A stretch of 39,637 bases of DNA from Methylocapsa sp. S129 (GTDB lineage Bacteria; Pseudomonadota; Alphaproteobacteria; Rhizobiales; Beijerinckiaceae): NCBI RefSeq assembly GCF_009765995.1, contig NZ_LMUI01000059.1, positions 105,444 to 145,080 on the forward strand, written 5' to 3'. The notes beneath the pieces are model-generated. The model was not told the DNA's origin and did not search any database. It was given only the letters and a program-made list of their open reading frames with translations. Below, piece after piece: positions 1 through 39,637 of the stretch (position 1 is its first letter; the number at the start of each line of letters is the position of its first letter). The position numbers and the translations under genes are program-made.

Positions 1-552
1 AATCAACTGGCTCGCCAGCCCATTGTTCACCACCCCGTCAGGGCTGATCAGTTGATCGATCGTCTTCTGCGTCGGCGTCACCACCGACAGCGAGCCGACA
101 TTGACCACCCCCGACGCGCCCACAATGAAGCCGTAGGAATCGGCGAAGATCACATTGCCGCCAATCACCCCGTTCTTATAGGAATTGAGCGCGCCCTGAA
201 TGTCGACCGGACCGCTCGTCACCACATTGACGAGGTTCTTCGCCGAACCGGGGACGATCAGATTGACGGTGTTGCCCCGGCCTTCGCGGAACTGCGAGAA
301 CGAATTATAGGCGTTGCCGCCGCTCAGCGTCGAGGTGGTGATCGTCGTCGTGCGTCCGGAGACGCCGATCGTCGTCGCCGTACGGCCGGCGGCCAGGATC
401 AGATTGCCAGGCGACTGGCCCATATTGACCGCCTGCGCCATCGCCGCCGGCGTCCCAAACATCCCCAAAGCCAGCGGCAAAAAAGCCGAACCGCCCAGAA
501 GAGCGCGCTTGCGCGCCCCCAACGTCACCTGTCGCTTCAAACGGGCGAGCAT
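1..552 (-). CDS. Filamentous haemagglutinin-type adhesin, N-terminal part (runs off the window)
   Basis: The reading frame is open from an ATG at 550-552 to the window edge (184 codons) and continues beyond it. It begins with a basic stretch, then a hydrophobic signal-peptide core ending near PAAMAQA. A TPS secretion-domain pattern follows: a YNSFSQFREGRGNTVNLIVP stretch, then GALNSYKNGVIGGNVIFADS and YGFIVGASGVVNVGSLSVV. This matches the carbohydrate-dependent haemagglutination/TPS domain of large two-partner-secretion adhesins, especially the LktA-like adhesins common in Rhizobiales. The protein would be exported by Sec and passed through a TpsB pore to the cell surface. The C-terminal repeats and the partner transporter are outside the window. 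The gene is divergent from the response regulator at 921. The TPS assignment is secure; the exact subfamily is less so. Confidence 0.85.
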   Translation of the reverse strand, partial: MLARLKRQVTLGARKRALLGGSAFLPLALGMFGTPAAMAQAVNMGQSPGNLILAAGRTATTIGVSGRTTTITTSTLSGGNAYNSFSQFREGRGNTVNLIVPGSAKNLVNVVTSGPVDIQGALNSYKNGVIGGNVIFADSYGFIVGASGVVNVGSLSVVTPTQKTIDQLISPDGVVNNGLASQLI

Positions 553-920
553 ACCGCTTCCCTTTGCGCCTTGGACTAAAGTTCATCCACCCGGGAGCGA
601 CGTCGACCGCTATCGTTGAGGCGATCGCATACCGCTTAACCGCTTCCACGGAATAGTTTTTCAGCATTGGCATCCTCGACTCGCCCCGCACAAGTCTTTC
701 GAAGTGCTATTGAAGTCTTAAGACCAACCTCGCGGGTGCTAAGACCCAAGTTCAATTGACATTGGTCGTTTCCTCACGCGTCTTCCAGTCGCTTACGAAC
801 AGAACAGCGAACATCCCGTTGCTGTCTGGACAGTCTGTCATATTCTCAATTGCGTGCAGGGACGCATAACCCTTTGGGCGCGTTGCGGCCTCACTTCCAA
901 TAGGGGATATAGTCGGGGCC
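553..920. promoter_or_regulatory. Divergent intergenic region with a GTCTTAAGAC palindrome
   Basis: This 368-bp stretch separates the divergent adhesin and response-regulator genes. I see no convincing gene. It holds a perfect 10-bp palindrome GTCTTAAGAC at 715-724, with related half-sites AAGTCTT near 692 and TAAGACC near 739. Such spaced half-sites are compatible with a regulator binding site serving one or both genes. The function is an inference. Confidence 0.35.
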
Positions 921-1559
921 ATGAAACTGCTGATCATCGATGACCACTCAATCGTGCGCGCAGGTCTGGCCGCTCTCCTCGCGCGACCGGGTTCAGATAT
1001 TGTCGTCGTTCAGGCTGCGACGACCGCAGAGGGGATGACTGAAGTCGATACTCATCCCGATCTCGATGCCGTGTTTCTGGATCTCAATATGCCGGGAGAA
1101 AGCGGTATGTCCGCGCTACGCGAAATCGGCAGGCGCCGTCCGGACTTGCCGGTGATCCTTTTATCATCCTCCGAAGACCCGGCGGACGTCAGGAGGGCGC
1201 TCGCCGCCGGCGCCTTTGGTTATGTGCCCAAATCGTCGAGCCCGCAGACGCTGATGTCCGTGTTGAAGCTGGTTCTGTCGGGTGAGGTGTATGTTCCACC
1301 CCTCATGCTAAAAGAAGCGGCGTCTAATGTCGGCGGCGACGGCCTCAACCGCATTGACGGATCCTCCAATCCTCTGACCGACCGTCAGATCGATGTGTTG
1401 CGGCTTCTGGCTCGTGGATTGTCGAATAAGGAAATCGGCCGCGAATTGCTGGTCGCCGAACGGACTGTAAAGGCGCATGTCACGGCGATCTTCAAAGCGT
1501 TTGGCGTTTCCAACCGCGCGCAGGCCGTCGATGCGGCAAGGCTTGCCGCTCTGATCTAA
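921..1559 (+). CDS. NarL/FixJ-type two-component response regulator
   Basis: A 212-residue protein with the classic two-domain layout. The receiver domain (about 1-120) shows the acidic pair in LLIIDDHS, the phospho-acceptor Asp in AVFLDLNMPG (about residue 55) and the conserved Lys in GYVPKSS. A LuxR-type helix-turn-helix follows (about 145-210), with LTDRQIDVLRLLARGLSNKEI and then VAERTVKAHVTAIFKAFGV. It should bind promoter DNA when phosphorylated. It converges on, and overlaps by 4 bp, the hybrid histidine kinase on the other strand, so the two are plausible partners although not co-transcribed. The target genes are unknown; the divergent adhesin is the nearest candidate. Confidence 0.93.
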   Translation: MKLLIIDDHSIVRAGLAALLARPGSDIVVVQAATTAEGMTEVDTHPDLDAVFLDLNMPGESGMSALREIGRRRPDLPVILLSSSEDPADVRRALAAGAFGYVPKSSSPQTLMSVLKLVLSGEVYVPPLMLKEAASNVGGDGLNRIDGSSNPLTDRQIDVLRLLARGLSNKEIGRELLVAERTVKAHVTAIFKAFGVSNRAQAVDAARLAALI

Positions 1560-3322
1560 ACTTGAAGCGGCGCGTCTGACATCGTCAGATTGCTGATCGC
1601 GGCGCGCAGGCGGCTATTCGAAACTGGCTTGTGCATCACGAAGCAACCACTCTGACCCGCGCGTTTCAGCCGGTCGGATTCGGTGTCGCCCGTGATGAGA
1701 ATCGCTGGAATATTCTCACGAAACTTCGATCGCAACCGCTGAATCGCATCGAGCCCGTTTTCGTCGCCACGCAATCGAAGGTCGCAAATGACCAGATCGG
1801 GCCGCACAGACCGCTCGGCGACCCGCTCCAGCATTTCCTGAGACGACCCGGCGACGACAACGGAATGCCCCCACGCCGTCAGTACTGCGCGCATAGCGTC
1901 CTGGATCGCCAGTTCGTCATCGACCACGACAATGAAACGCTCGCTCAACATACCCGAATTCAGTTCTTCGGTTGGCGCCGGAATCGCTTGATCGGCGGCT
2001 CCTGGCGCAAGCGATAGTTTGAAAACCGTTCCCTTGTCCGGTTGGGAACGGAACGACAGCGGTATTTCCAGAATGGCGGTGAGGCGCCGCACAATCGCCA
2101 AGCCCAATCCCAAGCCTCTCGTCCGATCTCGTTCCGGATTGCCTATCTGGTAGAACTCTTGAAAAATCAGGTCGCGATGATCTTGCGCAATGCCGCAGCC
2201 GGTGTCCCAGATTTCAACGCTCAATCGTTCGCCGCGGCGGCAACCAACGAGGACGCGTCCGTTGTCGGTATAGCGAACGGCGTTGGAAACAAGATTGCGG
2301 AGGATTCGTTCGAGCAAGACCGGGTCGCTTCGAACGTTCATCGAACAAGGCTCCAACGTCAGCGCGATGCCCTTGCGCTCAGCTTCCGGCGCTTCGTCGC
2401 GACAGATGCGCTCGAGAAGAGGCTGTATCGGAAATTCGCTCGGGCGGCTTTCAACGACGCCCGCATCAAGACGCGAAATATCCAGGAGCGAGACGAAGAG
2501 ACCGTCGAGCGCGGCGATGGAGGCGCCAATCTGGCCGACCAACCTATGGCTCTCACCGTCCATTTCGCGGCCCCGCAGCGCTTCGACAAACAAACCGAGC
2601 GCATGGACCGGCTGCCGCAAATCATGGCTTGCGGCGGCGAGAAAGCGGGACTTGGCGATATTGGCGTCTTCCGCCAACTCCTTCTGACGCCGCGCGGCGA
2701 TGGCGAGATCCAGGTTCTCAAATTGCAATTGCAAGGACTTGTCGAGTATTTGACTGAATGTTCTGGCCAGAATCGCAATAACGACGACCCAAAGCGACGC
2801 AAGTACGGCATAGGTCCAATGTAGCGCATCGCCCTGGGCAGCCGACCAGACCATGGTCGGCGTCATGATGGAGAACAGGCTCATATAATAGGCCGGCAAA
2901 TAGGTCGCGAAAGCGGTGATCGCCCCGGCGGCCATGCCGGCGCAGACGAGAAAAACCAACATCTGTAGTTCGGGGTGGGCCGAATTCAGCAACAATAGTG
3001 AACCGAGGCCCCAGGACAGCCCGCCCGCAAGCGCGGTTGCGCAGGCGCCCAGCGCCCAATGCCGCCAAGCGACGACGGCCGGCTTGTATGCGTGATAGGC
3101 ATGGACCAGAAAGAAGCGCGCGGCTGATTGCGCTGCAAGAATTGCAAGAAAGGCGAGTCCCATGTTGAGCGTGATGGCGTCCATGTGGACGAGCATGCCC
3201 GAGAGCACTGTGCCGGCGATCAGTCCGCCAAAGGTGCCGGGCGACATGCGATGATAAAGCGCATCCACCTGGTCGGCCCGCAGATGATCGAGACGTTCAG
3301 TTGACGTCTCTTCGTTGGACAC
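1556..3322 (-). CDS. Membrane-bound hybrid sensor histidine kinase
   Basis: A 588-residue protein if it starts at the GTG at 3320-3322, chosen because a GGGGAG ribosome-binding site sits just upstream. An upstream extension would overlap the LysR remnant on the other strand. The N-terminal third holds several hydrophobic segments (about residues 30-190), predicting about five to six membrane spans with no large periplasmic sensor. Next come a HisKA domain with the phospho-acceptor His in AAASHDLRQPVHALGLF (about residue 233), a HATPase domain with an N-box (RNLVSNAVRYTD) and glycine boxes (DTGCGI, GLGLGLAIV), and a C-terminal receiver (VVVDDELAIQ, ICDLRL, HKP). Autophosphorylation followed by phosphorelay is expected. 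The likely partner is the convergent NarL-type regulator. Confidence 0.92.
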   Translation of the reverse strand: MSNEETSTERLDHLRADQVDALYHRMSPGTFGGLIAGTVLSGMLVHMDAITLNMGLAFLAILAAQSAARFFLVHAYHAYKPAVVAWRHWALGACATALAGGLSWGLGSLLLLNSAHPELQMLVFLVCAGMAAGAITAFATYLPAYYMSLFSIMTPTMVWSAAQGDALHWTYAVLASLWVVVIAILARTFSQILDKSLQLQFENLDLAIAARRQKELAEDANIAKSRFLAAASHDLRQPVHALGLFVEALRGREMDGESHRLVGQIGASIAALDGLFVSLLDISRLDAGVVESRPSEFPIQPLLERICRDEAPEAERKGIALTLEPCSMNVRSDPVLLERILRNLVSNAVRYTDNGRVLVGCRRGERLSVEIWDTGCGIAQDHRDLIFQEFYQIGNPERDRTRGLGLGLAIVRRLTAILEIPLSFRSQPDKGTVFKLSLAPGAADQAIPAPTEELNSGMLSERFIVVVDDELAIQDAMRAVLTAWGHSVVVAGSSQEMLERVAERSVRPDLVICDLRLRGDENGLDAIQRLRSKFRENIPAILITGDTESDRLKRAGQSGCFVMHKPVSNSRLRAAISNLTMSDAPLQV

Positions 3323-3464
3323 GACGACTCTCCCCGCTTTTCTCCTCGACGCCTTGTTAATCGCCCATTTCGAACGAAAGCGAAAGTTCGATTCGATTCG
3401 CGAAATCTGCTCGATCGAATATTTGCGCGCCGATTTTTCCGACCGCCTCAACGCGGCGGGACGT

Positions 3465-3932
3465 GTCAAAGTGACGCCGCAACTCCTCATGGAGGAAGAG
3501 GGTCGAGTATTCGCTCTTGGCGACATCAGCAACGAGGCCCCGGTCGACAGGCTGACCATTGAAGAATATCGCCCTTCTCCTCACGTGTCGGTTCGCTTGC
3601 AGTGCGAAAGCGGGCAGACGCGTGACGAATGATTCTTGGAACAGAGCGGTCTTCAGAAGGCGACAGGGGTCACAGTTCGCAGCTACGCGCTGCTTCCCTA
3701 TTTCATTGTGGGCACGAAGCGGATCGCGACGCTTCATCGTCGGCAAGCCTCCGTCTTCGCACGTCAGTTCCCGCTAAGGGTGATCGAGCTTCCGATTTTG
3801 ATCCCCTCCATACGAGAGATGTTCCAGCGGCGCCAAAGTAACGACAGCGATCCGGTGCTGGAATATTTGCGCATGAGATTCTCGGATGTCGCGAAGAATT
3901 ACGCGGCCGCTTCTCAGAAGTCAGTGACGTAA
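3465..3932 (+). pseudogene. Remnant of a NodD-like LysR-family regulator
   Basis: One plus-strand frame encodes the C-terminal half of a LysR substrate-binding domain of the NodD-like group. Stretches such as DRLTIEEYRPSPHVSVRL, ALLPYFIVGTKRIATLHRR and PLRVIELPILIPSIREMFQ fit that family. The frame is broken by a TGA at 3630-3632, exactly where the family usually has Trp (Asp-Glu-stop-Phe-Leu), and resumes in the same frame at once. The DNA-binding N-terminus is absent; the 5' side abuts the histidine-kinase start. The gene is therefore truncated and carries a nonsense codon. It is almost certainly non-functional, and its proximity to the kinase suggests that an old rearrangement joined them. 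Confidence 0.75.
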
Positions 3933-4344
3933 CAGCGGGATTTGTCTCGATGACGGTCGGTCGGTCAGACGAACGCGTTGCCGAGAAAGATAGCAAACAT
4001 CGGGGATGCTTCCGGAGAGGTTCGGCTTCGAGAGCTACCCCAAAGCGAGATGTTCGCAGTCGATCAACAGGGGATGTTCAAAGCGATTGCGTCAAACGTC
4101 ATCTCGTCTTCCTGATTTGGCGTTTGCGAATAGTACCGTCGGGTATCCCGTCATATTCATCCGCCACCCCTTCGGGGGCACGACGCGCCTTTTCAACAAC
4201 TGCAACAAGGTCAATTATTTAATCGAGCATGCTTTTGATTGACAATGCCCGACCGATAGCAAATTGGACGGGTCGCAAACTATTGTTCTTCCTGCGATTT
4301 ACTTCGCTAAAGCCCTCTGCAGTATCCCTTTCCCCTACTCCCAG
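3933..4344. other. Intergenic region, no gene recognised
   Basis: About 410 bp between the LysR remnant and the 3' end of the next LysR gene. Short open frames exist on the plus strand, but none has a ribosome-binding site or a recognisable protein. A short GC hairpin (CCCC TTC GGGG near 4167) could end transcription of the minus-strand LysR gene, but it lacks a clean T-run. Confidence 0.4.
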
Positions 4345-5238
4345 CTAGGGCTGAGAGGCCCGAAATATCTCCGTCAACCAGTCGATAAAAACCCGGATCC
4401 GCGAAGAGAGATGGCGGCTCTGCGGATAAAGCACGGACACTGGCATCGACCTGGGCGGGAAGGCTTCGAGCACCGGAACTAATTGCCCGGCTGCGATCTG
4501 ATGCTCTACGCGATAGCGTGGGACTTGTATCAACCCCAATCCAGCGACGCCCGACGCGGTGTAGATTTCAGCGCCTCGAACGACGACCTCGTAAGGCAAA
4601 GGGATCTCCCATTCCCGACCATCCTTTTCGAATTCCATCGGATAGGGTTGCCCGGTCGCCGAAGCCTTATAGGCGACCATCCGATGGCCATTGAGATCGT
4701 CTGGCGTTGACGGAACGCCATGGCGCTCAAGATAGGCCGGGCTCGCCAAAGTGAGTTGCTCGAACACGGTGATGCGGCGACCGATAAGAGATGAATCCGA
4801 GAGCTCACCGGCGCGGACAACACAATCGACGCCCTCGGTTATGAGGTCGACCATCCGGTCGCCCTCGCTGAGGCTCAGCGAGATCCCGGGATAGCGCGCG
4901 ATGAACCGGGGCAGCGCAGGCAGTACGAAAAACCGTGCGATGGTTCCCTGCAAATCCACGCGAAGCGGGCCCCTGGGTTCGGCGTTCTTGAATACGCTTT
5001 CCACCTCATCGAGGTCCGCGAGGAGCCGAATGCAACGTTCGTGGTAGAGCGCGCCATCGAGCGTCGGGCGCACATTTCGGGTTGTCCGTTCGAGCAGCCG
5101 AACGCCGAGATCCGTCTCCAGGCGCTGGATCGCATGGGTGGCGGTTGGGCGCGGAACCTGCAGATCCCTCGCGGCCTGAGCGAAGCTCCCACGATCAACA
5201 ATTCTGACGAAAAGCCGCATAACGCCGATGCGATCCAT
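4345..5238 (-). CDS. LysR-family transcriptional regulator
   Basis: A 297-residue, full-length LysR protein. The winged helix-turn-helix is at about 1-60 (MRLFVRIVDRGSFAQAARDL, then RPTATHAIQRLETDLGVRLL and ERTTRNVRPT). A LysR substrate-binding domain fills about 90-290 (GPLRVDLQGTIARFFVLPAL, DCVVRAGELSDSSLIGRR, GLGLIQVPRYRVE). It is divergent from the tautomerase/SDR genes that begin near 5.6 kb, the classical arrangement for a LysR regulator of its neighbour. The intergenic space would hold its operator. The effector is unknown, but the neighbourhood suggests a small carbonyl or aromatic compound. Confidence 0.92.
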   Translation of the reverse strand: MDRIGVMRLFVRIVDRGSFAQAARDLQVPRPTATHAIQRLETDLGVRLLERTTRNVRPTLDGALYHERCIRLLADLDEVESVFKNAEPRGPLRVDLQGTIARFFVLPALPRFIARYPGISLSLSEGDRMVDLITEGVDCVVRAGELSDSSLIGRRITVFEQLTLASPAYLERHGVPSTPDDLNGHRMVAYKASATGQPYPMEFEKDGREWEIPLPYEVVVRGAEIYTASGVAGLGLIQVPRYRVEHQIAAGQLVPVLEAFPPRSMPVSVLYPQSRHLSSRIRVFIDWLTEIFRASQP

Positions 5239-5357
5239 CCCCGTCCCGTAGCAGATTGTTATGTTTTTTGAAATGGTGATGTTGAGATAGGCTTTCTACC
5301 CCTAAATTTTAAAACGACTACTTTCGTCCCTGAGGCCAGAGACCGAAGGAGGGGGAA

Positions 5358-5527
5358 ATGGCGAATGAAATGCAGACAGGGCGGCGCGGTCGCCTTGGAC
5401 AGCGAACCGCGGCGTGGATCGACCGCGGCATCGAATCCCTCTGATGCTGGGCTTTGTCATCCTGCTGATCCCCGTCCACGGCGGCGGCGCCTATTCAATC
5501 GATCGGCACATCGGCCGCGAACTCTGA
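5358..5527 (+). pseudogene. Short decayed fragments, possibly a DoxX-family tail
   Basis: A start codon at 5358 follows a GGAGGGGGAA ribosome-binding site but gives only 28 codons. The frame that follows at 5444-5527 reads MLGFVILLIPVHGGGAYSI and then DRHIGREL-stop. A hydrophobic segment followed by GGGxYSxDxxIGRE resembles the C-terminus of DoxX-family membrane proteins. I interpret this as the fused remains of a DoxX-like gene that once headed the cluster. The match is short, so this call is tentative. Confidence 0.3.
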
Positions 5528-5594
5528 CCGTCAGTCGGCGACTGCGCAACGGCGTCCAAATCGTCAGATCAACCAACCAACAGGAGTAAAGATC

Positions 5595-5807
5595 ATGCCA
5601 TTTGCTAATTTCAAGGTCCCTGAGGCCGCACTGAGCCGCGCTCAGAAAGAAGAGATCGTCCATCGGACGACAGCGATGCTTGTCGAATATTTTTCGGAGG
5701 CTGCTCGCCCGCACACCATGGTTCTGATCGAAGAGGTCAAGGACGGCGGCTATGCACGCGCCGACGAGGTGTTTGTAATCCCGGAGAACTATCGAGCGAA
5801 AGATTGA
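5595..5807 (+). CDS. 4-oxalocrotonate tautomerase-family enzyme
   Basis: A 70-residue protein with a good ribosome-binding site (AGGAG) just before the ATG. It starts Met-Pro, so removal of Met exposes the N-terminal proline that acts as catalytic base in this superfamily. The size, and the segments LSRAQKEEIVHRTTAMLVEY and HTMVLIEEVKDGGYA, fit small tautomerases (YusQ/4-OT-like), which assemble as hexamers or dimers and tautomerise enol/keto substrates. It lies about 70 bp upstream of an SDR and is probably co-transcribed with it, downstream of the divergent LysR regulator. Confidence 0.88.
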   Translation: MPFANFKVPEAALSRAQKEEIVHRTTAMLVEYFSEAARPHTMVLIEEVKDGGYARADEVFVIPENYRAKD

Positions 5808-5877
5808 AATAGGCCGCAACAAGCCGACATCCGTGCGCGCTTCGGTGGCGCAGAAACCCGACAAAGGACCAACGACA

Positions 5878-6618
5878 ATGACTGCGTCAACGAATAGGGT
5901 CGCGATCGTCACCGGAGCGTCTCGCGGCATTGGAGCCGCCATCGCCCGGCGGCTGGCGAGCGATGGCCTCACGGTCATCGTGAACTATGCAGGCAGCGCC
6001 AGCGCGGCCGCCAAGCTGGTCGACGAGATCGAGAGAACCGGAGGTCGCGCCACCTCTTTCCTGGCCGATGTCAGCGACCCGCTAGCGGTGAAGCGGATGT
6101 TCGATTCCGCCGAGGCGGCCTATGGCGTGGTCGACGTGCTGGTGAACAACGCCGGCATCATGAAGCTGGCGCCCGTGGCGCAATTTGATGACGCGACCTT
6201 CGACCAGACCATTGCGACCAACCTGAAGGGCACGTTCAATGGGCTCCGCGAGGCGGCAAAGCGGCTGCGCGACGGCGGCCGTATCGTGAACTTCTCCACG
6301 AGCGTCGTGGGGCTCTACCAGCCAACCTACGGTGTCTATGCGGCCACCAAGGCGGCGGTCGAAGCCCTGACGCATATCCTTGCGAAAGAGCTCGGATCTC
6401 GAGGGATCACCGTCAACGCCGTTGCGCCCGGGCCGGTCGCCACCGAGCTCTTCCTTAGAGGTAAGGACCAGGCCACGCTCGATCGCATCAAGCAGATGAA
6501 CCCGCTCGGCCGTCTGGGCGAAGTCGACGACATCGCGCGCGTCGTCTCGCTGCTGATTGGGCCGGACAGCGGCTGGATCAACGGCCAGATCGTGCGCGCG
6601 AACGGCGGCGTAATCTAA
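5878..6618 (+). CDS. Short-chain dehydrogenase/reductase (SDR), classical type
   Basis: A 246-residue protein from the ATG at 5878, which has an AAAGGA site at a suitable distance; an in-frame start 45 bp upstream lacks one. It shows the NAD(P)-binding motif TGASRGIG, the NNAG motif (VLVNNAGIM) and the catalytic Ser with YxxxK (NFSTSVVG, then YGVYAATKAAVEAL), plus the PGPVATELF segment. These are standard for oxidoreductases of the FabG/3-oxoacyl-reductase-like group acting on carbonyl or hydroxyl groups. It follows the tautomerase, and a frameshifted SDR comes directly after it. The substrate cannot be told from sequence. Confidence 0.93.
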   Translation: MTASTNRVAIVTGASRGIGAAIARRLASDGLTVIVNYAGSASAAAKLVDEIERTGGRATSFLADVSDPLAVKRMFDSAEAAYGVVDVLVNNAGIMKLAPVAQFDDATFDQTIATNLKGTFNGLREAAKRLRDGGRIVNFSTSVVGLYQPTYGVYAATKAAVEALTHILAKELGSRGITVNAVAPGPVATELFLRGKDQATLDRIKQMNPLGRLGEVDDIARVVSLLIGPDSGWINGQIVRANGGVI

Positions 6619-6630
6619 GGAGCAACAATC

Positions 6631-6888
6631 GTGAAGCACGTCATCGTCATCACCGACGCATCGAGCGGCTTCGGCCGCCTGATGGCCAATGCCCTCGCGG
6701 CGTCAGGGCATACGGTCAACGTCCATGCGCGGGTTGAACGGCAAGAATGCCGAGCAGGCAGACAAAGTCACGGCCTATGCACAAGAGCATGAGGTAAATC
6801 TTCGAGCGGTCGAGCTTGACGTCCAATCCGACGCATCGGCGTTGTCGGCCATCGCCGCCACCGTCGCCGAGCACGGTCCGTATTCAAA
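6631..6888 (+). pseudogene. Frameshifted, truncated SDR gene
   Basis: A GTG at 6631 preceded by AAGGAGC begins an SDR-like frame: VKHVIVITDASSGFGRLMAN then ALAASGHTVNVHAR. Around 6720-6728 the similarity jumps to another frame (MRGLNGKNAEQADKVTAYAQ, VNLRAVELDVQSD, IAATVAEHGP), the usual next part of this SDR subgroup. Homology then stops near 6888. The NNAG and YxxxK regions are missing, so the gene is frameshifted and has lost its 3' two-thirds. It was once the third gene of the tautomerase/SDR operon. Confidence 0.75.
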
Positions 6889-6993
6889 AAAGATCCGAAC
6901 GGTTCGGCTGGGGATCGAACGACGCCGCTTGAAGCGATCGCGGCTCGGCTTCCGACAGGATTACGGCAAGCGTCGCCGATGACTTGCCGGGCG

Positions 6994-7890
6994 TCAGTCG
7001 CGCGATATGGACAGTCCCGCGAGAAGCGGCGCGTACGCGGCGAGCCTACGGGATACGAACTCGGTGAAGAGCCGCACGCGCTTCGTCTTGCGTGTCTCCC
7101 CCTGTGTGAGAAGCCAAACCGTTCCGTACATGTGCAGGTCGGCGCCGGGCGCCCTCACCAACAGGGGGTCGGCATCTCCGACGAAGCACGGCAGTGTCGT
7201 CATCCCGAGCCCTTGCCGTACAGCAACGATCTGCGCCTCCCCGTCCGTGGTCCTGAACGGAACCCCCGTGGCGCCAACCTCACCCTCGCTGGCCCAATCC
7301 GGAATTCCATGAATGCTTATGACAATCCACCGGATGGGATCAGGCGCGCCCGCGCGCCACGCGGCTAGTCGATCGCGGGACATGTAGACGCCGCCGAACA
7401 CCTCCGGTCCCTTCAGGCCGTGAAGGTTGAGCGGCAGGGTTTTGCGGTCGTAGACGACGCGGATCGCGACGTCGGCCTCTCGGTTGGTCAGATTCGCCAG
7501 CTCGCCGGACGACAAGATTTCCATCTCGATGTCGGGATGCAGACGTGCGAAATCGGCGAAGTCCGGCATGAGCAGGTGGTTCGCGAGGGGCGGCGCCAGC
7601 GTCACCCGCAGAAGCCCGCGCACGCCCTGGTCGCGCCCGAAGACGCGCGTCTCCAACTGGTGCGACGACGCTTCCATCTGGTTCGCGAGTTCGAGGACCT
7701 CCTCGCCCGCAGCCGTCAGGCGGTAGCCCGAAGGCAGCTTTTCGAACATGTGCGCCCCGAGGCGTTCCTCCAGCTGGGCGATGCGTCGCAGCACGGTCGC
7801 GTGATTCACCCCGAGGCGCTCGGCGGCGGCCCGCGCTGAGCCTCCACGCGCGACGGCAAGAAAGTGGCGAACGTCATCCCAGTCGATCAT
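6994..7890 (-). CDS. LysR-family transcriptional regulator
   Basis: A 298-residue protein from the ATG at 7888-7890, which has a GAGG site 8 nt upstream; an in-frame extension to 8013 has no support. The N-terminal helix-turn-helix (DDVRHFLAVARGGSARAAAE, RLGVNHATVLRRIAQLEERL) is followed by a LysR substrate-binding domain (RGLLRVTLAPPLANHLLMPD, DVAIRVVYDRKTLP, VRQGLGMTTLPCFVGD). It is divergent from the SDR pair at 8109-9646 and is their likely regulator. The effector is unknown. Confidence 0.92.
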   Translation of the reverse strand: MIDWDDVRHFLAVARGGSARAAAERLGVNHATVLRRIAQLEERLGAHMFEKLPSGYRLTAAGEEVLELANQMEASSHQLETRVFGRDQGVRGLLRVTLAPPLANHLLMPDFADFARLHPDIEMEILSSGELANLTNREADVAIRVVYDRKTLPLNLHGLKGPEVFGGVYMSRDRLAAWRAGAPDPIRWIVISIHGIPDWASEGEVGATGVPFRTTDGEAQIVAVRQGLGMTTLPCFVGDADPLLVRAPGADLHMYGTVWLLTQGETRKTKRVRLFTEFVSRRLAAYAPLLAGLSISRD

Positions 7891-8108
7891 GGTGCAACCT
7901 CGCACCATGTGGTGCGTTCTCAGAAGCGCGTTTCTAGCACGTCGAGCCGCATTGCGCGCGATCAGTCGTCGAGCCGGATCGATTTTGCACCACCGATGTG
8001 CGCGATTGCGCACTCACCGCCTGACTCCGACAGACCCATGTTGAGGCTCTCGGGGATCTTCCCCGCACAGCCAAAGACTTGAGACTCCGAAAACGAAAGA
8101 TACACGTC

Positions 8109-8843
8109 ATGACCAGACTGAATGGAAAGACCGCCGTGATCACCGGCGGCGCTACCGGCATCGGCCTCGCCGCGGCAAAGCGCTTCATCGCGGAGGGCGC
8201 CTTCGTCTTCATTTTCGGCCGCCGGCAGGAAGCGCTTGACGCCGCTATGGCCGAACTCGGGCCCAATGCCCGCGCGGTGAAGGGCTCGGTCGCGGATGAG
8301 GCCGACCTCGATCGACTCTACGCGGCGGCGAAGGCCGAGCGCGGAACCCTCGACATCGTCTTCGCCAATGCCGGGGTGGGAAGCCAGCTTAAGCTCGGCG
8401 AGATCACCGCCAAGCACATCGACGAGACCTTCGACACCAATGTGAAGGGTACGATTTTCACCGTCCAGAAGGCGCTGCCGCTGATGGGCAAGGGCGGTTC
8501 GGTCATCCTGACCGGATCGAGCGCCGGAACTACGGGCGCCCCTGGATTCACGGCCTACAGCGCAAGCAAGGCGGCCGTACGCAACCTCGCGCGGACCTGG
8601 GCGGAGGATCTGAAGGGCACAGGCATCCGCGTAAACGTGCTGTCGCCCGGGGCGACGGCGACCGAACTCGCAAAGGAAGCACTGGGCGAGGAGGGCCAGA
8701 AGGCCTACGGCGCGATGACTCCGCTCCAGCGCATGGCCGATCCGGCGGAGATCGCGGCCGCGGCCGCCTTTCTCGCGTCGTCGGACAGCAGCTTCATGAC
8801 CGCCAGCGAGGTCGCCGTCGACGGCGGCCTGGCGCAACTCTGA
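8109..8843 (+). CDS. Short-chain dehydrogenase/reductase (SDR)
   Basis: A 244-residue protein from the ATG at 8109, with a weak GAAAGA site upstream. Motifs: TGGATGIG (cofactor loop), FANAGVGSQ in place of NNAG, catalytic Ser in ILTGSSAGTTG, and YSASKAAVRNL (YxxxK). The Asn-to-Phe change in the NNAG position (FANAG) is typical of one SDR subgroup and is shared with the next gene, so the two look like paralogues. It is the first gene of a run of about five same-strand genes (8109-11516) and is divergent from a LysR regulator. Confidence 0.92.
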   Translation: MTRLNGKTAVITGGATGIGLAAAKRFIAEGAFVFIFGRRQEALDAAMAELGPNARAVKGSVADEADLDRLYAAAKAERGTLDIVFANAGVGSQLKLGEITAKHIDETFDTNVKGTIFTVQKALPLMGKGGSVILTGSSAGTTGAPGFTAYSASKAAVRNLARTWAEDLKGTGIRVNVLSPGATATELAKEALGEEGQKAYGAMTPLQRMADPAEIAAAAAFLASSDSSFMTASEVAVDGGLAQL

Positions 8844-8893
8844 CCCCGGCGCGGTCCCGGGCCTAGCCTATGTACAACGAAAGGAAAAAGATT

Positions 8894-9646
8894 ATGAAAA
8901 AACTCGAAGGTAAGATCGCTGTCATTACGGGCGGCAGCAGTGGGATTGGGTTGGCCACGGCCAAGCGCTTCGTGGAAGAAGGCGCGCACGTCGTGATCAC
9001 CGGGCGACGAGAGAAAGAGCTGAAGGAGGCCGCGGCCTTCATCACGAGAAACGTTACGACGGTTGTCGGCAACGTGTCGCGCCTGGAAGATCTGGACCGC
9101 CTCTATGCCGTGGTGAAAGAGAAACACGGTCACATCGACATTCTCTTCGCGAACGCGGGCGCGGGGACAGTCGCACCGCTCGCGGTCGCTACCGAGGCTC
9201 ATTTCGACCAGACCTTCGATGTGAACGTGAAAGGTCTGTTCTTTACGGTGCAGAAGGCCCTTCCCCTCTTCAATGACGGCGGTTCGATTATCCTGAATTC
9301 TTCAGTGTCGAACGTGTTGGGGCTTCCAGGGTTCAGTGCTTACGCCGCGAGTAAGGCGGCCGTCCGCAACTTTGCGCGCGCTTGGACACTGGAGCTAAAA
9401 GACCGCAAAATCCGCGTGAATGTGATGAGCCCCGGAGCAATCGATACCCCCGCCTTAGCGACGACGACGGGCCTTACTGCTGAACAGGCCGAGCAAGCGG
9501 TCGCACAGTTCACCACGCAGATCCCAATGGGTCGCAGAGGCATGCCCGAGGAAATCGCGGCTGCCGTCGCGTTCCTCGCCTCCGATGAAAGTTCTTACAT
9601 CACCGGCATGGATTTGGCCGTCGATGGAGGCATGGCGCAGGTCTGA
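8894..9646 (+). CDS. Short-chain dehydrogenase/reductase (SDR), paralogue of the preceding gene
   Basis: A 250-residue protein from the ATG at 8894, which has AAAGGA about 7 nt upstream; an alternative start at 8870 is less well placed. It carries TGGSSGIG, FANAGAGTV, Ser in ILNSSVSNVLG, and YAASKAAVRNF (YxxxK). It is clearly similar to the 8109-8843 product along its length, suggesting a tandem duplication followed by divergence. The Lys-rich start and somewhat lower GC hint that the two copies did not arise very recently. It should be an NAD(P)-dependent oxidoreductase; the substrate is unknown. Confidence 0.92.
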   Translation: MKKLEGKIAVITGGSSGIGLATAKRFVEEGAHVVITGRREKELKEAAAFITRNVTTVVGNVSRLEDLDRLYAVVKEKHGHIDILFANAGAGTVAPLAVATEAHFDQTFDVNVKGLFFTVQKALPLFNDGGSIILNSSVSNVLGLPGFSAYAASKAAVRNFARAWTLELKDRKIRVNVMSPGAIDTPALATTTGLTAEQAEQAVAQFTTQIPMGRRGMPEEIAAAVAFLASDESSYITGMDLAVDGGMAQV

Positions 9647-9680
9647 CCCCCCGGCGTTAACACAAGATCGGAGAAGCACT

Positions 9681-10280
9681 GTGAGCTATGCAATAATCGG
9701 TTTCGGCAAGATCGGCCACGCTCTTGCCAAGGCGTTCGCCCGCAAGGGCGTCGAAGTGTCCGTGGCAACCACCCGCGACCCGAAAAGCTTTGCATCCGAA
9801 GCGGCCGCGATCGGACCCACGATCATTGCCAAAACATTGGCGGAAGCCGTCAAGGCGGACATCATCTTTTTGGCGGTCCGTTTCGGGGCGCATCCGGATG
9901 TCGCGAAGGCGTTGCCCACGTGGCAGGGAAAGACCATCATCGATGTGACCAATGCCTACGGCGTGCCCCCTGAGGAACTGGGAGGACAGCCTTCTTCCAA
10001 GTTCGTCGCGCAGGCCTTCTCTGGTGCAAAACTGGTCAAAGGCTTCAACCACTTGGGCGCTGCCATCCTCGACCAAAATCCGGCCGTACACGGTGGCAGG
10101 AGAGTCGTGTTCCTGGCGAGCGACGAGGACGCTGCCGCAGCGGAGATTGGTGCGCTCGCGGAAAATCTCGGTTTCTCGCCGATCAACCTTGGCGGGCTGT
10201 CGGAAGGTGGGCTGCTTGTGCAGGCGCGCGGAAATAGCTGGGGTCGGCTGATCTTTATGGACCTGGTCAAGTTCGACTGA
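9681..10280 (+). CDS. NADPH-dependent F420-reductase-like oxidoreductase (COG2085 type)
   Basis: A 199-residue protein from a GTG at 9681 with a GGAG site. The N-terminal Rossmann motif is YAIIGFGKIGHALAKAF, followed by ADIIFLAVRFGAHPDVAKAL and KTIIDVTNAYG, then KGFNHLGAAIL and the C-terminal LGFSPINLGGLSEGGLLVQA. This is the fold of predicted dinucleotide-binding enzymes related to F420H2:NADP oxidoreductase and ferric-reductase-like NADPH proteins. In proteobacteria such proteins usually act on NADP without F420. A decayed second copy of its C-terminus lies at 11569-11868. Confidence 0.85.
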   Translation: MSYAIIGFGKIGHALAKAFARKGVEVSVATTRDPKSFASEAAAIGPTIIAKTLAEAVKADIIFLAVRFGAHPDVAKALPTWQGKTIIDVTNAYGVPPEELGGQPSSKFVAQAFSGAKLVKGFNHLGAAILDQNPAVHGGRRVVFLASDEDAAAAEIGALAENLGFSPINLGGLSEGGLLVQARGNSWGRLIFMDLVKFD

Positions 10281-10363
10281 TGACCACGACACGCCAACCG
10301 GCAGGCCGCGATGCACGGATCGGATCAAGCGCGATGCGATCCGTGCGAAATGGAGAAATTCCC

Positions 10364-10777
10364 ATGAGCCTTGAGAAGAACATCCAGACCGTGAAGGACT
10401 TCTTCGCCGCCATCGCCCGCGGCGACAAGGAGGGTCTGCTGGCGCTGGTCGCCGAAGACATCCAGTGGATCATTCCGGGCGAGGACTGGCCGCTGGCCGG
10501 AACGCGCCACGGGCGCGCCGAGCTGGCGGATTTGCTTGAGACGGCATCCAAGTCGATAGAAACGTTCACGGAACCCCGGGAGTTCGTGGCGCAGGGAGAC
10601 CGGGTTCTCGTCGTCGGCGTCGCTACCGGGAAAATCAAAGCCACGAACAAGCCGTTCAAGGACGACTGGATCTTCGCCATCACGGTCCGGGACGGTAGAC
10701 TGACCAACATCCGGGAATACGTCGACACGCAAGCGCTGGCCCGCGCCTCGCAGGTGGACGCGTCCGGGCCTGCGTAG
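10364..10777 (+). CDS. SnoaL-like / NTF2-fold protein
   Basis: A 137-residue protein from the ATG at 10364 with GGAG about 9 nt upstream. The pattern VKDFFAAIARGDKEGLLALV, AEDIQWIIPGEDWPLAGTRH, FVAQGDRVLVVGVATG and the final DGRLTNIREYVDTQAL is characteristic of SnoaL-like NTF2-fold proteins (ketosteroid isomerase-related). These are small alpha+beta-barrel dimers that serve as isomerases, cyclases, hydrolases or binding proteins. It lies in the same-strand run with the SDR genes. A specific reaction cannot be assigned. Confidence 0.85.
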   Translation: MSLEKNIQTVKDFFAAIARGDKEGLLALVAEDIQWIIPGEDWPLAGTRHGRAELADLLETASKSIETFTEPREFVAQGDRVLVVGVATGKIKATNKPFKDDWIFAITVRDGRLTNIREYVDTQALARASQVDASGPA

Positions 10778-10883
10778 CGCTGGCCCTTTGCAGCCATCGG
10801 CTCGGGTAGACGGTGGATCAGCCGTGGTTCGCCCCCTCGCACGCCGCGCGCTCGTCAAATGCTCAACCGTAAAGGAGATCCCG

Positions 10884-11516
10884 ATGTACGACCAATCCAA
10901 ACTATCCGAGTTGATCCGGTTCGCACGAGTCGGTGCGGGCTCCACCGTTATCGACGTTTACCCAGGCGACGGCGACTGGACCCGTCTCTTCTCCGACGTG
11001 GTGGGACCCGAAGGACGGGTCTATAGCTTCGTGCCGGCCGAAGTCGCCCACTTCAAGAACGATCCGGTCGGCCGCATGCGGACGCTCGCGAAGGAGCCGG
11101 GCCGAGAGAACGTCGAAGCCGTCTCGGCGGACCTTGTGGCGATGTCGGAGGTCACCCAACCAGCCGATGTCCTATGGCTGCACCTGTTTTATCACGATCT
11201 CCACACCGCGCTGATCCAGGCCAAGGGCGCGACGGCGACCGACTTCAATCGAGCCGTCTACGAGCGGCTGAAGCCCGGTGGGCGCTACGTCATCGTCGAC
11301 CACGCCGCCGCCGCGGGGGCGGGCGCGAGCGACGCCCAGACGCTGCATCGGATTGAGCCTGCATCCGTTCGCGAGGAGGTGGAGGCGGCCGGCTTCGTCA
11401 TGGACGCTGAAAGCGCCATGCTCGCGAACAAGGCCGATTCGCACACGATCAAGGTGTTCGATCCCTCGATCAAGGGCGAGACCGATCGCTTCGCCTATCG
11501 GTTCGTGAAGCTCTGA
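10884..11516 (+). CDS. Predicted class I SAM-dependent methyltransferase (COG4798-like)
   Basis: A 210-residue protein from the ATG at 10884, preceded by AAGGAG. The SAM-binding motif I region reads GAGSTVIDVYPGDGDWTRLF. Later segments are ADVLWLHLFYHDLH, YERLKPGGRYVIVDHAA, LHRIEPASVREEVEAAGF and VFDPSIKGETDRFAYRF. The order and wording fit the predicted methyltransferases of COG4798. It is probably the last intact gene of the SDR/F420-reductase-like operon. The substrate is unknown. Confidence 0.82.
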   Translation: MYDQSKLSELIRFARVGAGSTVIDVYPGDGDWTRLFSDVVGPEGRVYSFVPAEVAHFKNDPVGRMRTLAKEPGRENVEAVSADLVAMSEVTQPADVLWLHLFYHDLHTALIQAKGATATDFNRAVYERLKPGGRYVIVDHAAAAGAGASDAQTLHRIEPASVREEVEAAGFVMDAESAMLANKADSHTIKVFDPSIKGETDRFAYRFVKL

Positions 11517-11568
11517 CATTGAGTCATCCGCGCTACAGTGAGATCAGCTCTCACAAGCGTGGAAGCGT

Positions 11569-11868
11569 TGCCGCTTCGTCTTTCTGTGGAGCGACGACGA
11601 GGACGCGATCGCTCTGGTTGCGGATTTGGCCAAATACGTCGGGTTCGCACCCGTCACGCTGGGAAAGCTCAACGAGGATGGCTGGCTGGCGCACGCACGC
11701 GGCCGCACCTGGCGCCAGCTCATCTTCGAGGATTTGTTCAAGAAGGAGCAGTCATCGATCTACGACCGTATGACCGACGCCGATAACTGGTCGCGCGCTA
11801 ACTTTTTTGAGCCGCGCGCGACCGAATGTTTGAAGGCCACAAATTCGCGAAGGTTGGGGTGGGCCTGA
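11569..11868 (+). pseudogene. C-terminal remnant of an F420-reductase-like gene
   Basis: From about 11569 one frame reads RFVFLWSDDEDAIALVADLA and then KYVGFAPVTLGKLNEDGWLA, HARGRTWRQLIFEDLFKKEQ. It lines up with the last 60 residues of the intact 9681-10280 product (VVFLASDEDAAAAEIGALAE, then NLGFSPINLGGLSEGG). No start codon, Rossmann motif or upstream part is present. It is the tail of a second COG2085-type gene whose 5' part was lost, probably by recombination at the edge of the island region. Confidence 0.65.
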
Positions 11869-12015
11869 CGGCGTATGGGCGCCGTTCGAAGAGCGGGGAG
11901 ACGCCCGACAGAGCGGCAGATCTGCGGGTCGCCTAGAATTTATCGATTGCTATCGATGGCCTGGGATTTGCTCGAGCGTCCTCTGCTATCCGATACTACT
12001 CCACAGTAATCCCCT

Positions 12016-12030
12016 TCACTCCCACTCGAT
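12016..12030. repeat. Putative distal attachment site, exact copy of the guaA 3' end
   Basis: The 15 bp TCACTCCCACTCGAT are identical to 34061-34075, where they encode the last five codons of guaA (Ile-Glu-Trp-Glu-stop on the minus strand). Matches extend a few bases to the left (ATCCCCT here, ATTCCCG at guaA). The guaA 3' end is a well-known integration site for tyrosine-recombinase islands, so this is a candidate distal att site. Confidence 0.6.
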
Positions 12031-12132
12031 TCTTTCAATGCATCGCAACTCGATGATTTTTAAGAGCAAAATCTTTCCCTGACGATCGAAGCTCGACTAC
12101 CGGGCCGTCAGAATTTTCCGCTCTTGATTTCA
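12016..12132. repeat. Element-end homology block, copy A
   Basis: The sequence from the att-like core to the motif CCGTCAG-T-run-CGCTCTTGA (12106-12128) resembles 16619-16732 in order and spacing: core, then AAGAGCAAA/AACAGCAAA, then CCGTCAG about 88-90 bp from the core. It also contains an inverted repeat CTGACG...CGTCAG around 12081-12111. Conserved spacing suggests homologous termini of related integrated elements. Confidence 0.45.
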
Positions 12133-12704
12133 AAGGAAAATTTGCGCGATTCGAATTTTGCTCGGCTTCGACAACTATCGCCAACGATCGGTCAATTCTT
12201 CGCGTCGTCAATCGCGCGGCGCATTCTGCGCCAGGACGAAAAAGACCGTCGGCGCCTTTAGCTCAGGCCGCTCGCGCTTGGCCATGTTTGTGCCCTTCTG
12301 ATCCGCACGAACCTGGCCTCTTGAGGTTGATGCTCGGTGCGCTAACCCGATCCACCAGCCGGTTTCGAGTCCGGCCGCAGCATTGCACTGGCTTCACTGA
12401 GGCCGAGGCGCGCGCCTCGGATGCGTCGCGTGAGCAAGTGCAATTTTGTCATTTCGGCCCTCAATGCAGTACCCGTAGTATAAACGCCGCCCTGCCCCCT
12501 GGCGCCGTTGAAGGGCGAACGATGATGGCTCCGCCGGAGAACGAATAATAAGAAATGGGCGTTGCTGCGATGCGCCTCTGTTCGCGCTTTTGCCAGTATG
12601 ACTTTTTGGCGCCCTCATGTTGCGCAAAGACCCGCCCGCGATTCAGACGAGGTGAGCTTGGGCCATCGTCGAACCGGGTTCGCGCAGAGAGCAAAAAGAG
12701 CGTT

Positions 12705-13379
12705 TCAGGGAATCTCCCGAATCAACTTGGCGTAGGAAACCTTCCGCACCGGGTCCCATTCATCCGTCTTCTCGACGCCCCGAAGCGTACGGTGGTACCT
12801 TCCAGTGTGATTAAGCTGGGTCGGATCCAAAAATCGCATTCCGGTGCAGCCGGCCCGCAGAACGCGCAACGCGAACTCGTCCGTGCACAAAGCGATCTTG
12901 AAAAACCGATCGTAGAAAAGCTCATGGGCCGGCTCGGCGTCCGGACGGAAGGCGACAGCGTCAGGGGTCCCCCACAGCTCATCGCCGTCGGGACGATGCC
13001 GGAACTGGTAGTCCGAGCGTGCCGGATCGGTGACGTCCTCGGCCACCGGGACATGCATGAGTTGATAGCGCTTCGAGCGCGGCAGCGGCGCGGATTGGCT
13101 GGAATCGACGTCGAAATACTGGATATCGGAGGGGCCGAGTGCCATGACGCGTCTCATTTCCTCCGAGACGAACATGAACTTGCCCAATCGGAAGCAATCC
13201 TCGCCGAAATCCTCGCGAGTGAATTCAAGCCGGGCGATTGGCAACGCTGCGCCAAATTCTCCGGCGGCGGGAAGCAAGGGCAATAACTCCGCGGCGTTCC
13301 AGAATTCGTAGCCGCTCCAGAGACCTTTTCGATTTTCCCAGTGCGGGAACCAGGGCGTGACCACCCAGAATGTCTTCAT
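12705..13379 (-). CDS. Imm11-family (DUF1629) immunity protein, third in tandem
   Basis: A 224-residue protein from the ATG at 13377-13379, with a GAGGCGA site upstream. It shares with its two upstream neighbours the core RRVMALGPSDIQYFDVDSSQ, then APLPRSKRYQLMHVPVAEDV, EPAHELFYDRFFKIALCTDE and LRVLRAGCTG. This core is typical of the DUF1629/Imm11 family (MXAN_0049-like), known as immunity proteins of polymorphic toxins. It has the most diverged N-terminus of the three. Together they form a run toxin-Imm-Imm-Imm on the minus strand. The extra copies may protect against toxin variants carried by competitors; that role is inferred. Confidence 0.85.
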   Translation of the reverse strand: MKTFWVVTPWFPHWENRKGLWSGYEFWNAAELLPLLPAAGEFGAALPIARLEFTREDFGEDCFRLGKFMFVSEEMRRVMALGPSDIQYFDVDSSQSAPLPRSKRYQLMHVPVAEDVTDPARSDYQFRHRPDGDELWGTPDAVAFRPDAEPAHELFYDRFFKIALCTDEFALRVLRAGCTGMRFLDPTQLNHTGRYHRTLRGVEKTDEWDPVRKVSYAKLIREIP

Positions 13380-13410
13380 GTCTCGCCTCACGATTCTGCA
13401 GGAGCCCCTT

Positions 13411-14082
13411 TCAGGGGATCGTCTCGACCAATTTGGTGCGGAAGATCCTCTTGTTCCATCTGACGATCTCCTCGACGCCGCGCAGCGTGCGCAACCGTTC
13501 GAAGTTGCCGCGGGGATGGGACGGATCGAAAAAATACGCGCCAGGGCAGCCTGCCTTCAAGATTCGCAGCGCGAATTCATCGGTGCAGTAAATGACCCTG
13601 AAAAGCTTATCGTAGAAAATTTCGTGCGCCGGCTCGGCATCTTGGCGAAAGACGACGCGGAGCGGCATGCCGGTCTGGACGGTGGAGCCATCGGGAAGGT
13701 GACGGCAAATGTAGTCTGAGTTTATCGGATCAGACGCGTCCTCCGTCACAGGAATATGCAAGATTCGATAGTTTTTTGATCGCGGCAGAGGCGCGGACTC
13801 GCTCGCATCAACGTCGAAATATTGGATGTCGGAGGGGCCGAGAGCCATGGCGTTTCTCATTTTCTCCGACACGAACGTGAAACTGCCCCAGTAGAAGCAA
13901 TCGCGATCGAAAGTCTCGAGCGTCAAGGCGAGCTTCGCTGAGGGTAGCCGGCCTCGCAAAAACCGTCCCGCAATCGGTCCTTCCCCGCACGGCTCCGAGA
14001 CGCGCGAAACCGTGCAATGGTTCACAAGCCTGTCCGCGTCGCGGAGGTACAGCCAATACACGAACATCCAATATCTCTTCAT
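13411..14082 (-). CDS. Imm11-family (DUF1629) immunity protein, second in tandem
   Basis: A 223-residue protein from the ATG at 14080-14082 with GAGGCGG before it; a longer in-frame start is not needed. It opens MKRYWMFVYWLYLRDAD, close to the first copy (FWMFVDWTAYRKDAQ). The shared family core is RNAMALGPSDIQYFDVDASE, APLPRSKNYRILHIPVTEDA, EPAHEIFYDKLFRVIYCTDE, LRILKAGCPGAYFFDPS and TLRGVEEIVRWN. It sits 31 bp upstream of the third copy and about 88 bp below the first, so a single transcript is likely. Confidence 0.87.
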   Translation of the reverse strand: MKRYWMFVYWLYLRDADRLVNHCTVSRVSEPCGEGPIAGRFLRGRLPSAKLALTLETFDRDCFYWGSFTFVSEKMRNAMALGPSDIQYFDVDASESAPLPRSKNYRILHIPVTEDASDPINSDYICRHLPDGSTVQTGMPLRVVFRQDAEPAHEIFYDKLFRVIYCTDEFALRILKAGCPGAYFFDPSHPRGNFERLRTLRGVEEIVRWNKRIFRTKLVETIP

Positions 14083-14170
14083 AGGCCGCCTCAGCGCCCC
14101 AGCAACCGACCTGCGTCGAGCCAATTCTGCAGCCATGGTGTGGGCATCCAGAACATCTTCACGATTGGCC

Positions 14171-14872
14171 TCATGGCTCCGCGAAATCCGGTTTCAGGGG
14201 AATTTCATCAATCAGCTTGGTGCGCGGGATATTCAGGACGGGATTCCATTTAATGATCTCCTCGACCCCGCGAAGCGTGCGGATGCGCTGGTTGCCCACG
14301 CCGGACCAGCAAGAGGGATCGAAAAAAAACGCGCCGGAGCAGCCCGCCCGCAGGACCCGCACCGCGAAGGCGTCGGAACAGTAGATGAATTTGAAGATTC
14401 GATCGTAGAAAAGCTCATGCGCCGGCCGAGCGTCGGGGCGGAAAACGACATTGTTCGGGCTGTCGATTTCGAGGGAACCGTCGGCGCGATGCCGAACCAA
14501 GTAATCCGAGTTCTCGAGGTCGGAAACGTCCTCCGTCACCGGAACATGCATGACTTGATAATTTTTCGATCTGGGTAACGGCGCGCAGTCGCTTGCATCG
14601 ACTTCGAAATACTGGATATCGGACGGGCCAAGCGCCATCGCGCGCCTCATTTTTTCCGACACGAAAGAGAACTCGCTCCAACGGAAACAATCACGGTCAA
14701 AATCCTCGAGCGTCACGGTGAGCTTCGCCGTGAGCAACTCTTCATGCACAAACGCTCCGGCGACAGCTTGTTTATCGGACGCTTTCGAGTTGCGAAAAGC
14801 GGTGCAACTCCTCCGGAATTGGGCATCTTTGCGGTAAGCCGTCCAATCCACGAACATCCAGAACGGCGTCAC
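14171..14872 (-). CDS. Imm11-family (DUF1629) immunity protein, first in tandem, next to the toxin
   Basis: A 233-residue protein from a GTG at 14870-14872 with AGGTGA just upstream. It has the family core RRAMALGPSDIQYFEVDASD, APLPRSKNYQVMHVPVTEDV, PAHELFYDRIFKFIYCSDAF and VRVLRAGCSGAFFFDPS. It begins 8 bp after the toxin stop codon, which makes it the cognate immunity gene by position. The Imm11 family is established as an immunity family; which of the three proteins neutralises this toxin cannot be read from sequence. Confidence 0.88.
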   Translation of the reverse strand: MTPFWMFVDWTAYRKDAQFRRSCTAFRNSKASDKQAVAGAFVHEELLTAKLTVTLEDFDRDCFRWSEFSFVSEKMRRAMALGPSDIQYFEVDASDCAPLPRSKNYQVMHVPVTEDVSDLENSDYLVRHRADGSLEIDSPNNVVFRPDARPAHELFYDRIFKFIYCSDAFAVRVLRAGCSGAFFFDPSCWSGVGNQRIRTLRGVEEIIKWNPVLNIPRTKLIDEIPLKPDFAEP

Positions 14873-14880
14873 GTTTCACC

Positions 14881-16386
14881 TCAGTGCAATCGGGGCATCC
14901 ATTTGCCGGTTTCGATCGAATCTCTCATCTTTCCCGCCACTTTTTCAAAAATCGCGCGCGCTTGCGCAGGTGTCGGTGTACCGAGATACTCCGCTTCTTC
15001 AATGACGATTTTGCCCCACACCATCGCGTCGTATTTCGAGTGACTCGAGCTGTGAATCGGCAGATTCGGAGCGAGTTTCGCCTGGGCCGCCTCATTGGCC
15101 GGCAAGGCGATGAGATTCTCGATCGAATCCGGCTGCCATCCCGCCTGACTAGCAAGCGTTGCAAGAGGCAACTGCTCTCCCCACACGTTTGCGGGAATGA
15201 GATGGTGGGCCCGCATTTGGTCGTTGGGCTTAAGGTTCAGTGCGGCGCGCGCGCTTGAACTTGTGGTTTGGAGCGCGGCAGGCAAGTTCTCGGGGCGCGG
15301 CCGGCTCTCGAATATCGCGCCGCCGCGCATGCCGTCCTCTACGGCGACATTGATACAGCGCCCCGACAGCTGGTCACCCTGCAAGGCGAGATAAAGCGTG
15401 CCGGGTCTGGCAAGCTCGAGCGCCATAATGGACTGGCGCACGGATTCGAGCTGCTCTCCTCCGCCCCACGGCACATCGAAGTAGTTCCTGGGCGCCCCGT
15501 ATTCGGCCCAGACATAGGCGCGTGCGGCGAGAACGTCGGTCGCGCTTGTCGGATCAAGATCAAATTTGCTGATTGCGTCAGTGACCCTCGCTCTTTCCCT
15601 GAGGGGATCCATCGCCGCCAGCAACGTTGCCGCTGCGATAATTTGGCCAGAGCCAAGCTTGAGCGCTCCGCCTGCCAGTCTGGTTATATTTTCCCAATTC
15701 GCCGGATTTGCTTCAGGGATCCCCAGTCCATCCCAACGGATCGAGGCGTCGGCCACCTGCGCGCCGCCAATGTGGCTGCCGTAGCCTGCATAGATCCCAC
15801 GGTCCTCGACGTCAGGAGCATTCCGCGTGCTGTCGCCGCCCTGGTTGTTGTTCGGTGGAGCAGATTGATTGTTCGAGGAAGGTTGCTGCGATTCCGCCGT
15901 CCCGCGGGAGGATTGGCCGGCCGCAGAATCGTCACTCTTCGGCGCGAATTGTCCGCCTTGGCTGTCAGGGGCGCCAGCAGGCCAACGAGGGTGTTCGTCA
16001 GGATCCCAATCGGCTTTGAGCAGGCCGCTCCAGAGAAGCTCGCGAGCGAGCTCGATCATCTCCTGGCGCGAAGGCGCGCCCTTGGAAAGGGACGGCGGAT
16101 GGGGGATGCCCAGCAGCACTGTGGCGACCTGGGCGCGGACGACATCGCCTTCGTTGAGCGCCTTGGCGATTGCCGTAAGGCCGCCCCTCTTCGACGACAT
16201 ATCGACGGGCAGGTCGTATTGCGCGCTCATCTCTTGCGAGAGGTCGTCGCAATCGCGCGGCCGCCATTCGTCTTTGCCGTTCTGGCGCGTTCGAACGAGC
16301 AATGGAACGGCGCCGACGAAAGCCCCGCCCTCGTCGCAGAAGACGCCGCCGTTTCCGCGCCGCGATAGACGAAATTCGTGAATCAA
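14881..16386 (-). CDS. Polymorphic toxin with C-terminal AHH nuclease domain
   Basis: A 501-residue protein if it starts at the TTG at 16384-16386 (IHEFRLSRRGNGG). The N-terminal part (about 1-150) contains LPVDMSSKRGGLTAIAKALN and the motif HPRWPAGAPDSQGGQFAP, seen in rhizobial toxin and phage-like proteins. A low-complexity Ser/Gln/Asn/Pro linker (about 155-195) and a middle alpha-helical region follow. The C-terminus carries the AHH-family signature: AHHLIPANVWG at 393-403, then ENLIALPAN and HSSSHSKYDAMVWG (His residues near 445-450). AHH domains belong to the His-Me/HNH superfamily of nucleases and are delivered as toxin tips. No signal peptide, VgrG or PAAR domain is visible, so the export route is unclear. 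Three Imm11 genes follow in the same operon. Confidence 0.82.
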   Translation of the reverse strand: MIHEFRLSRRGNGGVFCDEGGAFVGAVPLLVRTRQNGKDEWRPRDCDDLSQEMSAQYDLPVDMSSKRGGLTAIAKALNEGDVVRAQVATVLLGIPHPPSLSKGAPSRQEMIELARELLWSGLLKADWDPDEHPRWPAGAPDSQGGQFAPKSDDSAAGQSSRGTAESQQPSSNNQSAPPNNNQGGDSTRNAPDVEDRGIYAGYGSHIGGAQVADASIRWDGLGIPEANPANWENITRLAGGALKLGSGQIIAAATLLAAMDPLRERARVTDAISKFDLDPTSATDVLAARAYVWAEYGAPRNYFDVPWGGGEQLESVRQSIMALELARPGTLYLALQGDQLSGRCINVAVEDGMRGGAIFESRPRPENLPAALQTTSSSARAALNLKPNDQMRAHHLIPANVWGEQLPLATLASQAGWQPDSIENLIALPANEAAQAKLAPNLPIHSSSHSKYDAMVWGKIVIEEAEYLGTPTPAQARAIFEKVAGKMRDSIETGKWMPRLH

Positions 16387-16536
16387 GGTTCTCGTCCCTT
16401 CTATTGGAGACGTGAGAACATATCATGAACAAATTGGAACGTCCAGCCCGGTTTTATGAAAAACAGAATTAGGTCTCTCCCACGCACCTTGCGGGCGGGC
16501 GGCAACCAATTGAAATCGCGGGAGCCCTAAGAAAAA

Positions 16537-16570
16537 CCGTCAGACCGATCATTGGTCCTGACGGTGTTTT
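16537..16570. terminator. Hairpin terminator, probably bidirectional
   Basis: The stem CCGTCAG + ACC pairs with GGT + CTGACGG, with one bulged C and the loop GATCATT (16547-16553). It is flanked by AAAAA on the left and GTTTT on the right, so it can act in both directions. Read on the minus strand it is followed by TTTTTC, the stronger signal. It would insulate the toxin gene from transcription arriving from the right. Confidence 0.65.
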
Positions 16571-16618
16571 CTCGACCGCGATCCCTGGCCTCCGATTGAA
16601 CGGTCGAAAGAACCGTCC

Positions 16619-16733
16619 TACTCCCACTCAATCATCGATCGCTCTTCCAAGCTCTTGTAACAGCAAATATTTTCGCTGCGTTGATTCTTGAATGCCGTCA
16701 TAAAGACCGTCAGTTTTTTTCGCTGTTGAAATT
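16619..16733. repeat. Element-end homology block, copy B
   Basis: It resembles copy A (12016-12132) in order and spacing. Its final part, from ATTCTT near 16684 through CCGTC, ACCGTCAG (16706-16713), a T-run and CGCTGTTGA (16721-16729), is very similar to copy C at 31740-31784. A terminus shared by related integrated elements is the simplest reading. Confidence 0.5.
16620..16632. repeat. Putative internal attachment site, near copy of the guaA 3' end
   Basis: ACTCCCACTCAAT matches ACTCCCACTCGAT of the guaA end (34063-34075) at 12 of 13 positions. Read on the minus strand it also spells Ile-Glu-Trp-Glu-stop, with TAG instead of TGA. It lies between the toxin/immunity module and the defence genes, as expected for the junction of two tandem insertions. 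Confidence 0.5.
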
Positions 16734-16829
16734 ACACGCCTATTTTAGGCCTCCGAAAAATTCCCCTATCGCGGTCTTTCGGTGACAATCGCTTCGATGA
16801 CACGCGTCAAAACCTGATTACATTCGTAC

Positions 16830-16892
16830 GTCCAGCGTAGCGATAGATGCCGCTGGACAGCGTCAGAAAACACTCACGCGACTCCTGTCGCG
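16830..16892. other. Two consecutive perfect hairpins
   Basis: Hairpin 1 pairs GTCCAGCG (16830-16837) with CGCTGGAC (16851-16858) around a 13-nt loop. Hairpin 2 pairs CGCGAC (16877-16882) with GTCGCG (16887-16892) around TCCT. Neither is followed by a T-run, so they are not typical terminators. They could belong to a small RNA or to a protein-binding or recombination site at the element end. Confidence 0.35.
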
Positions 16893-17274
16893 AGCATACA
16901 TACCAGTTGGTACCGTTCAAGTATCACACTGCGATGACTCCGCGAGGACATCTCTCAGGTCGTATGAGCGGATTGTCGGACAGGCACCGCGTCATCACTA
17001 GCGCGTCCGTCCTATAGCGCACCGGCGATTCCGCCGGTTGCAAGTTTTTCCACGCCACCGTTCGCCGAGGTTATTTGATTGTTGCGTCCGCTCGGGTCGG
17101 GCCGAGGATAAACCTGCCGCGAGAAAAACGGCGTCACTGCCGCGTCATCGGCGAAATCGTTGTACGCATGTAAGCGCTGTGACGTGTGCGGACGCTCAGC
17201 CCCCCTCTTCCCATCCAATCGTTCAGATGAACGCCACGAGGGCGGGCTGAGGCGTCGCGTGCCCGCAATACTCA

Positions 17275-18519
17275 ATGGCTATAGTGGAATCAGACGGACC
17301 GCAGAGGATTGGATTGGCTACTATTTCTCGTGAAGCGCTTTACGACCTTGTTTGGAATGAGCCGGTTCGCACGATCGCCCAGCGCATGGGTGTCTCCGAT
17401 GTGTGGCTAAAGAAGTGCTGCGCCAAGGCATGTATTCCCGTCCCGGACCGCGGCTATTGGGCAAAACTCCGAGCGGACAAAACGGTCATCCGCCAGAAGC
17501 TGCCGCTGCGACCGCCAGGAATGCCGACCGACGTGACGATCGGTACCGATCCCCTTCCACGTCGATGGCCTCCCGATCCCGAAGCCGAATTGGCCGCGCC
17601 ACCACCCACTGAACCCACGCTCGTCGAATCAATCGAATCCGTCACTGCCAGAGTCGACCGATTACTCGGGAAAGTCCGCTTCGTGCGCGATCTCGGATCG
17701 GCCCACCGCTTGATCCGCCACACCCTCGACGAAGACGCGTTGCGCCGGCTGAAACCAAGCGATGCTCCCCTCAGGCTGCGTTATAGCGACCCCGTCTTCG
17801 AGACGCCGTTCGAACGGCGACGGCTGCAGATTCTGAATAGTCTGTTCCTTGCCTTGACCGACGCCGGTCATCAGCCTTGGCTTAACGAGCCTCAAGCCCG
17901 CAAAGTCGGCGTGACGGTGGGCACTCAAAAGGTTTCGTTTGCGCTTGATCATCCGAGGACCAGAACGCAAGCCAATGGAGTGGTCCAGGCACCACGCGAA
18001 GCCTATGAGATCCTGCGTCTCGATATTTCAGCAAGCGGGGACTCCTGGACGGATGATGACGGCGGCCGCATCGAGGATCGGCTCAGAGAAATCGTCCTGA
18101 AGCTTATCGTGGTCGGTGAGGTTCAGTACCGCACCAACGCCCATCGCACCTACGAAAACGCGTGCAGGCGCCGCGCGGAGATGGAACGCATGATAGCTGA
18201 CCGGCGCGCCGAGGCGGCCCGACTTGCACGTGAAAAAGCCGCCAAGGCAGACGCGGAACGACGCACGGCACTCCTTCGGATGGTGGCAGATCATCGGGCT
18301 GCTCAGGATATTCGTGCATTCGTCGTGACTGCGCTCGAAGCGCTCGGTTCAAGTACGGCGAAGGAAGGCCTCGCCGCGGACTGGGCAGCCTGGGCACTCG
18401 GAGTCGCGGACCAAATCGACCCGGTAGGCCGGCTTCACATCGCCGAGGATGGAACGGCCGCTGAGACATCAGCCGTCGTCCCTGCGGCGCATCTATGTCC
18501 CGATCACCACGGGGAATGA
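17275..18519 (+). CDS. Hypothetical protein with N-terminal HTH-like ISREALYDLVW domain
   Basis: A 414-residue protein of unknown function. Its first ~65 residues (ISREALYDLVWNEPVRTIAQ, then RMGVSDVWLKKCCAKACIPV and PDRGYWAKL) look like a helix-turn-helix domain that recurs in uncharacterised proteins of mobile elements, with a TIAQRMGVSDVWLKK recognition-helix pattern. A Pro-rich linker follows (about 75-125), then a mixed domain. A charged Arg/Ala/Glu coiled-coil-like helix lies at about 290-345, and the last 70 residues are helical. No catalytic motif was recognised. It is the first gene of a pair; the next starts one base after its stop, so the two products probably work together. Confidence 0.7.
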   Translation: MAIVESDGPQRIGLATISREALYDLVWNEPVRTIAQRMGVSDVWLKKCCAKACIPVPDRGYWAKLRADKTVIRQKLPLRPPGMPTDVTIGTDPLPRRWPPDPEAELAAPPPTEPTLVESIESVTARVDRLLGKVRFVRDLGSAHRLIRHTLDEDALRRLKPSDAPLRLRYSDPVFETPFERRRLQILNSLFLALTDAGHQPWLNEPQARKVGVTVGTQKVSFALDHPRTRTQANGVVQAPREAYEILRLDISASGDSWTDDDGGRIEDRLREIVLKLIVVGEVQYRTNAHRTYENACRRRAEMERMIADRRAEAARLAREKAAKADAERRTALLRMVADHRAAQDIRAFVVTALEALGSSTAKEGLAADWAAWALGVADQIDPVGRLHIAEDGTAAETSAVVPAAHLCPDHHGE

Positions 18520-18520
18520 G

Positions 18521-19258
18521 ATGCCAGAAGACGATAGGTTGCAGGCTATCAAGCATCTCCTGTTCAATTTTGCCCGAAGCCCTTCTCTGCGTCACATCCG
18601 CGATCCGCACACGATAATCGTGCTCGCGAATGAGATCATGCGCGTCGTTAACGGTCGAAACTCAATCTGGCTCAAATGGGATGAGCAACGAGAGAAGCTG
18701 GTGAAGTCGGCCGTAGGCTGCTGGATTCCCCTCGACGATCTGCGCGACTTTCTGAACAAACTGCCAGGACCGGCCCTGACAACCGCAGACGTTACCCAAC
18801 GCATGCGGGCTTTCGAAGACGAAGATTATTTCTCCTACCCCAAGGAAGAGCTGCAACCAGGTTGTCTGACGATTTACGAGCGTGAGAAAGCCAACGGAAC
18901 CGAGCTGCCAGCCATCATCGGTCTTTTGCGCGACCATGTCGAACGCGAGGAAGAGCGCCTCAGGATCGAGCAGAAGGAGCGATACGAGCAATCGCGTGAA
19001 AAGGAACGGATTGCCCGCGAGCAGCGGCTTCTGTCGGGCGCCGATTGCAAGTGGACGCAGCTGGCCAAATCGCCCGACTGGCATTGCCGCACGAACGCAC
19101 GGCTGTATCGTCTTTCTCCGACAAAGGACAAGATGTGGAATCTCTATCGTGCAAACTCGGTCGACAGTCCGAATGGTTCGCTGATCGGGAAATACCAGAA
19201 CCGGGGTGATGCGACGAAAGTCGTCGCTCAAGTGGCATATCGGCCTGACCAGCTTTAG
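18521..19258 (+). CDS. Hypothetical protein, second gene of a two-gene operon
   Basis: A 245-residue protein from the ATG at 18521; GGGGA lies just upstream and the preceding stop codon ends at 18519, so translation is probably coupled. An N-terminal helical region (LQAIKHLLFNFARSPSLRHI) precedes a strongly charged Glu/Arg coiled coil at about 145-185 (EREEERLRIEQKERYEQSRE). The C-terminus is compact (WTQLAKSPDWHCRTNARLYR, KMWNLYRANSVD, GKYQNRGDATKVVAQVAY). I do not recognise the family. Its place in a defence-rich island beside an HTH-like partner suggests a mobile-element or defence role, which is only inference. Confidence 0.65.
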   Translation: MPEDDRLQAIKHLLFNFARSPSLRHIRDPHTIIVLANEIMRVVNGRNSIWLKWDEQREKLVKSAVGCWIPLDDLRDFLNKLPGPALTTADVTQRMRAFEDEDYFSYPKEELQPGCLTIYEREKANGTELPAIIGLLRDHVEREEERLRIEQKERYEQSREKERIAREQRLLSGADCKWTQLAKSPDWHCRTNARLYRLSPTKDKMWNLYRANSVDSPNGSLIGKYQNRGDATKVVAQVAYRPDQL

Positions 19259-19344
19259 CCGGCTCCCTCATGCTTGGCAGAGTCATTCCTGGTTTTTGGG
19301 CGAAACGCCGCCACTTGGCCGTCAAATCATGAAATATGCCCGTA

Positions 19345-19373
19345 TTGCAAAACGCGCTACAATTTGCTATATG
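19345..19373 (+). promoter_or_regulatory. Putative sigma-70-type promoter of the TacAT-like operon
   Basis: TTGCAA (19345-19350) and TATATG (19368-19373) are separated by 17 bp, 20 bp upstream of the antitoxin start at 19393. AGGAG follows at 19381-19385. The boxes are close to consensus. The antitoxin probably binds here to autoregulate, as is known for TacA-type pairs. Confidence 0.45.
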
Positions 19374-19392
19374 GTCTTTGAGGAGATTTGCC

Positions 19393-19695
19393 ATGTCCCG
19401 AGCGATCAAGCGCAAAGAGCACCCGCTGTCGATGCGGCTACCCGAGGCTGACATTGCTATCATCGATCGTGCCGCTACGTTGCGCGGCCGTTCGCGTACG
19501 GACTTTGTCCGCGACGCAGCCGTGCGCGCGGCCGAGGATGTGCTGATGGAAACCATGCCCATCCGGATGAGTCCCGCCGGCTTCAAGGCCTTCATGACTG
19601 CACTGTCCGGACCCGCCGCCCCCGTCCCCGAAATGGTCGACCTCTTCCGGCGCACAGCACCTTGGGAAACCGCCGGTTCAAAAGCCGGGAGCTGA
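19393..19695 (+). CDS. DUF1778 (TacA-type) antitoxin
   Basis: A 100-residue protein from the ATG at 19393 with AGGAG 7 nt upstream. The N-terminal half is a ribbon-helix-helix domain (HPLSMRLPEADIAIIDRAAT, then LRGRSRTDFVRDAAVRAAED), as in DUF1778 antitoxins. The C-terminal part (LSGPAAPVPEMVDLFRRTAP) is the toxin-binding tail. The gene directly precedes a GNAT-fold toxin, the canonical order. It should neutralise the acetyltransferase and repress the shared promoter. Confidence 0.9.
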   Translation: MSRAIKRKEHPLSMRLPEADIAIIDRAATLRGRSRTDFVRDAAVRAAEDVLMETMPIRMSPAGFKAFMTALSGPAAPVPEMVDLFRRTAPWETAGSKAGS

Positions 19696-19698
19696 GGT

Positions 19699-20211
19699 TT
19701 GCCTATCTCCGGCCCGGAGCCGTTGACGGCCGCCCACGATCTCGCGGAATTCTCCTGCGGCAAGCCCTCGCTTGATCGGTGGCTCAAGACACGCGCGCTT
19801 TCGAACCAGGAGAAAGGATTTACGGCGGTTCTCGTCGTCCACGAGGCTAATCGTGTGATCGGCTATTACGGCCTCGCACCGACCGCCATCGTGCCGTCAA
19901 CGATGCCGCGCTCGATCCGCACGGGCCAGCCGCCAAATCCCGTGCCATGCCTGTTGCTGGGCCAACTTGCGACAGATCAAAATTGGACAGGCAAAGGAAT
20001 TGGCTCCGGCCTGCTCAAGCATGCGCTACAGCGCTGCGTTACGGCCGCGGGCCTCATCGGCGGCCGCGCATTAATTGTCAACGCCGTGGACGCCGAAGCA
20101 GCCGCATTCTGGAAGCGGCGCGGCTTCATCGCCTCAAAAGACGATCCGCTGATACTGTTTCGATCAATTGCCGATATAGCGGCTTCACTAAAGAACGGCT
20201 CCAGCAGTTAG
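19699..20211 (+). CDS. GNAT acetyltransferase toxin, TacT-like
   Basis: A 170-residue protein starting at a TTG at 19699, 3 bp after the antitoxin stop; GGGAGC lies 8 nt upstream. Typical TacT features: EFSCGKPSLDRWLKTRALSN at the N-terminus, VIGYYGLAPTAI, the acetyl-CoA-binding QLATDQNWTGKGIGSGLLKH, and AAAFWKRRGFIASKDDPLIL near the end. TacT toxins acetylate the amino group of charged tRNAs and stop translation. Within a defence island it may act in stabilisation or abortive infection. The family is secure; the target tRNA is not known. Confidence 0.9.
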   Translation: MPISGPEPLTAAHDLAEFSCGKPSLDRWLKTRALSNQEKGFTAVLVVHEANRVIGYYGLAPTAIVPSTMPRSIRTGQPPNPVPCLLLGQLATDQNWTGKGIGSGLLKHALQRCVTAAGLIGGRALIVNAVDAEAAAFWKRRGFIASKDDPLILFRSIADIAASLKNGSSS

Positions 20212-20378
20212 CTGGTGCGCTAGATCCGATTATGACTTGATGAAGCGAATCTCGCACCGTTAATGTCTGGATGGATTATGGTCGATGGGTTCAGGACCTT
20301 GCGAACTACGATTAGATCACCAATGGCCGTCGAAACCGACATCTCGAGAACGACTTTAGCCGAACCGACTGACGATGC

Positions 20379-21311
20379 ATGATCTACCCGCCTCACCCCC
20401 ATCCGCTCGACTTCGACTGGCGCTACGATGACGCCACCGCCCAAGCGCTCACAACCCTGCTTAGGGATTCGCCGCCAATCGTCGCGATCGGTGCTCCGAC
20501 CGTCGCTCGTCTCCTCGAAGCGACAGGAGTCGACGTAACGCTGGTGGATCGTCAGCCGATTCAGGCCGCGCGACGACACATCGTGTGCGATGCCACCGAT
20601 TTCATCGCGGACCGCCAGTACCGTACCGCCCTCGCTGATCCGCCATGGTACCCGACGCAGCTCAGCAGCTGGTCTGAGGCGGCCGCCAGGGCCGTCGGCG
20701 TCGGCGGCACGGTCTTCGTTTCGGTGTGGCCCGATATGACTAGGCCGTCAGCAGCGGGGGAAGTGGCGTTCGCCCTTAAGGGCTTCTCGCGCTGGGCTCA
20801 CATCTGCCGCAATGTGGCGACGCTTCGCTACGCAACGCCCTGGTTCGAGACGGTTGCGCGCAAACACGGAGAGGGCATCGAACTCTCGCGATCGCCGCTG
20901 ATCGGAGAGCTGGTCCGCCTAGACGTTCGTACACTCCCGCCCGTCGGCTTGGCAGAAGACGCGGTGGAGCAATGGCTACGCTTCGCGATCGACGACTATC
21001 AGCTAGCGATCAGGCGCCGACCAGGCGAGGGTCCCATGGGAATGGAACCGGTATTGTCAGCTGACGGATGGTACTGGCCTTATGTCAGCGCCCGCGCGCC
21101 CGGCATCGATCAGATCGACATTTGGAGCTCGGACAGCGAAGTCGCGAGGCTAGAATCATCGGAACGTATGATTGACGTGGTCCGACAGGCCTTGCGCGTG
21201 CCCGACAGCGACGCGTTCGAACGGGCGCTGATCGACGTGCCCGCCCTACTCTCATGGCGCATCCCGCGCCCACCATATCGGAGATTGATCGAATGGCAGC
21301 ACCGGCAATAG
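20379..21311 (+). CDS. Methyltransferase-like protein with a DPPW motif
   Basis: A 310-residue protein. The first half reads as a Rossmann-like fold: IVAIGAPTVARLLEATGVDV, TLVDRQPIQAARRHIVCDAT, then YRTALADPPWYPTQLSSW and GGTVFVSVWPDM. DPPW is the catalytic motif type of N6-adenine/MT-A70-like methyltransferases, but the usual glycine-rich SAM motif is poor, so it may be a diverged or inactive member. The C-terminal third (MGMEPVLSADGWYWPYVSAR, IDQIDIWSSDSEVARL) is unfamiliar. The 3' end overlaps the following metallophosphoesterase gene by 19 bp, showing a two-gene operon. It could modify or sense DNA, RNA or a nucleotide, and I cannot choose among these. Confidence 0.6.
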   Translation: MIYPPHPHPLDFDWRYDDATAQALTTLLRDSPPIVAIGAPTVARLLEATGVDVTLVDRQPIQAARRHIVCDATDFIADRQYRTALADPPWYPTQLSSWSEAAARAVGVGGTVFVSVWPDMTRPSAAGEVAFALKGFSRWAHICRNVATLRYATPWFETVARKHGEGIELSRSPLIGELVRLDVRTLPPVGLAEDAVEQWLRFAIDDYQLAIRRRPGEGPMGMEPVLSADGWYWPYVSARAPGIDQIDIWSSDSEVARLESSERMIDVVRQALRVPDSDAFERALIDVPALLSWRIPRPPYRRLIEWQHRQ

Positions 21312-22747
21312 CGCTCCGATTCCGCGATACCACGCCAGGAATCGACACCATTGCGGAGCACCGCGAGCTGATCGCTCGTGACGGCCGAGTCGGATGGGGC
21401 TGGTGGAAGAAGACATTCGAGCCAGCTGAGACGAAAAAGATCCACGCATTACTGGATGATGATCGCGAGATCGGCATCATATTGATCGACCGAACGGCTG
21501 AACGCGCGTATCTGTGCGCGTGTGTTGGTTTTGCCGAACCGAACGCGGCAGAAGCCAAAATAGTCCCCCCGTACTACAGGGATCATCTCGACGAGACCGC
21601 CGGCGTCTTCATCCTACGGACTATCGAAGACCTGGACTATGACGAAGCGCTTGCCGATGCGATTCGGGAGCAGACCTTTCTTTGGATCGGTGCAGTCGCG
21701 GATCCGGTTCTTGGCCACGTCGCAACCGCCGCTCAGGCCCCCGGTCGATCCTGCGTCCTTCATCTCTCGGACCTGCACTTCGGCAAGGACTATGGTTTCC
21801 GCCTCCAGGGTGAGGACGTGGCGATCGGCGACGGCCGTCACACACTTACCGAATGCATCGTCGCCGATCTCGAGCGGCTTGGCTTAACGAACGACATCGC
21901 TGCGATCATCGTGACCGGAGACTTTATGACGCACGGCGACTGGGCCGGCGCGCCACGACGTGCGGCGCTTGCGGAGTTCGAAACGTTGCGTAAGCGCCTC
22001 GAACTACAGAAGAACCAGATTATTGCCGTGCCTGGTAACCACGACGTGGTGCGATACTCCGACCCTGCTAAGATCGACGTTCGCGAAAACGCCGTCGAAA
22101 AGCAGGCTAACTACGAGCATGAAACCATGTTCAGAACCTTCGTGGACGAGCTCGTCGGTCGCGACTGGAAAGCGTCGCTAAACTACATCCGCCGAATCCA
22201 CCTCGGCGAGGCAGATCTTGATGTCTGTGTGCTGAACTCCTGTACGATTGCCGCCACCGAATGGACGGAGTACGGCTATGTAGGACGGAATGGCTTGGAC
22301 GCGATCGCTGAGCTGGCAAAGCAAAAAGTCGAGCGACCGACCTTCCGATTCCTCGCACTTCACCATCATCTGCTTCCAGTCGCGAACGTGGAAGCTCCAA
22401 AGTCCAGGGGAGTGACGTTGACACTGGATGCATCCGACATCCTGGCTGCAGCACAGCGCGGCGGTGTCAACGTAGCCCTTCATGGTCATCAGCATAAGCC
22501 GAAGATCGCAATGTATCAGAGCCTTCCCCTTAACGGAGAAGTGGCTGGCACGCCGATCCATGTCGTTGCCAACGGCAGCGCAGGAGCAAAGAACGACCGC
22601 CTGCCTCCGGGGGAACGAAACACCTACTGCCTATTCCGTCTGCGCGCGAACGCGATCGACCTCTGGATCCGCGAATTGCGGCTAGACGCGGTCGCGGGAG
22701 CACAGGTGTTCCACGGTGCGCTTCCTGTAGCTCCAATTGCTGTATGA
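21293..22747 (+). CDS. Metallophosphoesterase with an N-terminal GWGWWKK domain
   Basis: A 484-residue protein from the ATG at 21293, which overlaps the preceding gene by 19 bp. The C-terminal two-thirds is a calcineurin-like phosphoesterase with all metal motifs: LHLSDLHFG, VTGDFMTHG, VPGNHDVV, ALHHHLLP and LHGHQHKP. The first ~150 residues form a separate domain with FRDTTPGIDTIAEHRELIAR, VGWGWWKKTFEP and IGIILIDRTAERAYLCACVG. Its aromatic GWGWWKK segment suggests binding of a nucleic acid or nucleotide, though I cannot name the family. With the DPPW protein it forms a candidate two-gene defence unit in which the phosphoesterase would be the effector. Confidence 0.8.
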   Translation: MAAPAIALRFRDTTPGIDTIAEHRELIARDGRVGWGWWKKTFEPAETKKIHALLDDDREIGIILIDRTAERAYLCACVGFAEPNAAEAKIVPPYYRDHLDETAGVFILRTIEDLDYDEALADAIREQTFLWIGAVADPVLGHVATAAQAPGRSCVLHLSDLHFGKDYGFRLQGEDVAIGDGRHTLTECIVADLERLGLTNDIAAIIVTGDFMTHGDWAGAPRRAALAEFETLRKRLELQKNQIIAVPGNHDVVRYSDPAKIDVRENAVEKQANYEHETMFRTFVDELVGRDWKASLNYIRRIHLGEADLDVCVLNSCTIAATEWTEYGYVGRNGLDAIAELAKQKVERPTFRFLALHHHLLPVANVEAPKSRGVTLTLDASDILAAAQRGGVNVALHGHQHKPKIAMYQSLPLNGEVAGTPIHVVANGSAGAKNDRLPPGERNTYCLFRLRANAIDLWIRELRLDAVAGAQVFHGALPVAPIAV

Positions 22748-22816
22748 CCAGGCCGCCGGCATCGACCGTGACCTGCTCCCCGTCGGTCCCTCATTCATTG
22801 TGAGAGTCCTCGACGT

Positions 22817-23689
22817 TTATATCGTCCCCATTGCCGCGACGATAGCGGGCGATCGGCGGAGCTGGTTGGGATTGCGCAGCCGATCGCCCGCGGATTGGAT
22901 AAGCGCTTCGTTCGGCGTTAGACCGCCATGGGCCGAGTGCGGGCGGACGTCGTTGTAGTCGCGGCGCCAGGCCTCGATCAGAACCCTGGCCTCGGAGAGC
23001 GAGGCGAAGACCTCCTCGTTCAGGCACTCGTCGCGGAAACGGCCGTTGAAGCTTTCGACGAAGGCGTTCTGCGTCGGCTTGCCGGGCGCGATGTAATGCC
23101 ATTCGAGCCGGGTCTTGTTGGTCCATTCCAGGACCGCTCTGCTGGTGAGTTCCGTTCCATTGTCGCTGACGATCGTCGCCGGCCGTCCGCGCGCCGCGAT
23201 CAACGCATCGAGTTCGCGCACCACCCGCTGGCCGCCGAGGGACGTGTCGACGACCAGCGTCAGGGCTTCACGCGTAAAATCGTCCACGACGGCAAGTACA
23301 CGGAACTTGCGGCCCCAGGCCAGTGCGTCGGAGACAAAATCGAGGCTCCAGCGCTGGTTTGGACCCTGCGGCAACGCCATCGGCGCCCGCGTTCCGGTGG
23401 CGCGCTTGCGGCCGCGACGGCGGCGCACCGACAGACCTTCCTCGCGATAGAGCCGCAGCAGCTTCTTCTCGTTCATGACGATGTTCTCGCGCTGAAGGAG
23501 CAAACCGAGCCGGCGATAGCCGAAGCGGCGACGCACCGCGGCGAGCGCGCGCAGGCGCTCGCGGATATCGGGCGCATCGGCAGTAGGCTCGCGCCGGACC
23601 GTTTTGGGATCAACCTCAATCAGCCTGCAGGCGCGCCGCTGCGAATAGCCGCGCTCCGCCATCAGGCGAAGCGCAGCCGACCGGCGCAC
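22817..23689 (-). CDS. IS3-family transposase OrfB (integrase core)
   Basis: A 290-residue frame with the DDE integrase core: RWSLDFVSDALAWGRKFRVL (first Asp), PATIVSDNGTELTSRAVLEW (second Asp) and NAFVESFNGRFRDECLNEE (Glu). An N-terminal HTH-like region (RACRLIEVDPKTVRR) precedes it. It is normally made by -1 frameshifting from OrfA at the A-run near 23705. All catalytic residues are present and the gene is intact, so the IS may still be mobile. Confidence 0.95.
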   Translation of the reverse strand: MRRSAALRLMAERGYSQRRACRLIEVDPKTVRREPTADAPDIRERLRALAAVRRRFGYRRLGLLLQRENIVMNEKKLLRLYREEGLSVRRRRGRKRATGTRAPMALPQGPNQRWSLDFVSDALAWGRKFRVLAVVDDFTREALTLVVDTSLGGQRVVRELDALIAARGRPATIVSDNGTELTSRAVLEWTNKTRLEWHYIAPGKPTQNAFVESFNGRFRDECLNEEVFASLSEARVLIEAWRRDYNDVRPHSAHGGLTPNEALIQSAGDRLRNPNQLRRSPAIVAAMGTI

Positions 23690-23700
23690 CGCAGGCCCAG

Positions 23701-23964
23701 TCAGTTTTTTCCCAGGATGTCCTTCAGCGCCGAAACGTCCAGCATGGCTTCCGCCAGCAACTTCTTCAGCCGGCGGTTCTCGTCTTCCATGCCTTTTAGC
23801 TTCTGAGCGTCAGAGGGCGTCATCCCGCCATATCGGGCCTTCCAGCGATAAAACGTCTGCTCGCTGATCCCGTGCCGTCGGCAGACCTCCGCCGTCGCCG
23901 AACCTGCCTCCTGCTCGCGCAAAATCGCGATGATCTGCTCTTCTGTGAACCTGCTCTTCTTCAT
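23701..23964 (-). CDS. IS3-family transposase OrfA
   Basis: An 87-residue protein with an N-terminal helix-turn-helix (MKKSRFTEEQIIAILREQEA, then VCRRHGISEQTFYRWKARYG) and a C-terminal leucine-zipper helix (LKGMEDENRRLKKLLAEAML). This is the DNA-binding component of IS3 transposases. The end of the frame (GGA AAA AAC TGA) contains a run of six A, the usual slippery site for a -1 frameshift into OrfB. The full transposase is therefore probably an OrfAB fusion. Confidence 0.95.
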   Translation of the reverse strand: MKKSRFTEEQIIAILREQEAGSATAEVCRRHGISEQTFYRWKARYGGMTPSDAQKLKGMEDENRRLKKLLAEAMLDVSALKDILGKN

Positions 23965-24144
23965 CGTCCGTCTCCATTTGACGGACTCTCATTTCAACTG
24001 AGGGACCTTGTGGGGGGCAGGTCAACCGCACTTCGAAGTTCGCCCTCACCCAGCTCACCGACACGGACCATTCAGGACAGCTTCCCTTGCTTCGCCTCAT
24101 CCATTCTGGTTCATGACGTCTCAACGACGATGCCACGCTCGGAC

Positions 24145-25527
24145 TTACGAAAATGACTCATCAAAAATCAACGTGCGCCCGTTGTTTGCCGCCTGGTAGT
24201 ACTCAGCCCGGCACGAACCTCCGTTAAAGGTGAGGAGCGCGTACCCATGATTGTAGACGCCGCCTGTGGTGCCGAGTTCTGACTGATCTAGCAATGACGG
24301 CGTCTCGTCAAGATTCGCAAGCGGCTCGTAGACTTTGTCGATAACGGAAACCGGCACGGCGCCGTGGCCCAAACAGCGGCCACGCTCCAGTCCTGCGAAC
24401 GGATTATAAATGCTGAGTATATGCTCATGGCCCCAGAACCACGCAGCGACCCCCTTGGTCTGCGTCATCTGCTGAAATGCTTTAAGCAGCCGAGGATTCA
24501 CCGCAGATCGCTTTCCCTGAACATCCGCCGGCCCAATGGGGGAAAAGGCTGAAAACAGCTGGTGATGGGACAGCAAAATGGTTCGACCGGAAAACTCATT
24601 GATGCGGTCACAGTGCCAGGCGAGCTCATCCTCCTCCAGATATGTCACAGCACCGGCCACCGTCACCGGGTTATCATCGTGCAACCCCGTGTCCATCGCC
24701 AACAATTGCCACTTCTCGTCAGCAGACCTCAAACAGAAAAAGCTTGCCGGCTGCGTCAATGGGGCGGCGTTCAGCTGCTTGATAAGCTCATAAAAGCCGC
24801 CCCCTCCACAGTACATGTCATGGTTGCCTGACAGCGAATATACGGGCATGTTCGCGCTGGTTCGGAGAACAGCACTGATCGGATCGATAAAGTTCGATCG
24901 GCATTCCGCAGGCGTGCCTGAGTAGTAAATGTCACCCAGGTGCACAACCAGATCCGGGTGGTCACCGGCGACATATTTCAGGACACCGATCGCAGGCGGT
25001 GCGCCGGTGCCCCAGTCCCCCATTAAAGCGACACGCGCGTTGCTCTTGATCTCGATGGTTTTTGGGCCGACGGTTGCCGCGCGGACGTAGGGCACCGCTT
25101 TGCGCTTACCGTCTTCGCCCAGGTAGCTTCGGTACGCCTCTAAGGTGGTGAACCATGCTGGGTCGCAAGTCCCCGCCGTGAACTCATCCTTCAGTTGTGC
25201 GATGGCCTGGTCGTCCCTTGACGCCATGGCTTTGAGATACCGAAAGCCCCATTCTGCGCAGACCTGCGCCATTCCGGACTTGGAAAGCTCGCGTGCGGTC
25301 AGATCACCACGAGGAACGGGCGCAACGCCACCCGTTGAACGATTGTATTCGCGCTCGGCGATACCTGCGGCGATATCCGGAAGCGTACTGGTCATCGACC
25401 GCCGCGCGCCAGCGCGACTTGCGACACTGGCTTTTGCGCCCTGATCGATTTTTTTAGCGACTTCTGTGACAGCCGATTGGTACAAAGAAAGAAGCGGGTC
25501 GCGGAATGTTCTAAATGAGTCGGGCAT
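24145..25527 (-). CDS. Metallophosphoesterase, purple-acid-phosphatase-like, last gene of the TIR/caspase operon
   Basis: A 460-residue protein with no signal peptide. The catalytic half (about 170-400) has ARVALMGDWGTG, VVHLGDIYYSG, YSLSGNHDMYCG, ILLSHHQLFS and FWGHEHI. The GDWG and GDIYY forms of the first motifs place it near purple acid phosphatases and class III phosphodiesterases rather than the DxH type found at 21293. The N-terminal ~165 residues are helical and unfamiliar. Its start overlaps the preceding small gene by 17 bp, so it belongs to the TIR/TIR/caspase operon. It could be a second effector or could hydrolyse a nucleotide signal and so switch the system off; both roles are inferred. 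Confidence 0.85.
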   Translation of the reverse strand: MPDSFRTFRDPLLSLYQSAVTEVAKKIDQGAKASVASRAGARRSMTSTLPDIAAGIAEREYNRSTGGVAPVPRGDLTARELSKSGMAQVCAEWGFRYLKAMASRDDQAIAQLKDEFTAGTCDPAWFTTLEAYRSYLGEDGKRKAVPYVRAATVGPKTIEIKSNARVALMGDWGTGAPPAIGVLKYVAGDHPDLVVHLGDIYYSGTPAECRSNFIDPISAVLRTSANMPVYSLSGNHDMYCGGGGFYELIKQLNAAPLTQPASFFCLRSADEKWQLLAMDTGLHDDNPVTVAGAVTYLEEDELAWHCDRINEFSGRTILLSHHQLFSAFSPIGPADVQGKRSAVNPRLLKAFQQMTQTKGVAAWFWGHEHILSIYNPFAGLERGRCLGHGAVPVSVIDKVYEPLANLDETPSLLDQSELGTTGGVYNHGYALLTFNGGSCRAEYYQAANNGRTLIFDESFS

Positions 25528-25819
25528 TATCGTTGCTTTCTTTCCGAACGAGATCCAGCCAGCGCTCCAGGAGAGGAAGATACTTCCTCACCTGCTCACG
25601 ATCGCTCTCCTTTTCCTCTGCAGTAAGATCCGCGTACTGCGTATTTATCTGACGTTCCCAGCGCACCACGAGGTCCGCGGGCAACACGATTGAACCATCC
25701 GGCTGCCGCTGACCGTTGTCATGAACATATTTCTGCCAGTGGGCCCAACGCTGATGCTCAAGCGCGGCAAACTCTTCGACCAGCGACTCAAATGGCAGAT
25801 GACTTTTATGATCGGACAT
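25511..25819 (-). CDS. Small RyR-domain-like protein
   Basis: A 102-residue protein. The pattern EEFAALEHQRWAHWQKYVHD, then WERQINTQYADLTAEEKESD and REQVRKYLPLLERW resembles RyR-type domains (a conserved Glu-His-x-Arg-Trp start, LTxxEKxxDR in the middle, and a final helix). RyR-like domains have been proposed as sensors of nucleotide ligands in prokaryotic nucleotide-signalling immune systems. Here it lies 16 bp after the caspase and overlaps the phosphoesterase by 17 bp. A ligand-binding role in the same pathway is a reasonable but untested reading. Confidence 0.65.
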   Translation of the reverse strand: MSDHKSHLPFESLVEEFAALEHQRWAHWQKYVHDNGQRQPDGSIVLPADLVVRWERQINTQYADLTAEEKESDREQVRKYLPLLERWLDLVRKESNDNARLI

Positions 25820-25835
25820 CCCAGCCTCGCATGCC

Positions 25836-26831
25836 TCAGATCAGATTTTCAGCAACGAGCGTACGATAATGTTCGCCGAGAACCGTTAGCTCGCATGACT
25901 TGCGTTCCATTGCGGCGTGCCACATGTGGGGCGCATCGACCGGACGGACTAAGTTCACTCTCACATAGTTCTGTAACACCGTAAAAATGGCCGTTTTGGC
26001 AGGATCTGGCGCCGGAATATTTGGATCTTCCCGCTGCTCCTTAGACCTTTCTTTCTCAAACGACGGATCGAGTTGGAACTTGTAACCTGGTTGTGGAAAA
26101 TGAGTGGCCAGTTGCAGAAGCTCTGCGAATGCGATCGGGGGAGCCGCCTTACGGAGAGACACAAAGGACTTTACGTTGGTTTTAAACACCGGGCGCTGCC
26201 CACCCCAAGGACCTAGCGACTGGTCAATATGGGCATACACGCTGCCAGGTGTGACGTCGCCAACCAGATTAGCCGCGGCGCCATTCAAGGCGTCGACAAG
26301 CAGGTTCGTGAAGACACCCGGCGCCCCGTTGCCACCCTCAAACGAATACTGATTCTCGGTTGAGGCCGTAAGGAGCGTCATGCCTTGGCAGATCTCGGCA
26401 ATGCTACCGCCGCCAGGCCGGTTAGCGGCAATTCCGCCATGGCAGCTGTCAAGAATTATAATCTTGTTTTTCGCCGGCGAGAGTCGCGCGAAGGTCATCA
26501 CGTCGCTCAGCGCCAGCCCGTCATGACCATTCCGGCAGTCGCTTGCACAAAGGAAGCCGCCAGTCTCATCAACATATCCGTGGCCTGCAAAATAAAGTAG
26601 GGCGATCTCGGAATCATCCTTGAAAAGGGCTTCGATAGAATCTCGAAGCTCGTCGCGGTCGACAGCGTTGTGAGCGCCGGTGCTGGTTAGCACCTTTGGT
26701 GTGGTGAAGTTCGTTGTGCCATTTGCGTGACGACCAAGGACGCCTGCCACAGCATCCGCGTCATTGACACACCCAGTGAGCGGCGTGAGGTCATGATAAT
26801 AATCAAGGCCGACGACAAGAGCTTTACGCAT
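25836..26831 (-). CDS. Caspase-like (peptidase C14) effector
   Basis: A 331-residue protein from the ATG at 26829-26831, 7 bp after the upstream TIR-like gene; a start at 26873 would overlap that gene. The p20-like domain has [20 protein letters not shown], the catalytic His in [16 protein letters not shown] and the catalytic Cys in [17 protein letters not shown], then [15 protein letters not shown]. The C-terminal ~100 residues ([13 protein letters not shown], then [20 protein letters not shown] and [10 protein letters not shown]) form a separate domain that I take to be the sensing part. Downstream of two TIR genes, it fits reported TIR-activated caspase (type IV Thoeris-like) systems, in which a TIR-made signal switches on a suicidal protease. 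Confidence 0.88.
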
Positions 26832-26838
26832 AGCGAGG

Positions 26839-27210
26839 TCAAAGAGAGTCAATGAAGTTACTGATGTTCGCATCGCTCCAAGTGTAAGTGGTCACGCCGT
26901 CCAGCTCGGTTCGATCGCTGCTGTATGCATAAATTCCGCGAATTTTCTTTTTCTCTTCCTTTGCGCAGGCGATTTCCCATTTTTGACCGGTGGATGCCTT
27001 AGAATTTTTGCTTACCAGAACGATAACGCCGTCAGACCGCTTGATCCGGGTTCGGACCTTTTCTTTCCAGCCGCTGTCGTAGGCGTCCTTGACCGACATA
27101 TCGATAAATTCAAACGGCGCACGCGGATGGAGGGATTGGCCCTTGAGGAAATCCCGCTGCGTCTCATCTTCGATGGCGAAGGCAATAAAAACGACTTTCT
27201 TGTCGGCCAT
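26839..27210 (-). CDS. ThsB-like TIR-fold protein (DUF1863)
   Basis: A 123-residue protein from the ATG at 27208-27210, with GAGGAAA 6-7 nt upstream. It is a typical short DUF1863/ThsB-type TIR protein: [20 protein letters not shown], then [40 protein letters not shown] and the Glu in [11 protein letters not shown], the position of the catalytic Glu in NAD-consuming TIRs. ThsB proteins in Thoeris recognise infection and make cyclic ADP-ribose isomers. It lies between a second TIR gene (35 bp upstream) and the caspase (7 bp downstream), which fits a sensor/signal-maker. Confidence 0.9.
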
Positions 27211-27245
27211 GGTTGTTTCCTCGTGTTGATCGGTTCTGTTGGAAT

Positions 27246-27728
27246 TTATGGTTGGCCGAGAGAGGCCTTAAGGGACGTGTGAAACGCCCGAAAACCCGAC
27301 GCTCGGGCGGTGGTTCGATAGCCTTTTTGCACGCGGTCTTCGACGAGCAGCTCAGCCCGTTTCGATTCCGCGGCATACTTGTCGAGATCTGCACTGGTCC
27401 GGAGATAGGGCCATTTCAGCAAAAATTCGGGGACAGTGGCGGTGCCGGAGACGAACGAAGCCAGAAAGCGCTCCTTCTCAGTCGCGACGCCGATTTCCCA
27501 TGGCACCCACCACGATGCTTGGGTCTGCGCGCTGATGACGGCGAGAAGCTGGGTACATTGGTCGAGCTGAGCACGAATGTAATCTGCCAGATCCGGCCCG
27601 CTTTTTCTCAGCTGCGCATCGATGACATCCAGGTAGACGCCTAAGCCCCTCGCAGAAAGGTGCGCCGCAACGGCAGCAGCCTGCTCCGCGTCCTCTTTTT
27701 TATGTGAAACGAAGACTTTTATAGCCAT
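27246..27728 (-). CDS. TIR-domain protein, first gene of the TIR/caspase operon
   Basis: A 160-residue protein from an ATG at 27726-27728 with GGAGGGG about 7 nt upstream. TIR features: KVFVSHKKEDAEQAAAVAAH, LGVYLDVIDAQL, IRAQLDQCTQLLAVISAQTQ and ASWWVPWEIGVATEKER, with Glu in the catalytic position. This is a canonical TIR, unlike the DUF1863 type next to it, so the operon has two different TIR proteins. They could detect different phage cues or make different nucleotides. It heads the minus-strand operon and is divergent, across about 280 bp, from the caspase-helicase operon. Confidence 0.9.
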   Translation of the reverse strand: MAIKVFVSHKKEDAEQAAAVAAHLSARGLGVYLDVIDAQLRKSGPDLADYIRAQLDQCTQLLAVISAQTQASWWVPWEIGVATEKERFLASFVSGTATVPEFLLKWPYLRTSADLDKYAAESKRAELLVEDRVQKGYRTTARASGFRAFHTSLKASLGQP

Positions 27729-28011
27729 TACAGCCCCTCCCGCCTAGAACATTTGCAGAACAACAGATCTAACGCAACCCTTACGTGCGATAAAACATCA
27801 ATTTCCACCGGAATTGACCGTCCAAGGCGGTACGGCGAGGAGCACTCGTCAGCAGAGAGTTTGGAAGGCCGTTTCGGTCCGATGACTAGGAAGACCCCAC
27901 CTCCTCAACGTGCCCTCCCGATGGCATCCGCGATTCCGTCTCGACCTTCGTTCGTGCTATGTTCCGCAGCCACTTTGGCGTTCGATTCGGACCGATGGAG
28001 GTATGCGGGCG
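27729..28011. promoter_or_regulatory. Divergent intergenic region between two caspase operons
   Basis: 283 bp separate the TIR start (27728) and the ATG at 28012, so it must hold both promoters. I found no promoter boxes good enough to call. A plus-strand frame at 27753-28064 lacks a ribosome-binding site and overlaps the next gene. The only firm signal is the GGAGGT site at 27997-28002, whose spacing favours the start at 28012. Confidence 0.4.
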
Positions 28012-28617
28012 ATGGCTGTTCTCGGCGAACTCCTATTTTACCGGCGCGACCAGGTCGACCTTGATGACGTTCTGCGGCGTCAGGTCGAGCTTCTGCGCAG
28101 CCGCGTTGATGCGCTTCCCGACAAGTTGTTTGCGGACAAAACTGATGAAGAGATCGCGGCTCAGATCGCTGCCGAGACGACGATCCAGTCGTTGAATGTC
28201 GACCTCGCGGCGGCCAAGGCCAGCGTGCAGGAAGTGCAGGTCGAGGTTCACGACCGTTGGGGCTATGAGCGGGGATCGGTTCGCGTGCCGGGCCTTAAGG
28301 CGACAAAAGCGATCCCCTTCACGGGGGAGCGCGATCTTTGGCACCTGCGCACCAATCCCTACAACTTGAACCCGCCCCGCGGTGAGGTACGCGGCGACAA
28401 ATTGATTATCGGCATAGAAGTCGCCGCGCACCAAGCTGACGAAGCCGCGAAGTACATCGAAGACACCACCGCCCAGATCCCCGAATACCTGCAGCGGCAA
28501 GAGGCTCAGCTCGCAACCCACAATGCTGGTTTGGCCGGACATGCGATGCAGTGGATCATGATGCGTCGCGGCCGCCTCGGCACCGCCAACGATCTCCTTA
28601 AGAAGTTGGGGGGCTAG
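28012..28617 (+). CDS. Uncharacterised partner protein of the caspase-helicase
   Basis: A 201-residue protein from the ATG at 28012, which is correctly spaced from GGAGGT at 27997-28002; a start at 28003 would abut the site. The first ~90 residues form long charged helices (QVDLDDVLRRQVELLRSRVD, EEIAAQIAAETTIQSLNVDL). A beta-rich region follows (VQVEVHDRWGYERGSVRVPG, FTGERDLWHLRTNPYNLNPP, RGEVRGDKLIIGIEV), then a helical tail. I do not recognise the family and see no catalytic motif. Its stop is 5 bp before the start of the caspase-helicase, so the two are co-expressed. A sensor or regulator that releases the caspase is the obvious hypothesis. Confidence 0.7.
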   Translation: MAVLGELLFYRRDQVDLDDVLRRQVELLRSRVDALPDKLFADKTDEEIAAQIAAETTIQSLNVDLAAAKASVQEVQVEVHDRWGYERGSVRVPGLKATKAIPFTGERDLWHLRTNPYNLNPPRGEVRGDKLIIGIEVAAHQADEAAKYIEDTTAQIPEYLQRQEAQLATHNAGLAGHAMQWIMMRRGRLGTANDLLKKLGG

Positions 28618-28622
28618 GGGTC

Positions 28623-31600
28623 ATGGCGTTTCGGGGACTCTTCATCGGCATCGATCGTTATCTCTCGCCAGAGATCAATGAGCTGAGTTGCGCCCGCCGC
28701 GACGCCGTTGCGCTCGAAGCGCTGTTCAGCGACACCCTTGGCGGTGTCTCGCGCCTGGTTATGGACGAAGAAGCCACGCGGGCCCGTCTTGAGCGCGAAT
28801 TCGAAGATCTGACTAACTGCGATCCCGCCGACACTGTCGTCATCGGCTTCTCCGGTCACGGTTCGGAAACGCACGAACTCGTCACCTACGACACGCAGCT
28901 GCACGACATCACCAACACCACGCTGCCGCTCGGGCTGATCGAGGAATGGTTCTCGCGCATTCCCGCCCGACGTCTCATCTTCCTGCTCGACTGCTGCTTC
29001 TCGGGCGGCATCGGCGCGAAGGTCCTTCAGGTCGAAGCGCGGCCGCGCGACCTTCGCTCCATTGAGGCGCGCCTCGATCAACTGGCTGGCGATGGCCGCA
29101 TCATCTTCACCGCGTCCAATGCCAATGAGCCCGCCTACGAGCACAGCCGCTTCGGCCACGGCTTCTTCACCTACTATTTGCTCGAAGGGCTCCGCGGAGT
29201 ACCCGAGATCATCGATAGCGGCAAGCTGCCGATCTATCGTCTCCTCGACTACGTGACTGGCCGCGTCACCGCCGCTGCCCATCAGATCGGTCGACCGCAA
29301 AATCCCACCTTCCGCGGCACTATGGACGGGGCCGTCACTTGGCCGATTTTCGTTCCGGGTGCGCGCTACTTCGCGGCGTTTCCAGACCGTGCGCCCGCGA
29401 ACGTCTCAAGAGACATTCGCTCGCTGGAGGCGGTTGGCTTTCCGCCTGCTCTTGTAAGCGCTTGGGCAGCACCGATCCCATCCCTCAACGCGCTGCAGGT
29501 CGAGGCCGTCAACGACTTTGGCGTCCTCAATGGACAGCATCTTGTCGTCTCCGCGCCGACCTCGTCAGGCAAGACGATGATTGGCGAACTCGCCGCGCTT
29601 CGGAACGTGCTCGACCGCAAGCGTGCGATCTTCCTCCTGCCTCTGAAGGCCCTGGTCGCCGACAAGCGGCGACACTTCCAAGCCACCTACTCGTCGTTCG
29701 GTGTCCGGACCATAGAGGCGACGGGTGAGACGGACGACATCACGCCGCTCCTACGCGGCCAGTACGATATCGCGTTGCTGACCTACGAGAAATTTGCAGC
29801 GGTCGCGCTCACATATCCGCATGTACTGCGACAGGCCGGTGTCATCGTAGTCGACGAAGCCCAGATGATCGCCGACGAGGGCCGTGGCGCGAACCTGGAG
29901 TTCATCCTCACCTTGATCCGCATGCAGAGGCGGATCGACGTGGAGCCTCAGATCATCGCACTTTCCGCGGTGATCGGCGATACCAACGGTCTCGAACGCT
30001 GGCTTGGCGCTCGGCTGCTGCGGCGGAACGAACGTCCCGTCCCCCTTGATGAGGGACTCATACTCGCCGATGGCTCCTTTCGGTTTATCCACTCGGAGAC
30101 GGGCAAGGAATCGAGTTCACCTCCGATCATCCGGCGCCACTATGGGAAAGGATCTAGCCAGGACTGGATCATCCCGCTGGTCCAGAGGCTTGTTAGCGAA
30201 AACCAACAGGTCATCATCTTCCGCGAGCAGAAGGGCGAGACGCGCGGATGCGCGCGTTACCTTGGTGATGCGCTCGGCCTGCCGCCCGTGTCAGCCGCGC
30301 TTGATCAGCTTCCGGCCGGTGATCCCTCCCAGGCGAGCCAAGACCTTCGTCGTGTGCTCGGCCAAGGCGTCGCCTTTCATAATTCGGACCTTGAGCCCGA
30401 AGAGCGCCGCATCATCGAAGAAGAATTCCGCAAGCCCGGATCGGACCTGAGGGTGATTGCGGCGACGACCACCCTCGCCATGGGCGTCAACACGCCTGCC
30501 TCATCCGTCATCATCGCCGGCCTCGAACATCCCGGCGACAAACCCTATTCCGTTGCCGAGTATAAGAACCTCGTCGGCCGAGCCGGCCGTCTCGGTTTCG
30601 CCGAAAAGGGCACCTCCTACCTTCTCGCCACCGACCCGCGCGCCGAGTTCGATTTCTGGTCGCGTTATGTCACCGGCGCGCCGGAGGATTTGTTGTCGCG
30701 CTTCTTGGATAGCGGCACCGATCCTCGCTCGCTCATCGTCAAGGTGCTCGTCGCAGCGCGTCGCGCCAGCGTAGAAGGCGTTAGCGCTGACGAGATCATC
30801 GATTTCCTGGAAGCAAGCTTTGGCGCATTCCAAGCCGCCGCCCAGAGCGCGAATTGGCGGTGGAGCCGCGATAACCTCGTCGATGCGCTGGGTGATCTGA
30901 GCCGCCACCAGCTCATCGAGATCAATGACCAGGGCAACTACCATCTGCTCCCGCTCGGCCGCCTCGCAGGCGAGTCCGCCATCGAGGTTGGATCAATCAT
31001 CCGCCTTGTCGAAAGTCTTTCTGGACTGACACCGGATGAGATCACCGACCCTGCCCTTATCAGCGCCTCGCAGTCGACGGTGGAGCTCGACCAAGTGCTC
31101 TTCCCGATAAACAAGAAGAGTACACAGAAGGAGCCGTACCTCTGGCCCAACGAGCTGCGCCAGCAAGGAGTCGCTCAACGCATCCTCTCGGCGTTTCAGC
31201 GCTTCGCTGTTGATAGCCATCAGGTGACGTTGAGGGCCAAGAAGGCTGTTGCATGCTTGCTCTATATCTCCGGCCGTCCGATGCAGGATGTCGAGCAGAC
31301 GATGACGCAATTCGGCGGCGCTTTCGGTGGCGCCGCAGGCCCAGTCCGAAGCGCAGCCGCGCGGACAGCAGATGTGTTGCCCACCGCAGCGCGTGTGGCC
31401 GAGATTCTGCACCCAGGCCTCGACCTTGGCGACCGCGTCTCAAGGCTCACCTTGCGACTGGCCTATGGGATCCCAGGTGCTGCCGTTGATCTCGCTCGGG
31501 AGGCAGGTACCGAACTACTCCGCGGCGACTACACCCGCCTCGCGCAGCAGAAACTCTGTGAGCCTGCAGCGATTCAAACGGCAACTGACGCAACTCTCCT

Positions 31601-31724
31601 CGCCTGCATCGACGGTGACGCAAGGAAGCTTCGGGTCATCCGCAATGCTGCTGAAACGATCGCCAGCCGGCGCGAACGAGCGACCATTGCGGCTCTGCCG
31701 GTGTTGGAGCCGTATGTGGCCTGA
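28623..31724 (+). CDS. Caspase-Ski2-like helicase fusion protein
   Basis: A 1033-residue protein. Residues 1-240 are a caspase/peptidase C14 domain: MAFRGLFIGIDRYL, catalytic His79 in VVIGFSGHGSE, and the Cys pair in FLLDCCFSGG (second Cys, 125, by analogy with metacaspases), then IFTASNANEPAYE. From about 265 an SF2 helicase follows: SLNALQVEAV, Walker A APTSSGKT (311-318), LLPLKALVADKRR, DEAQ (411-414), LSAV (448-451), ATTTLAMGVNTP (614-625) and NLVGRAGR (649-656). The VGRAGR form and overall order place it in the Ski2-like group, as in HamB and related defence helicases. A helical C-terminal part runs to 1033. Both enzymatic sites look intact. The logical model is that nucleic-acid engagement by the helicase triggers proteolysis. 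Confidence 0.9.
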   Translation: MAFRGLFIGIDRYLSPEINELSCARRDAVALEALFSDTLGGVSRLVMDEEATRARLEREFEDLTNCDPADTVVIGFSGHGSETHELVTYDTQLHDITNTTLPLGLIEEWFSRIPARRLIFLLDCCFSGGIGAKVLQVEARPRDLRSIEARLDQLAGDGRIIFTASNANEPAYEHSRFGHGFFTYYLLEGLRGVPEIIDSGKLPIYRLLDYVTGRVTAAAHQIGRPQNPTFRGTMDGAVTWPIFVPGARYFAAFPDRAPANVSRDIRSLEAVGFPPALVSAWAAPIPSLNALQVEAVNDFGVLNGQHLVVSAPTSSGKTMIGELAALRNVLDRKRAIFLLPLKALVADKRRHFQATYSSFGVRTIEATGETDDITPLLRGQYDIALLTYEKFAAVALTYPHVLRQAGVIVVDEAQMIADEGRGANLEFILTLIRMQRRIDVEPQIIALSAVIGDTNGLERWLGARLLRRNERPVPLDEGLILADGSFRFIHSETGKESSSPPIIRRHYGKGSSQDWIIPLVQRLVSENQQVIIFREQKGETRGCARYLGDALGLPPVSAALDQLPAGDPSQASQDLRRVLGQGVAFHNSDLEPEERRIIEEEFRKPGSDLRVIAATTTLAMGVNTPASSVIIAGLEHPGDKPYSVAEYKNLVGRAGRLGFAEKGTSYLLATDPRAEFDFWSRYVTGAPEDLLSRFLDSGTDPRSLIVKVLVAARRASVEGVSADEIIDFLEASFGAFQAAAQSANWRWSRDNLVDALGDLSRHQLIEINDQGNYHLLPLGRLAGESAIEVGSIIRLVESLSGLTPDEITDPALISASQSTVELDQVLFPINKKSTQKEPYLWPNELRQQGVAQRILSAFQRFAVDSHQVTLRAKKAVACLLYISGRPMQDVEQTMTQFGGAFGGAAGPVRSAAARTADVLPTAARVAEILHPGLDLGDRVSRLTLRLAYGIPGAAVDLAREAGTELLRGDYTRLAQQKLCEPAAIQTATDATLLACIDGDARKLRVIRNAAETIASRRERATIAALPVLEPYVA

Positions 31725-31739
31725 CGAAACTAAGAATTC

Positions 31740-31784
31740 TTCTATACCGTCGTCAATACCGTCAGATTTCTTCGCTGTTGAGAT
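31740..31784. repeat. Element-end homology block, copy C (truncated)
   Basis: AATTCTT-x-x-AT-x-CCGTC followed by AATACCGTCAG, TTT-rich bases and CGCTGTTGA (31773-31781) matches 16684-16729 over about 45 bp with few differences. The att-like core expected some 88 bp to its left is missing: that position is inside the end of the caspase-helicase gene. It may be the end of a third element carrying the SIR2 gene, truncated by a later insertion. Confidence 0.45.
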
Positions 31785-31999
31785 GCACTCACCAAAGGCG
31801 CGATGAAAACGAGACCAACGCGGTTGCCCTATGTCGTATGGTATGGGGTCGTCGCATCGAACAAAAAAGCACCGGGCCAACGGCTCAGCCTTCCATCCGG
31901 CAGGATGAAATGCGCCCGAGCCTTCCCATACGGCATTATCACCCTGGGGCAGGTCCCGTGCGGCTGCGAGCAGCGCTTCGGCGGTGTGCGATTGCGACG

Positions 32000-33649
32000 T
32001 CATGCCCGATCGACAATCCGCTCGACGCCTTCGACAACAAGCTTGGCGTCATTACGTGTCACGGGCCTTCCCGTGTGGACCGCATCGTTACGAAGCTTTG
32101 TCCACTCCGAGATGCGGCCGAAGTTCTCCTGTACAATTCCTTGTTCTCTTGCGAGATCAAGCAACTGCCGCATGGACATCGGCCTTCGCACAGCATCGCG
32201 CGGGGCTTTGTTTAAGCGCTGGCGCAAGGTCGTTTCGAGCAGTGTCATCGCCGAAATCACCGCAGCGCGATATTCCCTGGCTTCAAGAAGCCGGCGCGGT
32301 TCCTGGCGTTGCGCGAGACCCATCCCGTCCGCCAGGCGTTGCAGGTGCATGCCAAGGTCCTGCACGAATGGACTGTCCTCGGAAAGGACCGCTGGGCGTT
32401 CAATCACAAAATGTCCAAGGGTCGGAGTTGGCAATTGAGAAAATTCCGTGACGACCGGGATAACCTCCAGCCGCCGACGGTTCGGCCGTTCGCCTGTCTC
32501 CTGTGCACGCGCCAAAGCGAGTCCTAATTCGAATTGCGTATTAGAAGAGCTAGCATCAACGACCATCACCGCGGCACGGTCGATGAGCGTATCGATTTTT
32601 GCGCTGACGCTCTCGCCAAGATTGACAACGTCGGCGGCCGTCACGGGGACAAACCCCGCGGCTTCCGCCAGCGGAAACACGTTCTCGCGGTAGAACGGGA
32701 GCACATCGAGCGGCGTCGCAAACAGACAAAGCCGGCTCATGGCATCGCGTGGAAGCAGAAACTGCTCCAGCGGCCCTTCCTCGGTTGCCTTCAGCGTGGG
32801 ACCCGCGTGCTCACGCCGATACTCGCGCAATTCAGCAAAGGCCTCGGCGAGAACCGCGCCGGATCGCTCGCGTGTACCCGGTAGGTTGACCACCTTGACT
32901 CCCCGACGCTCGAAGCGCGCGATGTCCCCGGGCTTTGCATTGACCATGACGGCGTAAGCCATGCGCCGGGTTTTACCCAGGCGGCTCGCCACCACCTGCC
33001 AAATCTGTCTAAAGTCGGGATCCTCAAGACTGTACCCGATGAACACGGCCGTCTTCGTGATAAGCAGGTTCGAGAGATAGGTCGCGATCAGCGGATAATT
33101 CGTAAGGAAGCCGTCATAGTCGGCTTCTGTCACCACAAGCCGTTTGGGGTGGCGGACATCACCATGCAGCTTCAAAAGAAGCGTACCCGTGGCGCCCACA
33201 TTGATAGACAGTTGATCTTCGTCCACCACCGGGTGAACCGTCCGGTTATCCTGACGCTCCATGTCGTATTGTTTTTCGAGCAGGAAATCGAAATTCGTGG
33301 TGCAAACGATGTCGAACGGAAGGCTGCAAAACTCCTTGTGCGCGGAACCCGGCTGTACCCGATCGAGATGGAGCAGCTCCACCAGCCGCTCGATGAGGCG
33401 GGCTCGCCCAAATTCATGTTCGTAAGCCGAAATGCCATCGAGCACGCTGGTCGGCGAATAGTCCATCAGCTCATCGGCGAAGCTCTTACCGAGCTCTGAC
33501 CATAGCGGCATCTTCGCGGGCGGCGGCAGTTTCGCATTTAGCGACATTCCGGCGCCGACGACCGGCAGCCACCGGCCATTCACCAGGTCTTCTAAGAGCG
33601 GCTTTGGAAAATGAACGAGATACTTTGGCGCCACGCAATAGCTCGGCAT
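32000..33649 (-). CDS. SIR2 / nucleotide-binding-like / HEPN-like three-domain defence protein
   Basis: A 549-residue protein from the ATG at 33647-33649; no strong ribosome-binding site marks the start, so a start further upstream remains possible. Residues 20-270 are a SIR2 domain: WLPVVGAGMSLNA (NAD-binding GAG), CTTNFDFLLE, the catalytic-type His in LLLKLHGDVRHP and FIGYSLEDPDFR. Residues about 300-415 (SRLCLFATPLDVLPFYRENV, FVPVTAADVV, VMVVDASSSNTQFELGLALA) look like a TIR- or nucleotide deoxyribosyltransferase-like Rossmann domain. The C-terminal ~100 residues look HEPN-like, with LRNDAVHTG (R-x4-H). SIR2 domains in phage defence deplete NAD+. It stands alone on the minus strand at the guaA end of the island. 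Confidence 0.82.
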   Translation of the reverse strand: MPSYCVAPKYLVHFPKPLLEDLVNGRWLPVVGAGMSLNAKLPPPAKMPLWSELGKSFADELMDYSPTSVLDGISAYEHEFGRARLIERLVELLHLDRVQPGSAHKEFCSLPFDIVCTTNFDFLLEKQYDMERQDNRTVHPVVDEDQLSINVGATGTLLLKLHGDVRHPKRLVVTEADYDGFLTNYPLIATYLSNLLITKTAVFIGYSLEDPDFRQIWQVVASRLGKTRRMAYAVMVNAKPGDIARFERRGVKVVNLPGTRERSGAVLAEAFAELREYRREHAGPTLKATEEGPLEQFLLPRDAMSRLCLFATPLDVLPFYRENVFPLAEAAGFVPVTAADVVNLGESVSAKIDTLIDRAAVMVVDASSSNTQFELGLALARAQETGERPNRRRLEVIPVVTEFSQLPTPTLGHFVIERPAVLSEDSPFVQDLGMHLQRLADGMGLAQRQEPRRLLEAREYRAAVISAMTLLETTLRQRLNKAPRDAVRRPMSMRQLLDLAREQGIVQENFGRISEWTKLRNDAVHTGRPVTRNDAKLVVEGVERIVDRA

Positions 33650-34060
33650 CTTATGGATGGGGATAGAATGTCTGATAAGGCGACAAACCCAAATTTTAAT
33701 CAAGGATAATGGATGGGGTATTACTCGCCGCACGCCGGCGGGGAGCCCGATGCCCTTCGCTAGCGCTCATCGGATTCGCCCCGGTCTTAAGCGACACCCA
33801 GCGCGCAGTTGACCTATCAACGTCGAGGCGACCCGCCAATTTGCACGCTATTCTACGCTATATCCCTACGCCCGTCTGATTGCGCTTTTCTTTTTGAGCG
33901 CGTGTGCTTTGATTGGAGAATGAAAACGTACTGGAGAGTGGCCATTCGATAGATCGACTTCATCACTGGATAGAACGGGTCCGGCAGCGATAGCACCTTG
34001 CGGTTTATGATTGATGGATTCGGGATCTGCGCGAAACTACGATTTCGCCGCCGATTCCCG
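33650..34060. other. Island-side junction region downstream of guaA
   Basis: About 410 bp between the SIR2 gene and the guaA stop codon, with no gene. It is relatively AT-rich with runs such as TTTTTGAG, unlike guaA. In islands inserted at guaA an integrase gene is commonly found here, but none is present and I see no integrase remnant. It probably represents a deleted end of the element. Confidence 0.4.
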
Positions 34061-34075
34061 TCACTCCCACTCGAT
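34061..34075. repeat. Putative attachment core at the guaA 3' end
   Basis: TCACTCCCACTCGAT is the complement of the last five codons of guaA (Ile-Glu-Trp-Glu-stop). It is repeated exactly at 12016-12030 and nearly at 16620-16632. The guaA 3' end is an established genomic-island insertion hotspot. Confidence 0.6.
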
Positions 34076-35674
34076 CGTCCCCGGCGGCTTGCTCGTCACG
34101 TCGTAGACCACCCGGTTGATCCCCCGGACCTCGTTGATGATCCGCGTCGCCGCCCTTCCCAGAAACCCCATGTCGAACGGGAAGAAGTCAGCGGTCATGC
34201 CGTCGCTCGAGGTCACCGCCCGCAGCGCGCAGACATGGTCATAGGTGCGCCCGTCGCCCATCACGCCGACGGTGCGCACCGGCAGCAGCACGGCGAAGGC
34301 CTGCCAGATCGTGTCGTAGAGGCCCGCTTTGCGAATCTCGTCGAGATAGATGGCGTCGGCCTTGCGCAACACGTCCAGCCTTTCGGGCGTGACGGCGCCC
34401 GGGATGCGGATGGCGAGACCCGGGCCGGGAAAGGGATGGCGGCCGACGAAGCTTGGCGGAAGGCCAAGTTCGCGCCCCAAGGCCCGCACTTCGTCCTTGA
34501 ACAGCTCGCGTAGCGGCTCGACCAGTTTCATATTCATGCGCTCGGGCAGGCCGCCGACATTGTGGTGCGACTTGATCGTCACGGACGGGCCGCCGGAGAA
34601 GGACACGGATTCGATGACGTCGGGATAGAGCGTGCCCTGCGCGAGGAACTCCACCTTGCCGCGCCCGTCGCTCGCGATCTTCTTCGCCTCAGCCTCGAAC
34701 ACGTCGATGAACAGCCGCCCGATCGTCTTGCGCTTCGCCTCGGGATCCTCGACGCCCTTGAGCTCGCCGAGGAACAGATCGGCGGCCTGAACATGAACCA
34801 GCGGGATATTGTAATGGTCGCGGAACAGCCGCACCACCTCTTCGCCTTCGTCCAGGCGCATCAGGCCGTGGTCGACGAAGACGCAGGTGAGCTGGTCGCC
34901 GATCGCTTCGTGAATCAGCACGGCGGCGACCGCCGAATCGACGCCGCCCGACAGGCCGCAGATCACCCGGCCCTTGCCGACCTGGCGGCGGATCGCCTCG
35001 CGCGCTTCGGCGCGGAACGCGGCCATCGTCCAGTCGCTCTTCATCCCCGCGACCTTGTGGACGAAATTGGCGAGAAGCTTGGCGCCGTCCGGCGTATGGA
35101 CGACTTCCGGGTGGAACATCAGGCCGTAATATTTGCGCTTCTCGTCGGCGATCAGCGCATGCGGCGCATTGGCGGAGACGCCGATCGTCTTGAAACCTTC
35201 CGGCAGGCGCGTGATGCGATCGCCATGGCTCATCCAGACGGGATGCTGCGAAGCCGCCTTCCAGACGCCTTCCAGCAAGGGACTTGCGGCGTGAACGGAG
35301 ACGTCGGCGCGGCCAAATTCCCTGTGGTGCCCGCTCTCGACTTCGCCCCCAAGCTGCGCCGCCATCGTCATCTGGCCATAGCAGATGCCCAGCACCGGCA
35401 CGCCCGACTGGAAAATCGCGTCGGGCGCGCGCGGGCTGCCCTCGTCGGGCACCGAAGCGGGCCCGCCCGACAGGATCACCGCCTTGGGCCGCAGTTCCTC
35501 AAAAGCTTTCGCCGCGTTCTGAAACGGCGCGATTTCGCAATAGACGCCCGCCTCGCGCACCCTTCTGGCGATCAATTGCGTGACCTGGCTGCCAAAATCG
35601 ACGATCAGCAGCTTGTCGTGATCCGCGGCGGTGTCGACCGAAGGGGGTGAGATTTTGCTGGGCTGCGCTGTCAT
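34061..35674 (-). CDS. guaA: GMP synthase (glutamine-hydrolysing)
   Basis: A 537-residue protein from the ATG at 35672-35674. It converts XMP, ATP and glutamine to GMP in the cytoplasm, the last step of guanine nucleotide synthesis. The class I glutamine amidotransferase half has [20 protein letters not shown], the nucleophile in VLGICYGQM and the His-Glu pair in FHPEVVHTP. The ATP-pyrophosphatase half has the P-loop [26 protein letters not shown] and the C-terminal dimerisation domain ([12 protein letters not shown], ending GTIEWE). Length fits the family. The 3' end serves as the presumed island insertion site, and the reading frame is complete, so integration restored it. Confidence 0.97.
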
Positions 35675-35878
35675 GTCCACGATTCCGCTTCCGACGCCAA
35701 AGGCCATAAGGTTCGATTAGGCAATCGCGCGATAAGGCGCAACCTTCTCGCGAAAATACTCCTTATGAACGGAAATTAACGAAGTTTTGAACGATTGAAT
35801 TGAGGGACGCACAACACCAAGCGTCTAAATTTTCACCCGTCAGCCGAATCTTGGGTTCGGACGAGGCGGGAGCCGAGC

Positions 35879-36811
35879 ATGTTGCTGCGATTGCGCACAG
35901 GCAATTTTGGAAGCCTGTTTTCAGAAGGCATCGAGCCCGAGCTGGCGCCGCCGCCCGCTGCGCGGCGCCTGCGCCGACAGGCCGCCTTTCATGAAAACCT
36001 GACCGTCAGGGCCCAACGGTTGATGCGGGTCGTGTCGCGGCTGATGCGGCCGATACGCGTCGCCGATCTGCCCGCAACCTTCGGTCTCCTGCTGCGCGAG
36101 CGCCGCGTCAAATCGGCGAACCTGCCCGATCCCCGAGGCGCTCTGCCTTCCGCCGACGGGCTGGCGGGCCTGGCGTCCGATCTCGCGCCCGATTCGATGA
36201 TGGAGGCCTATGGCAAAGGGTTCTCCCCGAACGCGTCTCTGGGACCTGTCGCCTGGCATTCTCGCGCCGACCGCTTTGTCGCGACGCCGGCCGATATAGC
36301 GAGAGCCAGCGAATCCCGGACCGAGGCCGCCGGTTGGACCGTGACCTTCGACCACGACATCGAAACGATCTTGACGCGTAGCGGACGCCCTGCGGGCCAT
36401 TCGGCGATCATGCCGGCGCGCCTGCTTGCCAGCTTTGCCGAATTGTTCGACACGGGCTTCGCCCATTCCTTCGAAGTGCGCGACGAGCGCGGCCAGACGA
36501 TCGGCGGCGGATTTGGCGTCGCAGTGGGCGGCGTGTTCACGATCGAGGGCGCCTTCGAAATCGCGTCGGGCGCCGCCCGGCTCGGCCTGGCGCATCTGGC
36601 CCGGCGGCTTGGCGACTGGAATTTCGCGCTGATCGAATGCGCGCCCGGCGCCGCATGGATTGACGCCGGCGTCTTTCGCGCGATGCCGCGCGAAGACTAT
36701 CTTGCGCTCCTCGCCTCGCACATGGGCGAGGAAAAAGTCGGACGCTGGCGCGACGACGAGGCCGTCACCGTCGCGCCCGCCTCCCCCGAAGATCGCCGTC
36801 TGGCCGCCTGA
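35879..36811 (+). CDS. Leucyl/phenylalanyl-tRNA-protein transferase-like (Aat-like) protein
   Basis: A 310-residue protein. From about residue 95 it follows the Aat pattern: DSMMEAYGKGFSPNASLGPV, AWHSRADRFVATPADI, VTFDHDIETIL, ASFAELFDTGFAHSFEVRDE, IGGGFGVAVGGVFTIEGAFE, ASGAARLGLAHLARRL and FALIECAPG, with a final AMPREDYLALL. Authentic Aat proteins are usually about 200-240 residues and have SVE at the AHSFEV position, so this one has a ~90-residue N-terminal extension and diverged residues. It may aminoacylate N-termini for the N-degron pathway or have another GNAT-like role. It starts about 200 bp from guaA and is divergent from it. Confidence 0.7.
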   Translation: MLLRLRTGNFGSLFSEGIEPELAPPPAARRLRRQAAFHENLTVRAQRLMRVVSRLMRPIRVADLPATFGLLLRERRVKSANLPDPRGALPSADGLAGLASDLAPDSMMEAYGKGFSPNASLGPVAWHSRADRFVATPADIARASESRTEAAGWTVTFDHDIETILTRSGRPAGHSAIMPARLLASFAELFDTGFAHSFEVRDERGQTIGGGFGVAVGGVFTIEGAFEIASGAARLGLAHLARRLGDWNFALIECAPGAAWIDAGVFRAMPREDYLALLASHMGEEKVGRWRDDEAVTVAPASPEDRRLAA

Positions 36812-36829
36812 GGCGGCGGCCAGCGCGCC

Positions 36830-38203
36830 TCACGCCGCGCGGTAATCCAGCGGCAGCCGCGCCAGCGCTCGCGAGAACCTGTCGAACAATTCGCCGACTT
36901 CCTCCGCTGTGATCACCAGCGGCGGACAGAAGGCGATGATGTCGCCGATGGCGCGGATGATCAGCCCCTCTTCCTGCGCCAATTCCGCGACCTTCGCGCC
37001 CACCGCGCCCGGCTTTTCGAACCCCGCCTTGGTCGTCTTGTCGGCGACAAGCTCCAGGGCGCCGATCAGGCCAATTCCGCGCACTTCGCCGACATAGGGA
37101 TGCCCGGCGAATTCCTTCAAGCGCGCCTGAAACTGCGGCGCGAGCCTGGCGGCGTTGCCCACGAGGTCGCGCTCCTCGATGATGTCGAGATTCTCCAGCG
37201 CGACGGCGGTGGCGACGGGATGGCCGCTGGCGGTGAAGCCATGCGCGAACACGCCGATCTTGGCCGAGTTATCCGCCAGAACCTGATAGATCTTGTCGTT
37301 GAACACCAAAGCCGAAAGCGGCATATAGGACGAAGTCAGCGCCTTCGAGACGACTAGAATGTCGGGCGTAATGTCGTAGGTTTCCGAGCCGAACATCTTT
37401 CCCGTGCGGCCAAAGCCGGTGATGACTTCGTCGGCGACGATCAGAATGTCATGGCGCCGGCACACCGCCTGGATCTTCTCCCAATAGGTCCGCGGCGGCG
37501 TGATGACGCCGCCCGCCCCCATCACAGGCTCGCCAAAAAACGCCGCAACCGTCTCCGGGCCCTCGGCGAGGATTTTGTCCTCAAGCTCTTTCGCAAGCCG
37601 GCTGGCGAAAGCCTCTTCGCTCTCGCCGGCGGCGCCAAAGCGCCAATAGCTCGGGCAGGAGACGTGGTGGATCATCGGCAGCGGCAGGTCGAAATCGCGC
37701 TGGAACGCCGGCAGGCCGGTCAGGCTCGCCGAGGCGATGCTGACGCCGTGATAGGCGCGCTGGCGCGAAATAATCTTTTTCTTTTCAGGGCGTCCCAGCG
37801 CATTGTTATAGTACCAGATCATCTTGATCGCGAGATCGTTGGCCTCCGAACCGGACGAAGTGAAATGCGCCTTGGACATGTTGCCCGGCGCCATGCGCAC
37901 CAGCCGCTCGGCGAGCGCGATCGCCGAGGGATGCGATTTATGGGAGAAGGAGTGATAGTACGGCAGCTTGCGCATCTGCGCCGCCGCCGCCTTCGCCAGC
38001 CGCTCCTCGCCAAAACCGACCGCGACGCTCCACAGGCCCGCCAGGCCCTCGATATATTCCTTGCCCTGGTCGTCATAGACATGGACGCCCTGCCCGCGCT
38101 CGATGACCATCGGGCCGACCGTCTCGTGGCGACGGGCGTTGGTGGCGGGATGGAAGTAATAGGCGATATCGCGGGCGGCGATCGAATTGGGATGAGCGGT
38201 CAC
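36830..38203 (-). CDS. Class III (omega) aminotransferase, PLP-dependent
   Basis: A 457-residue protein from a GTG at 38201-38203, with GGAG 9-10 nt upstream; the in-frame extension to 38392 has no support. Class III features: YDDQGKEYIEGLAGLWSVAV, HFTSSGSEANDLAIKMIWYY (PLP phosphate binding), AYHGVSIASASLTGL, VAAFFGEPVMGAGGVITPP, LIVADEVITGFGRTG (the PLP-contacting Asp) and the Schiff-base Lys in VVSKALTSSYMPL. The family transfers amino groups from omega-amino acids or polyamines to pyruvate or 2-oxoglutarate. The substrate is uncertain (beta-alanine, GABA or putrescine-type). It converges on the Aat-like gene. Confidence 0.93.
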   Translation of the reverse strand: MTAHPNSIAARDIAYYFHPATNARRHETVGPMVIERGQGVHVYDDQGKEYIEGLAGLWSVAVGFGEERLAKAAAAQMRKLPYYHSFSHKSHPSAIALAERLVRMAPGNMSKAHFTSSGSEANDLAIKMIWYYNNALGRPEKKKIISRQRAYHGVSIASASLTGLPAFQRDFDLPLPMIHHVSCPSYWRFGAAGESEEAFASRLAKELEDKILAEGPETVAAFFGEPVMGAGGVITPPRTYWEKIQAVCRRHDILIVADEVITGFGRTGKMFGSETYDITPDILVVSKALTSSYMPLSALVFNDKIYQVLADNSAKIGVFAHGFTASGHPVATAVALENLDIIEERDLVGNAARLAPQFQARLKEFAGHPYVGEVRGIGLIGALELVADKTTKAGFEKPGAVGAKVAELAQEEGLIIRAIGDIIAFCPPLVITAEEVGELFDRFSRALARLPLDYRAA

Positions 38204-38817
38204 GAGGAAGGGCTCCGGGGGGTTGGGACGAGGAGCACAGTCTATCCTGAAATGAGCGCCCGGTCCTCTTCTCTGACGATTTGCAAAACCCTTGCAAAAC
38301 CTGAGGCGGCGCGAAATCAGGCCAAGGGCGGAGAAAAAACTCCTAACGATTTCAATAGACCGCTCTAAACCCTGCAAATTTTTTTCAAGCACGATCGTTT
38401 GATATCAATGACTTGCAAGGGAAAAATCTGATTTTTTTTCTTCCAGACCCTGCGCTCGTTCTGTCATCGACGCTGCGCCTTGCGCCTCTTTGATTTCGAG
38501 AGCGGCCATGGCCGCCCGCAAGGCAAAGCTCCGAAAACCATCCAACGGAAAAGCTGAAATGTCCAGAAAATAATTCCCAAAATCAGAATATTCTCGCCAG
38601 ACTTGCTTCCACGGCGCCGATCCTGCTCAACGCCTTATCGACAAACAACCCTGTTTCCCAACGTCGCCGACGTGGGTTGAAATATTCGTCGAGGAAGGAG
38701 CCAAAGTCGATTACGGCGACAGGATTACGGTGGGATCACGGTGACACCATTGCCGCAGGCGCGACCTACGCAGTTGTACGCAGTATCGACGTTGTTGTGC
38801 AAATCGGCTTGTAGTGG
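38204..38817. promoter_or_regulatory. Intergenic region with repeated TTGCAA motifs
   Basis: About 610 bp with no credible gene. The self-complementary hexamer TTGCAA occurs at 38281-38286 and 38292-38297 (11 bp apart, one helical turn) and again at 38413-38418. A related CTGCAAA lies near 38372. All are upstream of the aminotransferase start, so an operator is plausible. An AT-rich stretch with T-runs (38370-38440) could hold a promoter. The right part (38640-38817) shows nothing I recognise. Confidence 0.35.
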
Positions 38818-39348
38818 CTACGTTATGTCGTCAGGGCAACGCGGCATCAGACCCGGCTGTTCCTGATCACTAGGGCTTTCAACCTTCGGGAGCGGACCAA
38901 GAGGGGGAAGAACCGTGATCGTCGCCGAATGGACAGTCCGCACACGTCCGTTGTGCAAAAGGTCAAAGCCGAAGGCGTCAGTTCCGATATACGATCCGTT
39001 CGGCCGATAGTAGACATTCAGCGACATGAGTTCCCGCCCAATGCAGCTAGACTTTTCGCCTTTCGCTTTTACGATCGCCTTTTCGCGCCGAAAACAAATG
39101 ACTCCGTGCTGCGGCGCAACTGCCACGCGGTATTCATCACTCACTTGAATGCTTTCGCAACCGGATTCGAACGCCCAGCCGTTGATCAGAATATCCTCCT
39201 GCAAGGGGGCATTGGTCCGGATTGCCGCGGTCGAGGGAGTTCCGTAAACGACCTTTACGTGAGAAAATTTGTTATCGTACTCTACGTCAGCCGCCGTCGC
39301 TGGTCCCACAGCGGCGAGAAGGCAAAGAGTTACGGCCGCATTTCTCAT
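38818..39348 (-). CDS. Small secreted protein of unknown function
   Basis: A 176-residue protein beginning MRNAAVTLCLLAAVGPATAA, a clear Sec signal peptide with an Ala-x-Ala-type cleavage site. The mature part contains few recognisable motifs: ILINGWAFESGCESIQVSDE, YRVAVAPQHGVICFRREKAI and MSLNVYYRPNGSYIGTDAFG. Three to four Cys in the mature protein suggest a disulfide-stabilised periplasmic fold. I do not recognise the family. It is a single gene with no same-strand neighbours in view. Confidence 0.7.
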   Translation of the reverse strand: MRNAAVTLCLLAAVGPATAADVEYDNKFSHVKVVYGTPSTAAIRTNAPLQEDILINGWAFESGCESIQVSDEYRVAVAPQHGVICFRREKAIVKAKGEKSSCIGRELMSLNVYYRPNGSYIGTDAFGFDLLHNGRVRTVHSATITVLPPLGPLPKVESPSDQEQPGLMPRCPDDIT

Positions 39349-39473
39349 TGGTTCTCCTACATGGGCCTCTCCCGAATTGCGAAGAGTCTAACTCCAGCGG
39401 ATTTCGGTTCGCAAGGGATTACGGTGATGGTGTGGACGGCGCCCGCACCGGCATCTGGCTCAATTGAGAGCTG

Positions 39474-39520
39474 TGCCAAAATGGTTGTCGTTGAAGCGAC
39501 CATTTGAAGGAGCGCCGTCC
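39474..39520 (+). other. 5' non-coding end of the IS110 element with a small hairpin
   Basis: Just before the transposase start, AAATGGT (39479-39485) pairs with ACCATTT (39499-39505). IS110-family elements often encode a non-coding bridge RNA in the non-coding ends; for many members it lies upstream of the transposase. The exact left end of the element cannot be set here because only one end is in the window. Confidence 0.35.
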
Positions 39521-39637
39521 ATGAGAAAGTCTATCACCGATTTGTCTTCTGTCACCAGTGTTGGGCTGGATTTGGCCAAGCTTGTTTTTCAGGTCCATTG
39601 CGTCGACGCGTCGGGGCGCGTGGTCGTGACCAAGGCG
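39521..39637 (+). CDS. IS110-family transposase, N-terminal part (runs off the window)
   Basis: The frame is open from the ATG at 39521 to the end of the window (39 codons), with AAGGAG upstream. VTSVGLDLAKLVFQVHCVDA, then SGRVVVTK, is the start of an IS110-family DEDD transposase, with the first acidic residue in GLDLAK. The rest lies beyond the window. Confidence 0.85.
   Translation, partial: MRKSITDLSSVTSVGLDLAKLVFQVHCVDASGRVVVTKA

Follow-up and report, generated by a model that had tools for sequence, protein, structure and literature searches.

A mobile bacterial gene that joins a caspase domain to a Hel308-like helicase and probably acts as a virus-defence switch

Results

Gene content of the locus and conservation of the fusion

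The window analysed here is a stretch of 39,637 nt from the genome of Methylocapsa sp. S129. Its central feature is a gene at 28,623 to 31,724 on the forward strand, which the open reading frame, Pfam matches and alignment all define as a caspase–helicase fusion of 1033 aa. The caspase (Peptidase_C14) domain occupies about residues 1–240 (28,623 to 29,342, forward strand). Residues 6–232 matched the Pfam model with an E value of 8e-12 and 45.7 bits, above the curated cut-off of 21.4, and the domain carries the motifs GFSGHGSE (with His79) and LLDCCFSGG (with Cys125), as well as Asp123, which presumably has the S1-pocket role. A search of solved structures with the sequence of this domain alone returned no convincing relative. 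The helicase, a superfamily 2 (SF2) enzyme with both the core and a C-terminal part, spans about residues 265–1004 (29,415 to 31,634, forward strand), matched DEAD (E 4e-22) and Helicase_C (E 6e-9) in Pfam, and contains APTSSGKT, VDEAQ and GRAGR. The motifs were thus found as claimed in an earlier note on this DNA, which had described one protein with an intact caspase and an intact SF2 helicase. Upstream lies a gene for a 201-aa protein (28,012 to 28,617, forward strand), whose TAG stop is separated by 5 bp from the ATG of the fusion, again as described.

The note had advised a search for homologues of the same two-domain architecture, and 93 were found. In all 94 rows of the alignment (the window protein plus the 93 homologues, a few of them shortened, such as L040, which matches residues 1–819 only, and L075, which lies at a contig edge), conservation is complete for His79, Asp123, Cys125, Lys317 and the motif II residues DE. 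Pairwise distances of the caspase and helicase domains correlated with r = 0.895 among 77 representatives, a value reached by none of 999 permutations, and the two domains therefore share one history. The intact motifs, together with this co-evolution, rule out an assembly artefact or a chance fusion, and the universal His–Cys pair contradicts the concern that the caspase part might lack its catalytic residues. A protease-type domain as the covalent partner of the helicase, the feature that the note had stressed, is borne out. Helicase motifs served to gather the relatives, which were then ranked by similarity; 80 of 142 confirmed genome relatives were kept, so that caspase-less forms would be under-represented.

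The small upstream gene is an optional accessory

Pfam gave no match for the 201-aa protein, and in PADLOC it matches PDC-S54 alone, with its residues 14–200 aligned to 10–199 of 410; it corresponds to the N-terminal half of that family, and the PD-(D/E)xK-like, nuclease-like C-terminal half is missing from the window copy. NCBIfam gave a single weak and unrelated match (TIGR02960, 16.9 bits against a cut-off of 265), hydropathy analysis revealed no membrane segment (the highest 19-residue value was 0.77), and a sequence search of solved structures with the S54 protein found no convincing relative. Longer relatives, at loci L058 and L065, have both the S54 N-terminal half and the PD-(D/E)xK-like C-terminal half.

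An S54-type partner was present in only seven of the 94 loci. It adjoins the fusion in every one of them, which agrees with the linkage that the note had asked to be checked. Another small gene, DUF2158, takes the upstream slot in 20 further loci, and in the remaining 67, a few of which are cut at a contig edge, neither was found. The partner family also occurs without the fusion, in five of seven plasmid records, in one genome and in all eight viral loci (L106–L113), where no caspase–helicase adjoins it. These results demonstrate that the 201-aa gene is a real but optional accessory and no core part of the system. The description of it as conserved-looking holds for a minority of the family and fails elsewhere, and the role as sensor or lock, which the note had also proposed, is excluded as a general one because so few loci have the partner.

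The sequence of the caspase bears on a reading of the fusion, in our judgement an unlikely one, in which the order of events is reversed: the caspase would be the switch, and self-cleavage on a signal, for example after Arg142, would free the helicase as an effector attacking replication intermediates. Auto-proteolysis has been proposed by Kaur and colleagues (PMC7159879) for proteins in which an EACC1-type caspase is joined to variable C-terminal domains. The fusion caspase scores with the EACC1-type model of NCBIfam (89.6 bits, below the cut-off of 140), and all 77 representatives have a basic residue (Arg in 75) 17 positions after Cys125, at one spacing in 74 of 77 and directly before a linker of variable length. 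However, cleavage at Arg142 is a guess, and no EACC1 membrane partner was seen, the upstream protein having neither a Pfam match nor a membrane segment. Moreover, the C-terminal part is the same helicase throughout the collected rows, although the helicase was what the search selected for, whereas it is variable in EACC1 systems.

The helicase resembles Hel308 rather than HamB

When a profile of the fusion was compared with chains in the PDB, the best helicase match was 2zj2 (305 bits), deposited as a ‘putative ski2-type helicase’, which we take to be Hjm/Hel308. Two chains named Hel308, 9b15 and 2p6r, followed with 276 and 272 bits, aligned over residues 287–1001, ahead of ASCC3 (226), Pol theta (209), Ski2 (141) and HamB (100). 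The PDB matches to the helicase start at residue 265 or 287 and end at 1001. The NCBIfam model PRK02362, presumably the Hel308 family, matched residues 284–1014 with model positions 20–708 of 739, so that nearly the whole length of Hel308 is covered, the C-terminal part included. Because the equivalog cut-offs were missed (247 of 887 and 197 of 1200 bits), we refer to the domain as Hel308-like and not as Hel308. In motif II, 90 rows read DExQ and four read DExH; in archaeal Hel308 it is DExH, and the substrate preference of the fusions may therefore differ.

In a tree with long branches, all fusions grouped together (96/94) and were placed with the archaeal side (92/93) relative to five HamB rows, which made up a clade of their own (100/100) with the fusions outside. 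The HamB models of PADLOC gave the fusion at most 109 bits, compared with 1581–1883 for four HamB genes. Membership of HamB is ruled out by the structure-profile scores and the tree position; the note had drawn a comparison with Ski2-like helicases such as HamB, but the affinity is to Hel308. The top PADLOC match, PDC-M23B, was rejected as a caspase–helicase family, since one member inspected by eye has no N-terminal caspase motif and its neighbour looks HamA-like.

The fusion is patchy, mobile and flanked by defence-type genes

The full fusion was found in one of 337 genomes of the window's own class, namely the window's own genome. Twelve plasmid records carry at least 80% of the protein, there was one match in viral contigs and none among 50,697 phage records, and the carriers belong by record title to about ten phyla, several of which are represented by MAGs only. 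Nine contigs have in common a block that extends over at least 13 kb and is 98.8–99.99% identical. In the window, the gene belongs to an element of 22 kb that is located at the guaA 3′ end and bounded by a 15-bp direct repeat; the left copy is at 12,016 to 12,030 and the right copy, at 34,061 to 34,075, consists of the final guaA codons with the stop. A search that covered Phage_integrase gave no match on contig C5. Within the element, 24,127 to 31,732 (query 12,028–19,633 of window segment 12,100–34,000, in two pieces) is about 88% identical at the nucleotide level to a Rhodopseudomonas plasmid; the block ends near the outer gene ends and comprises seven genes. The distribution of the family is patchy, plasmid- and island-borne.

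Genes of defence type are enriched beside the fusions. At an E value of 1e-15, 127 flanking ORFs matched 114 families of the PADLOC 2023 library and 127 control ORFs matched 23, these being counts of families and not of genes. The flanking set comprised one ORF a side, chosen by length (150–900 aa), from 76 representatives; 127 of 139 were scanned, and the 12 left out comprised five partner genes together with seven further ORFs, most of which were near-duplicates. For the control, 127 of 147 ORFs were taken from ten 20-kb stretches of the window's own genome, some of which contain AbiE and ThsB-like genes, and eight of the control ORFs matched a single broad family, mad3.

The distribution and neighbourhood speak against a role in DNA repair, to which we assign a low probability, in which a helicase-coupled protease would digest DNA-crosslinked proteins or proteins caught at forks. 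Hel308-type helicases do work in DNA repair (PMC12278908), and eukaryotes have proteases for DNA–protein crosslinks (SPRTN), but the fusion is patchy and lies on plasmids and islands among defence-type genes.

Even less probable, in our view, is a composite system in which signals from the TIR proteins of the divergent TIR/TIR/caspase/metallophosphoesterase operon act together with the caspase–helicase. TIR–caspase immunity is reportedly the type IV Thoeris of Rousset 2025. The seven genes are shared with the Rhodopseudomonas plasmid as one block, a five-gene TIR/TIR/caspase/metallophosphoesterase operon starts 15 bp after the fusion at locus L031, and TIR genes lie downstream at L008. Nevertheless, Bradyrhizobium BTAi1 carries the whole operon without the fusion, and the small TIR gene matches 41 plasmid records and, the window apart, was seen no more than 6 kb from the fusion in just three of 77 representatives. 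Co-location on an island suffices as an explanation.

Discussion

In this study, we identified a family of proteins in which a caspase domain is fused to a Hel308-like helicase. The fusion is probably a virus-defence switch, since many bacteria carry relatives of the same layout on mobile DNA. More specifically, we lean towards a mobile, mostly single-gene protein directed against phages or mobile elements, in which the helicase would gate the caspase. The interpretation in the note, that helicase loading or translocation on invading DNA or RNA would unleash a suicidal protease, is supported in part, by the intact and mobile fusion and its neighbours. The kept active sites, the correlated distances of the domains, the affinity of the helicase to Hel308, the patchy and mobile distribution, the defence-type neighbours and the precedents of HamB and HamMAB favour the defence reading. 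Counted against it are the 67 loci with neither partner and the partner family's occurrence without the fusion, the single carrier among the class genomes, the lack of a match in the phage records with one in viral contigs, the missed equivalog cut-offs, the DExQ form of motif II, and a PADLOC control drawn from one genome that itself holds defence genes.

Under the defence reading, the helicase would survey DNA and load where the structure is abnormal, for instance at a stalled fork, a free 3′ end or an intermediate of phage replication. Its ATP-driven movement, or else a clustering of the protein, would then switch on the N-terminal caspase, which would cleave cell proteins or a pro-effector, and growth would stop. 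In lineages with S54-N (the 201-aa protein) or DUF2158 upstream, this accessory may tune sensing or hold the enzyme. Here we infer DNA as the ligand, the order in which helicase gates caspase, the abortive outcome and the role of the partner.

The nearest published mechanisms are those of HamMAB and Canu. In HamMAB, DNA and ATP hydrolysis lead the protease of HamAB to cut HamM (PMC12799240), so that, as we propose for the fusion, proteolysis in a phage defence is controlled by a helicase, there one of the Ski2 class. There, however, the protease is trypsin-like, sits on an inactive HamA and is a chain separate from HamB, whereas the caspase is covalently attached to a Hel308-like helicase in the window. 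The HamMAB substrate is an MBL-type pro-nuclease, and neither MBL nor HamA was matched among the 20 window proteins scanned. Canu (CanABC; PMC12799240) is likewise a phage defence, with a protease of the caspase family as its trigger enzyme, but its CanA contains an Ig-like fold and has the MBL-type pro-nuclease CanC as its target, and no helicase is described for it in the portion of that article consulted. In Hachiman (HamAB), a Ski2-class sensor helicase works with a partner, and ratcheting of HamB frees HamA; the authors liken HamB to Hel308 (PMC12278908). Hachiman differs in that its effector is the nuclease HamA and not a protease, in the HamA (DUF1837) partner that has no counterpart at the window, where the 201-aa protein matches PDC-S54 only, and in a helicase outside which the fusion falls (100 bits against 272–305 for the Hel308 chains). 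Archaeal Hel308, HELQ and Pol theta are similar over nearly the whole fusion helicase, but the fusion has an N-terminal caspase, is bacterial and mobile, and stays below the equivalog cut-offs. Of 671 prokaryotic metacaspases surveyed in 2012, 12 were counted as having helicase activity (PMC3501461); these perhaps belong to the same family, although the part of that survey consulted describes neither a family nor a partner, mobility or a mechanism. In the open-licence PMC literature, we found no named or tested caspase–helicase system.

A more far-reaching and tentative proposal, which we hold as possible though not favoured, is that about ten bacterial phyla share a one-chain switch from DNA trouble to cell death, a Hel308-class helicase covalently wired to a caspase, for which S54-N and DUF2158 would be interchangeable adaptors encoded upstream, and that at L058 and L065 the caspase may cut an S54 pro-nuclease.

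If the defence reading is true, genome surveillance would be linked covalently to a caspase, a connection that animals reach only via long pathways, and the fusion would offer a small, one-gene model for the gating of a protease by a helicase. It would also place a Hel308-like helicase in bacteria, where that class is stated to be absent (PMC12278908). Should the caspase cut the S54 pro-nuclease of L058 and L065, the family would represent a further, unrelated solution to helicase–protease–nuclease immunity.

Results

The open reading frame at 28623-31724 (+) is intact and encodes 1033 residues, joining a Peptidase_C14 domain (residues 6-232) to DEAD and Helicase_C domains (residues 292-658) by Pfam; it is preceded at 5 bp by a 201-residue partner frame (28012-28617, +), as the earlier note had described. 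A single genome-contig scan yielded 142 confirmed relatives, of which 80, each covering at least 819 query residues, were kept. Their record titles name Pseudomonadota, Cyanobacteria, Actinomycetota and Bacteroidota, together with metagenome-assembled genomes labelled Chloroflexi, Acidobacteria, Armatimonadetes, Nitrospirae, Bacillota and two candidate phyla. At 1e-20, 24 of 72,556 plasmid records matched (12 with at least 80% of the protein covered); viral contigs gave one relative and phage records none. Within the class, the full fusion was present in only one of 337 sampled genomes, the window's own, and one other had a helicase-only match.

All 94 rows, including the window, keep His79, Asp123, Cys125, Lys317, Asp411, Glu412, Arg653 and Arg656, the search having used helicase motifs with a ranking by similarity, and caspase-less forms may exist beyond these rows. 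Homologues consistently lacking the catalytic pair, which the earlier note held would count against its reading, were therefore not among them. The last residue of motif II is Gln in 90 rows and His in four. After merging at 95% identity (77 representatives), caspase-part and helicase-part distances correlated at r 0.895 (as high in 0 of 999 permutations), with mean identities of 44% and 46%, respectively, indicating that the two parts have travelled together as one unit. At L056:6276-11090, a homologue locus, the fusion lies inside a 1604-residue frame with about 570 additional N-terminal residues.

A profile of 11 fusions was searched against solved chains. The top chain, at 305 bits, was 2zj2, annotated as a putative ski2-type helicase, which we take to be Hjm/Hel308, followed by chains named Hel308 (276 and 272), ASCC3 (226), Pol theta (209) and Brr2 (190); Ski2 (141), Mtr4 (125) and HamB (100) scored lower. 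In NCBIfam, PRK02362, presumably a Hel308 model, stretches the helicase to residues 284-1014 (E 4.5e-73; 247 bits, cut-off 887), and the model named Hel308 gave 197 of 1200 bits over 285-718. In a 27-row tree, in which long branches are flagged and deeper joins are unsure, the 16 fusions form a single clade (96/94). It groups first with an unclassified helicase (98/98), and the next join brings in three archaeal helicases (92/93), of which L122 exceeds the PRK02362 cut-off. Five HamB rows (100/100) stand apart from this group, and the helicase is better described as Hel308-like than as HamB-like. Hel308 is absent in bacteria according to a passage by the Hachiman authors (PMC12278908).

In PADLOC, the partner aligns with PDC-S54 over that family's N-terminal half (E 1.8e-29). 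An ORF search of the collected loci found seven members of this S54-N family, every one beside a fusion: directly upstream in the window, L007, L008 and L028, upstream in L058, downstream in L051, and downstream and convergent in L065. Because the family occurs in only one of 397 other genomes of the phylum at 1e-8, this adjacency reflects linkage rather than chance. The seven fall into at most five lineages (quick tree, read by eye), and the occurrence of the family without a fusion in five of seven plasmid records and in all eight viral loci counts against a strict tie. Long S54 members, including L058 and L065, carry a PD-(D/E)xK-like motif (GKTD...ECK) in the C-terminal half, which we read as a putative nuclease and for which Pfam gave no match; short members lack the motif. 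On an Aminobacter plasmid (L101:5833-6408), a short S54-N gene without a fusion is convergent with a 5133-bp helicase-related gene.

In 20 of the 94 loci (8 of 77 representatives) the fusion is preceded at 3-15 bp by another small gene, DUF2158, never together with S54-N; four representatives hold a 298- to 442-residue gene in the same slot. Neither family was found in 67 of the 94 loci, upstream DNA being short in some. The fusion is thus mostly autonomous and its accessories exchangeable; the linkage of the S54-N gene stands, but its conservation is confined to a minority of loci.

At 1e-15, fusion-flanking ORFs (76 representatives) matched 114 PADLOC families, including QatA, ThsA, LmuA, MkoB and methyltransferases, versus 23 families for as many ORFs taken from one genome, the window's own, AbiE and ThsB-like genes included. 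In the window, 24145-27728 (-) encodes a TIR protein (160 residues), a TIR-like protein (123), a separate caspase (345, GHG and DSCHGG intact), a 102-residue protein and a metallophosphoesterase. This set resembles TIR-caspase immunity, presumably type IV Thoeris; in Bradyrhizobium BTAi1 it occurs without the fusion, and in L031 it comes after the fusion at a distance of 15 bp. A SIR2_2 protein whose C-terminal half is unassigned (32000-33733, -) lies between the fusion and guaA. At 12754-16386, an ORF encoding an AHH nuclease domain adjoins three diverged tandem repeats at intervals of 700-793 bp, an arrangement that may represent a toxin and its repeated immunity genes. The island's second metallophosphoesterase, in a protein that also has a Pua-like part (21254-22747, +), matches PADLOC PDC-S60 weakly.

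These genes lie in a 22-kb element (12016-34075) bounded by 15-bp direct repeats at 12016 and 34061 (0.01 matches with at most one mismatch expected from shuffles). The right copy is the guaA end, a site typical for genomic islands; Phage_integrase had no match on the contig. Window 24127-31732 is about 88% identical to a Rhodopseudomonas plasmid. In another group, L019-L025, L029, L033 and L037 (contigs titled Bradyrhizobium, Sphingomonas, Xanthobacter and Rhodopseudomonas) share a near-identical mobile block that carries DUF2158 and the fusion and has a common right border. In nine contigs from several genera this block is 98.8-99.99% identical over no less than 13 kb, up to the left edge of available DNA; L019 ends at a contig edge.

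Discussion

In HamAB (Hachiman), a DNA end, ATP hydrolysis and ratcheting lead to activation of HamA (PMC12278908). In HamMAB, the nuclease-protease Hachiman, a protease fused to HamA cleaves a pro-nuclease in response to DNA and ATP hydrolysis, with oligomerisation required (PMC12799240). By analogy with both, the likeliest reading is that the helicase would gate the caspase. Residue 142, a candidate self-cleavage site that is basic in 77 of 77 representatives and lies 17 residues after Cys125 in 74, would fit a less likely reverse order, in which the caspase is the switch and self-cleavage releases the helicase. Asp123, two before the catalytic Cys, points to a basic P1, the preference of metacaspases.

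The pairing had already been glimpsed, since a 2012 survey of 671 prokaryotic metacaspases counted 12 with helicase activity (PMC3501461); in the open-licence PMC literature we found no paper naming or testing a caspase-helicase system. In HamMAB a helicase controls proteolysis and the protease is fused to HamA; here the caspase sits on the helicase chain. In our reading, the fusion may represent helicase-controlled proteolytic immunity built from parts different from those of known systems.
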